DNA from: Acidobacteriaceae bacterium
GTDB taxonomy: Bacteria; Acidobacteriota; Terriglobia; Terriglobales; Acidobacteriaceae
Length of the DNA: 64,000 bases
Direction of reading: 5' to 3'
Assembly (NCBI GenBank): GCA_030037705.1
Contig: JASHQE010000107.1
Coordinates: 1 to 64,000, forward strand
The stretch's first letter is position 1, and every line of letters starts with the position of its first letter. A program made the translations under genes and the position numbers. Below, one piece after another: positions 1 through 64,000 of this stretch. The notes beneath the pieces are model-generated. The model ran no database searches and was not told the DNA's origin. It saw only the letters and a program-made list of their open reading frames with translations.

Positions 1-113
1 TGCACGATCATGAAGAACAATCCCGCGATGACCGCGACCCAGATCAGGCCCCACACGACATGGGTTGGGATCGGCTGCCCCCACGGATTCGTCGCCCAGG
101 TTATGAATTCCAT
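1..113 (-). CDS. Partial membrane protein at the end of the molybdenum hydroxylase operon
   Basis: Only the first 37 codons lie in the window; the rest is beyond position 1. The ATG at 113 sits 13 bp inside the end of the FAD-subunit gene, so the two are probably translationally coupled. The peptide starts MEFITWATNPWGQPIPTHVV and continues into a hydrophobic segment (residues about 19-36), so it is membrane-anchored. Its position after a periplasmic oxidoreductase suggests an electron acceptor such as a membrane-bound cytochrome c, but no haem motif is visible in this fragment and that role is inference. Confidence 0.6.
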   Translation of the reverse strand, partial: MEFITWATNPWGQPIPTHVVWGLIWVAVIAGLFFMIV

Positions 114-1162
114 GCCACCTCCTGCGTATCGAGATCCCCAGTGAGCGCGCCGTACGCTTGCTGGCCTGCAACGCCGCAGACGGCGCGCTTCACCAGATTG
201 CGCATGAGCGGAATCTTGTATGCATTGAATTGCAGAGGAACTGCCCCCTGCACCGCAAGTTTTCCCGCCATCTCACCGGTTGAGGCGTCCGCCGGCTTGC
301 CGACCACTGCGTCTTCCACATTCTTCAGCCGCATCGGCCGAGGCGAGACTGCATTCACCGCAAGACGAATCCGGCTGATGGCGCCGCCGCTCAGCACAAT
401 TGCCGAAGCAACGTTCATCAGCGGAAAATCCCACACGTTGCGGTCGCGGACCTTCTCAAAATAGAACGTAGCTCCAGCCCACGTGGAAGGAATGCGAATG
501 GCCGTCAGCAGGTCACCTGGCTGCAGCATGTTAATCCTCGTGATGTCCAGATCCGGCCCGATGTAGTAGTTCTCCGCGTCCACCGTCTTCTCGCCTTTCG
601 AGGTCTGCACCACGAACTTCGCATCGAGCGCGATGAGCGCCGGCACAGAGTCAGAGGGATGCACGGCTACGCACCGATCTGCGCCAAAGATGGCGTGCTC
701 GCGATTGCGGCCCACCGGCGTATCGGCATAGCAAATGTTGCCGCCCGCGCGATAACACGGCCAGCCGCCGCGGTAATACCAGCAGCGCACATCCTGCGAA
801 ACATTGCCGCCCAGCGTGCCCTGGTTGCGAATTTGCGGCGAAGCCACCACCGATACCGCCTGCGAGAGCACGCTATAGTTCTTCCTGATCTCCGGATGCT
901 CCGCAACCTCCGTCAGCGTGGTCATCGCGCCAATCTCCACTCCGTCGCCGGTTACGCGAATCCCTTTCAGCTCGTCGATGCCGCTCAGATCTACCAGCAC
1001 CTTGGGTTTCTTGATGCGGTCCTTCAGCCAGTCAAAACTGTCCAGCCCGCCAGCCATGATCCAGGCATCGCTGCCATGCTCCTGCAAAAGCTTTTGCGCA
1101 TCTGCCGCAGAGCTTGGCTGCAGCAGATCGAAGGCGGGCATTACATCGCGAATGATTGCCAT
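101..1162 (-). CDS. FAD-binding (medium) subunit of a xanthine dehydrogenase-family enzyme, PaoB-like
   Basis: This 353-residue protein is the flavin subunit of a molybdenum hydroxylase. It passes electrons between the iron-sulfur subunit and the final acceptor. The FAD-binding signatures are an AGGLDS-type segment near residue 37 and QGTLGGN at 114-120. Four cysteines at residues 127, 136, 144 and 164 form an insertion like the extra 4Fe-4S site of E. coli PaoB and 4-hydroxybenzoyl-CoA reductase, and unlike plain xanthine dehydrogenase. A GGAGAG ribosome site precedes the ATG. It is the third gene of the operon, separated from the Mo subunit by 137 bp that hold a nested inverted repeat. The substrate (probably an aldehyde or N-heterocycle) cannot be read from sequence. 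Confidence 0.9.
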   Translation of the reverse strand: MAIIRDVMPAFDLLQPSSAADAQKLLQEHGSDAWIMAGGLDSFDWLKDRIKKPKVLVDLSGIDELKGIRVTGDGVEIGAMTTLTEVAEHPEIRKNYSVLSQAVSVVASPQIRNQGTLGGNVSQDVRCWYYRGGWPCYRAGGNICYADTPVGRNREHAIFGADRCVAVHPSDSVPALIALDAKFVVQTSKGEKTVDAENYYIGPDLDITRINMLQPGDLLTAIRIPSTWAGATFYFEKVRDRNVWDFPLMNVASAIVLSGGAISRIRLAVNAVSPRPMRLKNVEDAVVGKPADASTGEMAGKLAVQGAVPLQFNAYKIPLMRNLVKRAVCGVAGQQAYGALTGDLDTQEVAWNS

Positions 1163-1186
1163 AGCTCTCTCCGTTCCCGTCCTTAC

Positions 1187-1299
1187 AGCGGTTTCACAGT
1201 TGCTGTCTTCCCGAAACCACTACTATCGAGTGGCATTTTCCTTAAGAAAATGCCACCTTGTTCACTTCCAGCAAAGGCAACACAAACTGTGAAACCGCT
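1187..1299. repeat. Nested inverted-repeat element inside the operon
   Basis: Perfect 15-bp terminal inverted repeats (AGCGGTTTCACAGTT at 1187-1201, its complement at 1285-1299) enclose an internal hairpin with a perfect 11-bp stem and 5-nt loop (1230-1240 and 1246-1256, GTGGCATTTTC). The right end touches the stop codon of the Mo-subunit gene. It fills most of the spacer before the FAD-subunit gene. The layout resembles a small non-autonomous mobile element or an intergenic repeat; it could also act as a stem-loop that adjusts mRNA stability. No clear target-site duplication was seen, and no second copy was noticed in this window. Confidence 0.6.
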
Positions 1300-3825
1300 C
1301 TAAATGTTGGCCATGAGTGGATGTTGCATCGGGCGGCCTGCTTCATAGGATGCCAGGATGGTATCCGCATAGACCGGTGCGCGCTGGAAAATCTCGTCGC
1401 CCAAGGCGTCTGACAGCGCATTGAGCACCGCTGCGCAGCCGCCGCCCACCGGCGGCTCACCCACTCCGCGCGAACCCACGGGCGTCTCCGGATCGGGAAT
1501 GTCGAGCGCGGCCCATTGCATGTCTATGGGCACGTCAAGAATCGTTGGCGGCTTGTTCTGGTAGAACCGCTTGGCCACCGTTACGCCATACTCTGGATCG
1601 AGCACCCACTTTTGCCCGATGGCGTGCGCGATCCCCAGCGTCGACCGGCCCAGCACCTGCCCGCCCAGCGAGCGCGGATGCAACACGGTGCCCACGTCCG
1701 CATACGCTAGAAAATCCGTCAGGTAATACTTGCCGGTCTCCACATCCACTTCCACCTCGGCAAAGCTCGCCACATACGAGTACGTATCTCCATCGCGCGG
1801 ATACTTGTCCTTTGCGGAGACCACCAGCCCGCGTCCGGCAAGCATGCCCACAGCTTGTTTGGTCTGCTTGTGCACGTCCGGCGGGGCCTCGTGCCCGTCG
1901 TAGATGCCACCCAGTTCGATCGCCTTCTGCGCCGCCTGCGCAAAGCTCAACCCCGCCCCGCCGCCTTTGCGGAAGACGCGCTGGTGCGCCACTTCGTAAT
2001 CGTCCGAAGAACCACCCAAAGACTTTGCGGCGACCTCTTTCAGTTTCTGCACACACTCCGTCGCCACCGAGTGCGCGGCGCGCGTCATCGCGTGCGTGGT
2101 CTGGCTGCCGCCCGAAGCGCAGGTATACGGGAAGACGCGGGACGTATCGCCCCACACTACTTCGCACACATCCCACGGCACATCCAGAACCTCGGCCGCC
2201 GCGCGGTGCACATCGATCACCGATTCGGTGCCTAAATTGCCGATGCCCGAGTGGAAGCGCACTTTGCCCTCCGGCGTAACCACCATCAGCCCATCGAAGC
2301 CGATCGTCCCGCCCACATACGTGCTCAGCGAAACGCCCACGCCGCGCGCCTTCGAGCCCATCCGCTTCGGCTGCTTCACGCGCTCCGCCCACCGGAACTG
2401 CTCCGCACCGCGGTCCAGCGCATCTTTGAGGAAACAGCTCGTCGTGTGTGCGCGCTTGCCTTCCTTGTTGGGCGGCCCATACTGCGCCTTCCCTTCAGGA
2501 CAGTTCACGCGGCGCAGCGCCACCTGGTCCACTCCCAGCTTGCGGGCGGCCTTCGACAGAATCGGCTCGATGATGCCAATTGCCTGCATCCCGCCTGGCG
2601 CGCTCTGTGCGCTGCGCGTAGGCGTATTGGTCATCACCGTCACGCCGCGCCAGCGCATCGCCGGCGGCTGAAAGAGCAGCGACGCGATCCGCGGCGCAGT
2701 ATTTCCGTCGCTGGCCGCGTCATACGCGCCCGCATTGCACACCGTGAACATGTCCATCGCGGTAATCTTGCCGTCTTTATCGAAGCCGATCTTCACACGC
2801 CCTTCCACGCTCGGCCGCGCCCGCCCGATGAAGTGCTCTTCCTCGCGGCTGATGCGCATCATCACCGGCGCATTCAGCTTCTTCGACAAAATGGCCGGAA
2901 CGATCATGATCACGGTGCCGGTGACCTTGCTCCCGAATCCGCCGCCCGTATACTCGCTGATGAGCACCACATTGTCCGGACTCATATTCATCCAGCGCGC
3001 AATCGCCGGCACCGTCTGCGCCGTGCTCTGTGTGCCAGTGTGGAGATAGAGCTTCCCATTCTGCCAGTAGGCCATCGCCGTGCGCGTCTCCAGGCATTGG
3101 TGGCTCACATCCGGCGTAATAAACGACTCATCCAGCACAAGCGCGGCATTCTTGAAGCCAGCATCGAGATCACCGTATGACCAGGTATCCGGCGCTTCGC
3201 CCATCGGCAGCTTGCCCTGCCGGTAATCTTCAAAGTCCTTTTCGGTCCACTTAAGCTTGGTGAGTTCCGGCGGTCCCGGATGATCCTTCGGGCGCGTCCA
3301 TACATTCCCGTCCTCGCGCGGGTTCGGCCCTCCCGGCCGCAGGCTCTCCAGCGGATCGATCACGAACGGCAGCTCTTCCCAGTCGATCTTGATCCGCTCG
3401 ATCGCCTCAGCCGCAGTCAGCTCATCCACAGCGGCAACGGCCAGAATCGGATCCCCCTGGTACACCGGCTCGTTAGTGAGCGCTCGCTCGCCCCATTTGC
3501 TGGCCTTGATCGTCTGCCCGTTGTCGTTCAGATAATCGGCCTGGGCCGGAATGTCATCCGCCGTAAGAACAGCTTTCACGCCCGGCATCGCCAGCGCATC
3601 GGAGGCATCGATGCTCCTGATCCGTCCATGCGGCGTAGGACTCAGCACCAGCCGGCAAAACAGCATTCCCTCGGCGCGAAAATCCTCCGCGTATTTCGAT
3701 GTGCCTGTAACCTTGGCGATAAGGTCAGGCGTCGTGTAGTTTTTCCCAACCAGCTTATGGCCCGCGCCGTAGACGCGATCGTTTGGGTTGGCAGGCTGAC
3801 TCGTCTTTGTATTCGTAACCGCCAT
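1300..3825 (-). CDS. Molybdopterin-binding (large) subunit of a xanthine dehydrogenase-family enzyme, PaoC-like
   Basis: This 841-residue catalytic subunit carries the Mo-pterin cofactor and hydroxylates or oxidises the organic substrate. Family signatures are the N-terminal hammerhead domain (KVTGTSKYAEDF near residue 40), the Mo-binding glycine loop GGGFGSK near residue 295, and the C-terminal GVGEPPVGGG, whose Glu is the catalytic base in this family. It has no signal peptide, as expected for a subunit that is co-exported with the Tat-bearing small subunit. It starts 3 bp after the small-subunit stop codon, so the two genes are co-translated. The FAD gene follows. Confidence 0.93.
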   Translation of the reverse strand: MAVTNTKTSQPANPNDRVYGAGHKLVGKNYTTPDLIAKVTGTSKYAEDFRAEGMLFCRLVLSPTPHGRIRSIDASDALAMPGVKAVLTADDIPAQADYLNDNGQTIKASKWGERALTNEPVYQGDPILAVAAVDELTAAEAIERIKIDWEELPFVIDPLESLRPGGPNPREDGNVWTRPKDHPGPPELTKLKWTEKDFEDYRQGKLPMGEAPDTWSYGDLDAGFKNAALVLDESFITPDVSHQCLETRTAMAYWQNGKLYLHTGTQSTAQTVPAIARWMNMSPDNVVLISEYTGGGFGSKVTGTVIMIVPAILSKKLNAPVMMRISREEEHFIGRARPSVEGRVKIGFDKDGKITAMDMFTVCNAGAYDAASDGNTAPRIASLLFQPPAMRWRGVTVMTNTPTRSAQSAPGGMQAIGIIEPILSKAARKLGVDQVALRRVNCPEGKAQYGPPNKEGKRAHTTSCFLKDALDRGAEQFRWAERVKQPKRMGSKARGVGVSLSTYVGGTIGFDGLMVVTPEGKVRFHSGIGNLGTESVIDVHRAAAEVLDVPWDVCEVVWGDTSRVFPYTCASGGSQTTHAMTRAAHSVATECVQKLKEVAAKSLGGSSDDYEVAHQRVFRKGGGAGLSFAQAAQKAIELGGIYDGHEAPPDVHKQTKQAVGMLAGRGLVVSAKDKYPRDGDTYSYVASFAEVEVDVETGKYYLTDFLAYADVGTVLHPRSLGGQVLGRSTLGIAHAIGQKWVLDPEYGVTVAKRFYQNKPPTILDVPIDMQWAALDIPDPETPVGSRGVGEPPVGGGCAAVLNALSDALGDEIFQRAPVYADTILASYEAGRPMQHPLMANI

Positions 3826-3828
3826 CGC

Positions 3829-4539
3829 TCACGCCCCTCTCGCCAGTGCCGCAGTCGCATCGTCTCCAGCAGCCGGATTCCCCGCAATCGCAGTCAGGGT
3901 CTTGCCTGCAGGAATCCCGTCTCTCATATACTCGGCGCCGCGCATCATGGCATCGAGAATCTTGTTGTAGTCCTGGCAGCGGCATAGGTTGCCCGAGATG
4001 CCGTGCGCCAGCTCCTTCCGCGTCGGATTGGGATTTGTTTTAAGAAATCCGACCGTTGCCATCAGGAATCCGGACATGCAGAACGCACACTGGAATCCCT
4101 GCTCATCGATCACCGCCTGCTGCACCGGATGCAGCCTGCCATCGGCTGAAGCCAGCCCTTCAATCGTGGTCACGTTGCGCCCGCGCACCGTATGTGTCAG
4201 CACCGAGCAGCCATAATGCGGCACATTATCGATCAGCACTGTACAGGCCCCGCATTCGGCGCGGTCACAGCCCAGCTTCGTTCCGGTCAGACCCAGCTTG
4301 TAGCGTAGCGTCCATGCCAATGTCTCCTGCTTCATCACGTCCACGCGCCGCGGCTTGCCGTTCACGTTGACCGTGATCAGCCGCTCGCCTGTCGAGTACG
4401 TCCGGCCGCGCGGGGCCAGAAACCGGTAGCTCGCCGCGCCCACCGCGGCGCCTCCGGCAATGACGCCAAGGATGAAATTCCGTCTCGTAATCGTTTTCGG
4501 TGGATTCTCGCCGCTCTTCAGATCGTTCCTATCCGACAT
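3829..4539 (-). CDS. Tat-exported 2Fe-2S subunit of a xanthine dehydrogenase-family enzyme, PaoA-like
   Basis: This 236-residue small subunit carries two 2Fe-2S clusters. Residues 19-24 (RRNFIL) plus the following hydrophobic stretch form a twin-arginine signal, so the whole complex is predicted to be exported folded to the periplasm, as for E. coli PaoABC. Cluster ligands are Cys91, Cys96, Cys99 and Cys111 in the plant-ferredoxin-like domain, and Cys151, Cys154, Cys186 and Cys188 in the helical domain. The C-terminal tail after residue 205 is Ala-rich and longer than usual. It is the first gene of the operon. No XdhC-type maturation chaperone is visible within the window. Confidence 0.93.
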   Translation of the reverse strand: MSDRNDLKSGENPPKTITRRNFILGVIAGGAAVGAASYRFLAPRGRTYSTGERLITVNVNGKPRRVDVMKQETLAWTLRYKLGLTGTKLGCDRAECGACTVLIDNVPHYGCSVLTHTVRGRNVTTIEGLASADGRLHPVQQAVIDEQGFQCAFCMSGFLMATVGFLKTNPNPTRKELAHGISGNLCRCQDYNKILDAMMRGAEYMRDGIPAGKTLTAIAGNPAAGDDATAALARGA

Positions 4540-5090
4540 AGCCGCTACTCCAGTTGTGAAGAGTCTTTCCGGGGATGCGATGGGCTCGCCGCGTCGAACT
4601 TCCCTAGCACGCGCACTCAGGGACCTGATGCTGCCGATATATTAGTCCCGGGCCGGGAGAGTTGTGAAGCAGCCCAAGCATCCTCATCCAAAGCGTTCGG
4701 CGCAAATCCACGCGTTAACGTCTGTTCAGTTTGGAAATCGTCCTCTATTCTGGGACGTGCGGCTTCTCAATTTTGTTTTAGGCGCATTTCAAAACCCGGC
4801 ACCATTGCATTCGTAGGCGCGAAAAAACCTGCGCCGATCAACAGAAAACCCCGCGATGCATAGGTACGCGAAAAAATCGTTCTCAATTGCGCTGAACCGT
4901 TTAAAATCGCCGATCTCTCTGTTGCAACGAGTACGCGCCTGCGACATCCTTTCAACATGAAGAATGTTTGCCGCATAGCGGCAGGTCTCTCCTTTTTCCC
5001 GCAGGGCTGCGGTTTGGATCCAAAGGACCGGCGCACACAGCCGGGAGATTGGATTCACGTGTTCCGGTTGCGCTCCCATGGGGTTCTCTC
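4540..5090. other. Divergent intergenic region, about 550 bp, no gene seen
   Basis: The interval lies between the divergently transcribed molybdenum hydroxylase operon and the marR-type gene. Small open frames here have no recognisable protein features. The MarR protein may act on this interval, as divergent MarR regulators often do, but no convincing operator palindrome was identified. Confidence 0.5.
4639..4668 (-). promoter_or_regulatory. Possible sigma-70 promoter for the molybdenum hydroxylase operon
   Basis: Read on the minus strand, TTCACA (4668-4663) and TAATAT (4644-4639) are separated by 18 bp and lie about 100 bp upstream of the small-subunit ATG. The match is reasonable but unsupported by anything else. 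Confidence 0.3.
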
Positions 5091-5615
5091 ATGGTGAGCC
5101 TGAAACAGGAGATCGCACAGCAGTTGCCGTTTTCCAGCCCGGAAGAAGAGGCGTTTCTCAATCTGCTGCGTACATCCGACGCGCTGCACCGGGCCTTTCA
5201 TCGCAAAACACGGGATTGGGGCATTACCTCAACGCAATACAACGTGCTGAGGATTCTGCGCGGCGCTCAGCCGGATGGTCTTACCTGCGCGGCTATCGGC
5301 AGCCGCATGATCACGGCGGATCCGGACATCACACGGCTATTGCGCCGCCTGAAAGGACTCAAGCTCATCCACCAGCGGCGAGACCGGCAGGACCGCCGTG
5401 TGGTTTGGACGCAAATCTCCGAGGCTGGGCTGGAACTGCTCGACGCCATGGATCCGGTGATCCAGCAGGCTCCGCAAGAGCTACTGGGTCACATGACCCG
5501 CGAAGAGCTGACAGAGCTGATTCGCCTGCTCGAACATGCGCGCGGGCGGGAGGCAGGGCAGCCCATCCAATGCGACTGTGACGGGAATCCGGTCTCGCCG
5601 AGGACTAACTCGTGA
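5091..5615 (+). CDS. MarR-family transcriptional regulator
   Basis: This 174-residue protein has the MarR winged-helix fold: a helical dimerisation N-terminus, a recognition region around residues 55-80 and a basic wing (RRDRQDRRVVW near residues 95-105). MarR proteins are dimeric regulators that release DNA when they bind small ligands. I chose ATG 5091 because the earlier in-frame start at 4968 adds 41 residues that do not look like MarR. The 3' end overlaps the convergent LuxR-type gene by 11 bp. It may control the divergent molybdenum hydroxylase operon; that is inferred from position only. Confidence 0.85.
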   Translation: MVSLKQEIAQQLPFSSPEEEAFLNLLRTSDALHRAFHRKTRDWGITSTQYNVLRILRGAQPDGLTCAAIGSRMITADPDITRLLRRLKGLKLIHQRRDRQDRRVVWTQISEAGLELLDAMDPVIQQAPQELLGHMTREELTELIRLLEHARGREAGQPIQCDCDGNPVSPRTNS

Positions 5616-6351
5616 CGATCTTCTGCGCTACAACCTCTTCGTCCACATCGGACTGAATGATCTTATTGTGGAGACAATAGAGAGCCAGTTCCAGGCGGTC
5701 CGAGACGCCAAGCTTGTCGTAGATCTTGCGCAGATAGTTTTTGATCACCTGCTCAGTCGTGCCAAGCTGGAACGCGATTTCCTTGTTCCGCTTTCCCTGG
5801 GTGATGCAGGTAATGATGGCTAGTTCCTTGGGAGAAAGACGCGGCTGATTGCGCGGGCTCACCAGAGCCGCGGCCTGCGCGCGATACGCTTCAATGACCC
5901 AGTTCACCGACTGGTTATCGATCCAGGTTTCGCCCGCGGCGATGCGGCGCACGCACCGCACCAGCAGGTCAGGGGAGATGGAGCGGTTCACAATGCCGCG
6001 TACACCGCGCCGATAAAGCTCCACGGTGTGGCTCTCGTCAGCAGCGACTGCCTGCACGATGAGCTTCACGTCGGGAGCAATCCGCAAAAGTTCTGGAATC
6101 GCATTGGCCGTACCGGCCAGCAATCCGCCCTCGAGGAGCACCACGTCTGTCGGGTAGCGTTCGATGGCGGAGCGCAGGCTCTCCATCGAGTCGGCCTGGG
6201 CTACTACGCGAAGATCATCTTCCAAGGCAAAAACTTTACGGATACCGACACGGTAAATTGCCTGGGAGTCCGCAAGGATTATGCGGATCGTCCCTGGCTT
6301 GATCGCCGCATCAGATTTTTCGGCTTCAGGAGCATCATCCAGGAAATCCAT
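5605..6351 (-). CDS. LuxR/NarL-type regulator with a degenerate receiver domain
   Basis: The 248-residue protein has an N-terminal receiver-like domain (about 22-140) and a C-terminal LuxR helix-turn-helix (about 168-235, with KELAIITCITQGKRNKEIA). The receiver lacks the usual phosphorylation set. The acceptor Asp position reads VVLLEGG, giving Glu74, the acidic pair is reduced to LADSQ, and the conserved Lys is replaced by an Arg (IVNRSIS). It is therefore probably not switched by phosphate; Glu at the acceptor site can mimic a constitutively active state. It follows a PilZ gene by 30 bp on the same strand, which suggests co-transcription. Confidence 0.85.
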   Translation of the reverse strand: MDFLDDAPEAEKSDAAIKPGTIRIILADSQAIYRVGIRKVFALEDDLRVVAQADSMESLRSAIERYPTDVVLLEGGLLAGTANAIPELLRIAPDVKLIVQAVAADESHTVELYRRGVRGIVNRSISPDLLVRCVRRIAAGETWIDNQSVNWVIEAYRAQAAALVSPRNQPRLSPKELAIITCITQGKRNKEIAFQLGTTEQVIKNYLRKIYDKLGVSDRLELALYCLHNKIIQSDVDEEVVAQKIVTS

Positions 6352-6381
6352 AGTTGGCTGCCGCCAAAGGACCCGCGCCTC

Positions 6382-6774
6382 TCACCGCTCCGCGAATTGG
6401 TATTCATCAATCGTCGCAGCAGCGAGATGCAGATTTTGGCTTAAAGAGCAGCGTACCACACGTCCCGTGCAATGAACTAGCACATCATGGGGAGTCCCTA
6501 GCACTGTATGGGGCATACGCAAGTCAAAATGGATGTCGGTCCCCACCAATAAATCCCGGTCGAGTTCAAAAAGAACCCCATTCGCCGAAACGTTCCTCGT
6601 CGTGGCGCTCACTTCTTCTCCGTCCGTTTCTACGATCACGGGCAGCATCAAGGGAAAGCGCACGGCGCAGCGCACTTCTTGCCGCGCTCCGTCCGAATCA
6701 GGCCCCTCTGCCTGAAGGGAAAATCCTGAGTTCACAAATGTCATAACCCTAATCCTGGGCTCAGTATCACGCAT
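6382..6774 (-). CDS. PilZ-domain protein (probable c-di-GMP receptor)
   Basis: This 130-residue protein is essentially a PilZ domain. The c-di-GMP-binding RxxxR motif is RCAVR (residues 35-39) and the second motif NVSANG is at residues 61-66, so ligand binding is expected. The chosen start is ATG 6774. A TTG at 6846 and an ATG at 6744 (with AGGATTAGGG upstream) are also possible. It is the first gene of a pair with the LuxR-type regulator downstream, a hint that c-di-GMP sensing and transcription control are linked here. Confidence 0.8.
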   Translation of the reverse strand: MRDTEPRIRVMTFVNSGFSLQAEGPDSDGARQEVRCAVRFPLMLPVIVETDGEEVSATTRNVSANGVLFELDRDLLVGTDIHFDLRMPHTVLGTPHDVLVHCTGRVVRCSLSQNLHLAAATIDEYQFAER

Positions 6775-6846
6775 CTCGGTCACTCTAACGAATTTTCCAT
6801 GACGGCAAAACGGCACCAAAGTTTTCAGAAAAGTAACTTCCTGCAA

Positions 6847-7641
6847 GAACCGTTCTCTATTGGAACCTTTTTAGGCTTTTTCAGATCGCACAGAATCAAA
6901 ATGGCACCCATTGAGTGCGGGAAAGATGCTGCCACGGCTCCGACTCATCTCTGCTCTCATTGCGATCAACACCCATCATCCTGCTTCTGCCCAAGCAGAC
7001 AAGCGAACAATTCCTCTGCCCATAAAGAAAAGCGGGCCAAGGAGCAGTTCCTTACTTAATAGACGATTCCGCACTAGAACCGGTTAAAGCGCAACTCCCG
7101 CCTTGGCCAGTTCATCAGGATCTGTTTTTTGAAAATGTCGTTGAGAAACACCGCTGGCGGAACAAAGGGGGCGTGAATCGCCGGATCGGAAGACCAGAAA
7201 TGGAGAATTTGTTGATGAGCTGATTCAGTAAGCACCCATTGAGACGGCCAGCCATCTCAATGTCCCAATTGCCGATCCCGTCAAAGGGCAAGGGGAATAT
7301 CAAGCACGATCTACCTATCCGCCAAGCATAGGAAACGCGCCTGGTCATTCCATCCTGTGTGCTTGTCGCCCGCAGACACCCACGTGTGTCGCTTTTTGTC
7401 TCAAGAAATTAAGGAAAATTTCGTTCTTGCTGCGCCGGCTCCCAATAGCTCCGGAGACCTGAGTGGTTTTACTAGCGAATGCATGGCGAAAACAACCCGT
7501 TTTAGCACAACCGAATGTCTTGCGGAAGACAAAAAGTACCCGTTAGGAAGCAAAAATGAGCAAATTATTACTTTTGTGCTAGATGATCTACACAATTTGG
7601 GGTAGTCTTTTTCTGCAACCTGATCCAAGGAGCGAATTGCA
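6847..7641. other. Long A+T-richer region without a convincing gene
   Basis: Nearly 800 bp hold only open frames that lack any recognisable protein character. The last 200 bp are clearly richer in A and T than the surroundings and contain a dyad-symmetric site at 7575-7594, so at least the 3' part probably contains the promoter of the repeat-protein gene. Confidence 0.5.
7575..7594. promoter_or_regulatory. Operator-like dyad upstream of the repeat-protein gene
   Basis: TGTGCTAGATGATCTACACA is an imperfect palindrome: arms TGTG(C)TAGAT and ATCTACACA, with a single-base bulge. It lies 48 bp before the start codon. A transcription factor site is plausible; no cognate regulator is known. Confidence 0.3.
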
Positions 7642-8049
7642 ATGCAAAAGACAAGAAATTTCAGAGTCAGCACCTTCCTGATCATTAGTGCAGCTTTGGC
7701 TATGTTCGTTTCAACGGCAATGGCCACACCCAGCCATGCCATATCGTCTACGACTCCTTCGGTCGCAGCCAGCACAGTGGCCGATGACTCGCCGCTCACT
7801 CCGATGCCACCCTCGCCTCCGGCATCTCTGGCCGATGATTCGTCGCCGCTTACTCCGATGCCGCCTTCACCTCCGGCATCTGTAGCCGACGACTCGTCGC
7901 CGCTTACTCCAATGCCACCTTCACCTCCATCATCTGTGGCCGACGACTCGTCGCCACTCACTCCGATGCCGCCCTCGCCTCCGGCGTCTGTGGCCGACAA
8001 CTCACCACTCACTCCGATGCCACCTTCGCCTCCGGCGGCGGTAGCCTAG
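7642..8049 (+). CDS. Secreted Pro-rich tandem-repeat protein
   Basis: The 135-residue product begins with a signal peptide (basic n-region, hydrophobic residues 10-27, then MATPSHA). From residue 46 to 133 it consists of five repeats of the unit VADDSSPLTPMPPSPPAS; the first and last lack one Ser. The repeats are 54 bp (51 bp for the outer two). They carry synonymous third-position changes, so the peptide seems selected and the array is not a fresh slippage product. An AAGGAG site stands 9 bp before the ATG. Pro/Ser/Asp-rich extracellular stalks or cell-wall spacers look like this, but I know no matching family. The function is unknown. Confidence 0.7.
   Translation: MQKTRNFRVSTFLIISAALAMFVSTAMATPSHAISSTTPSVAASTVADDSPLTPMPPSPPASLADDSSPLTPMPPSPPASVADDSSPLTPMPPSPPSSVADDSSPLTPMPPSPPASVADNSPLTPMPPSPPAAVA
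7777..8040 (+). repeat. Five-copy 54-bp coding tandem repeat
   Basis: Units start at 7777, 7828, 7882, 7936 and 7990, all in frame within the secreted protein gene. The copies differ mainly at synonymous positions; the first and last units are 51 bp. Confidence 0.9.
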
Positions 8050-8152
8050 GGGCAGTTTCGGAAGCATCCCCTGTTTGTTGTAGCTTGCTTCCCGGCCGTT
8101 TCACCGATGAATCGCGATATCATGCGTTTGTGGGTTTGGGTGAGAGGCTGAT

Positions 8153-8944
8153 GTGAATCTGGAAACCGCCGTGAGCTTCGCTGGTACTGTGGCGGAAGCG
8201 GTCATTGTGGGACTGCTCATCTACCGGCGTGTATGGCGAACCCTTCCCTTCTTTTGTATCTACAGCCTGAATTGTGTCCTCGGGAGCCTATCCTTCCTCA
8301 TATTAGGACATCATTTCACAGCCAAATCCGCTTTTGAAACTTATTTCTACGAAAGCCTCCTCGATTTCACCCTTCAGTTCTGTGTGCTCGTCGAAGTGGC
8401 GTGGTCAGTCTTCCGTCCCTTTCGCCCATCTTTGCCGCACGGCACGGTGTGGGTCTTAGCCGTTGTGATTGCAGCAGCCGGGTTCGCGATCTGGCCATTC
8501 ACAACTGCTATAGCGCCCGCCCACACCGGCATGGTTGCACAGTGGATCTTATTTGAGCGATTGCAGCAAACAGTCTCGATCCTCAGGATCCTCTTCTTCC
8601 TGATTCTCGCCAGTTGCAGTCAACTGCTTTCGATCGGTTGGAAGGACCGGGAGCTGCAAGTTGCTACGGGGCTCGGCTTTTATTCTCTGATGTCTCTTCT
8701 GGTAACGGTGTGGCACTCCCATCAGACGACAGAGGCGCAGTACATCAGCCTGGAGGGATTGGTCGCCTCTACCTATCTTTGTTCCCTGCTGTATTGGGTC
8801 TACAGCTTTGCACAGAAAGAAGTCGAACGGCGCGAATTCAGCCCGCAGATGCAAAGCATGCTTCTTGCTGTGGCAGGGGCTGCGCGTTCCACGCGAATCG
8901 CTCTCGATCCCGGATCGATCGATTCATCCAAGCGCCGGCGCTGA
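8153..8944 (+). CDS. Multi-pass membrane protein of unknown function
   Basis: The 263-residue protein has about seven hydrophobic segments (roughly residues 8-23, 32-52, 70-90, 100-118, 145-162, 172-188 and 200-220) and a basic C-terminal tail. The start is GTG 8153, preceded by GAGAGG; no upstream ATG fits. No enzymatic motif is visible. Similar seven-helix proteins without assigned function seem common in acidobacterial genomes (general recollection, not a database result). It stands alone on the plus strand. Confidence 0.7.
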   Translation: MNLETAVSFAGTVAEAVIVGLLIYRRVWRTLPFFCIYSLNCVLGSLSFLILGHHFTAKSAFETYFYESLLDFTLQFCVLVEVAWSVFRPFRPSLPHGTVWVLAVVIAAAGFAIWPFTTAIAPAHTGMVAQWILFERLQQTVSILRILFFLILASCSQLLSIGWKDRELQVATGLGFYSLMSLLVTVWHSHQTTEAQYISLEGLVASTYLCSLLYWVYSFAQKEVERREFSPQMQSMLLAVAGAARSTRIALDPGSIDSSKRRR

Positions 8945-9093
8945 GCCCTCGCTTGTTTTTGATTTTTGGAGGGCTGACGGCGGGTAGGTTACTTTAGTGC
9001 AATGTCCAAGAGAATCACGCGATCTAACACAAAAGATGTGGATAACCGGCTTTTTTTAGTAGCTAAAAATGCCGTTGTCTGGTAATAGTTATA

Positions 9094-9140
9094 GGTAACC
9101 AAAAGCAGACCGGGACCCGGTGACCGATTTTATGGTGACC
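9094..9140. promoter_or_regulatory. Three GGTRACC heptamers upstream of the 9169 gene
   Basis: GGTAACC at 9094-9100 and GGTGACC at 9119-9125 and 9134-9140 form an array just upstream of the following gene. The last two are direct repeats with a 15-bp period. This could be a regulator site. Confidence 0.25.
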
Positions 9141-9168
9141 AGAGTACACGGATAAAAAGGATCATCCA

Positions 9169-9687
9169 ATGATGATACCGTTGCTTCAAATTGCGGTCGT
9201 AGCCGCCGTTGTTTTCTACCTTGGTCGTTGGCGTAGGAATGTTCGCCGCCGCAATGCCCAAACCTGGGAGACTCTGCTCGCTCGTCTTCGTCCAGATTGG
9301 AGCGCGCGCGAGCTCAGCGATCACTTCCTCTGGAAGGAAGGGCTCAGCGCTACTCCCGAAGATGCCTGGAAGCGCATGGAAGGTCCGAAGGGCCTCTGGG
9401 TGATGTACCAGAATGCGCAGGTGCTGCTGGAAATGGCAAACTATGCAGCTACGCACTGCGAAGGTGTCGACCGCCTGCTGATTGAGACGTTGCATAGCGA
9501 CGCCATGCAGATCCGGCTGTGTGTATTGATGGCTCTGGTCCAGTATGCCTTCACGCAGGCCAGTGAGGGTGTCCGCATCAATGCCTTTCGCGCTGCCTCC
9601 ATATACACCGGCATGGCAGCCCGCATGACGCAGCTGATACAAGATCACGCGGCCATGATGGTCCCGAGTTTCGTTGCCGCTATGTAA
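9169..9687 (+). CDS. Small membrane-anchored protein of unknown function
   Basis: The 172-residue protein has one N-terminal transmembrane segment (residues 3-19) followed by a basic stop-transfer stretch (GRWRRNVRRR) and a largely helical cytosolic domain. No known domain was recognised. The ATG follows AAAAAGGATC with good spacing, and a second ATG follows directly. A strong intrinsic terminator lies 23 bp after the stop codon, so the gene appears to be a single transcription unit. Confidence 0.7.
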   Translation: MMIPLLQIAVVAAVVFYLGRWRRNVRRRNAQTWETLLARLRPDWSARELSDHFLWKEGLSATPEDAWKRMEGPKGLWVMYQNAQVLLEMANYAATHCEGVDRLLIETLHSDAMQIRLCVLMALVQYAFTQASEGVRINAFRAASIYTGMAARMTQLIQDHAAMMVPSFVAAM

Positions 9688-9709
9688 GAGGGTTTAACCC
9701 GAAATCTGA

Positions 9710-9737
9710 AAAACCCCGGCTCAGGCGCCGGGGTTTT
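9710..9737. terminator. Bidirectional intrinsic terminator
   Basis: An 11-bp perfect stem (AAAACCCCGGC and complement) with a 6-nt loop has an A-tract on one side and a T-tract on the other. It can terminate both the 9169 gene and the convergent aldo/keto reductase. Confidence 0.9.
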
Positions 9738-9780
9738 CTATTGGAATTTCTCGACAGAGCTGCATCGCGCGGCTTTCTCT

Positions 9781-10761
9781 TTACCCGGCGACGTTGGCAG
9801 CCAGGAACCGGTTAATCTTTGCGAATTCCTCCTCGCTTAGTCTGAACGCGAGCGCTGGAGCCAATTCCTGCACCTGCTTTGCGCTGCGGCTGCCTACAAT
9901 GGCCGCCGTAATAGCGGGATGATGCAGCGTCCACGCTACCGCGGCGACACCAGGGGTTATTCCGTAGGCATGACCGACCTCGCGCAGCAGTTCAACAAGG
10001 CGCAAGTTGCGGCTGAGGCGAGGCTCTTTGAATTCCACATTGTTCCGGCGCCAGTCATCGGCCGGCATGGCCGCTATGCGCTCCGACGTCATTTTGCCTG
10101 TCAACATGCCGGAGAGCATAGGCGAGTAATTGATGACTCCAATGCCGTTCTCCTGCGCAAAGGGCAAAATCTGCTGCTCGATAGCGCGGCGCAGCATTGA
10201 GTACGGCGGCTGCAAGCTCGTAATCGGTGCAATCTTCTGGAGACGTTTCATCTGCTCGACAGAGAAGTTGGAGACGCCGATCCAGCGGATCTTGCCCTGC
10301 TCGCGCAGGCGGGCCAGCGCCTCCCAGCCCTCTTCTATCTCGCCTTCAGGATTGGGCCAGTGAATCTGATATAGATCGATCGTCTCCACCTGTAACCGCC
10401 GCAGAGACATCTCCAGTTCTTCCGCAACCGAAGGGGCTTTGAGCGAGTTATAAATGCTCCTACCCTCGCGCCAGCGCAAAGAGCATTTCGTGAAGATATA
10501 GGGCCTGTGGCCAGAACCCTTCACGGCGCGCGCGACCACCTCTTCCGAGTGGCCCAGTCCGTAGACGGCGGCCGTGTCGATCCAGTTCATGCCAAGGTCC
10601 AGCGCGCACTGAATGGCGGCAATGGATTCCTTGTCGTCCTGCGGACCCCAGGCATATTGCCAATCGCCTCCGCCAATCGCCCACGCGCCAAAGCCGATTG
10701 GAGAAAGCTGAAGATCGGAGTTGCCGAGGGTGCGAAGCGATGAGGCATTGATCGTCGCCAT
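9781..10761 (-). CDS. Aldo/keto reductase
   Basis: This 326-residue protein is a TIM-barrel NADPH-dependent oxidoreductase that reduces aldehydes or ketones. The catalytic tetrad is visible as Asp62 and Tyr67 (DTAAVYGLGHSE), Lys92 (FTKCS) and His134 (QIHWPNP). The nucleotide-binding C-terminal region includes a VGSRSAKQV segment near residue 292. It lies 66 bp downstream of motB on the same strand, so read-through is possible, but its role is probably unrelated to motility. The substrate is unknown. Confidence 0.92.
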   Translation of the reverse strand: MATINASSLRTLGNSDLQLSPIGFGAWAIGGGDWQYAWGPQDDKESIAAIQCALDLGMNWIDTAAVYGLGHSEEVVARAVKGSGHRPYIFTKCSLRWREGRSIYNSLKAPSVAEELEMSLRRLQVETIDLYQIHWPNPEGEIEEGWEALARLREQGKIRWIGVSNFSVEQMKRLQKIAPITSLQPPYSMLRRAIEQQILPFAQENGIGVINYSPMLSGMLTGKMTSERIAAMPADDWRRNNVEFKEPRLSRNLRLVELLREVGHAYGITPGVAAVAWTLHHPAITAAIVGSRSAKQVQELAPALAFRLSEEEFAKINRFLAANVAG

Positions 10762-10827
10762 AGGAACAGAATAGCTGACGGGCGAAGAGCGGTTGTGGAA
10801 AGCACGCGCATGTGCGCGCAGCAGCTC

Positions 10828-11601
10828 TCAATGCGATGCAACCGGCTGCATTGGAGCGGTTCCGAGGACAACGAGATCGACCCTCCGATTCATCCTGCGG
10901 CCCTCAGGAGTGGAGTCATCCGCAACGGGGCGGTATTGTCCGTATCCGGCGATCGAGATCTTTCTGGGATCATATCCGGAACCATCGACAAGAATGAACA
11001 GAACCGACATCGCGCGCGCGGTTGACAGCTCCCAATTAGAGCGGAACTCCGCATTGTGAATCGGCTGGTTGTCGGAATGCCCTTCCACCCGAAGTTCCAG
11101 GTTGTGCTGGATCAAAATTTTTGCGATCCGCCTGATCTTCTCCGCAGCCCCGGGAAGCAGCCGCGCCTGGCCGCTGTCAAAGAAGCCAAGCTCTTTGAGG
11201 CTGATGACGAATCCCTCCGGCGTGACGCGGATTTCGATCTCGTGATTCTTCAGCTCTGCGCCTATCGCCGATTGCAGTTGGCGCTGCAATTCGATGAGGT
11301 CCGCCGGGGAGATAGTACTGTTTGTCGCCGTCGAATTCAGTCCTGGCGGCGGCGCTTCAGGCGCTTTTGCGGGCAATCCCGCGTAGGCGATACCGAGCTT
11401 ATCGTTGCCTCCGGCAAATACGCCCAGCGTCTGGAATCCATTGTGAATGGCGTTGGATACCCGAATGATGGCTTGTTTGTCCCGGTACGCGGAGGCGAAC
11501 AATACGACAAAAAAAGCAAAGAGCAGCGTGATGAAATCGGCATAAGAAACCAGCCAGCGATCATGGCTGACAGCTTCTTCTACGTGTCGCCGTCTCCTCA
11601 T
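10828..11601 (-). CDS. motB: Flagellar stator protein MotB, first set
   Basis: This 257-residue protein pairs with MotA to form an ion-driven stator. It has a single N-terminal transmembrane helix with the ion-binding Asp in the segment YADFITLLFAFFVVLFA (residues about 20-36). A C-terminal OmpA-like peptidoglycan-binding domain follows (EGHSDNQP near residue 178, then LSTARA). The N-terminal basic leader is shorter than in the second MotB of this window. Its ATG overlaps the motA stop by 4 bp (ATGA). The ion cannot be decided by eye. Confidence 0.9.
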   Translation of the reverse strand: MRRRRHVEEAVSHDRWLVSYADFITLLFAFFVVLFASAYRDKQAIIRVSNAIHNGFQTLGVFAGGNDKLGIAYAGLPAKAPEAPPPGLNSTATNSTISPADLIELQRQLQSAIGAELKNHEIEIRVTPEGFVISLKELGFFDSGQARLLPGAAEKIRRIAKILIQHNLELRVEGHSDNQPIHNAEFRSNWELSTARAMSVLFILVDGSGYDPRKISIAGYGQYRPVADDSTPEGRRMNRRVDLVVLGTAPMQPVASH

Positions 11602-12413
11602 CGCTTTGGCACCACAGTTGGCACTGGCACGGCGGAAGACGCAGCGGCCTTCGCCGAGCCTGGCCGGATCGGCACAGGCAAATAGCTGCTGAGCTGGTGT
11701 TCGAGGGCGCGCGGGTTGACCCCTTCAAGAATCGACAGGACCGCTTCGAGCACCATTTCGCGGATCACCTGCCGCTCACGCATCCGGATCTTCAGCTTCC
11801 CCGCCCAAGGCAGAAAAAAGAGATTTGCCGAGGCTACGCCGTAGATGGTTGCGACGAAGGCGACCGCAATGCCCCGGCCCACCTCATTAATGTCCTGCAA
11901 ATGCTGCATTACCTGGATAAGCCCCAGCACGGCGCCGATGATCCCGATCGTCGGCGAATAGCCCGCGGCCGCTTCAAACACTTTGGGAATACGCTCCGCC
12001 TTCTCGCCACGGTAGTCGAGTTGTAGTTCCATCATCTTGCGCAGATCTTCGGCGCTCGCGCCATCGATCGCCAGCATCAAGCTTTCTTTGAGGAACGGAT
12101 CTTGAATCTTGCCCAGTTCCGTATCCAGTGAGAGAAGGCCTTCCTTGCGCGCCTTATAGGCATAACGCAACAGATTCTGGATCAGTTCATCGGGATGTTG
12201 CTCTGAATCCCAGAAGACGTCTTTTAGCTGTGCAAAGGCCTGCAAAACCACTGAAAGCGGAAACTGCACCAATACCGCTCCCAGCGTGCCGCCGAAAACG
12301 ATCAATGCAGCCGTGGGCTGAAGCACCTGAGCAATCTTGCCGCCCTCGATAACCAGCCCGATTCCAATTCCGGCGAGCGCAACCAGGATGCCGGTAATGG
12401 TGCCTTTATCCAC
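11598..12413 (-). CDS. motA: Flagellar stator protein MotA, first set
   Basis: The 271-residue protein has four membrane segments, with the conserved proline region AAGYSPTIGIIGAVLGLIQ near residues 148-166 and a large cytoplasmic loop (residues about 68-145). It is of the shorter MotA/MotP/PomA type. The start is GTG 12413, inside the end of the preceding 60-codon gene (8-bp overlap), so translation is coupled. The Ala/Pro-rich tail after residue 245 is an extension. Together with MotB it forms one of two stator sets in this window. Confidence 0.9.
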   Translation of the reverse strand: MDKGTITGILVALAGIGIGLVIEGGKIAQVLQPTAALIVFGGTLGAVLVQFPLSVVLQAFAQLKDVFWDSEQHPDELIQNLLRYAYKARKEGLLSLDTELGKIQDPFLKESLMLAIDGASAEDLRKMMELQLDYRGEKAERIPKVFEAAAGYSPTIGIIGAVLGLIQVMQHLQDINEVGRGIAVAFVATIYGVASANLFFLPWAGKLKIRMRERQVIREMVLEAVLSILEGVNPRALEHQLSSYLPVPIRPGSAKAAASSAVPVPTVVPKR

Positions 12414-12588
12414 GAGAACTCCACGATGCTCTGATCCGAATGATCAGAACAGAATCTGCGAGGGCGCGATGGAGAGCGAAGCTGCTCACGCAATTGCAGC
12501 GTCTCTCACCAGCCGGCTCAACCTCGCGGACGAGCGGGGCATCGCTTTCATCGGCATCTACGCAGAAGATTTTCAGGTGGTAAAGCAT
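12406..12588 (-). CDS. Small protein of unknown function upstream of motA
   Basis: A 60-codon gene starts at ATG 12588, five bases after a perfect AGGAGG, and ends inside motA. In many flagellar operons the short gene flbD sits just before motA, but this product (starting MLYHLKIFCVDADESDAP) shows no FlbD resemblance. It has two cysteines spaced CNC near residue 35. The strong ribosome site and coupling argue for translation. It might serve mainly as a translational lead-in for the GTG-initiated motA. Confidence 0.5.
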   Translation of the reverse strand: MLYHLKIFCVDADESDAPLVREVEPAGERRCNCVSSFALHRALADSVLIIRIRASWSSRG

Positions 12589-12635
12589 CGGTCCTCCTTG
12601 CCAAAGCGATCGCAATTTGACGCATCATTTTCCCG

Positions 12636-13115
12636 TTATGTCGTGACGGAAAATGAGGAATTGCTGCTGGGAAGTGAAAGATTCAACGCATTCGCGTAGG
12701 CGTTCTGCTGCAGGGCGCTGTAAGAACCAAGAGCGGTTAAGGAACTCGCGGAGGAGGCGAGAGCCTGGCCTTGATTTTTGGCGCCATTGTTCGAATGCGA
12801 GACCGACGGCGCCTGCTGCTTGACCGCCAGCTTGAGTTTGGAGAAATCAGCCTGCGCTGCATTTATATTGCCGGAACTGAGGTCGCTGCTCACCTGCTTG
12901 ATCTGCGCCGCGATCGCGCTTCCGGTCGCGCTGGAACCATTCGAAGATAGCTTCTGTTGCAGTGCGGAAAGGAATGACTGCGCACCTGCGATATTACCGG
13001 ACTCAAGATCGGACTCAAAGCTCGACGTGTGCGAGGATGCGCGTGCTACAGACCCGTTCAGAGGCTGGGAAACAGCGCTCGCAAAAACATTCGCTGGCAG
13101 GGCGGAAATATGCAT
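12636..13115 (-). CDS. Uncharacterised Ser/Ala-rich protein with two internal repeats
   Basis: The 159-residue protein carries two related helical units: DLESGNIAGAQSFLSALQ (about residue 36) and DLSSGNINAAQADFSKLK (about residue 77). The rest is low-complexity Ser, Ala and Asn. There is no signal peptide or membrane helix. A GAGGAG site precedes the ATG by 7 bp. It is the first gene of the apparent unit leading to motA and motB. Proteins with paired D-L-x-x-G-N/D-x-x-A-A-Q units occur across several phyla without assigned function. Confidence 0.65.
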   Translation of the reverse strand: MHISALPANVFASAVSQPLNGSVARASSHTSSFESDLESGNIAGAQSFLSALQQKLSSNGSSATGSAIAAQIKQVSSDLSSGNINAAQADFSKLKLAVKQQAPSVSHSNNGAKNQGQALASSASSLTALGSYSALQQNAYANALNLSLPSSNSSFSVTT

Positions 13116-13360
13116 GAAGCTCTCCTCGAAACGATCTGCTCAAGAAGACTGCACGCCGGATACCGGAATCGATCTACAGACTCCTATGCCGATATCCATC
13201 TGAATAAAGATGTTTTAACCGGATTTAAGCGCGATCACCCGATACTGGAAGTGGGCAAGATTTGCCCGAGAGAGGGCAGTTTCCGGCGCAGATTTGCCCA
13301 GAGCGAAACTTTTCCGGTTCCAGCTCTGGAACTATTCTCCGGAATTGCCGATGAAAGGCC

Positions 13361-15268
13361 ATGCACTCCCTGGGTACCGGAACTTCTGCGCCTCGAAAGG
13401 CAAAATCAGAATCGGATTCCGGTGCTCTGAAGACAAACCGGAAAGAGGATCGCGCACCGGCAAAATCTCCGCTTGTGCGGCCATTTGTTGAGCGCAGGCG
13501 TGGGCGTCCGTTCGAACATGCATGGCACGAGGCGCTTGAAACCGTGCATCGTCTGCTGGTCCGTTACGAAGAAGCGAACCAGAATCTTATCGAGGCCGCC
13601 GAGAGCTATAGAAGCTTTTTTGAAAACGCTCCCATTGGCATTTTTCGGGCAAGCGCCGATGGCGCGCCGCTGCTCGTCAACGGTGCGATGGCCAAGCTCT
13701 GTGGATATGCGAGCACTGAGCAGATGCTGGCTCAGGTCCCGCATCTTGATGAACACGTGTTCGCCGAACGCGGCCAATGGCAGAGTCTCTTCCGCCGCAT
13801 TCAGGAAAATGGAACCTTATACGGCTTTGAAACCGAGGTGAAGATCCTCGATGGAACCACAAAGTGGGTCTTGCTGAACGTATGTCCAGTACGTGAGGGC
13901 AGAAAAATCGTTCATGTTGAGGGTACAGCGGAGGACATCACCGATCGTAAAAAATCTGAAGAGCGGATCAGGCAGCTCGCGTATTACGACGTGGTAACCG
14001 GCCTGCCCAACCGGCCTTTGTTTGAAGAGCGGCTTGCCGAAGCGATCGCCGGCGCTGAGCCGGCGAATCAGCGCGTTGCTCTCTTGTTGCTGGAGCTGGA
14101 CCGGTTCAAAATGATCAACGATTCGCTCGGGAAGGTCTTCGGCGATCGTCTTCTGCAGGAGATCGCCCAACGCATCCGCACCGTGCTCGATGGCGAGATC
14201 ACCATAGCCCGCCTCGGCGGCGCCGAATTTGCCATCATCCTGCCAGACGTAAAGGCGATCAGCGATGTCCAGCAAGTGGTGCGATGGCTGCTCACCGCTG
14301 TCAGCGCGGAGTTCTCCTTCCTGGGACATTCCTTTAACGTATCCAGCACCATGGGCATCAGCATGTTCCCTGAACACGGACGCGATGGCCACATTCTCAT
14401 GGAGCGCGCAGACGTTGCCATGTACTCGGCAAAAGAAAAAGGAGCCAATGAGTTCCAGTTCTTCTCCGAGGGCATTAACCATCAGATCCGCGAACGGCTG
14501 CGGCTGGAGAATGACCTGCGGCTCGCGCTCGAACGCAACGAGCTTTTTCTTGTGTATCAACCACAGATCGACACCCGTACCGGCGACGTCTCCGGATTGG
14601 AAGCTTTGCTGCGATGGCAGCACCCTGAAATAGGACTGATACCGCCCAATGATTTTATTGGCGTGGCTGAAAGCACCGGACTGATTGTGCCCATCGGCGA
14701 GTGGGTGCTGCGGACCGCCTGCGCGCAAGCCCGCAAATGGCAGGATGCCGGCCTTCCCGCTGTGCCGGTTGCGGTAAACGTCTCGGCAATTCAGCTGCGG
14801 CAGCCGGGATTCTGCGAATTGATTTGCCGCATTCTCAAAGAAACTGGTCTGAATCCGAAATACCTGGAACTGGAGCTCACCGAAGGGCTGTTAATGACCA
14901 ACGTGGACGTCATGTTCACCCTCATCCAGGATCTTCGGGCGTTGGGAGTCAAGCTGACCATCGACGATTTTGGCACCGGCTATTCCAGCCTGAATTATCT
15001 CAGGCAGTTCAAAGTCAACCGGCTCAAGATCGATCGATCTTTCGTTCGCGAGGTGCCGGTGAACGCAGATGACGCCGCCATCACCACGGCCATCATCAAC
15101 ATGGCCAAAGCGCTGAATCTCGATGTTCTTGCCGAAGGCGTTGAAAACGTAGAGCAACTGGATTTCCTGCGCGCGCAGAATTGTTTTGAAATTCAAGGAT
15201 ATTATTTCAGCAAACCGATGGCTGTAGATCAGATTGAAAAGAAGCTCCAAAGCAGCTTCGTTCATTAG
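13361..15268 (+). CDS. PAS-GGDEF-EAL protein, probable c-di-GMP phosphodiesterase
   Basis: Domain order in the 635-residue protein is a helical N-terminus (50-82), PAS (83-195), GGDEF (205-370) and EAL (380-630). The cyclase motif is degenerate, GGAEF at 286-290, and a metal-binding Asp is replaced by Glu (LLELDRF near 245), so synthesis of c-di-GMP is unlikely. The EAL side keeps its active residues: EALLRWQ at 414-420, ELTE, IDDFGTGYSSL, KIDRSF and AEGVEN. The protein therefore probably degrades c-di-GMP, perhaps with the GGDEF binding GTP as a regulator. It lies between two stator operons. Confidence 0.88.
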   Translation: MHSLGTGTSAPRKAKSESDSGALKTNRKEDRAPAKSPLVRPFVERRRGRPFEHAWHEALETVHRLLVRYEEANQNLIEAAESYRSFFENAPIGIFRASADGAPLLVNGAMAKLCGYASTEQMLAQVPHLDEHVFAERGQWQSLFRRIQENGTLYGFETEVKILDGTTKWVLLNVCPVREGRKIVHVEGTAEDITDRKKSEERIRQLAYYDVVTGLPNRPLFEERLAEAIAGAEPANQRVALLLLELDRFKMINDSLGKVFGDRLLQEIAQRIRTVLDGEITIARLGGAEFAIILPDVKAISDVQQVVRWLLTAVSAEFSFLGHSFNVSSTMGISMFPEHGRDGHILMERADVAMYSAKEKGANEFQFFSEGINHQIRERLRLENDLRLALERNELFLVYQPQIDTRTGDVSGLEALLRWQHPEIGLIPPNDFIGVAESTGLIVPIGEWVLRTACAQARKWQDAGLPAVPVAVNVSAIQLRQPGFCELICRILKETGLNPKYLELELTEGLLMTNVDVMFTLIQDLRALGVKLTIDDFGTGYSSLNYLRQFKVNRLKIDRSFVREVPVNADDAAITTAIINMAKALNLDVLAEGVENVEQLDFLRAQNCFEIQGYYFSKPMAVDQIEKKLQSSFVH

Positions 15269-15395
15269 TTTCACCGCGTTCTTTAAAAAAGAAGGTGTGA
15301 TCGCGTTCCGGTCCACGTTCAACGAACCGCAGGCTGGACGCAAACGCACGCTTTATTCCCGCCAGCTTTTATCTGTTCCTTACGATTTCCACGCT

Positions 15396-15422
15396 GAAAA
15401 GCTACGACCAGAATGCCGATAG
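15396..15422 (+). promoter_or_regulatory. Sigma-28 promoter of the second motAB pair
   Basis: GAAA (15396-15399), 15 bp, GCCGATAG (15415-15422). Same layout as the fliD and fliC promoters in this window. It places the start site about 80 bp before motA. Confidence 0.7.
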
Positions 15423-15507
15423 TGAGGTAACAAATTTCATATTTAAAGCAGTTGACGGCCAGCAAGGTCCGGTTTTCAAGCAGGCTCCAGCGGAGGAAGC
15501 TCAGTAC

Positions 15508-16386
15508 ATGTTCTCGATCATAGGTATTCTCGTTGTTTTTAGCGCAGTGCTGGGCGGCTTCCTGATGGAAAAAGGACCTTTGCTTGTCCTCATGCAGCCG
15601 TCGGAGTTCATTATTATCGCCGGAGCGGCCATTGGAACGATGCTCGTCGGCAACCCGCTGCACATTCTGAAAAAGCTCATCGGCAGCCTCATGCTCGTGC
15701 TGAAAGGTTCTAAGTATTCAAAGCAGCGTTACGTAGACTGCCTCAGGATGATGTTCCAGATCTTCAACAAGGCGCGCAAGGGCGGCCTGGTTGCGATCGA
15801 ACCCGATATCGAAGAACCGGAAAAGAGCCAGGTCTTTTCAAAATTTCCCGACTTCCTGGGTAATCATCACGCCCGCGACTTTGTTTGCGACACCATGCGG
15901 ATGGCCATCACCGGCGGTGCAACGCCTCTTGATGTGGACCAGATGATGGAACTGGATATGGATGTGCATCACGCGTCCGCGAGCCAGCCCGCCTCGGCGC
16001 TTTCTACGGTCGCTGATGCTTTGCCGGGCCTCGGAATTGTCGCCGCTGTTCTTGGCGTAGTGGTGACCATGAGCGCGCTCGGCGGCCCTCCTGAGGAGAT
16101 CGGTCACAAGGTGGCTGCAGCTTTGGTCGGCACCTTTCTGGGGATCCTGCTTTGCTATGGCGTCGTCGGGCCCCTTGCCTCGCATTTGACGAAGCTGATC
16201 GATGACGAGCACGCGTATTACCACGTCCTGCGCGTGGTCATGCTCTCGTTTTTAAAAGGCATGTCTCCCGCCGTAGCCGTTGAAGTGGCGCGCCGCGCTG
16301 TGCCTGAACATGTTCGTCCCTCTTTTAAAGAAGTGGAACAGGCCTGCCGCCAGAAAGATGGCGCCGCGGCATCGGCCGCGGCATAG
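15508..16386 (+). CDS. motA: Flagellar stator protein MotA, second set
   Basis: The 292-residue protein is the longer, enterobacterial-type MotA: an N-terminal helix pair, a cytoplasmic domain (about 65-170), then DALPGLGIVAAVLGVVVTM (about 170-190) holding the conserved channel proline, and a last helix pair. A GGAGGA site precedes the ATG. A sigma-28 promoter lies upstream, so this pair is a late flagellar gene set, unlike the first stator set, for which no such promoter is seen. Confidence 0.93.
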   Translation: MFSIIGILVVFSAVLGGFLMEKGPLLVLMQPSEFIIIAGAAIGTMLVGNPLHILKKLIGSLMLVLKGSKYSKQRYVDCLRMMFQIFNKARKGGLVAIEPDIEEPEKSQVFSKFPDFLGNHHARDFVCDTMRMAITGGATPLDVDQMMELDMDVHHASASQPASALSTVADALPGLGIVAAVLGVVVTMSALGGPPEEIGHKVAAALVGTFLGILLCYGVVGPLASHLTKLIDDEHAYYHVLRVVMLSFLKGMSPAVAVEVARRAVPEHVRPSFKEVEQACRQKDGAAASAAA

Positions 16387-16410
16387 CGGACAGAAAGAAG
16401 GATTCTCCTC

Positions 16411-17244
16411 ATGGAAGCCTCACCCGCAGTCATCATTATCAAGAAGAAGAAGGGCCATGGCGGCCATCATGGCGGTGCGTGGAAGGTTGCGTATGCGGAC
16501 TTCGTCACCGCCATGATGGCGCTGTTCATTGTTCTGTGGTTGATGAACGCCAGCAAGCAAGTGCAAGAAGCAGTCGGAGGTTATTTCAAAGATCCGCGCG
16601 GCACCGCCAAGCGCGTAGGCAGCAATCAGAATGGCATTGACGCATACGTGCCCCTCAAGAAAGAGGACATGAACAAGCTGAAGGAAGAGCTGCTTCAGTC
16701 CATCCATCACCTCGACCCGCTCGATAAGCTGAAGAATCAGATCGAGATTACAGTGACCGCCGAAGGATTGCGCATCGAACTGATGGAGTCAGCCAAGGGA
16801 ACGTTTTTCGAGCTCGGCAGCGCGGCGCCGACGCCGGCATTGCGCGATCTTCTCCGAGTGCTCTCGATCGAGTTAGGCAAGCTGCCGAACAAGATTTCCA
16901 TCGAGGGGCACACGGATTCGAATCTGTACTCCACGGCGCAAAAGTACGATAACTGGGATCTGTCGACGGATCGCGCCAACGAAGCGCGACGGCTCATGCA
17001 GGCAGAAGGAGTCAGAGAGGACCAGATTGCTCAAGTTCGAGGTTTTGCCGACCGGCAGCCGCGCTTACCGCAACATCCGGAAGACCCATCCAACCGCAGA
17101 ATCACGCTCATTGTGCAATATCAGGTCATTCATGCGTCCGAAGTACCTCTGCCCAGCTCTGTAACCAGCCAGAATGCGGCCCCTCCGGGCGGGCAGGCCA
17201 GCAATTCCTCTACCGGACCAGGATTGGGCCGGGCTGGCCAGTAG
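16411..17244 (+). CDS. motB: Flagellar stator protein MotB, second set
   Basis: This 277-residue protein begins with a Lys/His/Gly-rich leader (KKKKGHGGHHGGAWK, residues 11-25), then the channel helix with the ion-binding Asp (YADFVTAMMALFIVLWL). The peptidoglycan-binding OmpA-type domain occupies about 125-245 (EGHTDSNLY, LSTDRANEARR). It follows motA by 24 bp with an AGAAGGA ribosome site. The end overlaps the convergent PilZ gene by 35 bp. Confidence 0.93.
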   Translation: MEASPAVIIIKKKKGHGGHHGGAWKVAYADFVTAMMALFIVLWLMNASKQVQEAVGGYFKDPRGTAKRVGSNQNGIDAYVPLKKEDMNKLKEELLQSIHHLDPLDKLKNQIEITVTAEGLRIELMESAKGTFFELGSAAPTPALRDLLRVLSIELGKLPNKISIEGHTDSNLYSTAQKYDNWDLSTDRANEARRLMQAEGVREDQIAQVRGFADRQPRLPQHPEDPSNRRITLIVQYQVIHASEVPLPSSVTSQNAAPPGGQASNSSTGPGLGRAGQ

Positions 17245-17566
17245 CTCCTGCCAGCAGTGTGACCAGATGCTCGACTGCGCTCCTGTCCTTTTCCGATTCA
17301 AATACGAACTTCAATCCACCGTGCTCGGCGCCGCCGCGCGTTACACAGATGGGAAGCTCTAATGCAAGCTCTTTATAACTGAAGGAAACCGTGCCGCTGG
17401 CGTCCTGGGCAACCGGTTCACGCAATTCTATGCTCATGCCTTCCCGGCTGATCTCCGTGCACCGCCCTAAGATGCTCAAATTCCCGAGAACCAGAAGAAT
17501 GGGAAGATCGACCTGATATCGCGGGATTCGGTATTCGAATTTCTGCATAAGCGCCGCTTGAGCCAA
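17210..17566 (-). CDS. PilZ-domain protein with degenerate ligand motifs
   Basis: The 118-residue protein is PilZ-like. The first motif reads RIPR in place of RxxxR, and the second reads EISREG in place of D/NxSxxG, so c-di-GMP affinity may be reduced or lost. The TTG start at 17566 has AGGATA upstream; the alternative ATG at 17548 has no good ribosome site. It is convergent with motB, and the two 3' ends overlap. In enteric bacteria a PilZ protein (YcgR) brakes the motor, so control of the neighbouring stator is an attractive but unproven idea. Confidence 0.7.
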   Translation of the reverse strand: MAQAALMQKFEYRIPRYQVDLPILLVLGNLSILGRCTEISREGMSIELREPVAQDASGTVSFSYKELALELPICVTRGGAEHGGLKFVFESEKDRSAVEHLVTLLAGATGQPGPILVR

Positions 17567-17774
17567 AAGTATATCCTGCCGGGCGGTTCCACTAGAAATC
17601 TTAATTCAATACTGGTTACCTGACCCAAACCTGTGGCCCCATGACACTTAGGGTGTATTGATGATTGGTATTCAATGAGAGAACATCCATACAAGTTCCA
17701 ATTACCAAAGTTATTAAGGACTCATCCCCAGAGTACCTTGATGTATTCATTTGCGCCACAGGAGAGGGACCTCA

Positions 17775-18572
17775 ATGTACGTATCTTCTTTTTCGCTGGA
17801 TCGTTCGTCGGTCATGCCAGCGAGTTCAGTTGCCACCCCGGTCGAGGATCGATCTGAGAATGCTAAAGCTCCACGGGCGTTCACCAGCCCGGCGGGCCGG
17901 CGGATTTTGATTGCCGAAGATGATGTCGATCTGGCCGAGTTTCTCTGCGCGGAACTTCGGGAAAACAGTTTCGGCGTGGACATGGTTCATGATGGAGAAC
18001 AGGCGCTTGCCGCCCTGCAAGACGAGGGCCGTTACAGCCTGCTGATTCTCGACCTAAATCTTCCCAAGCTCGATGGAATCGCGCTGATTGACCGCTTGCG
18101 GCCGACGCAGCCTCGGCTTCCGGTACTTGTGCTGACTGCCCGCAGCCGAGTCGAAGACAAGGTGACAGCCTTCCAGACGGGCGCGGATGACTGCCTGACG
18201 AAGCCGTTTTCCCTGATCGAGCTTGTGGCGCGGGTGCACGCCCTCATGCGCCGCAATTCCGGAACGATTCCCAACTGCTCTAAGGTTGGAGACCTGGCGC
18301 TGTATCGCGAGGAACGGCGGGTCGAACGGAACGGCCGCAGAATTGAGCTGACCCCTCGGGAATTCGCCATCCTTGACGTCTTAATGCGTAATGTGGGGAA
18401 GCCCGTATCGCGGACGACGTTGCTGCACGAGGTATGGAACATGCCCGGAGAACCTTCGACCAATATCGTCGACGTTTATATGAAATACGTGCGCGATAAG
18501 ATCGATTCTCCTGGAGAGCCGCGCTTGACTCACACGATTCGCGGATTCGGCTATGAACTCCGCGAGGCATAA
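17775..18572 (+). CDS. OmpR-family response regulator
   Basis: The 265-residue protein has a complete receiver (about 43-155; acidic pair in IAEDD, phospho-acceptor Asp93 in LILDLNLP, Lys in LTKPF) and a winged-helix DNA-binding domain (about 170-262, ending in HTIRGFGYEL). I chose ATG 17775 because GGAGAGGG lies 7 bp upstream; the TTG at 17751 is poorer. The next gene, a kinase-like protein, begins 20 bp before this stop. Its place directly before the flagellar regulators suggests a role in motility control, but the target genes are unknown. Confidence 0.9.
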   Translation: MYVSSFSLDRSSVMPASSVATPVEDRSENAKAPRAFTSPAGRRILIAEDDVDLAEFLCAELRENSFGVDMVHDGEQALAALQDEGRYSLLILDLNLPKLDGIALIDRLRPTQPRLPVLVLTARSRVEDKVTAFQTGADDCLTKPFSLIELVARVHALMRRNSGTIPNCSKVGDLALYREERRVERNGRRIELTPREFAILDVLMRNVGKPVSRTTLLHEVWNMPGEPSTNIVDVYMKYVRDKIDSPGEPRLTHTIRGFGYELREA

Positions 18573-19287
18573 CAGCGCGGTCAACGCGGCTGGCCTCACG
18601 GCCGCGTTCACCGATGAATTCGAAGAGGAACAGGGCTGGTTTTGTGCCGAACTTGCAGATGGATTGCACGCGATGGCGCAACCGTTGACGATTCTGCGCT
18701 CGGCGATCGCGATGCTCTCGGTTGCGAAGGAACATAGCTCGGATCAGCGCCGGTTCGTGGATCTTTCAGTCAGCCAGATAGACCGCACGTGCAGCCTCTT
18801 TACATCTGTCCAGGATCTTGTGGCCCTCGGCCTTGAAGCTGCGAGCCAGGTTCCTGTTCATTTTCGGGTTCTGCTATCGCGGATGATGGAAGAGCGAATG
18901 TCCGATTATCAGCAGGCGGGAGTCAAGCTTGTTGTGGAGTGTTCGGAATCTTTGCCGCCGATCTTCGGCGATCCGCAAAGAACAGAAAGAGCAATTGCAG
19001 GTTTGCTCGAGGTCTCGCTGTCGGTTTCATCGCAGGGAGATACGGTCGAAATGAACGTTATTCAGTCGAATGATTTCATTGTGGCTTTTGTTACTGCCGA
19101 GCAAGGACACGGCCGAAGCATGAATTCCTCTGAGCGCCTCAATCTTTCCTTGATAAAAGCGAATGTTTTAACCCAACGGGGCAGATTTCGTTTCACGGAA
19201 GAGCCGTTTTGCGTCACGCTCGCTCTGCCGGTTTGCAAACCTGACACGCAGGGTGAAGAAACGCCGTCCGCAGCATACGCGAACTAG
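18553..19287 (+). CDS. Degenerate histidine kinase-like protein
   Basis: The 244-residue protein has a dimerisation helix with a possible phospho-histidine (LHAMAQPLTILRS, residues 38-50; compare HxxxQPL of normal kinases). The ATP-binding part is eroded: no N-box Asn in AIAGLLEVSLS, and no DxGxG loop (the equivalent region reads TAEQGHG). There is no sensor or membrane domain. It overlaps the OmpR-type regulator by 20 bp, so the two are co-translated. It may act as a phosphotransfer or binding partner of that regulator and not as a kinase. Confidence 0.7.
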   Translation: MNSARHNSAVNAAGLTAAFTDEFEEEQGWFCAELADGLHAMAQPLTILRSAIAMLSVAKEHSSDQRRFVDLSVSQIDRTCSLFTSVQDLVALGLEAASQVPVHFRVLLSRMMEERMSDYQQAGVKLVVECSESLPPIFGDPQRTERAIAGLLEVSLSVSSQGDTVEMNVIQSNDFIVAFVTAEQGHGRSMNSSERLNLSLIKANVLTQRGRFRFTEEPFCVTLALPVCKPDTQGEETPSAAYAN

Positions 19288-19346
19288 TTGAAGAACACGA
19301 AACTAGTTTTGGAAACCATTCATTCCCGGTTTTCTGCAGGAGCAAT

Positions 19347-20528
19347 ATGGGTATTCCCGCGATTCAATCCGAACGTTTCGAAGATCGGCTTCCGTTGAGC
19401 GTTATTGTCGTCAGCCCGAATGCTCAGTTACGGCAGGAGCTAAAGGGCAAACTTGTGCCAGAACGTTGGAACGTCCTCCAAACAGGCAGCGGCGCGGGTG
19501 CGCTGGAACTCCTGCGGAAACACGAGGCTTCCGATGGAGTGCTTCTTCTGGATCCGATGTTGCCCGATCTTGAACCGGATGGCTTCCGCGCGATCGTCAG
19601 CAGCAGGTTTCCGAATACTCAGGTGCTCATGTTGAACTCGCAGACGGGACAGCTCCTTGTTGGAAGTTCGTCGCCCACTCCCGTCTCTGCGCGGCTCGTC
19701 GATGTTATCAATGGCGGCGGGGCTGTTCGGACCTTGAGTTTTTCGCCCATTGCTCCTGAAATTTCCCGTGTTCTGCCCGAAAGCAACAAGATCAAGCTGC
19801 GCGGCATGATCGGGAACTCGGAGCCCATGCAGCGAACCTGTGCGGTGGCGCGGATGGTGGCGGCGCGCAACACCACTGTTCTGATCACAGGAGAAAGCGG
19901 GACCGGCAAAGATCTGCTCGCACAGGAGCTTCACCTGATCAGCGCGCGCAGAAACCAGCCGTTTGTGGTCGTGAATTGCTCCGCGATTCCCGAGACCCTG
20001 CTTGAAGCAGAGCTGTTCGGGTATACCAAAGGCTCCTTTACCGGCGCCATGCAATCACGCATTGGCCGCATCCATGCAGCACATGGAGGCACGCTGTTTC
20101 TTGACGAGATCGGTGATATGCCGCTCTCTTTGCAGAGCAAGATCCTCCGCTTCTTGGAACAGGGCGAGGTACAGCGGCTGGGAGGCAACGACAATCTTAA
20201 AGTAGATGTTCGAGTCGTAGCGGCTACGAATGCGGATCTAAAGAAGATGGTTGCTGAGCAGAGGTTCCGCGAAGACCTCTATTATCGTCTCGCAGTCTTC
20301 CCCATTCATCTGCCGCCGCTGCGCGAACGGATGGGTGATCTCGAAGAACTTGCACTCTCGTTCGCAGCCAAATTCCTTCCTGGGGTCATGATCAACCGCG
20401 AGGCGTTACAGATTTTAGCGCAGCATAGCTGGCCGGGAAATATCCGCGAGTTGCGCAATGCGATTGAACGGGCCACGATCCTGGTTGGCTCAGAACCGGA
20501 AATCAAGTCCGAACATATTATTTTGTAG
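19347..20528 (+). CDS. Sigma-54 activator lacking the DNA-binding domain (FleQ/FlrA-like)
   Basis: The 393-residue protein has an atypical receiver-like N-terminus (18-130) and an AAA+ sigma-54 activation domain: Walker A GESGTGKD at 182-189, Walker B TLFLDE at 249-254. The sigma-54 contact loop reads GSFTGA (229-234) in place of GAFTGA. It ends right after the AAA lid (SWPGNIRELRNAIERA), so the usual Fis-type helix-turn-helix is absent. Helicobacter FlgR likewise acts without such a domain. It is followed by the FleS/FleR pair and is likely an early flagellar regulator. Confidence 0.85.
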   Translation: MGIPAIQSERFEDRLPLSVIVVSPNAQLRQELKGKLVPERWNVLQTGSGAGALELLRKHEASDGVLLLDPMLPDLEPDGFRAIVSSRFPNTQVLMLNSQTGQLLVGSSSPTPVSARLVDVINGGGAVRTLSFSPIAPEISRVLPESNKIKLRGMIGNSEPMQRTCAVARMVAARNTTVLITGESGTGKDLLAQELHLISARRNQPFVVVNCSAIPETLLEAELFGYTKGSFTGAMQSRIGRIHAAHGGTLFLDEIGDMPLSLQSKILRFLEQGEVQRLGGNDNLKVDVRVVAATNADLKKMVAEQRFREDLYYRLAVFPIHLPPLRERMGDLEELALSFAAKFLPGVMINREALQILAQHSWPGNIRELRNAIERATILVGSEPEIKSEHIIL

Positions 20529-20562
20529 CTCTCTTTTCCAAAATGACACATGCTGTCTCAAT

Positions 20563-20579
20563 TTGGCACGCATCGTGCA
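20563..20579 (+). promoter_or_regulatory. Sigma-54 promoter of the fleS-fleR genes
   Basis: TTGGCACG (20563-20570), 4 bp, GTGCA (20575-20579). The GG and GC of the -24 and -12 elements have the required 10-bp spacing. The start site would be near 20590, only just ahead of the kinase start codon. Confidence 0.8.
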
Positions 20580-20592
20580 AGTAGATAGGCAA

Positions 20593-21846
20593 ATGCTGCC
20601 GAGTTCTCATGCCGTTCCAATGAATCAGCCGGTTCCCGTGCGGCTCAATGACCCGCGGTTGCTGGCAGATGCATTTTCGGAGTTCATCTCCGCATCGACC
20701 CTGCTGGAAGCGTCGTATCGCGATCTGCAGCAGAAGGTTGCGCATCTGAGCATAGAGCTGGCGGAACGCAATGCCGCGCTGACGAGGAGCCTGGCCGAGA
20801 ATGACCGCATGCGCGCCGCTCTGCAGCAGATGATCGATTCGATGCCCTGCGGCGTGCTGGTGCTCGACACTACGGAAACGATCGTAACGATCAATCCGGA
20901 GGGACGCCGGCTGCTTGGGATCGGTGCAGCCCGCATCAAAACTCTTCGCTCTCTATCCAGGGCAAGCCGCATCAACTTCGAAGCACTGGCAATCGCGGCC
21001 GACGAACAACACGATACCGAACTGTGCGTGCAGACCGAAACTGGCAAGCGCTGGCTGGCTATCGGCAGGCGGCAGCTCGATTGTCTGGCCGCAAAGCAGG
21101 AAACGACGACGGCTCCTCTGCGCAGCATCTGGATTCTTCGCGACATCACGGCCAACAAGCAGGCAGAGATGGAACGCGAAGCCGCACGGAGGACAATGGC
21201 GCTGGCCGAGATCGCATCGATCCTGGCGCATGAGATTAGAAATCCATTAACCAGTCTCGAACTCTTCGCGGGCCTGATCGCGGACGACCCCGGAGTGAAC
21301 CCGCAATGGATTGGGAACCTGCGCGCCGGGATCCGCACATTATCGGGGACAGTCAATAACGTTCTCAGCATGAATGGTGAGGGAACACCGCATATGGTTC
21401 TCCTCGATCTGATCTCCTGTGTGCGAGGAGGCGTGGAGTTCGTGCAGCCCATCGCGGAGCAGGCAAACGTAACCCTGTCCTTTCCAACAACCGAGGATAA
21501 GCTCGCGATCCGAGGCAACGAGGACGGAATCCGTCAGATCATTCTCAACCTGGTCTCAAACGCAATTCGGCACACTGCGGCTGGCGGAAGTGTGCATGTT
21601 TCGGTTCGCCGGCAGGTTGATCCAACAAGCTCCCTCGCCATCGTCGAAGTGCGCGATACCGGCTGCGGCATTGCCGAAGAACAGCTCGGGCGGCTCTTCG
21701 AAGCCGGTTTCAGCGGCAGCGGCGAAACCTCCGGTCTCGGATTAGCCGTATGCAAGCGTCTCATGGCGCAGCACGGCGGAGTGATTTGGGTATCAAGCCA
21801 GTTGAATGAAGGAAGCAGTTTTTATCTGGAGTTTCCAGCACTATGA
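20593..21846 (+). CDS. fleS: FleS/FlrB-type PAS sensor histidine kinase
   Basis: This 417-residue cytosolic kinase has a coiled region (about 35-75), a PAS domain (80-195), a dimerisation helix with the phospho-His in LAHEIRNPLTSLELFAG (about 215-235), and an ATP-binding domain with an N-box (LNLVSNAIRH), a G1 box (DTGCGIA) and G2 (GLGLAVCKRL). In FleSR/FlrBC systems it phosphorylates the sigma-54 activator encoded next. The ATG at 20593 lies almost at the predicted sigma-54 start site; ATG 20620 is an alternative with a longer leader. The stop overlaps fleR by 4 bp. Confidence 0.85.
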   Translation: MLPSSHAVPMNQPVPVRLNDPRLLADAFSEFISASTLLEASYRDLQQKVAHLSIELAERNAALTRSLAENDRMRAALQQMIDSMPCGVLVLDTTETIVTINPEGRRLLGIGAARIKTLRSLSRASRINFEALAIAADEQHDTELCVQTETGKRWLAIGRRQLDCLAAKQETTTAPLRSIWILRDITANKQAEMEREAARRTMALAEIASILAHEIRNPLTSLELFAGLIADDPGVNPQWIGNLRAGIRTLSGTVNNVLSMNGEGTPHMVLLDLISCVRGGVEFVQPIAEQANVTLSFPTTEDKLAIRGNEDGIRQIILNLVSNAIRHTAAGGSVHVSVRRQVDPTSSLAIVEVRDTGCGIAEEQLGRLFEAGFSGSGETSGLGLAVCKRLMAQHGGVIWVSSQLNEGSSFYLEFPAL

Positions 21847-23210
21847 CGAATACAGAATCTTCCGTGATGGTTGTCGACGACGAGCCGGGCATCCGGACTG
21901 CACTGCGCGCCAATTTTTTACGCCATGGATGGCGCGTAGAGACAGCATCCGGCGTGCGAGAAGCGATTCGCGCCCTCGAGCTTCGCGAGTTCGATCTGGT
22001 CGTTACCGATATCCGGATGCCGGACGGAAGCGGAATGGAAGTCATGCGTGCGGCTCGCAGTTCATCACCCTCGACGGCCGTCATTCTTCTCACCGCCTAC
22101 GGCTCGGTTCCCGACGCTGTGACCGCGATGCGCGACGGCGCTTTGGATTACGTCACCAAGCCGGTTCCCTTCGATCAACTGCAGGCGACGGCTGCGCAGG
22201 TGATGCAACGCGCTAAACAAGAGCCGATCGAAGACGGACCGGCCGGCGGAGATATTGTGGGAAGATCGCCACTCCTCATAAGGGCGCTGCAGCGCGCACG
22301 AGCTGCGGCTGCGACCGGAGCGGACGTTTTGATCGAGGCGGAGAGCGGAACAGGCAAGGAACTGCTCGCGAAGTTCATTCATGATTCCAGTGACCGGAAC
22401 GGCAAGCCGTTCATTGCGGTGAACTGCGCCGCTGTTCCCGAAACACTGCTCGAAAGCGAGCTGTTTGGCCACGGTCGCGGCGCCTTCACGGGCGCGGTTG
22501 CCTCCAGGCCAGGTAAGTTCGAGCTGGCGCATGGCGGCACCATCCTTCTCGATGAGATCGGCGAAATGCCGCTCAACCTGCAGCCCAAGCTCCTGCGGGC
22601 TCTCCAGGAGCGCGAGTTTGAGCGGCTCGGTGAAGGTCGCCCGGTGCGGGTTGATATCCGCGTCGTAGCCACGACCAATGTCTCCCTCAGTGAGATGGTG
22701 GAGCGCGGCCAATTTCGTGCCGACCTTTACTATCGGCTGAACGTGATTCCGCTTTCACTGCCACCTTTGCGCGAGCGCAGCGATGACATTCCTGTTCTCG
22801 CCGCCTATTTCGCTGAGCAGTTCGCTACGCAGAGACGAATGGGCCTTCCCCGCTTGCACCGGGACTTTCTGGATCGCTTGCAGTCGCACTCCTGGCCCGG
22901 CAACGTGCGGGAACTGGCGAATTTTATGCGGCGCGTGATCACGCTAAGCGGCACGATGGAAATCGATGCGCGCTGCTTCGATGCTGAGTTTCATTCGCAC
23001 TTTAACACGCGCAGAACTTCACCATCACCTGCGCCTCTCCCCGCCAAACCGGGCCTTCCGATCCGGGAATTGGAGAGACAGCACCTGGAAAACACGCTTG
23101 CATTGACGGATGGAAACCGCACGCACGCCGCCGAGATGCTCGGAATCAGTCTTCGGACTCTTCGCAACAAGATCCGCGAATATGGTCTTCCGCCCAGGAG
23201 GTACGCATAG
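21843..23210 (+). CDS. fleR: FleR/FlrC-type sigma-54-dependent response regulator
   Basis: The 455-residue regulator is complete: a receiver (acceptor Asp56 in VVTDIRMP), an AAA+ domain and a Fis-type helix-turn-helix (RTHAAEMLGISLRTLRNKI at the C-terminus). Walker A reads AESGTGKE at 166-173 (Ala where Gly is usual), and the sigma-54 contact loop GAFTGA is intact (213-218). It should activate middle flagellar genes from -24/-12 promoters such as those before fliK and flgF. flgB starts on the base after its stop codon. Confidence 0.88.
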   Translation: MTNTESSVMVVDDEPGIRTALRANFLRHGWRVETASGVREAIRALELREFDLVVTDIRMPDGSGMEVMRAARSSSPSTAVILLTAYGSVPDAVTAMRDGALDYVTKPVPFDQLQATAAQVMQRAKQEPIEDGPAGGDIVGRSPLLIRALQRARAAAATGADVLIEAESGTGKELLAKFIHDSSDRNGKPFIAVNCAAVPETLLESELFGHGRGAFTGAVASRPGKFELAHGGTILLDEIGEMPLNLQPKLLRALQEREFERLGEGRPVRVDIRVVATTNVSLSEMVERGQFRADLYYRLNVIPLSLPPLRERSDDIPVLAAYFAEQFATQRRMGLPRLHRDFLDRLQSHSWPGNVRELANFMRRVITLSGTMEIDARCFDAEFHSHFNTRRTSPSPAPLPAKPGLPIRELERQHLENTLALTDGNRTHAAEMLGISLRTLRNKIREYGLPPRRYA

Positions 23211-23558
23211 ATGGCTACCACTCCAATACTTCAAGTCCTTCAGGGATATTTGAAGGTCACCACAGATCGTCAGCAACTGGTCGCCTCTAATATGGCGAAC
23301 GTCGATACACCGGGCTATCACACGAAGGACATCGACTTTCACTCTGCGATGCAGCAGGTAATGAACAGCGACGGCGAGCCGCGGATGGAGCCGGCCAGCC
23401 TCGATGTGACCAATCTGCCGGAACGGCCTGACGGCAATAACGTGAATATCGACCGCGAAAGCATGATGCTCTCCGAAACGCAGCTTCAATACCAGATGGG
23501 CGTACAGCTGATCAAGGAACAGTTCCACGAGTTGCTCACGGCAATCAAGGAACAATAG
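23211..23558 (+). CDS. flgB: Flagellar proximal rod protein FlgB
   Basis: The 115-residue rod protein has the N-terminal heptad helix and the family signature VASNMANVDTPGY (residues 24-36). It forms the rod with FlgC, FlgF and FlgG. The ATG abuts the fleR stop, and its AGGAGG lies inside fleR, so expression is linked to the regulator operon. It heads the flgBC-fliEFGHIJ run. Confidence 0.93.
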   Translation: MATTPILQVLQGYLKVTTDRQQLVASNMANVDTPGYHTKDIDFHSAMQQVMNSDGEPRMEPASLDVTNLPERPDGNNVNIDRESMMLSETQLQYQMGVQLIKEQFHELLTAIKEQ

Positions 23559-23568
23559 GAGATTAACA

Positions 23569-24018
23569 ATGGGAATGTTCGACATGATGAGCATCAGCGC
23601 GTCGGCCTTATCCGCCGAGAGGCAGCGCGCAGAGGTTACGTCTGCCAATCTCGCGAACGCCGAGACAACTCATACGGACGCGGGAGGACCTTATGTCCGC
23701 AAGGAAGTTGTCTTCAGCGCATCGAATATTTCTCCGTTTCAGACGGTCTTCAATCGCCTTGGAAGCTTCGCACACGCTCCGGCTGGCTCCGTACAGCTTT
23801 CCCAGGTTGTTGACGACAAAACGCCGCCGGTCATGCGCTATGAGCCCGGCAACCCGGACGCGAATAAGGACGGGTATGTGGCCTACCCAGCCATCAATCC
23901 AGTCACTGAGATGGTCGATCTCATGGACGCAACACGGGCCTATCAGTTGAATGCGTCGGCGGTGGGCGCGGCCAAGCAGATGATCCAGGAATCGATCGAC
24001 ATCTTGAAATCTTCGTAG
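23569..24018 (+). CDS. flgC: Flagellar proximal rod protein FlgC
   Basis: This 149-residue rod protein has the N-terminal signature VTSANLANAETTHT and a C-terminal heptad helix (VDLMDATRAYQLNASAV). An AGGAG site lies 7-8 bp before the ATG. It sits between flgB and fliE as in most flagellar operons. Confidence 0.93.
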   Translation: MGMFDMMSISASALSAERQRAEVTSANLANAETTHTDAGGPYVRKEVVFSASNISPFQTVFNRLGSFAHAPAGSVQLSQVVDDKTPPVMRYEPGNPDANKDGYVAYPAINPVTEMVDLMDATRAYQLNASAVGAAKQMIQESIDILKSS

Positions 24019-24028
24019 GAGCGCGGTG

Positions 24029-24331
24029 ATGAACAGCATTAGCTTAGGCAATATTCCCAACGTTTATGTACCCAACACGTCCACTCCGGACCTTGGAGGC
24101 GAGGCGGGCGGCGCGAGTTTCTCCGACGTTTTGAAGAATGCCGTAAATACCGTCAACTCATTGAACGATAATGCCTCCGCGCAGGTAAGCAATCTGATCC
24201 AGGGCGGAGGCGGCGATATGAACGATGTGATGATCGCGGTGGAGAAAGCGGATGTCTCTTTTCAGTTGATGATGCAAGTGCGCAACAAGATTGTGAACGC
24301 ATATCAGGATATCGAGAAGATGCAGTTTTGA
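24029..24331 (+). CDS. fliE: Flagellar hook-basal body protein FliE
   Basis: FliE (100 residues) links the MS ring to the rod. The C-terminal half has the typical helix with DVMIAVEKADVSFQLMMQVR and ends in YQDIEKMQF. The start ATG 24029 has AGGAG 8 bp upstream; a GTG one codon earlier is less likely. Confidence 0.92.
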   Translation: MNSISLGNIPNVYVPNTSTPDLGGEAGGASFSDVLKNAVNTVNSLNDNASAQVSNLIQGGGGDMNDVMIAVEKADVSFQLMMQVRNKIVNAYQDIEKMQF

Positions 24332-24389
24332 GAATCTCTTCGCTTCTCAACGAATCAACTTCAAAATCAGGTAACAGGATTGAAACCGA

Positions 24390-25979
24390 ATGGCTGGCTC
24401 TAAAAACGCAATCGAGCAGTTGAAACAATTTTGGGCAAGCCGTAATGGCCGGCAGAAGGCGTTCCTCGTTGGCGGCGCCGGAGCTACTGCTTTGCTTCTC
24501 ACGCTCTTTGTCCGGCTTATCGGCACGCCAGATTACAAGCCGTTGTTCACCGGGTTGGAACCGGCCGATGCTCAGACACTCAGCGCCAAGTTGGAGGCAC
24601 AGGGAATTCCGCATCAGACCAGCCCCGACGGCAAGACCATCAGCGTTCCCGCGGACAAGCTGGATATAGCGCGCATGCAGACCGCTTCGGATGGAGCGCC
24701 GCACAGCGGCCGCATGGGATTCGAATTGTTCGACAAAATGTCCTGGGGGCAGACGGAGTTCGATGAGAAGGTTACCTATCAGCGCGCGCTGGAAGGCGAG
24801 CTCGAACGATCGATCGAGACACTATCTGATGTGGAACAGGCGCGCGTTCACCTCGTAATGCCTACGGATTCGGTCTTCATCGACCGCCAGCGCAGCGCAA
24901 AAGCATCCGTGGTCCTGAAGCTCCGGCGCGGCACTCTTTCAAAGGATGCGGCTCTTGCTATCGCGAGGCTGGTCTCCGGCGCGGTCGATGAGCTCAGGCC
25001 GGAAGACGTCTCTATCGTGGACGCAGATTCCGATCGCTCCCTTAACGCGCAGGATGAGGCAGACGGCCAAGGCGGCGATGCGGACCTGAGCAATCGGTTG
25101 ATCAGCACGTTGGAGCCGGTTGTGGGTGCAGGCAAGATCCGCGCTAGCGTGAATGTGGATTACGATCGCGGCACAACCGATGAAAGCCAGGAAAAATACG
25201 ATCCGACTGTCAGCGCAATGCTGAGCGATCAAAAATCTGAAGACAATTCCACAGGAAGTGCTGTTCCCGCGGGCGTTCCTGGCACATCGAGCAACGTGCC
25301 TTCGACGACACAGGGCAAGCCGACAGCCCCCCCCTCTTCGTCAACTACTACCATGCAGACTTCGAAAACCGAATCTGCGCAATATGGGGTCAACAAGACG
25401 ATCGTACACACGATCACTCCGGCCGGCCGCGTGGAGCGAATTACTGCCGCCATTCTTGTGGATGACGCAGTGGTGAAAAACGTTCAGAAAGGCAAAGTCA
25501 CGTACACGCATCGCAAAAGAACGCCGGAGGAGTTGAACCAGATCAAAGAGCTGGCCGAAGCCGCTATCGGTTTCGACGAGAAACGCGGCGACACGATCAG
25601 CGTTCAGAATCTCTCTTTCGATGGAGATGTCACAGACCTAGATGTTCCCGCTCCTACCTGGACCACACAGGCGCAAAAGATAGTAACGGATTATTCCTCT
25701 GCCTTGCGGCCGGTTTCGCTTCTGCTCCTTTTTGTGCTGGCTTACTTGTTTGTTCTTCGTCCAGTGCAAAAGCACGCCCTCAGCCAGGCTGCATTGCCGG
25801 CTGGAGCGGAACCGCTTTTGCCGGCAACTCACCAGGAAGCCTTGCCTGGCGTTTCCGTTGAACTCGGCGGTGCGGTGCGAGCCACTCAACTCAAGCAGGA
25901 GGCGGTGGAGTTAATCAAGCACAAGCCGGTGCATACGGCCCGCGCCGTGCAGGCCTGGATGCGTGAGGAGCCTTCATGA
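24390..25979 (+). CDS. fliF: Flagellar MS-ring protein FliF
   Basis: The 529-residue ring protein has an N-terminal membrane helix (about 26-45), ring-building motifs with the YscJ-like domain (YKPLFTGLEPADAQ to about 215), a low-complexity Ser/Thr-rich periplasmic segment (about 275-335), and a second membrane helix (about 430-452). The C-terminal tail (TARAVQAWMREEP) is the FliG-binding part. The stop overlaps fliG by 4 bp. Confidence 0.95.
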   Translation: MAGSKNAIEQLKQFWASRNGRQKAFLVGGAGATALLLTLFVRLIGTPDYKPLFTGLEPADAQTLSAKLEAQGIPHQTSPDGKTISVPADKLDIARMQTASDGAPHSGRMGFELFDKMSWGQTEFDEKVTYQRALEGELERSIETLSDVEQARVHLVMPTDSVFIDRQRSAKASVVLKLRRGTLSKDAALAIARLVSGAVDELRPEDVSIVDADSDRSLNAQDEADGQGGDADLSNRLISTLEPVVGAGKIRASVNVDYDRGTTDESQEKYDPTVSAMLSDQKSEDNSTGSAVPAGVPGTSSNVPSTTQGKPTAPPSSSTTTMQTSKTESAQYGVNKTIVHTITPAGRVERITAAILVDDAVVKNVQKGKVTYTHRKRTPEELNQIKELAEAAIGFDEKRGDTISVQNLSFDGDVTDLDVPAPTWTTQAQKIVTDYSSALRPVSLLLLFVLAYLFVLRPVQKHALSQAALPAGAEPLLPATHQEALPGVSVELGGAVRATQLKQEAVELIKHKPVHTARAVQAWMREEPS

Positions 25980-26998
25980 GCACGGCCGAGCGTTCCACCC
26001 TCTCCGGCACGCGCAAAGCGGCCATTTTGCTCTCAGTTCTCGGAGATGAAGCCGCCGCGTCCATTCTCAGAAATCTTTCTTCCGATGATCTCGAACGGAT
26101 AACGGAAGAGATCGCCAGCATGGGACAGATTCCTCTCGAAACTACGGTTCAGGTCCTAGAGGAGTACCAGCAGATGATGACCGCTCAGGAATTTCTCGCC
26201 TTCGGCGGCCAGGAAGTCGCCGTGCGGCTTCTAGTCAAGGCATTTGGTGAGAGCGGCGCACGCAGCATGGTCGAGCGTCTGAACCAATCCGATGAGAGCA
26301 AATCGTTCAAGATTGAAACTTTGAAAAAAGCCGACCCGCAACAGTTGGCCAGGTTTCTGATCGGTGAGCACTCCCAGACCAAAGCTCTGGTGCTCAGTCA
26401 TCTCGATGCAAAACAGGCTTCCGCATTGCTGATGAGACTGGAACCGGAGGCGCGGGCGGATTGTGTAAGACGCCTCGCGCATCTCGGACGCTTTTCGCCG
26501 GATGTGGCAGCCAAGGTCTCCTCCGTGCTGAATCGGCGTTTGCGATCCACTGGCGATCAGACGCGGAAGGCCGGCAATGGATTTAGAAGCATCGCTGAAC
26601 TGATGAATCGCATGGATCCCGTGGCAGCGCGCGAAATACTCGAGAACATTGAACGCGAAGAGCCGAAGCTGGCCATCAATATCCGCGATCTCATGTTTAC
26701 ATTCGACAATTTCCTCGAAGTTCCCGAGCAGGAAATGCGCGAACTGATGGGTTCAATTGACAAGAAGACGCTGACGATTGCGCTGAAGGGCGCGAGCGAA
26801 GATTTGCGCAGCCATTTCTACCGGACGATGTCCTCACGCGCGGTGGAAATGATGAAAGAAGATTCGGAAGTGATGGGACCTGTGCGCAGCAAAGATGTCG
26901 CCAAGGCGCAAGGTGAAATCGTCGCCATTGCACGCAAGCTTGAGGCGGAAGGAAAGATCGTACTGAAGAGTGAGGGAGAAGACGAGTATGTCCTTTAG
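25976..26998 (+). CDS. fliG: Flagellar motor switch protein FliG
   Basis: The 340-residue rotor protein has an N-terminal FliF-binding domain (GTRKAAILLSVLGDEAAA), a middle domain with the FliM-binding segment, and a C-terminal torque domain (DIRDLMFTFDNF and DLRSHFYRTMSSRA). The charged torque-helix residues are retained by eye. It is translationally coupled to fliF (ATGA). Confidence 0.95.
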   Translation: MSTAERSTLSGTRKAAILLSVLGDEAAASILRNLSSDDLERITEEIASMGQIPLETTVQVLEEYQQMMTAQEFLAFGGQEVAVRLLVKAFGESGARSMVERLNQSDESKSFKIETLKKADPQQLARFLIGEHSQTKALVLSHLDAKQASALLMRLEPEARADCVRRLAHLGRFSPDVAAKVSSVLNRRLRSTGDQTRKAGNGFRSIAELMNRMDPVAAREILENIEREEPKLAINIRDLMFTFDNFLEVPEQEMRELMGSIDKKTLTIALKGASEDLRSHFYRTMSSRAVEMMKEDSEVMGPVRSKDVAKAQGEIVAIARKLEAEGKIVLKSEGEDEYVL

Positions 26999-27659
26999 CT
27001 CGACCTATACAAGTATGGTGCCGTTACCTATTTCGTCATTGCAGTACCGCGACATCGGGGACTCGGCGGCTCCTGAAGATCACCGCGATCAAGCAAGCCG
27101 CCCTGCAAACGGTCGCCACGCCGAAATTGAGCTGTCCGAAGCGGAATTCGCCGCGAGAATCCGCCAGGAGCGGGCAGATGCGGTCGCCCAGGTTGAGCAA
27201 AAGCTGCGCCAGGAAAGCGAGCAGAAGCTGATCGTTGCACGGGCTCCTATCGCCGCGGCCATTCAGGAATTTACTGAGCAGCGTGAAGACTACTTCAACC
27301 GCGTAGAGGCGGAGATCATCCAACTGGCGCTCTCGATTGCGGCGAAGATACTGCATCGCGAAGCACAGGTTGATCCGATGCTCGTGGCTACGCTCGTGCG
27401 AATTGCCGTGGAAAAGATGCGCGAGGATTCAGGCGTTACGGTCCGTGTGAGTTCCGGATGCAGTCATGGCTGGAAGAAATACTTCGCTGGATTTCCGAAC
27501 CTCACGCGCGTGGAAGTTGTCGAAGATCCGCAACTCACCAATCAGGATTGCGTTCTGGAGACGGAGCTTGGATCAGCAAATTTCGGGCTCGATAGCCAAC
27601 TCAAAGAAGTCGAGCAGGGCTTCTTCGATCTGCTTGCGCTGAAACCGGCAAACCGATGA
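26988..27659 (+). CDS. fliH: Flagellar export ATPase regulator FliH
   Basis: The 223-residue protein has a charged coiled-coil middle (about 50-100, rich in Glu, Gln and Arg) and a C-terminal domain resembling FliH/YscL (LALSIAAKILHREAQVDP; LVRIAVEKMRED; CVLETELGSANFGLDSQLKEV). FliH binds and restrains FliI. The chosen ATG 26988 lies 11 bp inside fliG; an in-frame start at 26970 is possible but lacks a good site. Confidence 0.85.
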   Translation: MSFSSTYTSMVPLPISSLQYRDIGDSAAPEDHRDQASRPANGRHAEIELSEAEFAARIRQERADAVAQVEQKLRQESEQKLIVARAPIAAAIQEFTEQREDYFNRVEAEIIQLALSIAAKILHREAQVDPMLVATLVRIAVEKMREDSGVTVRVSSGCSHGWKKYFAGFPNLTRVEVVEDPQLTNQDCVLETELGSANFGLDSQLKEVEQGFFDLLALKPANR

Positions 27660-28963
27660 AACGTCCTCTTCTCGCATCTTTTCGCCACCATCTTGAATCG
27701 GGCTCAACGTTGCGGTGGAAAGGCCGTGTCAATCAGGTGGTTGGCAATCTGGTTGAGTCCGACGGCCCGTTTTGCTTTGTGGGTGAATCCTGCGAGATCA
27801 AGGACGCTGCTGGCCGGAGCTATGCAGGAGAGATCATCGGCTTTCGCGGCTCCACCATGCTTTCGATGACAGCGGACCCGCTCCGAGGCATTCGATTCGG
27901 CGATCACATCGAGACGTGGGGAGCGCGGCCTTCGATACGCGTTGGCCCGGGCCTGTTGGGGCGCGTGGTCGATACTGCAGGGAATCCTTTGGACGGCAAG
28001 GGAGACTATCGCGCAAACCATTCCGTCCTGATTGATGGTTCGGCACCTCTTCCTCTTGAGCGTATTCCGATTCGTGAGCCGTTAAGTTGCGGCATCCGCG
28101 CCATCGATGGCTTTCTTACCTGCGGCCGAGGCCAACGCATTGGCATCTTCGGTGGCAGCGGCGTGGGGAAAAGCACGCTCATCGGTATGATGGCGCGCGG
28201 AACAGCAGCCGATATGACGGTTCTCGCACTCGTGGGCGAGCGCGGCCGTGAGGTGGGTGAATTTCTCGAGGTTCTCGGCGAAGAAGGTTTGCGGCGTGCC
28301 GTGGTCGTAGTCTCCACCTCCGATCAGTCGCCGCTGCTGCGCCTGCGGGCTGCGCTCGCAGCGACAGCAATGGCCGAATATTTTGCCAGCCTGGGCAGAA
28401 ACGTCCTTCTGATCGTAGATTCGTTGACTCGTTTTGCAATGGCTCAGAGAGAGATTGGACTCGCTGCTGGCGAACCGCCCACAGCAAAGGGTTATACGCC
28501 CTCCGTTATTAACACCCTTGCGAGGCTGGTGGAGAGAGCCGGCAATTTTTCGCAAGGAAGCATCACAGCATTTTATACAGTGCTGATGGAGGGCGACGAT
28601 CAGCAGGATCCAGTCGTCGATACCGTGCGCTCGCTGCTGGATGGGCATGTAGTCCTGGACAGAAATCTTGCAATGCGCAGCCACTATCCGCCTATCTCGA
28701 TTCTCGATAGCCTCAGCCGGTTGATGCCGAGCGTTGTCACCGAGCAACACCTTGCAAAAGCAAAGGCTCTGCGTCTGCTGATAGCGTCGTATGCGCGCGC
28801 GGAAGACCTCATTCGCATCGGCGCTTACCAGAAGGGCACAGACGCGGTTTTGGACAATGCGATCGAGATTCTGCCGGCGCTCAATGAATTCCTGCAGCAA
28901 CGGCCTAATGTAATCTGCGGATTCAAAGAAGCGGGCGATCAACTCATGGCGATTCCCAGTTAG
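27656..28963 (+). CDS. fliI: Flagellum-specific ATPase FliI
   Basis: This 435-residue F1-beta-like ATPase energises flagellar protein export. Walker A GGSGVGKST is at 166-174, Walker B RNVLLIVDSLTRFA near 245-258, and the family signature PSVINTLARLVERAG follows near 283. The start overlaps the fliH stop (ATGA). Confidence 0.95.
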   Translation: MKRPLLASFRHHLESGSTLRWKGRVNQVVGNLVESDGPFCFVGESCEIKDAAGRSYAGEIIGFRGSTMLSMTADPLRGIRFGDHIETWGARPSIRVGPGLLGRVVDTAGNPLDGKGDYRANHSVLIDGSAPLPLERIPIREPLSCGIRAIDGFLTCGRGQRIGIFGGSGVGKSTLIGMMARGTAADMTVLALVGERGREVGEFLEVLGEEGLRRAVVVVSTSDQSPLLRLRAALAATAMAEYFASLGRNVLLIVDSLTRFAMAQREIGLAAGEPPTAKGYTPSVINTLARLVERAGNFSQGSITAFYTVLMEGDDQQDPVVDTVRSLLDGHVVLDRNLAMRSHYPPISILDSLSRLMPSVVTEQHLAKAKALRLLIASYARAEDLIRIGAYQKGTDAVLDNAIEILPALNEFLQQRPNVICGFKEAGDQLMAIPS

Positions 28964-29022
28964 CAACCGGGCGTCCTAGCACGGGTTGGCTGATAGCCGG
29001 AAAAGACAGGAGCGTATTGTAC

Positions 29023-29460
29023 ATGGCGTTTCGATTTTCGCTTGCGGCCGTTCTCCGCTTTCGGGAAAGTATCGAAAAGCGTGAGGAGCTTGCATTGCAA
29101 GCGCTGCTGCTCGAGATGGCGCGCATTCGCCGCGAAATTGAACACCTGACCGCAAAGATTGCCGGTGCACAGGAAACGCGGAACCAGGCAATGCAACAGC
29201 CTTTGCCCGCGATTCATCTCCAACTCATGCTGAAGGAAATGGAAGCTCTGGCAGATCGCAGGAAAGCATTGACCGAATCACTCCTAACGCTCGACCTGGA
29301 GTGCGCAAAGCAAACAAAGAGATACCAGGCCGCTCATCGTGACCGCCAGATGTTGAGCGACATGTTTGCCCGGCAACGGGAAGCCTACGAGCAGGAGCGC
29401 ACACGGGCTCAACAGAAGTTTCTCGACGATATTTTTGCGGCTCGCGCTCAGCGAGGCTAA
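29023..29460 (+). CDS. fliJ: Flagellar export chaperone FliJ-like protein
   Basis: The 145-residue protein is almost entirely coiled coil. It begins FRFSLAAVLRFRES, the usual FliJ start, and ends in a basic tail. FliJ helps cycle chaperones at the export gate. ATG 29023 follows AGGAG by 10 bp. Sequence identity within the family is low, so the assignment rests on start motif, length and position after fliI. Confidence 0.8.
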   Translation: MAFRFSLAAVLRFRESIEKREELALQALLLEMARIRREIEHLTAKIAGAQETRNQAMQQPLPAIHLQLMLKEMEALADRRKALTESLLTLDLECAKQTKRYQAAHRDRQMLSDMFARQREAYEQERTRAQQKFLDDIFAARAQRG

Positions 29461-29742
29461 TCCCTCCCTTTCCAATCAGACAGTATCTGTGCGCAGCGAG
29501 AAAGATCCCGGCGCTATGCACGGCTGCGCTCGCAAATAAGTTGCCGTGCTGTTGCGGCAACTCGGCAAACGTTGCCCAGTTCAGAGGGCAATGCTTGCCG
29601 ATCTATCGGCGAATTGCCGGTGAGGTCTGCAGAAGAAACTGTGCAATCCCTTTGTTATCAATGCAGCCGGAAAGTTCGTTCTGCGCACATATAGGAACGG
29701 TCATGGCGCGCTGCGTGCAAAAAGACAAGCGTGCGAATTGCA
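29461..29742. other. fliJ-fliK intergenic region with repeated TTGCC motifs
   Basis: About 280 bp without a gene. It contains a 7-bp stem-loop (29540-29561, GTTGCCG), a perfect 14-bp palindrome (29597-29610, GCCGATCTATCGGC), and at least five TTGCC/GGCAA words between 29540 and 29620. The sigma-54 promoter of fliK is at its end, so the upstream sites may bind an activator such as the FleR homologue. Confidence 0.45.
29704..29719 (+). promoter_or_regulatory. Sigma-54 promoter of fliK
   Basis: TGGCGCG (29704-29710), 4 bp, GTGCA (29715-29719), with correct GG-to-GC spacing. The start site is expected near 29730, 13 bp before the fliK ATG. Confidence 0.7.
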
Positions 29743-31515
29743 ATGCTCAAAACGACGAACGCGGACTCGACGCCGTCATTGGGAAAAGAATCCCAATCTG
29801 CCGGTACGAGTTTCTTCGAGGTGCTCGCAGGGACTTCCGCGCTGTCAACTGCCGCATCGGGACCATCCACCGCGCTCGCTTCCCCATTACCTGCACATAC
29901 GAATTCTGATGCAAATGCACAGGATGAACAGGCAGACGCAAAGCCTGATGCAAATACGGAGAGTCAGGAGCTCACGCAAAGCAATATTCCGCAGAGCCGC
30001 ATCATTTTTTCAAACCAGCCAGCCGCTCTCGCGCAATCCCTCTCTTCACAGACGCTGACCCGCTCCAGTTCGAACACGGCGAACCGCTCGGCCGATCACC
30101 CGCAGAGATCGCAATCACTCACCGCGCAATCGAGCGCGAATAGCACAACGCCATCCGATCCTTCCGTGGCGCAGCAAGCCGTCGCTATGCCAGCACCCGT
30201 CGAGATTCCTGCTGCACAGCAGACCGCTGCCGTTGCGGTGCAGACGAATCGTCCTTCCGCTCAGCAGGCGGTTATTGTTCCAATGCCGGTTCGTCTTCCT
30301 TCGATGCAGCAAGTTGCTCTAGCAACCACCATAATGCCCACAGTCTCCTCCCCAGAGGCTTCTGTATCGGGAACGGAGAAGACTGCGGCGCAGAATCCAG
30401 AACCATCGGCAGCGACGCAAGTGATGGCCACAGACACTGAACATCAGGCTATTTCAGCAGAACAAGTGGAAACCGGCTCCCAGAACAAGCCTGAGACATC
30501 GGCTTCGAAGACTTCCAAGCCAGCACTGCATCCCGACGCGGCAACAGCACCGCAATCAACTGACCGGGCGCCATCCGAACTCGCAAGCAGCGGCGCCAAT
30601 GGAATTTCAAGCTCACCAAATGCTGCAGCCGCCCTTACTTTGCCGGCAGACCTGATTCTTCCCGACATAAACCTCATGCCGCAGATGAGCGATCTGAATC
30701 AGATGGCGAATAAGGCAACGCAGACAAGCAAAGCTTCCGACGCGAATATGACCAAGCTTGCGGATGCGACGGCTGGAGCGGACGCGAAGAAGACTTCCGA
30801 ATCTCAGTCTCAAGCAGGCGCGGCCAACGCGAGCGATTCTTCCAGCAATATTGCGAGCGGCAATCAGGGGGCGCAACGGACTCAGGCTGACCCGTCGCAG
30901 CCGGTCTCCGTCACTCCGAAAGCTGCCGATACTGGCGCGTCGCAGATTACTACGCAGGCTTCCGCGCAGCTTCAGGCGATCGCGGCGCATGGCGCAACGC
31001 ATGATGCTTCTGTTCCGAACGGTCACGGCGACGGAGTTGCGGATGCAGTGCGCGCCAGCGGCCAGACAGCTCAAACAGAGACCGCCGAAAATGCGTCTAC
31101 ATCGGCAATCAACACAGCGAATGTAATTCAGAAGATGAGCGAAACCGAGATGCACGTTGGAATGCGCTCCGCCGATTTTGGTGAGGTTTCCATCCGCACG
31201 CTGGTTTCGCAGCAACAGATGACAGCGCAGATCTCCGTCGATCATAGCGATCTGGGTAAGGCGATCTCGGCACACATTCCCGCAATGGAGGCCAAGCTTG
31301 GGGGCGACCTCGGCGTACGCGCTCTGGTTGAGGTGAATCAAAGCGGGATGTCATTCTCCGGTGAGCGCGGCTTCTCCTCACAGAGGGATCAGAGATCTTT
31401 TACGCAGCCAGCACAGGCTCAGAACACTCCCGTTTTTGCTGAAGCCGATCCGTCAGGCCCGCAAGTGGCGGCGACAGCAGCCGGTAGCGAATATCGGTTG
31501 GATATCAGGGCATAG
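29743..31515 (+). CDS. fliK: Flagellar hook-length control protein FliK
   Basis: The 590-residue protein has a long low-complexity N-terminal and middle part (Ala, Gln, Ser and Thr-rich, residues 1 to about 460), as expected for the molecular ruler. A compact C-terminal domain (about 465-540) contains MSETEMHVGMRSADFGEVSI and VSQQQMTAQISVDHSDL, typical of FliK. The start is ATG 29743; the GTG at 29731 is at the promoter start site and less likely. A sigma-54 promoter lies just upstream. flgD follows. Confidence 0.85.
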   Translation: MLKTTNADSTPSLGKESQSAGTSFFEVLAGTSALSTAASGPSTALASPLPAHTNSDANAQDEQADAKPDANTESQELTQSNIPQSRIIFSNQPAALAQSLSSQTLTRSSSNTANRSADHPQRSQSLTAQSSANSTTPSDPSVAQQAVAMPAPVEIPAAQQTAAVAVQTNRPSAQQAVIVPMPVRLPSMQQVALATTIMPTVSSPEASVSGTEKTAAQNPEPSAATQVMATDTEHQAISAEQVETGSQNKPETSASKTSKPALHPDAATAPQSTDRAPSELASSGANGISSSPNAAAALTLPADLILPDINLMPQMSDLNQMANKATQTSKASDANMTKLADATAGADAKKTSESQSQAGAANASDSSSNIASGNQGAQRTQADPSQPVSVTPKAADTGASQITTQASAQLQAIAAHGATHDASVPNGHGDGVADAVRASGQTAQTETAENASTSAINTANVIQKMSETEMHVGMRSADFGEVSIRTLVSQQQMTAQISVDHSDLGKAISAHIPAMEAKLGGDLGVRALVEVNQSGMSFSGERGFSSQRDQRSFTQPAQAQNTPVFAEADPSGPQVAATAAGSEYRLDIRA

Positions 31516-31542
31516 AACGTTTTCTTACGAGAGGAAGGAAAG

Positions 31543-32076
31543 ATGAACATACAGGGATTCAGCCCCGCGATAAGCGCACCGATGCAGGCGCAGGCCGCGA
31601 GCACAACGAGTGGCACTTCGGGATCGAGCGGTTCCAGTAGCACATCGAATGCCCTCGACTCCAGCGATCTCCAGAGCACGTTCCTGAACCTGCTGGTAAC
31701 AGAGCTGCAGAATCAGGATCCAACCGCGCCGGTCGATCCCACGGAGATGGTGAGCCAGATGGTTTCGCTCAACCAACTGGATCAGCTTATCTCCATCAAC
31801 CAGACACTCTCGTCCATGGCAGGATCGACATCGACCTCGGCGAGTTCGGACTCCGCGCAATCGGCAAACTCGATGGCTCAAACCAATGCTTCGACCACGA
31901 GCAATGGAACACCTGTCGCGCAATCCGGTTCACTCTCGCAACCAGCCGGCATGGCCTTTCAACCGCTACCGGCATCCGCCAGCATTCCGAATTCAGGCGC
32001 TCTGATGAACCTCTATGGCAACATTGGCGCCTCACCTCAAACTTCCAATCAATTTACCGCCGTAGGAGGCAGATAA
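31543..32076 (+). CDS. flgD: Flagellar hook assembly scaffold FlgD, short form
   Basis: The 177-residue protein has the conserved scaffold part (STFLNLLVTELQNQDPTAPV and MVSLNQLDQL, residues about 47-88) that caps the growing hook. The C-terminal Ig-like/tudor half of longer FlgD proteins is missing and replaced by about 80 residues rich in Ser, Ala and Gln. An AGGAAGG site precedes the ATG. flgE follows at once. Confidence 0.88.
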   Translation: MNIQGFSPAISAPMQAQAASTTSGTSGSSGSSSTSNALDSSDLQSTFLNLLVTELQNQDPTAPVDPTEMVSQMVSLNQLDQLISINQTLSSMAGSTSTSASSDSAQSANSMAQTNASTTSNGTPVAQSGSLSQPAGMAFQPLPASASIPNSGALMNLYGNIGASPQTSNQFTAVGGR

Positions 32077-32077
32077 C

Positions 32078-33325
32078 ATGTCCGCATTTTCACTTCCGCT
32101 CTCAGGCCTGGCAGCCAGCGCTGATTCGCTGAATGTCATCGCCAACAATCTTGCCAACCTCAACACAGACGGCTACAAGGACGAAACGCTGAACTTTGCC
32201 GATCTGTTTAATCAGATGCAAGGGGTTTCCGGAAACGGCGATCCCATCGAGTACGGATCCGGCGTTCAGGTTGCCGGTGAAACCTCTAACTTCACCAACG
32301 GCACCGTCGCTTCCACAGGCGTCGCGTCGAACATGGCGCTGCAGGGCAACGGCTTTTTCGTCGTCCAGGATACATCCGATAACCAGACGAGTTTCACGCG
32401 CGATGGTGACTTTGGCGTCAACTCGCAGGGTCAGCTTGTCACCTCGGAAGGTCAGCTTGTGATGGGATATCCTGCCGTGAATGGGCAGATCTCCACCAGC
32501 TCTGTTCTTGGCCCGATCAATGTCAATCAGGCGACAAACATTCCAGCGGTCGCCACAACCAGCATCCAGATGGATACGAATCTTGATGCAAGCGCCGGCG
32601 TCGGCACTACATTCAGCTCGCCGCTCACGGTTTACGACTCTCTTGGCTCTTCACACGTCCTTACCGTCACATACACGAACACGGGCGCAAATACCTGGGA
32701 CTATAGCATCAGCATTCCGTCCTCTGACATCACCGGTGGCACCGGCACTTCCACGACCGTGGCCTCTGGCACTATGACGTTCGATTCGTCCGGCAACCTA
32801 ACCTCGCCCGCCTCGCCCATCACCGGCATCAACATCAGCAACCTGGCCGACGGCGCGGCGAATATGAGCTTAAGCTGGGATCTCTCCGGAGCTGGCGGCG
32901 CCGGCACCATTACGCAGCAGGACGCGGCGAGCGCTACAACCACGACTTCGCAAAACGGATATGGCGTGGGAACTCTCACCGGATATTCCGTCCTGTCGGA
33001 CGGCACCGTAGAGGGCCAGTTCAGCAATGATCAGACTATGGCGCTGGGTAGAGTGGCCGTAGCCAGCTTCGCGAATGTTCAGGGTCTTCAGCAAACTGGA
33101 AACAATGACTACCAGGCCACGTTTGCTTCCGGATCCGCTGTCATAGGACAGGCTGGAGCCGGCGGCAACGGAACCATCACGGGCGGAGCGGTAGAGGATT
33201 CCAACGTGAACCTGTCTACCGAGTTTGCCAATATGATCGTCGCCCAGCAGAATTACGACGCGAACGCCAAGGTCCTTACCACGATGGATCAGGTCTCGCA
33301 GGCGACGATCCAGCTCATCTCGTAA
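32078..33325 (+). CDS. flgE: Flagellar hook protein FlgE
   Basis: The 415-residue hook protein has an N-terminal signature (LNVIANNLANLNTDGYKDE), a variable Ser/Thr/Gly-rich middle and a C-terminal coiled coil (STEFANMIVAQQNYDANAKV, TMDQVSQATIQLIS). An AGGAGG site lies 9 bp before the ATG. Hairpins follow its stop codon. Confidence 0.95.
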   Translation: MSAFSLPLSGLAASADSLNVIANNLANLNTDGYKDETLNFADLFNQMQGVSGNGDPIEYGSGVQVAGETSNFTNGTVASTGVASNMALQGNGFFVVQDTSDNQTSFTRDGDFGVNSQGQLVTSEGQLVMGYPAVNGQISTSSVLGPINVNQATNIPAVATTSIQMDTNLDASAGVGTTFSSPLTVYDSLGSSHVLTVTYTNTGANTWDYSISIPSSDITGGTGTSTTVASGTMTFDSSGNLTSPASPITGINISNLADGAANMSLSWDLSGAGGAGTITQQDAASATTTTSQNGYGVGTLTGYSVLSDGTVEGQFSNDQTMALGRVAVASFANVQGLQQTGNNDYQATFASGSAVIGQAGAGGNGTITGGAVEDSNVNLSTEFANMIVAQQNYDANAKVLTTMDQVSQATIQLIS

Positions 33326-33328
33326 AGT

Positions 33329-33353
33329 TAATGCTTCCCTTAACGAAGCATTA
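33329..33353 (+). terminator. Stem-loop 4 bp after the flgE stop, possible terminator
   Basis: Perfect 9-bp stem (TAATGCTTC and complement) with a 7-nt loop. There is no T-tract, so it may instead protect the 3' end of the mRNA. Confidence 0.4.
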
Positions 33354-33357
33354 GAGA

Positions 33358-33390
33358 CTTCCACCGCACCCTGCCTCCTGGCGGTGGAAG
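33358..33390 (+). terminator. Second stem-loop after flgE
   Basis: Perfect 10-bp stem (CTTCCACCGC and complement) with a 13-nt loop. It follows the first stem by 4 bp. Confidence 0.4.
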
Positions 33391-33658
33391 CTCGCAGACG
33401 CCCGTCGGCTCTCATCGCTGTCTCACCGGACGCGATAGAGCCGAGGCGCTTCTGCGTATTGCTACAAGTTATTGAAATGCAAAGATCTGGAAGCCGGTTC
33501 GACTGGTTTTCACAGCCCTCCGCATTTTTCCGCCGTTCGGCCCTTCAATTGCATTGAAGCTCGTGCAATCACTCCGTTCTATCTGCCTGAAACCTCGCTG
33601 AGCCCGAATGACGGCCTTACGCGAGCGGCACAAACGGAACCCAGGAGCCGGCCGGATC

Positions 33659-33958
33659 ATGAGCATTGCAGCACAGAATGTTGAACCCAGGCTTGCGGAG
33701 TCAGCCGCAACAAGCGGTTCCAGCGGCGAGGACATGCTCGACAGCATGCCTTGGCTGCCGTGCACTCTCAGTCTCGAAGTACCCGTGGTGCGGTTCACGA
33801 TCGGAGATCTTCTCGCATTGAAAGAGGGATCGATCGTGGAGACCGCTTGCCATCACACGAGCGATGTTCCGCTTCGGGTCAATCAGCTTCTCATTGGCTG
33901 GACCGAGTTTGACGTGATTGACGACCGCCTGGCAGTGAGGATCACGGAACAAGCATGA
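33659..33958 (+). CDS. fliN: Flagellar switch protein FliN, short
   Basis: The 99-residue protein consists of one SpoA domain (about 33-97; LEVPVVRFTIGDLLALKEGSI, then the shortened repeat toward the C-terminus). It forms the bottom of the C-ring and helps dock the export apparatus. ATG 33659 is preceded by AGGAG; an earlier in-frame start gives a basic tail without family features. A second, longer FliN-like gene lies at 41450. The stop overlaps fliO by 4 bp. Confidence 0.85.
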   Translation: MSIAAQNVEPRLAESAATSGSSGEDMLDSMPWLPCTLSLEVPVVRFTIGDLLALKEGSIVETACHHTSDVPLRVNQLLIGWTEFDVIDDRLAVRITEQA

Positions 33959-34539
33959 GTTCTCCGCTCCGCATTTATTACTCTCAGCCCGCTCCCTTGT
34001 CCGCGGACGAGACTGACATGCCCGTGACGACTTCGTTCGCCAAGACGTTGCGCAGGTTTGCCGAAAAGGAAAAGCCGGCATCCTCGAGGTCGTCCCTGCT
34101 ATCCGTAGTTCCGGAACGAGAGATCTCCACGACCCCGGAACCGAAAACCAAGCGGCCGCGAGTCGTTGGCTCTCCGTTGACGATCGGTGGGCGCGTCGCC
34201 GACCGGGAGTCTGTGACGGAAGCAATGTCGGTGCAACCCGCCGCAGCCGCCGAGGAACCAAAGAAACAATCGCAAGCGGCTGCTGGAGGTGGATTGCTCT
34301 TGCGAGCCTGGTCCTGGCTCCAGAAGAACAATAAATTCTCAGCGGCAAAGCAACTGCGCGTATCGGAGACTATTTCTCTCGGCGAGAAGCGATTTGTCGC
34401 ACTGGTCGACATCGAAGGCCAGAAGTTCCTCATCGGCGGCGGCGCCTCGGGCGTCTCTTTGCTCACCCAGGTGGGTGCGCACGACTCCGCCAGAGAGGCA
34501 ATGCAAGCTGCGGCAGAGGCGGCAGGACAATCGAAATGA
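33955..34539 (+). CDS. fliO: FliO-like protein without a membrane anchor
   Basis: The 194-residue protein has a C-terminal FliO motif (LRVSETISLGEKRFVALVDI, then GQKFLIGGGASGVSLLTQV, about 133-172). Its position between fliN and fliP is canonical. FliO normally begins with a transmembrane helix. Here residues 1-110 are hydrophilic, Pro/Glu/Lys-rich, with only a short GGGLLLRAWSWL stretch, so the protein may be soluble or peripheral. It is coupled to both neighbours by ATGA overlaps. Confidence 0.75.
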   Translation: MSSPLRIYYSQPAPLSADETDMPVTTSFAKTLRRFAEKEKPASSRSSLLSVVPEREISTTPEPKTKRPRVVGSPLTIGGRVADRESVTEAMSVQPAAAAEEPKKQSQAAAGGGLLLRAWSWLQKNNKFSAAKQLRVSETISLGEKRFVALVDIEGQKFLIGGGASGVSLLTQVGAHDSAREAMQAAAEAAGQSK

Positions 34540-35426
34540 CTTTCCGCCCTTCCACTGCGCGCGCCGGAATCCTTGCGCTGTTCTTACTCGCTTTCACCTC
34601 GATGGCAGCAGCGCAGGCGGTCTCTGACGAGCCGGATTCCACACTGTACCGGCTTGCTCAAAGCGCCGATCCCGCGAGCGCCTCGTTAAATCCATCGCCT
34701 TACGGAATGCTGGAGTCGCCGGGGGCCTCCAGAGCTCCGATCTTCGAGTCGCCTGCGCCGCAGGCAAACCCTGGCGGCTTGCAGATCCAGGGCCTGCCGG
34801 GCGCGAACGTGCCATGGTCGATCGTGATCGTGCTCACGGCCTTGACGCTGATTCCGTCGGTCCTGCTGTGCGTCACGCCGTTTGCGCGCCTGTTAATCGT
34901 CTTTCATTTCCTGCGTCAGGCGCTCGGCCTGCAGACGACGCCGTCGAACCAGACACTCATCGGGCTTTCGCTGATCCTGACCTTTTTCCTGATGCAGCCG
35001 GTCGGCGCTCAGATCCTCGATAACGCAATCATTCCCGTGCAGCAGGGTCATATCACTGCAATGGACGCGCTCAAGATCGGCCAGGTTCCCTTGCGCAAGT
35101 TCATGGTTCACTATGTACGCGAGAAAGACGTAGCGCTGTTCATCGACCTCGCCAAGGAGCCCCGCCCGGCTTCTCCGGACGATCTCTCCATGCGGGTTCT
35201 GTTGCCCGCCTATATCCTGTCGGAACTCAAGGCCGGTTTCCAGATTGGCACGGTTCTCTTTCTTCCCTTCTTGATTGTCGATATGGTCGTCGCCTCGATC
35301 ACAACATCGATCGGCATGCTTCAATTGCCGCCGGTGGTAATCTCAACCCCGCTCAAATTACTGCTCTTTCTTATGGTGGATGGCTGGCATCTTTTGATCG
35401 GTTCTCTTATGAGGAGTTTCAGTTAA
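34536..35426 (+). CDS. fliP: Flagellar export gate protein FliP
   Basis: The 296-residue protein has a signal peptide (to about residue 27) and a long non-conserved periplasmic stretch. The export-gate core follows from about residue 90 (LTLIPSVLLCVTPFARLLIV, then LQTTPSNQTLIGLSLILTFF and the C-terminal QLPPVVISTPLKLLLFLMVDGW). The core is strongly conserved. It overlaps the fliO stop by 4 bp. Confidence 0.95.
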   Translation: MTFRPSTARAGILALFLLAFTSMAAAQAVSDEPDSTLYRLAQSADPASASLNPSPYGMLESPGASRAPIFESPAPQANPGGLQIQGLPGANVPWSIVIVLTALTLIPSVLLCVTPFARLLIVFHFLRQALGLQTTPSNQTLIGLSLILTFFLMQPVGAQILDNAIIPVQQGHITAMDALKIGQVPLRKFMVHYVREKDVALFIDLAKEPRPASPDDLSMRVLLPAYILSELKAGFQIGTVLFLPFLIVDMVVASITTSIGMLQLPPVVISTPLKLLLFLMVDGWHLLIGSLMRSFS

Positions 35427-35430
35427 AGCT

Positions 35431-35700
35431 ATGGATGTCGATCAGGTTGTCTTACTCGGGCGCATGATGCTGCAGGAAGTCATCATCCTTGCCGGTCCGA
35501 TTCTCGGCGTGGCGATCGTCGTCAGCCTGGTAGTCAATATCGCTCAGGTCCTGACTTCGCTTCAGGACATGACGATCTCGTCTGTTACACGCCTACTTGC
35601 CACTGGCGGCGCACTTTTCTTCACGATGCCCTGGATGTGGCGGCAGCTTTCACACTTTACGCTCAACATGTTTTCTGATTTTCATACTTACCTGCAATGA
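35431..35700 (+). CDS. fliQ: Flagellar export gate protein FliQ
   Basis: The 89-residue protein has two membrane helices and typical FliQ motifs (AGPILGVAIVVSLVVNIAQ; ISSVTRLLATGGALFF). It assembles with FliP and FliR in the export gate. The stop overlaps fliR by 4 bp. Confidence 0.95.
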   Translation: MDVDQVVLLGRMMLQEVIILAGPILGVAIVVSLVVNIAQVLTSLQDMTISSVTRLLATGGALFFTMPWMWRQLSHFTLNMFSDFHTYLQ

Positions 35701-36467
35701 TCAAGATTCCTCTGATTCCGATCATCACCGCGTTGCTGACCGTAGGCGTGCGCCTTTCGGGCCTGATGCTCTTCGCGCCTTTCTTCGGCAGCGTGGTGAT
35801 TCCTGCGCGGATCAAAGCGATCTTTGTCTTTGCGCTCACTGTGCTGCTATTTCCGTCCGTGGGACAACAGATCGTCACACCGTCACTGGCGGGATGGCCG
35901 ATGCTGGTCTTCACCGAATTTCTGATCGGTATGGGCATGGGCATCGCCACCAACCTGGTCTTCGAAGCGGTTCAGCTCACCGGCCAGATTCTCGGCGTGC
36001 AAATGGGTTATTCGCTGGTCAACATTCTCGACCCGCAGTCGCAAGTGGACACCACGGTTGTCTCGGTCTTCTACCAAAGCATTGTCATGCTGCTCTTCCT
36101 CCGGATGGATGTGCATTACTGGCTGCTGAAGGCCGTGGGCAACAGCTTTCTCTATCTGCCGCCCGGCACGGCTCACCTGAGCGGCTTGTTCACCGCGGAG
36201 GTGCTCAGGACGGTCGGCGAGTTGTTTGGGCTCGGCGTGCAGATCGCGGCACCTGTGCTGTCGGCCACTCTGGCCGCAGATGTGGTTCTTGGATTGCTCG
36301 GCAAGGCATCTCCACAGATGCCGCTCATGCTGCTCGGCCCTGCCGTCAAGAGTCTGCTCGGCATTCTCATTTTGATTGCGACGCTGAAATATTGGCCCGA
36401 TCTGTTCCGGCGATTGTTTTTAGATTCCATTGCGAAAGGCGACCAGTTGCTCCGTTTGGCGGACTGA
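35697..36467 (+). CDS. fliR: Flagellar export gate protein FliR
   Basis: The 256-residue protein has about six membrane segments and the conserved central loop EAVQLTGQILGVQMGYSLVN (about 85-105). Its length is normal for the family. It is translationally coupled to fliQ and precedes flhB by 6 bp. Confidence 0.94.
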   Translation: MIKIPLIPIITALLTVGVRLSGLMLFAPFFGSVVIPARIKAIFVFALTVLLFPSVGQQIVTPSLAGWPMLVFTEFLIGMGMGIATNLVFEAVQLTGQILGVQMGYSLVNILDPQSQVDTTVVSVFYQSIVMLLFLRMDVHYWLLKAVGNSFLYLPPGTAHLSGLFTAEVLRTVGELFGLGVQIAAPVLSATLAADVVLGLLGKASPQMPLMLLGPAVKSLLGILILIATLKYWPDLFRRLFLDSIAKGDQLLRLAD

Positions 36468-36473
36468 CATTGC

Positions 36474-37580
36474 ATGGCTGACGCGAATAAGACAGAAAAA
36501 GCAACACCGCGACAAAGACAGCGTGCTCGCGATCATGGGCAGGTCACGCGGTCGCGAGAACTGAACGGCGCTTTGGCCATGGCCGCCGTTGCCGGCGTGA
36601 TCTGGTTTATGGGACGCAATGCGGTGCCGCGCTGGACCACATTCTTTCGCAATGTACTGGATTCCGCAAGCAGTGATTCGATTACTGCCAACGGCCCGCT
36701 TCTGTTCTGGACCAGCATCGAGGCCATGAGTTGGGTCTTCCCTATTTTGGCCGCAGGTCTCGTGGTTGCTCTATGCACCGGACTCGCCCAGGGCGGCTTC
36801 GTCTTCGCTCCGGATGCACTCTCTCCAAAATTCGAACGTCTTAACCCAGCCGGGAAGCTTCGCCAGATGGTCTCGCTGGCTGCACTCAGCACGATTCTCA
36901 AATCTCTGATTCCCTTCAGTGCTATTGCGTGGATCGGATATGTCTGCATCCGCAGCCACTGGGATGAGATCCTCGGCAGTTCCTATACGGACGCGCGGCG
37001 TTTCGCCAGCCTGGTAAGTACGATGCTGCTTGAAATCTGCTGGCGATGCGGCCTGGTTCTGCTCGCTTGGGCGGGCGTAGATTATCTGCTGCAGTGGCGG
37101 AAAAACGAAAGCGATCTGAAGATGAGCCGGCAGGACATCAAGGATGAGGTCAAACAAGCCGAAGGCAATCCGGCTAGCAAAGCCAGAATCCGGCGGATGC
37201 AGAGGCAAGCGCGGCGCAAGCAGATGCTCAAGGCAACGGAAACAGCGACCGTGGTTGTCACAAACCCTACACACTATGCAGTTGCTCTGCGCTATGAACC
37301 CAAAATGGCGGCGCCCGTAGTGGTGGCAAAGGGCCTCGATCTGCTCGCGGCAAAGATCAAGGAGATTGCCTGGTTGCATGACATTCCGATTATGGAAAAT
37401 CGACCGCTGGCACAAGCACTCTACAAGAGCGTTCAGGTAGGCGACGCGATTCCGGCAGCGCTCTATCACGCGGTCGCGGAGATTCTGGTGGTTGTTTACA
37501 AGGCACAGGCGGAAGTGAAAGCGCGCGAAGCGCAAAGACGTGCTGCATCGATGCGGCGCGCAGAGGAATGGCCCCGATGA
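36474..37580 (+). CDS. flhB: Flagellar export switch protein FlhB
   Basis: The 368-residue protein has four membrane helices (about 35-50, 85-108, 142-162 and 185-205) and a cytosolic domain with the autocleavage site NPTH at 264-267, required for the switch from hook to filament export. The start motif DANKTEKATPRQRQRARDHG is characteristic. The stop overlaps flhA by 4 bp. Confidence 0.95.
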   Translation: MADANKTEKATPRQRQRARDHGQVTRSRELNGALAMAAVAGVIWFMGRNAVPRWTTFFRNVLDSASSDSITANGPLLFWTSIEAMSWVFPILAAGLVVALCTGLAQGGFVFAPDALSPKFERLNPAGKLRQMVSLAALSTILKSLIPFSAIAWIGYVCIRSHWDEILGSSYTDARRFASLVSTMLLEICWRCGLVLLAWAGVDYLLQWRKNESDLKMSRQDIKDEVKQAEGNPASKARIRRMQRQARRKQMLKATETATVVVTNPTHYAVALRYEPKMAAPVVVAKGLDLLAAKIKEIAWLHDIPIMENRPLAQALYKSVQVGDAIPAALYHAVAEILVVVYKAQAEVKAREAQRRAASMRRAEEWPR

Positions 37581-39655
37581 ACCAGAAACGCGGACTCTTT
37601 CAAACACTGCAGACATACTCGGACTGGGTAATCCCCACCGGCGCGGTGGCGCTGATCTTCGTCATGCTCGTACCTCTGCCCGGTTTCGCGCTTGATCTGC
37701 TGCTCACTCTGAATATCATGGCCGCGGTTCTGGTTCTGCTCACTGCAATTCAGGTTCTGCGTCCTGTGCAGTTCTCCGTATTTCCCAGCCTGATTCTTCT
37801 GCTGACGCTGATGCGTCTCGCCCTCGACCTTGCGAGCACGCGACGCATTCTGCTGCATGGAAACGAGGGTTCCTCCGCGGCCGGAAAAGTCATCGAAGCG
37901 TTCGGACAGTTTGTCGTCGGCGGCAATTACATCGTGGGCTTTGTAATTTTCCTGGCGCTGATCGCAATCCAGTACCTCGTTGTCAGTCACGGCGCAGTGC
38001 GCACAGCGGAAGTCACGGCGCGTTTCACGCTCGATGCGATGCCTGGCAAGCAGATGGCCATCGACTCCGACCTTAATACCGGATTGATTAATGCAGACCA
38101 GGCGCGTCAGCGGCGCGAGATGGTGGCGCGGGAAGCGGAGTTCTGCGGCGCGATGGATGGCGCCGCACGCTTTAGCCAGAGAGATTCCATGGCCACCATC
38201 CTCATCATGGCCATCAACATCATCGCCGGATTTTTCATCGGGGTATTCCAGCAGGGCATGCCGTTCCAGGATGCATTGAAGACGTACACAATCCTCACTG
38301 TCGGCAACGGACTTGTCGCAATCATTCCGTCCTTGCTGATTTCCGTGGCGGGAGGAATCGTCGTCACGCGCGCCGCCTCCGATCATTCGCTGGGCGCCGA
38401 CATTGGCAAACAGGTTTTCAAAACTTCGCGCCCGCTATGGATCGCGGGCGGAGTACTGCTTGCACTGGCCATTATTCCCGCCATGCCCAAGATTCCCTTT
38501 ATTGCTCTGGGCGGGCTTACGATGTTCACCGCCTGGAAGATGAAGTCCGGCGGCGCAGCCGAGCCGGCAGCTAAAGGCAAATCGGCTGCAGAGAAGAGCG
38601 CCACGGGCGCGCCAGCCGTCGATCCGATGGATGCGGTCTTGAAGCTCGATGAACTGATGCTCGAAGTCGGCGTCGGCCTCGTGCCGCTGGTCGATGCGAA
38701 GCAGGGAGGACAACTCCTTGCGCGGGTTAAATCACTGCGCAAGAATCTGGCGCAGCAGCTTGGATTCCTTGTTCCTTCCATCCATATTACGGACAATTTA
38801 TCTCTTAAAGAAAGAGAGTACGTGATCTATCTGCGCGGCGTAGAGATTGCGCGATGGGAGATGCGCCGCGACCGTCTGCTTGCGGTGAATTCCAACCCCA
38901 AGCCAGGCGATCTGCAGGGCCAGGAGACGCAAGAGCCCGCGTTCAATTCACCTGCCAAGTGGATTACGCCGGACCTTCAGGCGCAGGCCATCGCTGCCGG
39001 TTACGCGGTTGTGGACCACACTTCCGCTCTGGCGGCCCACCTCTCTGAGCTCATCAAGCAGAACGCACACGATCTGCTTACACGGCAGGAGACCAAGCGC
39101 CTGGTGGATCGCCTTGCTGATTCGCATCCGAAGCTGGTGGAAGAGCTGACTCCGAAGCTGATGAGCCTGGGAGAAGTGCAAAAGGTGCTCCAACAATTGT
39201 TGCGTGAGCAGGTATCGATTCGCGATCTGGGCACGATTCTGGAGACACTCGTGGAAACAGCGGGGGTCAATAAGAATCCCGTGGTCTTGGTGGAAGCTGT
39301 GCGGCATGCGCTTGGCCGCGCACTGATCCGGCCTCTGCTCGACGAACGCGGAAGGCTTAAGGTAGTTACGCTCGACAGCTCGCTCGAAGAAGAATGCGCT
39401 CGCTCCTCCTCCCAGGCGCCTCAGCTCGGCGCCGGCGGCACATTACAGCTTTCTATCGCGCGCAGAGTCCTTGATGGCCTGCGCGCCATGCTCGGGGATC
39501 AGATCGCCATGGCGCCTCCTGTGCTGTTGTGTGCTTCTCCGGGCCGATTCTACCTGCGCCGCTATTTGGAGCCATTCATTCCCCGGGTTGTAGTAATTTC
39601 GCCGTCGGAGATTCCTCCGATGACGCAAGTGATGTCGTTGGGGTCGGTGCGATGA
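37577..39655 (+). CDS. flhA: Flagellar export gate protein FlhA
   Basis: The 692-residue protein has an N-terminal membrane half with about eight helices and the FHIPEP region (VFPSLILLLTLMRLALDLAS, then HGAVRTAEVTARFTLDAMPG). The cytoplasmic half after about residue 325 binds export chaperones. I chose ATG 37577, which forms an ATGA overlap with flhB and has AGAGGA at good spacing; the ATG at 37568 is too close to that site. No flhF or flhG follows, unlike many clusters. Confidence 0.95.
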   Translation: MNQKRGLFQTLQTYSDWVIPTGAVALIFVMLVPLPGFALDLLLTLNIMAAVLVLLTAIQVLRPVQFSVFPSLILLLTLMRLALDLASTRRILLHGNEGSSAAGKVIEAFGQFVVGGNYIVGFVIFLALIAIQYLVVSHGAVRTAEVTARFTLDAMPGKQMAIDSDLNTGLINADQARQRREMVAREAEFCGAMDGAARFSQRDSMATILIMAINIIAGFFIGVFQQGMPFQDALKTYTILTVGNGLVAIIPSLLISVAGGIVVTRAASDHSLGADIGKQVFKTSRPLWIAGGVLLALAIIPAMPKIPFIALGGLTMFTAWKMKSGGAAEPAAKGKSAAEKSATGAPAVDPMDAVLKLDELMLEVGVGLVPLVDAKQGGQLLARVKSLRKNLAQQLGFLVPSIHITDNLSLKEREYVIYLRGVEIARWEMRRDRLLAVNSNPKPGDLQGQETQEPAFNSPAKWITPDLQAQAIAAGYAVVDHTSALAAHLSELIKQNAHDLLTRQETKRLVDRLADSHPKLVEELTPKLMSLGEVQKVLQQLLREQVSIRDLGTILETLVETAGVNKNPVVLVEAVRHALGRALIRPLLDERGRLKVVTLDSSLEEECARSSSQAPQLGAGGTLQLSIARRVLDGLRAMLGDQIAMAPPVLLCASPGRFYLRRYLEPFIPRVVVISPSEIPPMTQVMSLGSVR

Positions 39656-39699
39656 AAACAAAAATCTCTATTTTGATGCGTAAGGAGGTGGACCGATGA
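39652..39699 (+). CDS. 15-codon linker ORF between flhA and fliA
   Basis: ATG AAA ACA begins within the flhA stop (ATGA, 39652-39655) and the reading frame ends in an ATGA that contains the fliA start (39696-39699). The encoded peptide is MKTKISILMRKEVDR. Its codons 11-14 contain the fliA ribosome site AAGGAGGTGG. It has no visible function as a protein and may carry ribosomes from flhA to fliA. Confidence 0.45.
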   Translation: MKTKISILMRKEVDR

Positions 39700-40490
39700 C
39701 AGCTGCAGAACTGGCCTACACAAAGAGCGCAGCCCATGACGTAAGCAGTGACGAACTCGTGCTGCAGGAGTTGTCTCAGGTCTATTACATCGCCGCGCGC
39801 ATTCGTGATCGCCTGCCTCAGCACGTAGATCTGGAGGATCTGGTCAGCGCCGGCGTCGTTGGCCTGATCGAGGCCAGCCGCAGCTTCGATAGCACAAAGG
39901 AAGCACAATTCAAAACGTTCGCCAAATTTCGGATCCGGGGCGCAATCCTCGACAGCCTGCGCGAGATCGACTGGGGATCGCGCTTGATGCGCAGGAGAGG
40001 ACGCGAGATCGCCGATGCGACATCGCGGCTCGAAGCGAGGCTCGGCCGGCAGCCAGCAGAAGCAGAAATCGCAGCGGAGATGAATGTCGACGTTGATTAT
40101 CTCCGCAAGATCGTTGCCCAACTCGATACCTTGCATGTCACCGGCCAGCGCGTCGCTGCATCCGAGGGCGATTCCGAAACGATTGATGTCATCGAATCGG
40201 CTCCCGATCTGGATGGCTTGAACCCGTTTGATCTATGCCTTACAGCGGAGATGAGAAGCCATCTTGCCGAAGCGATCTCCAAACTCAGTGAACGGGAGCA
40301 GTTGATCCTGTCGCTCTACTATCGCGAAGAGCTCACGATGAAGGAAATAGCCAAAGTTGTGGGGGTGGCGCTTTCGCGCGTCTCACAAATTCGAGAAGCG
40401 GCGATCATCAAGCTCCGTAAATCTCTAACCCATGTTCAGGAGCGGCCTTCAGGAAAACAAGCCGCGGAAGAAAGCACGCAACGCGCCTAA
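39696..40490 (+). CDS. fliA: Flagellar sigma factor FliA (sigma-28)
   Basis: The 264-residue sigma factor directs late flagellar genes. It has region 2 (LEDLVSAGVVGLIEASRSFDS, FKTFAKFRIRGAILDSLREID), region 3 (about 105-150) and region 4 with a helix-turn-helix (ELTMKEIAKVVGVALSRVSQI). A near-perfect ribosome site (AAGGAGGTGG) stands 7 bp upstream. Sigma-28 sites of consistent form occur before five genes in this window, and its antagonist FlgM is encoded at 48773. Confidence 0.95.
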   Translation: MTAAELAYTKSAAHDVSSDELVLQELSQVYYIAARIRDRLPQHVDLEDLVSAGVVGLIEASRSFDSTKEAQFKTFAKFRIRGAILDSLREIDWGSRLMRRRGREIADATSRLEARLGRQPAEAEIAAEMNVDVDYLRKIVAQLDTLHVTGQRVAASEGDSETIDVIESAPDLDGLNPFDLCLTAEMRSHLAEAISKLSEREQLILSLYYREELTMKEIAKVVGVALSRVSQIREAAIIKLRKSLTHVQERPSGKQAAEESTQRA

Positions 40491-40511
40491 AGCGCAGACA
40501 GGATCAACCAG

Positions 40512-41444
40512 ATGCCATCCATATCGCGACAGAAACCACGCGACACGTCGGCTCAACGGGTCGTGACCCGCTGCAACTTCCGCTCGGCTGGCCGCCTTTC
40601 GAATGAAAATGCACGCTCCCTGACATCGATTCACGAGACCTTCGCCAACCATCTTGCCAATGCGCTGGACGTTTACCTGGGCACAGGTCTTGAGTTAAAG
40701 GTAGGAACTCTTGACCAGCTCCCCATCAAGGAGCATATCGCGAGCATTCCATCCCTCACGTACATTGTCCCTTTTACAGGTAGCACGATTCCGGGCACGA
40801 TGATTGTGGAATGTGACAACAATCTCGTCTTTCCCATCATCGACCTGCTGCTGGGTGGAACAGGCGCGGCGGGAGATGCCTCACGGGAGCTTTCTGAAAT
40901 CGAAGAGGAGATCATGCAGGACGTGATCCTGCTCATCGTACGACATGCAGAAAATGCCTGGCGCATGCCGAATATGTCACTGACCGCGGGCAAGCGCGTC
41001 AAGTCGTCTGTGCTGCATCAGTATTGCGCGCCCAATGAAAAACTGATGTGCGTCAGGTTTGAGATCGACATTGCAGGGACCGCGGGCTGGTTTCAGCTGG
41101 TCTTTCCGACTGCTTTTCTTAATCTTCTCATCCAGCAGATTAAACAGGATCAGCCGCAAAGGGCACGGAGCGTACGGTATTTTCCGAGGCCGTCGATTCG
41201 CGAACGCATCCTTGACTGCGACGTGGAAGTGGCAACCGAAATTCAAGGAGTACGGGTTGCAGTGAAGGACCTGCTCGCTCTGCAGCCCGGCAGCGTGCTG
41301 AAACTTCGAGCGCCCGTCCGGACTCCAGGCATATTGACCGCCGGCGGACAAGGAATCTTTGAAGCCACGCCGGTGCGAACCGGATCACAAAAAGCGGCGC
41401 AGCTGGGCCGCCGCATCTCTTCAGCCAATTGGGAAAGGTTATAA
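40512..41444 (+). CDS. fliM: Flagellar motor switch protein FliM lacking the CheY-docking peptide
   Basis: The 310-residue protein has the FliM middle domain (CNFRSAGRLSNENARSLTSI to DLLLGGTG, and EIEEEIMQDVILL) and the C-terminal SpoA domain (about 220-290). The usual N-terminal CheY-P docking peptide of LSQxEIDALL type is absent: the protein starts MPSISRQKPRDTSAQRV. No upstream start adds it. fliN2 follows by 5 bp. Confidence 0.9.
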   Translation: MPSISRQKPRDTSAQRVVTRCNFRSAGRLSNENARSLTSIHETFANHLANALDVYLGTGLELKVGTLDQLPIKEHIASIPSLTYIVPFTGSTIPGTMIVECDNNLVFPIIDLLLGGTGAAGDASRELSEIEEEIMQDVILLIVRHAENAWRMPNMSLTAGKRVKSSVLHQYCAPNEKLMCVRFEIDIAGTAGWFQLVFPTAFLNLLIQQIKQDQPQRARSVRYFPRPSIRERILDCDVEVATEIQGVRVAVKDLLALQPGSVLKLRAPVRTPGILTAGGQGIFEATPVRTGSQKAAQLGRRISSANWERL

Positions 41445-41449
41445 GAGCC

Positions 41450-42247
41450 ATGGACAATCAGAACAATAAGATCGCAGCACAGGCATTCGCAGCCGCTTTT
41501 GCGAGCACACTCTCCGAATCGCTGGAGCAGGCCATCGGCTCGCCGTGGCTGCTCGAAATGATGGATAGCCACAAGCCGCCCACCGCCAAAAGCCAACCGA
41601 TTCAGTTTCGTCTGAAGGTAGACGGCGGACTGCACGGCGAATGCTTTGTTGAGTTCTATGAACCCCAGGTCTCCGAGCTGCTGGCAAAACTGGATAGCAA
41701 AGAAGTTGAGCCGGCTGCAGGTAATGAAGCCAAATTGCTGACGCCGGTCATCTCAGCGGCAACGGCCAGTCTAAAGGCAACGCTGGCCACGCGCTATGGC
41801 GATCTTTCATTCATGCTGGATCCGGTCTCCGGCCTTGCGTTCGGCGGCATGTTTGTCGTTCCGCTGGCAGCGCCTACTGACCGGTCCGGAGCCGCGGTGC
41901 TCCTCTATTTCGATGGCCAGCTGATGGATGCGTTCTCGTCCGCTGCGGTCGGCGATGAGGGCAATGACTCTGATCAACGGCTCTTTCATCCATCCAACCT
42001 CAAGCTGGTTATGGATGTGGAGTTGAATGTATCGCTTCGATTCGGACAGCGGCAGCTACCGCTCCGCGAAGTTCTGGAGTTGAAGAGCGGCTCTGTCATC
42101 GAACTGGATCGCCTGGTCGACGAGCCGGTTGAACTGCTTCTGGATGGCAAGCTTGTCGCACGCGGTGAGGCAGTGATCGTCGATGGCAACTACGGTCTGC
42201 GGGTTACGGAAATTCCCCAGGCGATTGAAACACATTTTCTTCGCTAA
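41450..42247 (+). CDS. FliN/FliY-like switch protein, long form
   Basis: The 265-residue protein ends in a SpoA domain (MDVELNVSLRFGQRQLPLREV, then VELLLDGKLVARGEAVIVDG). The N-terminal 150 residues are a separate domain that I do not recognise with certainty; its place and length are like the extra domain of FliY. ATG 41450 was chosen because it follows GGAAAGG; a TTG at 41429 is possible. With the short FliN at 33659 the C-ring seems to have two FliN-type proteins. Confidence 0.8.
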   Translation: MDNQNNKIAAQAFAAAFASTLSESLEQAIGSPWLLEMMDSHKPPTAKSQPIQFRLKVDGGLHGECFVEFYEPQVSELLAKLDSKEVEPAAGNEAKLLTPVISAATASLKATLATRYGDLSFMLDPVSGLAFGGMFVVPLAAPTDRSGAAVLLYFDGQLMDAFSSAAVGDEGNDSDQRLFHPSNLKLVMDVELNVSLRFGQRQLPLREVLELKSGSVIELDRLVDEPVELLLDGKLVARGEAVIVDGNYGLRVTEIPQAIETHFLR

Positions 42248-42274
42248 CTTATCTCGGTTGGAGATTGCATTCGC

Positions 42275-43183
42275 ATGAAGCTCTCGTTGAAGTCGTTATT
42301 GCCTAGCCGTGACCTTGGATGGAATCGCGTGCGCGCAGTGTGCGCGCTTGCTAGTTGCCACAACAAGCTGTTAATCCGATATGTTCCCGGCAGCCGTGTC
42401 GGCATCTTCGTGGGCGCTTCCTGGTATTGCTCGGCCGATTGTTTCGCGCAGGCATCTCGCGTGAACCTTGCCTCGCTTTCAACCGAAACCGTTGTCGAGA
42501 TGCCGCGGAATCCGCGCCTCACTCTGGGATTGGCCTTGCTTGCCAAAGGTTATCTGGACGAGGAGCAGCTTCGGTTCGCTGTGAGCCGGAGCGAGCGTGA
42601 AGGACAAAACCTGGAGACCACTTTGGTTGAATGCGGACTGGCGACCGACAAGCAAGTGGCCGCAGCCCGTGCCGCGCAATGGGGATATCCGGTGCTTGGG
42701 CAGGATGCCGCCAGCCAAAGCGTAGAGGCTGATCTGCCGCCTGCGCTGTTGCGAGCGTTCTCAGCCGCTCCTTTGCACTATTCACCGAAGGCAAGAAGGC
42801 TTGTGCTGGGATTCGTATATCGGGTTGAGCACAGCCTTCTCCAGTCGATCGAGCAGATCACCGGATTCAGGGCAGAACCCTGCTTCATTACGCCCACGGA
42901 GTTCCACGAACAGATGGAGCGGCTAACGGCTGTTCCCGGCTATGAAGAAGCTGTCTTCGAGAATCCCGGCACCATAACGCAGATGGCCAGAACGCTCGGG
43001 GGCTTTGCCATCGAGGTTGCGGCAAGAGAAGCCGGCTTTTCCAAATGCGGTTCCTGGGTCTGGATCAGGCTGGCTGGAAAACAGGGAACGGTGGACGTGA
43101 TCTTTGCGATGAAGGGAGCTTTTGCAGCGCCTAAGGCGCGACTTTCCACAATGCTCCCGGAAATAACGGAACGCCTGGGCTAG
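42275..43183 (+). CDS. MshEN-like protein with a four-Cys N-terminal motif
   Basis: The 302-residue protein starts with a possible zinc site: Cys23, Cys28, Cys52 and Cys56 (CALASC and CSADC). Residues about 80-145 resemble the N-terminal domain of GspE/PilB/MshE ATPases (LTLGLALLAKGYLDEEQLRF, then LVECGLATDKQVAAARAAQW), a fold that binds c-di-GMP in some proteins. No ATPase domain follows. The C-terminal third is unassigned. It is transcribed with the flagellar switch genes and may be a c-di-GMP receptor for motility. Confidence 0.65.
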   Translation: MKLSLKSLLPSRDLGWNRVRAVCALASCHNKLLIRYVPGSRVGIFVGASWYCSADCFAQASRVNLASLSTETVVEMPRNPRLTLGLALLAKGYLDEEQLRFAVSRSEREGQNLETTLVECGLATDKQVAAARAAQWGYPVLGQDAASQSVEADLPPALLRAFSAAPLHYSPKARRLVLGFVYRVEHSLLQSIEQITGFRAEPCFITPTEFHEQMERLTAVPGYEEAVFENPGTITQMARTLGGFAIEVAAREAGFSKCGSWVWIRLAGKQGTVDVIFAMKGAFAAPKARLSTMLPEITERLG

Positions 43184-43208
43184 AACAATCGTCGGCACCT
43201 GCCGATAA
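43181..43208 (+). promoter_or_regulatory. Sigma-28 promoter of the HDOD gene
   Basis: TAGAAC (43181-43186), 14 bp, GCCGATAA (43201-43208). The -35 hexamer and spacing are identical to the fliC promoter. The start site should lie about 14 bp before the GTG. Confidence 0.6.
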
Positions 43209-43227
43209 GTTGCGCAGGTGACCGCAA

Positions 43228-43941
43228 GTGCTGAAAACGAGCGTACTCGAATTTCCCGCCGGCGATGTATTGCATGACCCGCTCTGCTTTACTTACGAAG
43301 TTGCCGATGGTCTTCCTGATGTTCCGGCCCTACCCGAAACATTGCTGGCCCTGGAGCTTCAGCTTCAGGAGAACTCCGTCGATCTTCGCGGCTTCACGGA
43401 AACCGTACTCAGCGATTTGGGGGCGACGATCCAGATTCTGCGCCTGGCCGGACAGGAATACGAAATTGCCGAAGATTACCCCTCTCGCATTGAAGACTGC
43501 ATCTCCGACCTCGGCCTGACTTCCTGTTTTCAAGCAGTGCTAAAAGGAACTCTCGTCAGCGTGGGCCAGCAGCGCGCAGATTTTGAACTTTGGACACATT
43601 CCCGGAAGATTGCGAACCATTTCAGGGTTCTTGCCGAGAAGATGCCTGGACCTGTCAGCCCCGATCAAGCTTACATTGCCGGCCTGCTACATGCGATCGG
43701 CGCTCTGCCGGACGCTCTTGGGTGGCAGTGGGACGATATGCCCGGCAACAATATCCTTTCAGCCTTGAGACTGGCCGAACGGTGGCGTCTTCCACGCTAT
43801 GTAAAAGACTTCTTCCGTGAGATTCTCATGCCGGGTTACAACCCGCATTGGTCAGAGCTTCTGGCAACGGCCCATCGTCTCGCAGGACCATCGTGGGCCC
43901 GGTGCCCAGTGCAAGGAGCCAGCTTACGCTCTTTCGCGTAA
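43228..43941 (+). CDS. HDOD-domain protein
   Basis: The 237-residue protein has the HDOD fold: PALPETLLALELQL (30-45), DLGATIQILRLAG, ISDLGLTSCFQAVLKG, then LWTHSRKIANHF and AGLLHAIG. The catalytic HD pair of true HD phosphohydrolases is not conserved, as is usual for HDOD. These domains act as scaffolds in signalling and motility. The GTG start at 43228 has no ATG nearby. A sigma-28 promoter lies just upstream, so it probably is a late flagellar or motility gene. Confidence 0.8.
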   Translation: MLKTSVLEFPAGDVLHDPLCFTYEVADGLPDVPALPETLLALELQLQENSVDLRGFTETVLSDLGATIQILRLAGQEYEIAEDYPSRIEDCISDLGLTSCFQAVLKGTLVSVGQQRADFELWTHSRKIANHFRVLAEKMPGPVSPDQAYIAGLLHAIGALPDALGWQWDDMPGNNILSALRLAERWRLPRYVKDFFREILMPGYNPHWSELLATAHRLAGPSWARCPVQGASLRSFA

Positions 43942-44147
43942 ACATCGGCACTATCCGGTATACGGAGAAGCTCTTATAGCCGCCACAGGTTGCTGCGCAA
44001 CAATCTCTGGATTGCGTTCCTATGAGGATAAAGACTCATCGTTAGAATCGCGGCGCTTGGCTAAGTTCGGCTCTCATCATTCCCTCATGCAAAGACAATT
44101 TTGGCGATCATTTAGGTGTTGTTTCAGGCAAACTTTGCCCAACGGAA

Positions 44148-44163
44148 TGGCACGCGCCTTGCA
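44148..44163 (+). promoter_or_regulatory. Sigma-54 promoter of the flgF operon
   Basis: TGGCACG (44148-44154), 4 bp, TTGCA (44159-44163), a perfect match to the consensus core. The start site is expected near 44174, 13 bp before the flgF ATG at 44187. Confidence 0.9.
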
Positions 44164-44186
44164 TGTCCATAGGGCGAAGAGGCCGC

Positions 44187-44924
44187 ATGGACAGTGGATA
44201 CTATTCCGCGTGCACAGCTCTTGTGTCTCGCACCCAAGAGCTGGATACGATCGCCAATAATCTGGCCAACGCCAGCACTGCGGGCTATCGTGCACAGAAG
44301 AATGTTTTCAGTTCAGTTCTTGCTGACGCCGGCAATGCTTCTGCCTCGCCCCTCAACGCAGCCATCAATAACTACGGAGTTCTGAGCGGCACTACCCTCG
44401 ACCTCAGCCAGGGTGCGCTTCAGAAAACGGGCAATGACCTGGATTTGGCCATCCAAGGCCCCGGATATTTCGTCGTGCAGACGGCGAACGGGCCAGTGTA
44501 CACGCGCAATGGCAGCTTTCAGGTCTCTGCCCGAGGGCAATTGGTCACCTCAACCGGAGACGCGGTCATGGGCGACAAAGGCGTTATTACGATGCTCCCG
44601 GGGCCCGTTTCGATCAGTGCCGATGGAACTATTTCGTCCGACGGTGCTGTCACAGGCAAGATCCGGGTCGTCGAATTTCCGCCGAACACGCAACTTACCA
44701 GCCTGGGCAGCACCTACTATTCCGCGCCGCCGAAAACCGCACAACCGGCAACCAGCTCCGATGTCCGCCAGGGCATGCTGGAGAGCTCGAATGTAAATCC
44801 CATCACTGGCATGGTTGAACTTGTTACGGCGCAGCGCTCGGCTGAGATGATGCAGCGCGCTCTTTCCATATTCAATTCAGAGATCGATAAAACTGCAACG
44901 CAGGATCTGCCGAAGGTCGGCTAA
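44187..44924 (+). CDS. flgF: Flagellar rod protein FlgF
   Basis: The 245-residue rod protein has an N-terminal signature (LDTIANNLANASTAGYRAQ) and a C-terminal coiled coil (ITGMVELVTAQRSAEMMQRA). The ATG at 44187 (MDSGYYS) was preferred over a GTG/ATG-like start at 44163, because the latter lies inside the sigma-54 promoter and AGAGG precedes the former. It begins the flgFGAHIJMNKL run. Confidence 0.93.
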   Translation: MDSGYYSACTALVSRTQELDTIANNLANASTAGYRAQKNVFSSVLADAGNASASPLNAAINNYGVLSGTTLDLSQGALQKTGNDLDLAIQGPGYFVVQTANGPVYTRNGSFQVSARGQLVTSTGDAVMGDKGVITMLPGPVSISADGTISSDGAVTGKIRVVEFPPNTQLTSLGSTYYSAPPKTAQPATSSDVRQGMLESSNVNPITGMVELVTAQRSAEMMQRALSIFNSEIDKTATQDLPKVG

Positions 44925-44936
44925 AGGAGATTACGG

Positions 44937-45728
44937 ATGTTCCACGCGCTTTACACCGCGGCCAGCGGCATGACGGCACAGCAGCTCAATCTCGACAACA
45001 TCGCGAACAACCTCGCGAACTCGAGTACCTCTGGATTTCAATCGCGCCGCGTGCAGTTCTCCGATCTTCTTTACCAGAGTGATATCATGCCGGGCGCGGC
45101 AGCTACGCAGCAGACCACGGTAGCCTCCGGCCTGCAAATCGGTCTCGGCACCCGGCCCGGCAACACGGAGATTGTGCAAACGCAGGGTGATCTCACCAGC
45201 ACCGGCAATCCTCTCGACCTGGCGATCGAGGGCAGCGGCTTCTTTCAAGTTCTGCTGCCGAATGGGCAGACAGGCTACACGCGCAGCGGATCCTTCCAGA
45301 CGGATGCACAAGGCAATCTGGTCACCGCGAATGGCGATGCTCTGCAGCCGGCCATCAACATCCCCACTGCCGCTACCAACATCACCATCGGCAGCGACGG
45401 CACAGTGAGCGTCACGCTGCCCGGACAGACCCAGGCGCAGCAGGTGGGTGTCATTCAACTCGCAATGTTCGCAAACCCTGGCGGCCTGAACAGCGTGGGT
45501 AACAACATTTACCTTCCCACCACCGCGTCCGGAAATCCGGTTGTGGGCGCGGCGGGCGGCGCCGATGGCTTGGGCACCATTCAACAGGGAATGCTCGAGC
45601 AGTCCAACGTAAATGTTGTGGATGAGTTCGTGAACATGATCCTGGCGCAGCGCTCGTACGAATCGAACTCGCGCGTCATCAAGGCCGCGGACGAAATGCT
45701 CCAGCAGTTGAACCAGTTAGCTCAATAG
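44937..45728 (+). CDS. flgG: Flagellar distal rod protein FlgG
   Basis: The 263-residue protein is a normal-length FlgG: TAASGMTAQQLNLDNIANNL at the N-terminus, conserved PGNTEIVQTQGDLTSTGNPL in the middle, and a C-terminal EFVNMILAQRSYESNSRVIK helix. AGGAG precedes the ATG by 7 bp. Confidence 0.95.
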   Translation: MFHALYTAASGMTAQQLNLDNIANNLANSSTSGFQSRRVQFSDLLYQSDIMPGAAATQQTTVASGLQIGLGTRPGNTEIVQTQGDLTSTGNPLDLAIEGSGFFQVLLPNGQTGYTRSGSFQTDAQGNLVTANGDALQPAINIPTAATNITIGSDGTVSVTLPGQTQAQQVGVIQLAMFANPGGLNSVGNNIYLPTTASGNPVVGAAGGADGLGTIQQGMLEQSNVNVVDEFVNMILAQRSYESNSRVIKAADEMLQQLNQLAQ

Positions 45729-45739
45729 GATAGTCCGCA

Positions 45740-46303
45740 ATGATGCAACGCAGCTTGATTTTTCTCCTGGTTTTCGGCGCCGTCGCGGCCTCATCTGCTG
45801 CAGCCAGTGCGGCGCAATACGAGGTTACGCAGGAACAGGTCGCCGCAGCTATCACTGACCATGGAGTGCAGATTTCGTCGGACCAAGTCACTCTGCTTAC
45901 TGCAGTGGTTGCGAACGTTGCGAATCCCAGGCTGCAAGTGCAATCTGTTGACCGCACGGGAACGCAACGCGCCATTGCCCGTCTCGAGTGTGCCGACTCG
46001 CGGCAATGCTTGCCTTTTATCGTGTCTCTCCGCTTAGACCAGACAGAAAATACGGTGATGGCCCTCTCGTCTTCGCAACGGCCATCGCCGGCCATCCCAC
46101 AGACCAGGCCCTCCCCCGTTATCTTGCGCGCCGGCTCGCCCGCCATCCTTCTGCTGAACGGAGCTCACGTCCACATCCGTCTCACGGTGATTTGCCTTGA
46201 CAACGGAACGCTGGGCCAGACGATCCGCGCCACCGACCGTGATCGCCGCCAGGTTTATACAGCCAGAGTCACAGAAGATGGAATTCTGGAGGGACGGCTG
46301 TGA
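45740..46303 (+). CDS. flgA: Flagellar P-ring assembly chaperone FlgA
   Basis: The 187-residue protein has a signal peptide (hydrophobic residues 5-23, Ala-rich cleavage region) and a C-terminal SAF domain (AGSPAILLLNGAHVHIRLT, then TDRDRRQVYTARVTEDGIL). It helps FlgI polymerise in the periplasm. The N-terminal half is poorly conserved. Its stop overlaps flgH by 4 bp (GTGA). Confidence 0.88.
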   Translation: MMQRSLIFLLVFGAVAASSAAASAAQYEVTQEQVAAAITDHGVQISSDQVTLLTAVVANVANPRLQVQSVDRTGTQRAIARLECADSRQCLPFIVSLRLDQTENTVMALSSSQRPSPAIPQTRPSPVILRAGSPAILLLNGAHVHIRLTVICLDNGTLGQTIRATDRDRRQVYTARVTEDGILEGRL

Positions 46304-47016
46304 TCCCAATCCACTCCAAGCGGCTTTTATCTTCGATCTTGTGCGCCGGACTTCTGTTTTGCTTTGCCACAACAACGGAAGCGAAGATTACGAAGAAGAA
46401 CAGTCCAGCGCAACTGCGGTCCGACTATCTTGCGCGCGTGCAAGAACAGGATGCTCCCACCCCTGTCCATACGCTTGGCAGCCTGTGGACTCCCGATAAC
46501 GAATTGGGAGATTTTTCCACGGATTACAAGGCAAGGAAGCTCAATGACACACTTGTCATTTTGGCCTCTGTACAGACAACGGCAGCCCAAAGCGGCGACG
46601 TAAACAGCTCGCGCGCCTTTCAAACCAGTTCTGCCATTACCGGTTTCGCCGGACAAACCAATACGAACGGCGTGAATCCGCTGTTCAATGCCAATTCTTC
46701 GACCACGTTGAAAGGCTCGGGGGCGACGGATTCGAGCACAACCTTTCAGACCAGCTTGACGGCGCGCGTGATTGCGGTGCTGCCGAGCGGAAATCTGGTT
46801 GTTGAGGCCCAGCGCAAAATCTTCATGAACAACCAGCACGAGGATATAACGATTCGCGGGGTTGTTCGCCCCAACGACATTGGACCTAGCAATACGGTAG
46901 CCTCGTCTGCTTTGGGAAATCTCGAAATTGAAATGAAAGGCAAGGGAATCATCTCCGACAGTACGCGGCCTATGAACCCTATTACAAAAGCGATCCTCTG
47001 GCTGGTTGGATTCTGA
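46300..47016 (+). CDS. flgH: Flagellar L-ring protein FlgH
   Basis: The 238-residue protein has an N-terminal hydrophobic segment and the L-ring core (TTFQTSLTARVIAVLPSGNL, then VEAQRKIFMN and TIRGVVRPNDI). FlgH is normally a lipoprotein. Here the candidate cysteines (Cys15, Cys21) lack the small residues of a lipobox before them (SIL-C, LLF-C), so lipidation is doubtful. GTG start at 46300, coupled to flgA. L-ring genes support an outer membrane. Confidence 0.9.
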   Translation: MIPIHSKRLLSSILCAGLLFCFATTTEAKITKKNSPAQLRSDYLARVQEQDAPTPVHTLGSLWTPDNELGDFSTDYKARKLNDTLVILASVQTTAAQSGDVNSSRAFQTSSAITGFAGQTNTNGVNPLFNANSSTTLKGSGATDSSTTFQTSLTARVIAVLPSGNLVVEAQRKIFMNNQHEDITIRGVVRPNDIGPSNTVASSALGNLEIEMKGKGIISDSTRPMNPITKAILWLVGF

Positions 47017-47021
47017 AACCG

Positions 47022-48290
47022 ATGAAGCGTGTATTCTCCAATTTGAAGGTTTGGCTGCGCTCGATTGCGTGGGCTCTGGTCCTGAGCGGCATTGCATCTG
47101 TACTCATCCCGGTTGCTGCCGCGGATAATTCCAATCGCCGGGTGCTGGTCAGAGACATTACCAGCGTAGAAGGCGTGCGCGACAACATGCTGGTGGGATA
47201 CGGCCTAGTCGTAGGCTTGAATCGCACCGGAGACAGCCAGCAGACCTACTTCACTGTCCAGACACTTGCGAATGCGATGCAAAGGATGGGTGTCCTGATC
47301 TCGCCGGGCATCGTTGAAGTTAAGAATGTGGCCGCCGTTTTCATCACGGCGTCTCTGCCGCCGTTCGCCCGCCCCGGAGAGAAGCTTGACGTTACCGTAT
47401 CTTCCGCCGGCGATGCGAAAAGCCTGGAAGGCGGAGTGCTGCTGATGAGCGCTTTGCATGGTCCGGACGGGCAGGTTTATGCCGAGGCGCAAGGCCCCCT
47501 GGCGGTGGGAGGCTATTCCGCCGGCAATGGAGCCAATGGGAAGCAGGTCAATTCACCCACAGTTGGCATCGTTTCGAACGGAGCCATCGTCGAACGCGAC
47601 ACCTCCATTGACCTGCACGATTTCAAGACGGTTTCGCTCCTGTTGCGCAATCCAGATTTCACGACTGCCCGGCAGATTGCCGATGTCATCAATCAGGATT
47701 TTCATAAAACCGTCGCTTCGGCCCTGGATAGCACCCGCGTGGATATCTCGGTGGCAGACGCAGGCGAGTCCTCGGTTCCCGTTCTGATCTCCCGTATACA
47801 GAATCTTGCTCTCAGCGTTCACACACCAGCGCGCATCGTGGTCAACGAGCGCACCGGCACAATCGTGCTCGGCGGAGACGTGAAGCTCACGCCTGTCTCC
47901 GTCATTCACGGCAATCTTTCCATTCAGGTGGTCACATCCTACGCTGTGGCGCCGCTTCCGGTTACTGCGGAAGTTCCGATGGGAGGGTCGCGCGATTCTC
48001 GCCGTGACGGTTCACGCGCCGGAATGGCAGAGCCTGGCAGGTCGAACGACGGTGCGCAAAACCAAGGTGGCGGAGGCGGCTTTGCCGGACAGGCCGCTGC
48101 GTTGGTTCCAGAAACGAACCTGACCGCAAACGACAGCCCTGCGCAAACCATGCGCCTCGATGAGGGTGCAAATGTGGAGGAACTGGTCAACGGCCTCCAC
48201 GCGATTGGCACCACAGCCCGGGACGTAGTCGCGATTCTCCAGGCGATTAAAGCCGAGGGCGGCCTGCAAGCTGATCTGGAGGTGCAGTAG
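47022..48290 (+). CDS. flgI: Flagellar P-ring protein FlgI
   Basis: The 422-residue protein has a signal peptide (to about residue 34) and the FlgI core (RDITSVEGVRDNMLVGYGLV, GLNRTGDSQQT). It contains an unusually Gly/Arg/Asp-rich insert near residues 320-350 (SRDSRRDGSRAGM). flgJ starts on the base after its stop codon. Confidence 0.94.
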   Translation: MKRVFSNLKVWLRSIAWALVLSGIASVLIPVAAADNSNRRVLVRDITSVEGVRDNMLVGYGLVVGLNRTGDSQQTYFTVQTLANAMQRMGVLISPGIVEVKNVAAVFITASLPPFARPGEKLDVTVSSAGDAKSLEGGVLLMSALHGPDGQVYAEAQGPLAVGGYSAGNGANGKQVNSPTVGIVSNGAIVERDTSIDLHDFKTVSLLLRNPDFTTARQIADVINQDFHKTVASALDSTRVDISVADAGESSVPVLISRIQNLALSVHTPARIVVNERTGTIVLGGDVKLTPVSVIHGNLSIQVVTSYAVAPLPVTAEVPMGGSRDSRRDGSRAGMAEPGRSNDGAQNQGGGGGFAGQAAALVPETNLTANDSPAQTMRLDEGANVEELVNGLHAIGTTARDVVAILQAIKAEGGLQADLEVQ

Positions 48291-48776
48291 ATGAGCACCG
48301 GTATGATCGGACCTAGCGCCATGAGCACGCAGATCAGCATCCAGCAGGCGCAGGAATCGCAGACACTGCAGCAGATGAACTCGGCAAAGACGGCAAACAA
48401 TTCGGCAAAGATCGATAAAAGCGCCAAGCAGTTCGAGGCGATGTTGCTCTCCACCTGGCTGCAACAAGCCGAACAGTCCTATGCAACGGTCCCCGGATCC
48501 GAAGATGACGACGAAGATGCGGCGGGACGGGATCAAATGCTGAGCATGGGCGTCCAGTCCCTGGCGGAGTCTCTGGCTGCCTCAGGTGGCATTGGAATTG
48601 CTAGAATGATTGCCAAAGCCCTGCATACTGCAGCAGACAAGGCGGCAAATAGCGCCGAAACAGGCTCCGAACCTGCCGCCACAGGCCAAATTCCGGCGAG
48701 AAATCTGAGTTTTCCATTAAACTCCGGCCCGGAAAGTGCCGATAGTAGCGCAGGTTTAGAGAAGGTGTCCAAATGA
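48291..48776 (+). CDS. flgJ: Rod-binding protein FlgJ, short form
   Basis: The 161-residue protein contains the rod-binding domain (KSAKQFEAMLLSTWLQQAEQ; ASGGIGIARMIAKAL) but not the C-terminal muramidase domain of gamma- and beta-proteobacterial FlgJ. A separate muramidase would have to be encoded elsewhere. The flgM promoter lies inside its last 60 bp, and its stop overlaps flgM by 4 bp. Confidence 0.85.
   Translation: MSTGMIGPSAMSTQISIQQAQESQTLQQMNSAKTANNSAKIDKSAKQFEAMLLSTWLQQAEQSYATVPGSEDDDEDAAGRDQMLSMGVQSLAESLAASGGIGIARMIAKALHTAADKAANSAETGSEPAATGQIPARNLSFPLNSGPESADSSAGLEKVSK
48718..48745 (+). promoter_or_regulatory. Sigma-28 promoter of flgM, inside flgJ
   Basis: TAAA (48718-48721), 16 bp, GCCGATAG (48738-48745). 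The start site would lie about 20 bp before the flgM ATG. A sigma-28 promoter in front of flgM is known in other bacteria and gives feedback. Confidence 0.65.
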
Positions 48777-49060
48777 GAATCGATTCTTTCAACTCTTCGG
48801 CAGCCAGCGAGATTTCAAGCGAACCGAGTTCGAAACAGGTCCAGACGTCCGCGGCTTCGCCGTCTGGCGTGGGTGACGAAGGGGACCGGACCACGCTTAC
48901 GTCGGGTTCCGGGTCGGTCAGTGCGTTGGTAAGCCAGGCGATGAGCTCGCCTGAGGTTCGCCAGGACAAAGTGCAGAGCCTGCAGCAGGCTGTCAGCAAT
49001 GGTAGTTATCAGATCGATCCAGACAAGATCGCTGGCGCGATGATCGACGAGCACGCTTGA
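48773..49060 (+). CDS. flgM: Anti-sigma-28 factor FlgM
   Basis: The 95-residue protein has the FlgM C-terminal half that binds sigma-28 (VRQDKVQSLQQAVSNGSYQI, DPDKIAGAMIDEH) and a disordered, Ser-rich N-terminus. It holds FliA inactive until exported through the completed hook. It overlaps flgJ by 4 bp and has its own sigma-28 promoter. Confidence 0.92.
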   Translation: MRIDSFNSSAASEISSEPSSKQVQTSAASPSGVGDEGDRTTLTSGSGSVSALVSQAMSSPEVRQDKVQSLQQAVSNGSYQIDPDKIAGAMIDEHA

Positions 49061-49113
49061 TGAAGGAAGGCTCCGTTGCCAGTTGGTGACGCCCGACAGG
49101 AATTTTGCTACGA

Positions 49114-49542
49114 ATGATTGCGGTCTCGGTAAAAACGCGAACTGTCCAAGCTGGGGAGCATCTCCAGCTTCTGCGTTCCCTTGGCCGCGAATTGGAACGC
49201 GCGATGGACGCCATTGCGCGCAATGACCTCGATGAGCTTGAAAAAAGCGTTGCCAACCAGCAGGAAATGAGCGCCCGGCTCAGCAGCCTGGCAGACGACC
49301 TGAATCTTCCGGCTGACACGCATATTCCCTTCTCTTCCGAGTCGATCGATCCCGATCTAATGCACGAGATCCGCTCCGCCACAGGCGAATTGCAAAAGCT
49401 GAATCTTCGCTACTCAATTTTGATCAAGCATTCGAGCCGCTCGATTGCATTGATGGCATCCTTGTTCAGTTCCTTCCGGGGAGAATTTCAGGAGGCTTCT
49501 GGCGCCAGGCTGAAACAGCAGACCTGGTCCTGCCAGATGTAA
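49114..49542 (+). CDS. flgN: Flagellar export chaperone FlgN
   Basis: The 142-residue, mostly helical protein lies between flgM and flgK, the standard place of the FlgK/FlgL chaperone. It has FlgN-like features (AIARNDLDELEKSVANQQEM, C-terminal helix with YSILIKHSSRSIALMASL). The ATG at 49114 was chosen; a TTG at 49105 is also possible. Sequence conservation is low. Confidence 0.8.
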   Translation: MIAVSVKTRTVQAGEHLQLLRSLGRELERAMDAIARNDLDELEKSVANQQEMSARLSSLADDLNLPADTHIPFSSESIDPDLMHEIRSATGELQKLNLRYSILIKHSSRSIALMASLFSSFRGEFQEASGARLKQQTWSCQM

Positions 49543-49547
49543 TCGCC

Positions 49548-50927
49548 ATGGGGGGCTTAACCACATCTCTTTTGATGGGCATGGAGGCGCTGGATGCAAG
49601 CCAGGCCGCGCTCGACGCTACAAGCAACAATATCGCCAACGCAAACACCGCAGGATATACCCGCGAAGAGGCGCAGTTCAGCGAAAACGCGGAGAATTTG
49701 ATCGGCGGCTCCGTAGTAGGCGGCGGCGTCACGCTGGACGGCATTCAAAGCGTCCGCGATGAACTACTCAATCTGCAGATCCAACAGCAGACTTCGCAGC
49801 AAAGCAGCGCAGACACGGAATCCTCGAGCCTTCAATCCGTTCAAACTCTGTTCTCAAGCACCGGCGACGACATTGCAAGCACGCTCAGCGCATTCTCGAG
49901 CAGCCTCGCCGCGCTCTCCGCCAATTCAACCAGCACATCCGCGCAACAAAGCGTATTGACGGCCGGCCAGAATCTGGCGCAATCATTCAATACTGTGGCC
50001 AACGGGCTCACCAGCGCGCAATCGGCTGCCGACCAGCAGGTAACGCAAACCGTTGCGCAGATCAATTCCCTCACCCAGCAGATTGCCCAACTGAACTCTC
50101 AGCTCACGTCGTCCGTCACCACGCAACAGAATGGCGGCACCATTGAAGATCAGCGCGATGAGCTCGTGCAACAGCTCTCGCAGCTCACCGGCATCTCGGT
50201 CTCGCAAAGCAGCAACGGCGAGGTCATCACCACCGCCAACGGATCTCCTCTGGTCATGGGCGGGCAAAGCTATAATCTGCAGACCACGACCGGATCCGAC
50301 GGCTTCCAGCAAGTGCTGGACTCGAATGGAAACAACATTACTTCGTCGATTCAGGGCGGCCAGTTGGGCGGCGCCATTCAGGTCCGCGACCAGATCATCC
50401 CCGGCTATCTGAATTCACTAAATACGCTTGCCAGTCAGTTTGCTTCCGCCTTTAATACAGCGCAGGAAGCAGGCACCGATTCCAACGGCGATGCAGGCCA
50501 GGCATTCTTCACCGTGCCTTCGAACGCGAACGATGCTGCCGCCGGCATCTCTGTGGCCCTGACGAGTGGCTCTCAGATTGCGGTCAGCTCTGACGGGGCT
50601 TCGGGCAGCAACGGCAATGTCGCCAATCTTTCCGCCGCACTTACGAATGCATTGCCATCCGGACAAACCGCAGCCAATGATTATGCAAATCTGGTTTATC
50701 AGGTAGGCAATGACGTTTCAAATGCCAATGCACAATCCACGGCATTAGGTCAGAATATTCTCCAACTCACGAATCAGCAGAGTTCGGTCTCCGGCGTGAG
50801 CATCGATGAAGAGACCACAAATCTTATTCGCTATCAGACGGCTTATGAAGCTGCGGCACGCATCGTAAGCACCGTCCAGGCTCTCAGCACCGTAACCCTT
50901 GATATGGGCTCTACCCAGAGTTATTGA
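49548..50927 (+). CDS. flgK: Hook-associated protein FlgK (HAP1)
   Basis: The 459-residue junction protein has an N-terminal signature (LDATSNNIANANTAGYTREE), the low-complexity Ser/Gln-rich middle and the C-terminal helix with VSIDEETTNLIRYQTAYEAAAR. It is 5 bp after flgN and overlaps the in-frame region before flgL. Confidence 0.95.
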   Translation: MGGLTTSLLMGMEALDASQAALDATSNNIANANTAGYTREEAQFSENAENLIGGSVVGGGVTLDGIQSVRDELLNLQIQQQTSQQSSADTESSSLQSVQTLFSSTGDDIASTLSAFSSSLAALSANSTSTSAQQSVLTAGQNLAQSFNTVANGLTSAQSAADQQVTQTVAQINSLTQQIAQLNSQLTSSVTTQQNGGTIEDQRDELVQQLSQLTGISVSQSSNGEVITTANGSPLVMGGQSYNLQTTTGSDGFQQVLDSNGNNITSSIQGGQLGGAIQVRDQIIPGYLNSLNTLASQFASAFNTAQEAGTDSNGDAGQAFFTVPSNANDAAAGISVALTSGSQIAVSSDGASGSNGNVANLSAALTNALPSGQTAANDYANLVYQVGNDVSNANAQSTALGQNILQLTNQQSSVSGVSIDEETTNLIRYQTAYEAAARIVSTVQALSTVTLDMGSTQSY

Positions 50928-50932
50928 CGAAT

Positions 50933-51835
50933 ATGCGCGTTAATCCCAACATGGTTCCCGATATACTGGCTGATCTACAGCAGAGCCAGTCCCAGTTGAA
51001 CACCTACCTTCAGGAGGTGTCGACTGGCAAGAGCGTAACGGAGCCGTCCGACAATCCCACCGCCTCCGCCGAGATGGTACAAAACACCATTGAAACGGCG
51101 GACGTGGATCAGTACACGCAGAACGTCACCAATGTATTGTCTAACGCGCAGACGGCAAGCTCGGCCTTGAGCTCCGTAGTCACTTCGCTCAACCAGGCTG
51201 TCTCTCTCGGAACCGAAGGAGCCAACGGCACAAATTCATCCTCCAATCTGGCGACTCTGGCGCAGCAGGTGCAAAGTATCCTGACGTCTGTAGTATCGGA
51301 CGCAAACACGTCGGTCGAGGGGGCATATCTCTTCGGCGGCACAGCGTCGACCTCCGCTCCATATACGGCAGATTCATCGTCGTCTTCCGGATACACCTAC
51401 AACGGCAACAACGATACGAATTCCGTGGCCGTGGGCGATAGTTTGAGCATCCAGGTGAACCTTCCCGGAAGCCAGATCTTTTCTAGTTCGTCCAATAGCG
51501 TTCTCGGTGCTCTCAGCTCTCTGGTTTCCGCGTTGCAGAGCGGAAACACTTCGCAGATCTCGACCGCCACGACAGCGGTCAGTTCGGCTATCAACACCGT
51601 CAGCCAGGCGCAAGGCTTCTACAGCAATGTCGAGAGCCAATTAAACTCCCAAGAGACCGTACTGCAGCAGGACACGGTTACGCTCTCTTCGCAAGCGACC
51701 AACCTGGTTGGAGTGAATGAGGCGACAGCCGCAACGGAATTGAGCCAAGCGGAAACAGATAACAGTGCGGCTCTGGCCGCGGCGGCGAAGGTTCTTCCCA
51801 ATACGCTGCTGAATTATCTCTCCGTCCCGACATAG
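50933..51835 (+). CDS. flgL: Hook-associated protein FlgL (HAP3)
   Basis: The 300-residue flagellin-like protein begins MRVNPNMVPDILADLQQSQ and has the N-terminal motif QEVSTGKSVTEPSDNPTASA and a Ser/Asn-rich centre. ATG 50933 was chosen; a TTG at 50924 overlaps the flgK stop but would give a less typical start. It ends the plus-strand flagellar run; fliD-fliS are convergent. Confidence 0.93.
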   Translation: MRVNPNMVPDILADLQQSQSQLNTYLQEVSTGKSVTEPSDNPTASAEMVQNTIETADVDQYTQNVTNVLSNAQTASSALSSVVTSLNQAVSLGTEGANGTNSSSNLATLAQQVQSILTSVVSDANTSVEGAYLFGGTASTSAPYTADSSSSSGYTYNGNNDTNSVAVGDSLSIQVNLPGSQIFSSSSNSVLGALSSLVSALQSGNTSQISTATTAVSSAINTVSQAQGFYSNVESQLNSQETVLQQDTVTLSSQATNLVGVNEATAATELSQAETDNSAALAAAAKVLPNTLLNYLSVPT

Positions 51836-51924
51836 TTCTGATTTCCCTCCGCCGCAACACGATCGATTCCTGTGGGAGTCCATTGGCTCGTGTTCCACGA
51901 TTTCATGATCGAGCGCAAAAAAAT

Positions 51925-51944
51925 GGGCGCGTTGTTACGCGCCC
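51925..51944 (-). terminator. Intrinsic terminator of the fliD-fliS operon
   Basis: An 8-bp GC-rich stem (GGGCGCGT) with a 4-nt loop, followed on the minus strand by a run of seven T (A-tract at 51917-51923). It lies about 140 bp after the fliS stop. Confidence 0.85.
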
Positions 51945-52087
51945 AGAAAGTTTGCCCACTTGTCGATCACGATGTCTCAGACCGGATCAGGAATTGGTGT
52001 TGGAAGGTTTGATACGCTCAAGCACTTGTTCGCCGCGGCGAACGGCCCCTCGCTCACTCTCGAAACCTTCGACGTGAATTTCTGGTC

Positions 52088-52558
52088 TCAAGCTGACCAG
52101 CTTAACGGCATCTGCTCCATTTGCGAAGGCAGGGACCCTCCATAAGTTGGTGTTTGAACCGGCGCCAGAATCTCCGGACCGGCGGGCCCACAGCGAAACT
52201 CGAGCGCCTGCCACTGTTGCCGGATTCTCAGAACCATGGCCATCTGCTGATCGAGGAGCTCTGCTGCCCTCTTCGCCTGCGCTTGAATCACCTTGCGCCG
52301 AATCGAGCCGTAGACCGAAGCGAGTTGCTGCGCGAGTGTGCCGCCGCTCCCTTTAGAAATACAGTCTTCGAGAAAACCCAGAACCATCAGCGCGTGATTC
52401 ACTTCGCGGCAACGCATCTCGATGTCGTTGTTGCGCTCGGCTTCTGCGGCCCGGTGCAAGCTGCCCGCCAGCGTGTCGTACAGACCGATCAATAGACCCA
52501 ATCCGCCTGCGCCAGTGGCTGCTGCCGTCTTTCTGTACGTAAGTTCTATTGGACTCAT
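52088..52558 (-). CDS. fliS: Flagellin chaperone FliS
   Basis: The 156-residue helical chaperone keeps flagellin unfolded before export. Family features are LLIGLYDTLAGSLHRAAEAE (about 20-40), CREVNHALMVLGFLEDCI and the conserved ASVYGSIRRKVI. It is longer than usual by about 25 C-terminal residues. ATG 52558 fits GGAG 6 bp upstream better than the ATG at 52564. It is 15 bp downstream of fliD. Confidence 0.88.
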   Translation of the reverse strand: MSPIELTYRKTAAATGAGGLGLLIGLYDTLAGSLHRAAEAERNNDIEMRCREVNHALMVLGFLEDCISKGSGGTLAQQLASVYGSIRRKVIQAQAKRAAELLDQQMAMVLRIRQQWQALEFRCGPAGPEILAPVQTPTYGGSLPSQMEQMPLSWSA

Positions 52559-52573
52559 GTTCATCTCCGGGGA

Positions 52574-53989
52574 TTAGTTCGAGGAATTGTCGAGTCCTAG
52601 TTCCTCGTCGATCTGCTTCAGCTCAACCGGCAGTTGTTGCAGCGCGATCTCCGCCTGGCTGTATTCGCTTTGCAAATTCGTCTGCAGCGGATCGATGATG
52701 TTGGTTTGGAAGTTGGTGATATCTGTTTGCAGTGTGGATTCCTGGGTGCTGATGCTTTGCAGGTCGATTGTGAAGGCGCCGTCCGCTGGACTAATGAAGT
52801 TCGTGAGCTGCTGATCCATGGAGTTGGCGAATCCGTTGAGGGCTGTGCCCTGGAAAAAGGTTTGCACATCGCTGAAGTTGTTGCTGAGCGCGTTGTTGAG
52901 GGTCGCCGAATCCACAGTGAGCGTACCGTCTGAGTTGGCCGTAATTCCGAGCGAAGTAAGGTTCGATACAGTGGTCGTTCCGGAAGACGGTGTATTGACG
53001 TAGCTCATCGCGCTTTCCAGATCGCTCTGCAGGTTGCGGATGTCGGGATAGGTCGCAAGCACACCCTCGCCCGAGCCCGAATCCGTGAACTGCGTATTCA
53101 CAGCCTGAATCAGGGTGTTGTAGTCCGACACAAACTGGTTGATGGCGGTCAAGGCCTGCGCGGTATCGGGCGCGACACCAAGGCTCACGTAGGCTCCCGG
53201 ATCGGCGCTCAGAAGATTGAGAGTCAAGCCCGGAATGATTCCGGTAACGGTGTTCGACGCGCTCGAGACCGTGATGCCGTCCACGACAAGAGATGCGTCG
53301 GCGCCGGTGACTGCCTGCGTGAAACCGAAACCAGACGAACCGGAAGAGCTGATGGTGAAATTGGAGGCGCTCCCGGAGCTGTTTGCCGTAATCGCCAGCC
53401 GGGCGCCTGTCGCGTCCGTGATCACATTTGCCGTTACGCCCAGATCGTCGCTGTTGATCTCGTTCGCGACATCCGACAGAGTCTCAGTACCATCCGTCGT
53501 GATGGTTGTGGGGGTTCCGCTGCCCGTGGTGATGGTGAAGCTGCCGGCGGGCAGCGCTGTGGAACTGCTGGCAAACGTCGCCGAGGTCCACGAGGCCGTG
53601 GTCGCCAGGGAGTTGACTTCCACCGAATAATTGCCTGACGTGCTGCCCGATGCAGCCGTTGCAGTGACTACGCTTGAATTCGACGACGTAACCGTTGTTG
53701 CCGATAGCGGCCCGGTCAGACTGTTCAGTGATTGCATGTCATTGTCGAGATTCGTTGCATCGGTCTGTAGTTGGTTGAGCGCCGTAGTCTGGCTCTGCAG
53801 CGTAGATTCCTGCGATTCCCACGTCTGCTCCGGAGCCTCGGCTGCGGTGACCGCAGCACTGACTGCGGAGTTAACGTCAATGCCCTCTGAAGACGCACCC
53901 AAAGCCGCTTCCAGGATCTGGCTCAGGTTGATCGTTGACGAGGAATTGCTGGAGGAAAGCAGCGAATCGAGCGCGGAGACTGAACTCAT
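52574..53989 (-). CDS. fliD: Filament cap protein FliD
   Basis: The 471-residue protein has FliD N-terminal helices (WESQESTLQSQTTALNQLQT), a Ser/Thr/Gly-rich middle, the conserved ASLVVDGITVSSASNTVTG and C-terminal coiled coil (DITNFQTNIIDPLQTNLQS). AAGGATAAGG precedes the ATG. A sigma-28 promoter lies about 70 bp upstream. Confidence 0.94.
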   Translation of the reverse strand: MSSVSALDSLLSSSNSSSTINLSQILEAALGASSEGIDVNSAVSAAVTAAEAPEQTWESQESTLQSQTTALNQLQTDATNLDNDMQSLNSLTGPLSATTVTSSNSSVVTATAASGSTSGNYSVEVNSLATTASWTSATFASSSTALPAGSFTITTGSGTPTTITTDGTETLSDVANEINSDDLGVTANVITDATGARLAITANSSGSASNFTISSSGSSGFGFTQAVTGADASLVVDGITVSSASNTVTGIIPGLTLNLLSADPGAYVSLGVAPDTAQALTAINQFVSDYNTLIQAVNTQFTDSGSGEGVLATYPDIRNLQSDLESAMSYVNTPSSGTTTVSNLTSLGITANSDGTLTVDSATLNNALSNNFSDVQTFFQGTALNGFANSMDQQLTNFISPADGAFTIDLQSISTQESTLQTDITNFQTNIIDPLQTNLQSEYSQAEIALQQLPVELKQIDEELGLDNSSN

Positions 53990-54058
53990 AAGCCTTATCC
54001 TTCCACCCGGATCCAGTAATATGCCGGCGCGGGGAAGCTGAACTCTAGGTACGAGGTA

Positions 54059-54085
54059 TTATCGGCACATCCGGCTTGGGATTTC
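54059..54085 (-). promoter_or_regulatory. Sigma-28 promoter of fliD-fliS
   Basis: On the minus strand: GAAA (54085-54082), 15 bp, GCCGATAA (54066-54059), an exact -10 consensus. The start site is about 60 bp before the fliD ATG. Confidence 0.85.
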
Positions 54086-54100
54086 AGTCTGCAAAAGATG

Positions 54101-54132
54101 AAGCGGTGGCACAGTTGCCTGTGCCACCGCTT
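54101..54132 (-). terminator. Terminator of fliC
   Basis: A perfect 14-bp stem (AAGCGGTGGCACAG) with a 4-nt loop lies 27 bp after the fliC stop and is followed on the minus strand by CATCTTTT. Confidence 0.85.
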
Positions 54133-54158
54133 GAAGGAGAGTGTATGTGTGAGCCAGG

Positions 54159-54977
54159 TTACTGCAGCAGCTTGAGTACGTTCTGCTGCGCTGAATTGGA
54201 CTGGGACAGGGCCGCAAAACCCGTCTGTTCCAGCACGTTGTACTGGGTCAGATTGGCAACGGTCGACGAGATGTCAGCGTTCTGAACGTTGTTCTGTGCG
54301 CTGGTCAGGTTCGTGACCTCGGTGTTTTCCACGTTCGAGTCGGCGGTCAGTTGGATAACCGAAGCGCCAATCGTGCCGCGGGTTGCAGCAACCGAGCTGA
54401 TCGCAGCGGTGATGTCCGTCAGAGCCGTCGCGGCGGCGGTAGTGGAGGTCAGACTGTCGGTGTTCAGAGACAGCGTTGTGGACGACAGAGCTCCCGTTGT
54501 GGTCGAGGTGGTCGTCGCCCCGGCGGACGTGCCGTCGCTGGTAAATGTCGTCTGCGCGGTCGCGCTGAACACGGACACGCCATTGAAGTTCGTCGTCGAG
54601 CCGATCTGGTTGATTTCCGACAAAATTGACTGGAATTCCGAGTTGGCAGCCGTCGCCTGATCCGTTGTCAGGCCGCCGTTTGCCGCTTCCGTGGCAATCG
54701 TGACCGCCTGGTTGAGCAGGTTGGTCACCTGCGACAAAGCGCCGTCTGCGGTCTGCAGAAGGCCGACGCCGTTGGATGCGTTCTGGCTGGACTGGGTCAA
54801 AGCTGCGATGTTGGCGCCGAGGCCGTCCGCGATCGAAATACCGGCCGGGTCTTCCGATCCATTGTTGAGGCGAAGGCCGGTCGACAGTTCGGTCAAAGTG
54901 TTTTGCAGGTTAGTCTGAGTTGAACTGAGCGCATTTTCTGCGGTCAATGAGGAAACATCGTTGAGAACACTAATCAT
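54159..54977 (-). CDS. fliC: Flagellin FliC
   Basis: The 272-residue flagellin has the conserved D0/D1 termini (TELSTGLRLNNGSEDPAGIS; NQIGSTTNFNGVSVF; C-terminal NVLEQTGFAALSQSNSAQQN, ending VLKLLQ) and only a short Thr/Ser-rich central part, so it lacks the large D2/D3 domains. ATG 54977 follows AAAGGAG; an in-frame TTG at 54998 is upstream of that site. It is the only flagellin gene in the window. Confidence 0.95.
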   Translation of the reverse strand: MISVLNDVSSLTAENALSSTQTNLQNTLTELSTGLRLNNGSEDPAGISIADGLGANIAALTQSSQNASNGVGLLQTADGALSQVTNLLNQAVTIATEAANGGLTTDQATAANSEFQSILSEINQIGSTTNFNGVSVFSATAQTTFTSDGTSAGATTTSTTTGALSSTTLSLNTDSLTSTTAAATALTDITAAISSVAATRGTIGASVIQLTADSNVENTEVTNLTSAQNNVQNADISSTVANLTQYNVLEQTGFAALSQSNSAQQNVLKLLQ

Positions 54978-55078
54978 AGAGACTGCTCCTTTAATCAAAT
55001 TCCGCCTGCGCCGAACCGCTTCCGTCTACGTAAGAGGTCCAGAATCGTCATCAGGAGCAGGTGGTTGCTACGGGCAAT

Positions 55079-55106
55079 CTATCGGCTCCTCGTTTTGTAC
55101 GTTCTA
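55079..55106 (-). promoter_or_regulatory. Sigma-28 promoter of fliC
   Basis: On the minus strand: TAGAAC (55106-55101), 14 bp, GCCGATAG (55086-55079). The start site is about 95 bp before the ATG, leaving a long leader. Confidence 0.7.
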
Positions 55107-55250
55107 GTGCCGAGGCAAAAAAATATTTCACCCACGTCTCCTGGAGGACCCTGAGCCATCGGCTCCGGCCTATTCCTTCCTTGCACAATCAAGACCGGTA
55201 TTCTGCCAGAATGAAACCGACCGTCCGTTTCCAACAAAAGATGCGGCTTG

Positions 55251-56735
55251 CTATTCTTCCAAAAACACGCCCAGTTCCGTCAGCGCAATGCAAACCGGAG
55301 AGTCGGTAATCCGTAATCGGAGCCGCGGCGTTTCCACTGTCGCAGGCAGCCGGATCAAGCGACATGAGCCAACGCTGGTGGCCTGTGCAATCTGCGTCCA
55401 TGACTCCCGCTGCCATGCGTCCAATGCGAAGGCGCCGATCCGCTGACCTAATTGGATGGCCTCCCGCAGCCGGAATAGATTGAATTGACAATCCCGGCCC
55501 AATTCAAGAACCAGTTCGGGTGTAAGGACCTCATTATCCGTGGCCCAATAGGTATCGGGGTTGCCGTCGAAGAGCATCCTCGGGCTGAAGAGCGGATTGC
55601 CTCCGCGCACGTTCGACGGTTTCAGCTTTGCCTCCGCAGCAAGGTTGTTGCTGAAGATCGCCTGAAGCTGCCGGTAAAATCTTTCAAGGGAGCTGATATC
55701 TTGCGGTGACAATTGCCCATGGCGGTTGGGTGGAACATTGAGCAAGAGGTTCGCCCCTCTGCCGACCGAATCGAAGTACAGTTCAAGCAACTGCTCAGGT
55801 GTTTTCACCTGGCTATTCTCGCCCTCATGCCAGAACCATCCGGGACGAATGGAAACGTCGCACTCGGCCGGCAGCCAACGCGAGCCAAAGCGCGTGCCGC
55901 TGTTTAACACGCTGACCTTTGCATCACCGGGAACAGCCGGCCGACTCCCGTCTTCGCTCACTGGATCGCAGGTAGCCCAGCAGGTCTCGCCGGCAGTGCC
56001 GTTTTCGTTGCCTACCCATCGAACGTCCGGCCCGGCATCACTGAAGATGACCGCATCCGGTTGCAGCTTTCGGACGAGCGCCCATGTGTCAGGCCAATCA
56101 TAATAGCTATGCTTATCGATTGTGCGTGTTTCGCGCGCGCCGCCATAGTATCCCTTTCCGCCATTTGCGCCGTCGAACCAAACTTCAAAGACGGGACCAT
56201 ACCACGTCAGTAACTCCGCCAGTTGCTGACGATACGTATCGATATATGCAGGTTTTCCGTAGTCGGCGTTATTGCGGTCCCACGGAGAACAATAGACTCC
56301 GAACTTTAGCCCATGCTGTGCGGCCGCTTTTGAGATCTCTCCGACAATATCGCCTTTGCCATCTTTCCATCGGCTCAGGCGTATGCAATGGTCCGTCGTC
56401 TTTGTGGGCCACAGGCAGAAACCATCGTGGTGCTTGCAGGTGAGAATGACTCCTTTCATGCCGCCGGCCTTCAGTGCGAGCACGATTGCATCCGCGTCGA
56501 AACCTACGGGGGCAAAGATGGTTGGATCCTCATCTCCGTCGCCCCACTCCTTGTCGGTGAACGTATTCACCGTAAAGTGCACGAAAGCATTGGTCTCCAT
56601 TCGTTGCCAGCGCAATTGCCGAGTAGAGGGCAATGTTCCAAATGGCGCTGGGGGTGTTGCAGATTTTCCAAGAGCATACGCGGAGCCTAGGCTCAATACC
56701 GAGCCGGCCAAAAACTCGCGCCTCGTAATTTTCAT
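55251..56735 (-). CDS. Secreted GH29 alpha-L-fucosidase
   Basis: The 494-residue protein has a twin-arginine signal (TRREFLAG, residues 4-11), the GH29 catalytic barrel (LTCKHHDGFCLWPTK near 98-112; nucleophile Asp188 in FEVWFDGANGG) and a C-terminal galactose-binding-like domain (about 365-490). It removes L-fucose from glycans. ATG 56735 follows AAGGAG; a TTG at 56759 is less likely. It is downstream of the TonB receptor gene on the same strand but separated by its terminator. Confidence 0.9.
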   Translation of the reverse strand: MKITRREFLAGSVLSLGSAYALGKSATPPAPFGTLPSTRQLRWQRMETNAFVHFTVNTFTDKEWGDGDEDPTIFAPVGFDADAIVLALKAGGMKGVILTCKHHDGFCLWPTKTTDHCIRLSRWKDGKGDIVGEISKAAAQHGLKFGVYCSPWDRNNADYGKPAYIDTYRQQLAELLTWYGPVFEVWFDGANGGKGYYGGARETRTIDKHSYYDWPDTWALVRKLQPDAVIFSDAGPDVRWVGNENGTAGETCWATCDPVSEDGSRPAVPGDAKVSVLNSGTRFGSRWLPAECDVSIRPGWFWHEGENSQVKTPEQLLELYFDSVGRGANLLLNVPPNRHGQLSPQDISSLERFYRQLQAIFSNNLAAEAKLKPSNVRGGNPLFSPRMLFDGNPDTYWATDNEVLTPELVLELGRDCQFNLFRLREAIQLGQRIGAFALDAWQRESWTQIAQATSVGSCRLIRLPATVETPRLRLRITDSPVCIALTELGVFLEE

Positions 56736-56956
56736 GAAAAGGGACTCCTTACAGTGCAATCAACGGATTGCGCACATATAAAATCATCGTTCAATAGCCG
56801 CGACTCAATCCAGGATGGAACGCATAAAAAGATGCGCATGGCAACTCATCACCACGCTGCGCGGGTAAACTGGGAAATTGCTCCAGGAAATTAGAAGATG
56901 TTCGCCGCGGAATTGCAATTCTGCTTCCCAGATTGGATCCGCTCTTCGCAAAAAAA

Positions 56957-56989
56957 GGTCACGGCTGATGAACGCTTCAAGCCGTGACC
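56957..56989 (-). terminator. Terminator of the TonB receptor gene
   Basis: A 10-bp stem (GGTCACGGCT) with a 13-nt loop is followed on the minus strand by a run of seven T (A-tract 56950-56956). It lies 79 bp after the receptor stop. Confidence 0.9.
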
Positions 56990-57067
56990 GAGGAGGGCTT
57001 AAATCAATGAGGTTACGCCAGTCCCAGAGTTGTTGTGCCCCAGAGACACGTGAACTCTGGAACCGCT

Positions 57068-60000
57068 TTAAAAGATCACCTTACCCGTCAATTCCAGAAC
57101 CCTGGCTCCGCTGAACGAACCGGGAACCGACTGTACGCCCGTGATCAAGCCGTAGCCCGACGGGTACGTGAGGCAGGACGTGGTCGAGCAGGATGCACCG
57201 TTGTAGGTTCCGGAGGTTTGAAACGCGAGACCTCCGGAGCTGGGATTAGCGCCACTGGGGTGATTAAAGATATTGAATGCTTCGGAGCGGAATTGGATCT
57301 TCACGCGTTCGGCAATCGGAAAATCCTTGAACAGCGAAGCATTCTCATATTGGAATCCGGGGCCATACAGGCTGTTCCGCGCGATATTGCCATACCCGAC
57401 TGCCCCGGTCACATCGTAGTTGACTGCCGTTTGATAAGCACTCTCGTCAATGCACGAAGTCGACGTGAAGCCTTTGTATGCATTTTTCAGGCTGCAATGC
57501 GCCGAAGTCGCGTGGACGAAAGACGGACGCTCGGTCCCTTGGTCAACGCCCGCAGCGTTTGTATTGCTGGACATCGATACGATAAAGGGCATGCCGGACT
57601 GAATATTAACCAGCCAGCTCGTCGACCAGCCGCCAAGGATCTCGCGCGCAAACAGGTTCATCCCCTGCAATCTTGGAAGAGCGTACACCAACTCTCCCGT
57701 TACGCGGTTGCGAACGTCCCAGTTGGCGTTGCCGTAGTCGGCACGGATGTTGTACTGCTGCGATGTCGTGCCTCCGTTGTTTGAGTCGGCGGATTCGTCC
57801 AGGTCATGCGACCACGTATATCCAACCTGGCCGGAGAGCCCATGGAATTCGCGTTGGCGCAGGATGATAGTCAGGGCATTGTAGTTGGAAATTTCATCTT
57901 CCTGGAAGACCCGGATCGAGCCGAAGAGCTGGTTAGGACGTTGCGAATTGAGCGATTTGACGGTGGTGGCAACGGGATCGATCGGCTCATTGTCGTAGTA
58001 GCTGCGGTCAAGGTGGAGAGCGTGCGAGCCAAGATACTGTGTTTCAATCGCCGAGCCTCTCCACAACTCATAGCCAAAATCGAGATTCCACTGATAATTG
58101 CGTTGCGTCTTCATGTTGTATTCAGGCGTATAGGCAGCAACATACGTGCCCGCGGTGCCCGCCACCGGCGACGCGCTCCCGGAACCTGCGGTGGGGCTGG
58201 AGAAGGTGAGCGGGGTCGCATTCGTCGTGGTATAACTCACGGCTGCGGCAAACGGATAATTCGAGGTGAGCAGCGTGTAAGTGTTCAACTGGTTGGCGTT
58301 GTAGTAGAAGCCGGCTCCTGCCCGGATCACTGCGCGGCTAGTCAGGCGGTAGTCGAGACCAAGGCGAGGGCCGATGTTGTCGTGCTGCGGAAAACCAAGA
58401 GGAATGCCAGGAGCAGGTGTCCACGTGGCGCCCGAAGTTGCTGTCGATGCAGGGATCAGCGCCGTCTGCGCCTGATTGAGTTCGCGCGAATAACCATTTA
58501 GCGCTTTGACCACGAACGGCAAATCGTAGCGCAGTCCATAGTTGATCGTCAGTTTGTCGTTGACCTGCCAGTTATCGAGAATGTAGAAGCCGTCGCGCCA
58601 TTGCCTGACGGAGCCTTTGAGCGTATCGATGGGCGTGGTGTCGCTGTTAATGTAGCCGAGAACAAAGTCGGCTGCGCCATTGCCTGTGCTGGTTAAGGGT
58701 GACGAACCGCCGGAGAAGTTGATCACGCCATCGGGATCGTTTGTGGCCTCGCGGCCGAGGGTGAGGCGGCGCAGTTCGAAGCCCGCCATCACGTCGTGAC
58801 GCCCGAAGCGATAACTCAATTGCTCATAGAGATCGTAGGTGCGGTCATCCTGGAACCAGTTTGCGCCCGCATTCCCGACTCCCTGGAAGTTCGAGATGGA
58901 AAGAACTGGAACACCTGGATTTCCATAGGTCGTATCCCCAGTAAATCCAGGAATTCCCAGCTTGGTTCCCGCATTGGCAAGACTGTTCACGTACCAGTAA
59001 TCCAGGTTGTCGGAACCGAGCTTGTTGAAGCCAATGTGCAGGTCGTTGACAAGACGCGGAGACAGGATATGAGTGTAGCCAAAAGCCCAGTTGCGGCTGT
59101 CGGTCGGGCCGCTGGAGGCGTTTGCGGCAAAGTTTGTGCCTGATATAAACGTGAGGTTCTGCCAATAAAACCGCCCGAAAAGCCTGACCTTCTCGCCGAT
59201 GTTCTCATCGATGCGGTCGATCGATTGCTTGATGATAAGGTTTGCCGGATAGCTGTTATTCAGGTTATTCGAAATGCCGCTCCCATTGGGCGCCACCATA
59301 TAGGCTTCGTAAGCTTTGGCCACCGGACTCAGTTCGGATGACTTGAAGACGTTATTACCTGGATATCCATTCGCCGTGGTAACGGCAACTCCGCCATTCG
59401 ATGGATCGTAGAGCTGCGTAGGAAGATAGGCGGAGAAATCTCCACCTTCCATGGCAGGAGTCAAGACCGAGACAATGCTGGTACCCTGGCCGATTTGGCC
59501 CAACTTCTCGAACGAGCCGAAGAAGAAGGTCTTGTCGTGGCCGTTGTAGAGACGGGGAAGATAAACGGGACCGCCAGCATTAAAGCCCCATTGGTTGTAA
59601 TGCAGAACCGGCTTGGCCGAGCCCGAAACCGCTGTGAACGGATAGGCATCCATCGCCGTGTTCTCAATGTAGTCGTAGCCTTCGCCGTGCAGGTCGTTGG
59701 TGCCATTCTTGCTCACCATGTTCACATGCACGCCGAGATAGGAGCCGTACTGCGCCGAATAATTCCCACTTTGTATCTGAGTCTCCGCAACCATGTCGGC
59801 GGAAGCGTGATCGGGCGTGGTAGTGATGAGATTGTTCACGATGGAAACGCCGTCGAGCGAGATCGAGTTCTGAATCTCGCGCTGCCCGGCGCCCTCGATG
59901 TCTTCTCCCGGAGGAACGCCGCTGTAGCTTGTCTTCGATCCAATGTATACGTTGGAGGCGAGGGCGGCATCGTCCATGGCGTTGTGGTCGGCGAGCGGCA

Positions 60001-60430
60001 TATCCTGCACGGTCGCCGCGTCGAAGGTTTCGCCGAGTGTCGAATCGTCGGTGGAGAGCGGTGGAGTGTCTGCGCTCACGGTTATCGCGATATCCGTCGA
60101 CCCGACCTGGAGTGAGAAATCCGTGCGGACGGCCTGATCGACGGGCACAATAACACCGGTCTTGGTTATCTTTTTGAAGCCGGATTCATCAACAGCAATG
60201 TCGTAGGTGCCGGGAGCGATAAAAGCAATCGAGTAATATCCTTCGTCATTGGTTTTAGTTGTTGCTTTCACCTTGGTCGACTCTTCCACGGCTGTTACAG
60301 TCGCACCAGAAATGGCGCTGCCGCTCGGATCGAGAACAGTGCCAACTAATGCGGTGTTATTCGCGATCTGGGCCTTTGTCGCGGCCGCGCAGGCCAGAAG
60401 TACCCAGCAGAGAATGAGAAATTTCTTCAC
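57068..60430 (-). CDS. Oar-like TonB-dependent outer-membrane receptor
   Basis: The 1120-residue protein has a signal peptide (KKFLILCWVLLACAAATKA), an N-terminal carboxypeptidase-regulatory-like domain (about 25-110; GTVLDPSGSAISGATVTAVE), a plug (about 115-235) and a long beta-barrel. It is predicted to import glycan fragments across the outer membrane. The start is GTG 60430, because GGAGG lies 7-8 bp before it; an in-frame ATG and TTG upstream overlap or precede that site. The family is strongly expanded in Acidobacteriota. Its neighbours suggest plant or algal polysaccharide use. Confidence 0.92.
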   Translation of the reverse strand: MKKFLILCWVLLACAAATKAQIANNTALVGTVLDPSGSAISGATVTAVEESTKVKATTKTNDEGYYSIAFIAPGTYDIAVDESGFKKITKTGVIVPVDQAVRTDFSLQVGSTDIAITVSADTPPLSTDDSTLGETFDAATVQDMPLADHNAMDDAALASNVYIGSKTSYSGVPPGEDIEGAGQREIQNSISLDGVSIVNNLITTTPDHASADMVAETQIQSGNYSAQYGSYLGVHVNMVSKNGTNDLHGEGYDYIENTAMDAYPFTAVSGSAKPVLHYNQWGFNAGGPVYLPRLYNGHDKTFFFGSFEKLGQIGQGTSIVSVLTPAMEGGDFSAYLPTQLYDPSNGGVAVTTANGYPGNNVFKSSELSPVAKAYEAYMVAPNGSGISNNLNNSYPANLIIKQSIDRIDENIGEKVRLFGRFYWQNLTFISGTNFAANASSGPTDSRNWAFGYTHILSPRLVNDLHIGFNKLGSDNLDYWYVNSLANAGTKLGIPGFTGDTTYGNPGVPVLSISNFQGVGNAGANWFQDDRTYDLYEQLSYRFGRHDVMAGFELRRLTLGREATNDPDGVINFSGGSSPLTSTGNGAADFVLGYINSDTTPIDTLKGSVRQWRDGFYILDNWQVNDKLTINYGLRYDLPFVVKALNGYSRELNQAQTALIPASTATSGATWTPAPGIPLGFPQHDNIGPRLGLDYRLTSRAVIRAGAGFYYNANQLNTYTLLTSNYPFAAAVSYTTTNATPLTFSSPTAGSGSASPVAGTAGTYVAAYTPEYNMKTQRNYQWNLDFGYELWRGSAIETQYLGSHALHLDRSYYDNEPIDPVATTVKSLNSQRPNQLFGSIRVFQEDEISNYNALTIILRQREFHGLSGQVGYTWSHDLDESADSNNGGTTSQQYNIRADYGNANWDVRNRVTGELVYALPRLQGMNLFAREILGGWSTSWLVNIQSGMPFIVSMSSNTNAAGVDQGTERPSFVHATSAHCSLKNAYKGFTSTSCIDESAYQTAVNYDVTGAVGYGNIARNSLYGPGFQYENASLFKDFPIAERVKIQFRSEAFNIFNHPSGANPSSGGLAFQTSGTYNGASCSTTSCLTYPSGYGLITGVQSVPGSFSGARVLELTGKVIF

Positions 60431-60702
60431 GTGCGTAACCTCCATAAGGAATGGCAATTACCGGCGGCTCAAATGAGCCCAGGAAGCGCTTCGCTCGCGG
60501 GTCCGATGGGTGCGACTGACGTCACACCTCGTGAAGAGATCCGTGAGGCCCGCAGGCGATCACTCAGGGCTTTTATAGGATTGAAAAACGCATTTGCTAC
60601 CCTGTCATCAGGCGGAGGGCCAGTTTTGGCATAGGGCAAATGTCCTGCAAAAGATATGGGCAGATGGAATTCTCTACGCTCGCAGAACCGATTCCATTCG
60701 TA

Positions 60703-61332
60703 TCAATCGAGATGCACCAGCCCTCGCTGGAAGGCATAAATCGTTGCCTGCGTGCGGTCTCGCGCGCCCATCTTACCCAGGACACTACTTACATGCACCC
60801 GCACTGTTTTCTCGGCAATATTCAGAAAATCGGCAATGTCCCGATTATTCAAGCCCTTAGTAATGCAGGTAAGTACCTCTAACTCGCGCGGTGTAAGATC
60901 GACGGCGGGCATGCGCTCGGCCAGGCGGTCTCTGGCGGCTCGGGGAAAATAGCGCGTGCCGCGGTAAACAGCGAGAATGGCTTCAACCAGCACCTGCCCG
61001 CTGGCGTCTTTTGTCAGATAAGCCATGGCGCCATTGCGCACGGCGCGGTAGATATCCTCGCTGCCTTCATAGTTAGAAAGAACAACGATCTTTGCCGTGG
61101 GGTTCTGACTGCGGATCGCCGCGATGGCATCGAAACCATTCACACGCGGTAATCTGAGATCCATCACGATCACATCGGGACGTAGCTCTCGGCTAAGCGC
61201 AATTCCCTGCTCGCCATCCAAAGCCTCGCCGAGGATGGTCATATCCGAGCGCCCCTGCAAGATCGAGCGCAGCGCGAGACGGGCAAGAAAGTGGTCTTCA
61301 ATGAGCAAGACTTGAATGGGCCGGCTAATCAT
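60703..61332 (-). CDS. NarL/FixJ-family response regulator
   Basis: The 209-residue regulator has a complete receiver (acidic pair in LLIEDH, acceptor Asp58 in VIVMDLRLPR, Lys in YLTKDAS) and a LuxR-type helix-turn-helix (LTPRELEVLTCITKGLNNRD, VRVHVSSVLGKMGA). Its ATG overlaps the kinase stop by 4 bp, so the pair is a two-component system. It may control the adjacent TonB receptor and fucosidase. Confidence 0.93.
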   Translation of the reverse strand: MISRPIQVLLIEDHFLARLALRSILQGRSDMTILGEALDGEQGIALSRELRPDVIVMDLRLPRVNGFDAIAAIRSQNPTAKIVVLSNYEGSEDIYRAVRNGAMAYLTKDASGQVLVEAILAVYRGTRYFPRAARDRLAERMPAVDLTPRELEVLTCITKGLNNRDIADFLNIAEKTVRVHVSSVLGKMGARDRTQATIYAFQRGLVHLD

Positions 61333-64000
61333 GCACGCACTCCTGTGGCGAGAGCGGATACCTGAAAGGGAACGTTTACGACAATTTCGGTCCCGCGTCC
61401 CGTCGCCGTCTCCACACGCAGCGTTCCGCCCAGTTTGCGCGCGCGTTCTTCCATGACCGGGATACCGAAATGCCCTTTCATCACCTCGGAAGCGGCGGAC
61501 GGTTGGAAACCTCGTCCATCATCTTTCACCGACAGGCTGAGCGCGCCGTTTTGATAGTGCAGCCGTATGGAGATCCGGTTTGGTTCGGCATGACGCAGCG
61601 CATTAATGACTGCTTCCTGCCCGATGCAGACCAACTGATGCACAGAGCCGGGGGCCAGCGGCACCTCATTGCCGATGACCTCGAGACGCGTCTCGACCTG
61701 CCGTGTCGTTCGCATCGTGGAGAGCGTTCGCTCAAGCGCCAGCGAGAGCGTGTCCGCAGGTTCGTCGCCATCGCGAAGATCCCAGATAATCCGCCGCGCC
61801 TCGGCTTGGCAATGGCTCACCATGCTGCGCGCCAGCTCGCACGATTGCGTGGCCGGGCTTGAGCCGCCGGCATTGCTCTCGCGAAACAGGCGCACGGTAG
61901 TCTCCAATTGCCAGGAGATGGCGGCGAAGCCCGCCATTAACGTGTCGTGCCACTCCCGCGCGATGCGATTGCGCTCTTCGAGCACCAGGCCTAACGCGCC
62001 CTTCATCCGTGTCATCCGCCAGCGTAAGAACTGAAGGGCAAGCAGACAGAACGCGAGGAGCAGGATCGCGTAGAACCAAAGCGTCTGATAAAAAAACGGC
62101 CTTTGCCTGACGGCGAGCTCGGCCGTCTGATTGTTCCAAGCCATCCCTTCATCTCTGGCCTGGACCACGAACTGGTAGTGCCCCGGCGGCAGGCGCTTGT
62201 AGTGCGCGGTGCGGCCACGCGTCACGCTCCAGTCTTTGTCATAGCCGTCCAGCCGGTAACGGAACTCCAGTTGTCCTGGATTGGCCAGCCGTTTCGCCGT
62301 AAAGTGAATCGTCAATTCATTCAGGCCGGGCGGCAAATCCAGTATTCCTGCAGGATCCATATCCACGCCGTCCAGCGTCGTGTCTTCGATTCGCACTGCT
62401 GGTGGCGGATACTCAATCTGCGCCGCCGTTGCAGCGGTATGAACAAATCCTCTGGCCGTGGCGAACCAGAGGCTGCCGTCCTTGGCCAGTGTGGCTGCAG
62501 GCTGCGACGGTCCCCCGCATTCACTACTCCGGGTTCCGTCGGATTTACCGAGAAGCAGGCTGTCGAGCGTGATCCGGGCGCCGTGAGCCAAGCCGTTCAA
62601 CTGCTGTGCGGATACACGCAGCAAGCCGCGTGTAGTGCCCATCCAAATAAATCCTCGTCCATCGTCCAGAACTGAAAAAACGGGATACTCAGACGGTCCG
62701 TTCTGAGTGGGAATATGCCGGGCGTTGACGCCCTCGATCAGATCCACTCCGCCCGCCTTCGTACCGGCCCAGGTATTCCCGGCACGGTCCTCTGCAATCG
62801 AAAGCACATATGGATGCGAAAGCCCTGACACCGCCTGCGCCCGCTGGCCGTCAATGCGGTAAAGACCATTCGACGTGCCCACCAGCATAGTGCCGTCTCG
62901 ATCCTGGCTCAGACAGGTGACCAGTTGCCCAGGAAGCAGCATCTGGCGATCTGGGCCAGGCGTTCCTCCAGGAAAACGCAGCAGTCCAGTGTAGGTGCCC
63001 ACCCACAAGGCTCCCTGGTTATCCCCGACGATCGTGCTCACGGCATTGCCCGGCGACTCGGTTCCCAAAAGATAGTGATGAAATTCGTTGCCGTCGTAGC
63101 TATAGATTCCGTTGAACCACGTCCCTATCCATATGTTGCCGCGGCGGTCCTGAGCGAGCGCTCGAATTGGCACGGTCGCCGGCGTCCCGTTCAAATGCAC
63201 AGTTTCAAGGCGTCCACTGTGAAGTCGAAAGACTCCCTTCCCCCATGTACCCATCCACAGATCGCCGTCGCGTGCGCCCAAAACGTTTGCCGCGTACTCG
63301 GCCGGCAGACCTTCAGGCCTGCCGTAAGGAATCAGCGGAGCTTTGCGCCACCGCTCCATACCGCCATTCATCATGCCGATCCACAGATTCTGCTCGTCGT
63401 CGATATACATGGAGCGGATCGCGTCGTTCGGCAGGCCATCCGCGCTTGTCCAGAACGAGACTTGGCCATCCGGCTCAATGCGGCAAATGCCGCGGTGCCG
63501 CGTGCCAACCCACAGGTTGCCATCACGATCACCGACAAGCAGAGTGACGGGACCGGAAACCTTCGTGTTTGGCAGCTCTTGCCAGCCTTCGCCGCGCGGC
63601 ACCAGTTGGACAACGCCGTGCATCATCCCAACCCAGATGCGGTGTTGAGGATCGCGATAAACCGCCACGGCCATACCTGACGATGCGGGCTGATGCAGTA
63701 CGAAGGGCAGAGCAACGCCATTCCTCCATAGAAAAAGCCCCCGCGACGTGACGAAGAACACGCCGCCGCGTCCGTCCTCGGCAAACGGCGTGGTGATATC
63801 GCCGGAGATCATGCCGCAGTCTTTAAGCAGTTCGATTTTCTCGCTGTGGATGCGCTCGATTCCATTCTGCGTCGCTACCCAAACAGCTCCATCTTCGGCT
63901 TCATAAAACATGCGGATCCGATCGGTAGGAAACCCTTCCTTTTCGCTCAAGCTTTCGGTCCCGCCCGATTTACGCTGGATCACGATGCCGCGTCCATCCG
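61329..64000 (-). CDS. Propeller-domain sensor histidine kinase, 5' end missing
   Basis: At least 890 codons are in the window and the frame stays open to its edge, so the N-terminus is outside. The order is ligand-sensor propeller repeats (units such as DGNLWVGTRHRGICRI, many times, to about residue 480 of this fragment), a Y_Y_Y-type domain (about 540-610), one membrane helix (about 625-645), a HisKA_3 dimerisation helix (EERNRIAREWHDTL) and an ATP-binding domain (QEAVINALRHAE, DDGRGFQP). Such proteins sense polysaccharide breakdown products in the periplasm. The partner regulator follows by an ATGA overlap. Confidence 0.9.
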   Translation of the reverse strand, partial: DGRGIVIQRKSGGTESLSEKEGFPTDRIRMFYEAEDGAVWVATQNGIERIHSEKIELLKDCGMISGDITTPFAEDGRGGVFFVTSRGLFLWRNGVALPFVLHQPASSGMAVAVYRDPQHRIWVGMMHGVVQLVPRGEGWQELPNTKVSGPVTLLVGDRDGNLWVGTRHRGICRIEPDGQVSFWTSADGLPNDAIRSMYIDDEQNLWIGMMNGGMERWRKAPLIPYGRPEGLPAEYAANVLGARDGDLWMGTWGKGVFRLHSGRLETVHLNGTPATVPIRALAQDRRGNIWIGTWFNGIYSYDGNEFHHYLLGTESPGNAVSTIVGDNQGALWVGTYTGLLRFPGGTPGPDRQMLLPGQLVTCLSQDRDGTMLVGTSNGLYRIDGQRAQAVSGLSHPYVLSIAEDRAGNTWAGTKAGGVDLIEGVNARHIPTQNGPSEYPVFSVLDDGRGFIWMGTTRGLLRVSAQQLNGLAHGARITLDSLLLGKSDGTRSSECGGPSQPAATLAKDGSLWFATARGFVHTAATAAQIEYPPPAVRIEDTTLDGVDMDPAGILDLPPGLNELTIHFTAKRLANPGQLEFRYRLDGYDKDWSVTRGRTAHYKRLPPGHYQFVVQARDEGMAWNNQTAELAVRQRPFFYQTLWFYAILLLAFCLLALQFLRWRMTRMKGALGLVLEERNRIAREWHDTLMAGFAAISWQLETTVRLFRESNAGGSSPATQSCELARSMVSHCQAEARRIIWDLRDGDEPADTLSLALERTLSTMRTTRQVETRLEVIGNEVPLAPGSVHQLVCIGQEAVINALRHAEPNRISIRLHYQNGALSLSVKDDGRGFQPSAASEVMKGHFGIPVMEERARKLGGTLRVETATGRGTEIVVNVPFQVSALATGVRA

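Follow-up and report, generated by a model that had tools for sequence, protein, structure and literature searches.

Most known c-di-GMP control of the flagellar motor is exerted by proteins of the PilZ type (YcgR and MotI, for example), and a 2025 review of c-di-GMP effectors, in the part drawn on here, gives PilZ proteins and FliI as the flagellar ones (PMC12564702). A different c-di-GMP-binding domain, MshEN (also GSPII or T2SSE_N), belongs to the ATPases MshE, PilB and PilF, which are encoded among pilus or type II secretion genes. Its contact positions were defined by Wang et al. (PMC5013675), and a study of the PilF GSPII-B domain has since widened the first of them to Arg, Lys or Leu (PMC11731258). 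The pocket is counted here over twelve positions: R/K/L9, L10, G11, L25, L29, Q32, R38, L39, G40, L54, L58 and Q61.

Here we describe an Acidobacteriota protein family with an MshEN domain, starting from a gene in a 64,000-nucleotide stretch of Acidobacteriaceae DNA (‘the window’). The family shares with MshE, PilB and PilF the same two-subdomain fold (Z near 11), and its distant members have the twelve contact positions in common with these proteins; it differs in the missing ATPase, in a four-Cys module in front of the domain, in its location among flagellar genes and, in the window copy, in a degenerate pocket. The N-domains of XpsE and Xanthomonas citri PilB likewise combine the fold with a degenerate c-di-GMP motif, and that of PilB docks a protein (PMC5013675, PMC8389850), but both are parts of secretion or pilus ATPases, carry other substitutions and have no Cys module. 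As proposed below, the family would resemble YcgR, MotI and DgrA, treated as c-di-GMP effectors on the flagellum in the part of the review used here (PMC12564702), although these are built on the unrelated PilZ fold, without MshEN or Cys module. NfrB and other ATPase-less MshEN proteins (sub-cut-off NCBIfam match) also carry the domain on a non-ATPase protein, but NfrB is a non-flagellar polysaccharide glycosyltransferase without the Cys module. The MshEN domain is known, whereas its arrangement in this protein, the association with flagellar genes and the coexistence of intact and degenerate copies appear undescribed; the open-licence literature yielded no report of an MshEN protein in flagellar switch operons.

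The window gene (Table 1) begins 27 bases beyond the stop codon of fliN, in the order flhB, flhA, fliA, fliM, fliN, window gene, HDOD gene, flgF, flgG, flgA, flgH, flgI, where the names flgA, flgH and flgI are based on order and similarity. A preliminary description had read it as a four-Cys, MshEN-like protein without an ATPase that follows the switch genes, and in these respects it was right. The cysteines, spaced C-x4-C in the first pair and WYC-x3-C in the second, are invariant in 66/66 family members. The module matches no known zinc-finger family; the zinc site is predicted from the invariance of these four candidate ligands, and the module probably binds zinc. Pfam and NCBIfam searches of the 302-residue protein found no ATPase domain. 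In the predicted structure the MshEN part spans residues ~81-222, more than the 80-145 originally proposed, and a small domain (223-284) follows.

Table 1. Features of the window gene and its immediate neighbours.
Feature	Position	Strand	Remarks
ORF	42275..43183	+	ATG start, 302 aa; four-Cys module, MshEN domain and small C-terminal domain
Four-Cys module, residues 20-62	42332..42460	+	C23, C28, C52, C56; modelled as a hairpin followed by a helix
MshEN_N, residues 83-135	42521..42679	+	Two 24-residue motifs; degenerate pocket, 7/12 positions
Ser106 codon	42590..42592	+	Site of MshE pocket Gln32; Ser in 8/9 and Ala in 1/9 of the clade; Gln in 51/66 overall
Glu114 codon	42614..42616	+	Site of MshE pocket Gly40; Glu in 9/9 of the clade, Gly in the other 57/57
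Arg132 codon	42668..42670	+	Site of MshE pocket Leu58; Arg in 9/9 of the clade and in L042
MshEN_C subdomain, residues 136-222	42680..42940	+	Structure matches to MshE, PilF and PilB
Small C-terminal domain, residues 223-284	42941..43126	+	From predicted structure; Trp263 invariant; possible remnant of PilB N2
fliM, motor switch protein	40512..41444	+	Pfam PF02154, TIGR01397
fliN, motor switch protein, directly upstream	41429..42247	+	TIGR02480 above cut-off
HDOD protein gene, directly downstream	43228..43941	+	PF08668, E 5.2e-14

A Pfam search of the window protein returned no domain match. The profile match to MshEN on which the preliminary description had hung its reading does exist: the NCBIfam model NF053729 (MshE-related c-di-GMP motif) covers residues 84-135 with an E-value of 1.2e-7, though at 31.4 bits it stays under the curated cut-off of 38. 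Other family members exceed the curated thresholds: distant ones pass that of Pfam MshEN (PF05157), and five (L070, L108, L112, L115 and L119) pass that of NF053729. Searched against PDB sequences, the window protein finds Thermus PilF (E 2.4e-14), and the family profile finds PilF, PilB and MshE (E 4e-44 to 3e-14). Its predicted structure (mean pLDDT 84.8) superposes on the MshE and PilF GSPII-B domains with Z 10.8-10.9 over residues 79-220, and the best match is the N-domain of X. citri PilB in complex with PilZ (Z 11.0). As judged from sequence and model, the window protein has a complete MshEN-type fold and the homology is real. The same list of structure matches contains nothing for the Cys module or for residues 223-284, both of which it barely covers. 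For the latter, a collinear but weak profile match to the N2 domain of PilB was obtained with a clean PilB set (P 0.0019 with non-Terriglobales members, 0.012 with all), an earlier comparison with a PilB set that included misread ORFs having given no significant result; this C-terminal domain may be what is left of N2.

The 66 members were gathered from across the Acidobacteriota, and 65 of them are encoded in flagellar clusters, nearly always right after fliN. The flagellar marker closest upstream is fliN at 61 of 65 homologous loci, many of the genes overlapping by 4 or 13 bases, a recurrence that rules out chance linkage; at two further loci this place is taken by an HDOD gene that in turn comes after fliN, and in L128 the family ORF as called overlaps fliN. 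Outside the Terriglobales, ~0.1-1.5 kb lie between fliN and the family gene. When 396 Acidobacteriota genomes were searched with a profile, 55 yielded strong members (E below 1e-27; reading frames of ~220-560 aa), and G372 yielded a divergent one. FliM is present in 101 of the 396 genomes, and all 55 fall within those 101 (Fisher p ~1e-39, a value that ignores shared ancestry), bearing out the predicted co-occurrence with fliM. Within the window's own taxonomic family, the gene occurs in 35/37 FliM-positive and 0/7 FliM-negative genomes; across its order, 92/150 genomes gave matches, a few of which are PilB. A plasmid search beyond the Acidobacteriota returned four partial, low-identity matches, one of them in Acetoanaerobium, all with coverage under 80%; the one read with annotation proved to be a GspE in a pilus cluster, and the Acetoanaerobium match carries no annotation.

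FliM-positive Acidobacteriota without the family gene are common (the f25 group, for example), and three clusters of the window type have lost it (L131, L132 and L145), so that the gene is evidently inessential to the flagellum. Directly after fliN these three clusters have the HDOD gene (L132, L145) or flgF (L131). In several other FliM-positive Acidobacteriota without the gene (L134, L136-L143), a small protein is encoded between fliN and flgF; its N-terminus is hydrophobic, and it has a probable coiled coil and, towards the C-terminus, a conserved helix-turn-helix-like motif (ERRHRVLTLARRG). The sole member outside any flagellar cluster (L123, positions 7246-8070, in G372) has the four cysteines and 12/12 pocket positions and adjoins TatD-like and SecD/SecF-like genes; its genome has a flagellar cluster elsewhere.

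Whole-motif regular expressions, in a strict version and in the relaxed one of Wang et al., were abandoned as they missed most PilB controls too, and the pocket was instead scored position by position. On this count 12 correctly read Acidobacteriota PilB proteins, used as controls, score 11-12. Outside the window's order, 16/18 family members retain all twelve positions, and by this measure the family as a whole has the sequence of an MshEN-type receptor; most members look able to bind c-di-GMP. Terriglobales members mostly keep 10-11 of the 12, nearly always with Pro at the first position and with lengthened linkers, two features that make even the 11/12 copies uncertain binders. The preliminary description had proposed a new class of c-di-GMP receptor: the pocket favours this for the family and speaks against it for the very copy from which the idea came.

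That copy retains 7/12 positions, short of an MshEN-type receptor pocket, with R9 replaced by Thr83, Q32 by Ser106, R38 by Asn112, G40 by Glu114 and L58 by Arg132. It belongs to a nine-member clade, a single branch even when the pocket columns are left out of the tree (SH-aLRT 96), whose members keep 5-8 of the 12 positions; E114 and R132 are invariant within it, while positions 83, 103, 112 and 128 vary. The change from intact to degenerate pocket occurs twice on the tree, the second case being L042. A decaying pseudogene was ruled out by the open frame and by a dN/dS of 0.11 against L003 (pocket segment 0.13; fliM and fliN 0.12; dS near saturation), and since the gene is under purifying selection we regard the degenerate pocket as a maintained variant. 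In MshE the second guanine is contacted by G40 as well as L58, so a salt bridge between Glu and Arg might occupy its site. The window copy most likely no longer binds c-di-GMP, and the protein has probably arisen from a flagellar c-di-GMP receptor and become independent of c-di-GMP.

We propose that an Acidobacteriota-wide flagellar protein, consisting of a four-Cys (probably zinc) module, an MshEN domain and a small C-terminal domain, is made from the fliM-fliN gene unit and would serve as a cytoplasmic c-di-GMP receptor at or near the C-ring. Its gene position, together with the pocket, is why we read it as a receptor for the switch or a nearby part; gene position is also what suggests that the protein acts on the motor or export gate. 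Its contacts would be made through the Cys module and the C-terminal domain. The window copy would come from a derived clade in which a fixed E114-R132 pair, usually with Ser106, stands in place of pocket residues, and it may work in one fixed state or have its state set by a protein partner. A fixed state has a precedent in MshE, where a pocket-dead mutant retained full complementation (PMC5013675). We lean towards this account, a receptor family with a pocket-lost derivative in the window, as the somewhat probable one.

How far the window copy has left its ancestral function can be seen differently. It might still bind c-di-GMP, or a nucleotide akin to it, in a pocket of altered shape: its MshEN fold is intact by model and structure matches, R81 (the counterpart of MshE R7) and Q135 are retained in addition to the seven positions, binding occurs in some MshEN proteins despite imperfect motifs (PMC5013675), and PilF GSPII-B does without the arginines and still binds at 6 nM (PMC11731258). 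Yet the charged pair at G40 and L58, with Ser for Q32, replaces a backbone contact and a stacking residue at the second guanine site, and XpsE, with comparable losses that include changes at the same positions, is a non-binder (PMC5013675); we judge residual binding distinctly unlikely. A degenerate domain could alternatively serve as a docking module that receives its signal through a partner such as a PilZ, HDOD or switch protein, as the ND0-ND1 region of X. citri PilB docks a PilZ protein without a c-di-GMP motif (PMC8389850). That complex is the top structure match of the window protein, a PilZ protein is encoded next to motAB in the window, and 8/9 related degenerate loci are followed by an HDOD gene. 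The fold match is, however, common to all MshEN domains and says nothing about partners, and the PilZ gene lies 25 kb from the family gene, so docking as the whole explanation seems doubtful.

A third possibility would remove the receptor altogether: every member would serve the structure or assembly of the flagellar base, with the Cys module as the working part and the MshEN fold as a mere scaffold. It would suit the set position among structural genes, often overlapping fliN, and the retention of the cysteines in every member when the pocket is not so retained. A purely structural role, though, would not need a pocket, and 12/12 positions are kept over deep branches; moreover, the gene is missing from many flagellated Acidobacteriota and from the three window-type clusters. 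We rate this reading as unlikely, and return to that of a receptor family with a pocket-lost derivative in the window.

A second flagellar cluster in the same assembly (contig C168, L038:1-9638; 62% GC as against 57%) is of a different type from that at 35000-52000 of the window, and its family member, at L038:4359-5315 after fliN, has 11/12 pocket positions, with cheY and cheX next in order. Two further genomes, G077 and G138, each hold one degenerate and one intact copy, and in G077 both types lie on a single contig with a similar GC gap, which rules out contamination as the source of paired clusters. Such genomes offer a natural comparison for the role of the pocket. Acidobacteriota motility is little studied, and an MshEN protein that occurs across the phylum and is made together with fliM and fliN would, if confirmed, be a second solution besides PilZ. 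We put forward tentatively, as possible though not probable, the combined proposal that Acidobacteriota have a non-PilZ class of flagellar c-di-GMP receptor, ATPase-free, MshEN-based and linked to C-ring genes, and that species with two systems carry one competent and one locked receptor; c-di-GMP would then act on only one kind of flagellum.

The genome encodes c-di-GMP enzymes in number (17 GGDEF and 10 EAL matches). Within the flagellar region of the window, genes for a PAS-GGDEF-EAL protein (13361-15268) and the PilZ protein (17210-17566) flank the motAB-like genes. The HDOD gene seen downstream of the degenerate-pocket copies stands directly downstream of the family gene in only one intact locus. 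In most loci the loss of the pocket coincides with replacement of cheY-cheX by the HDOD gene, a coincidence that reflects few independent events.
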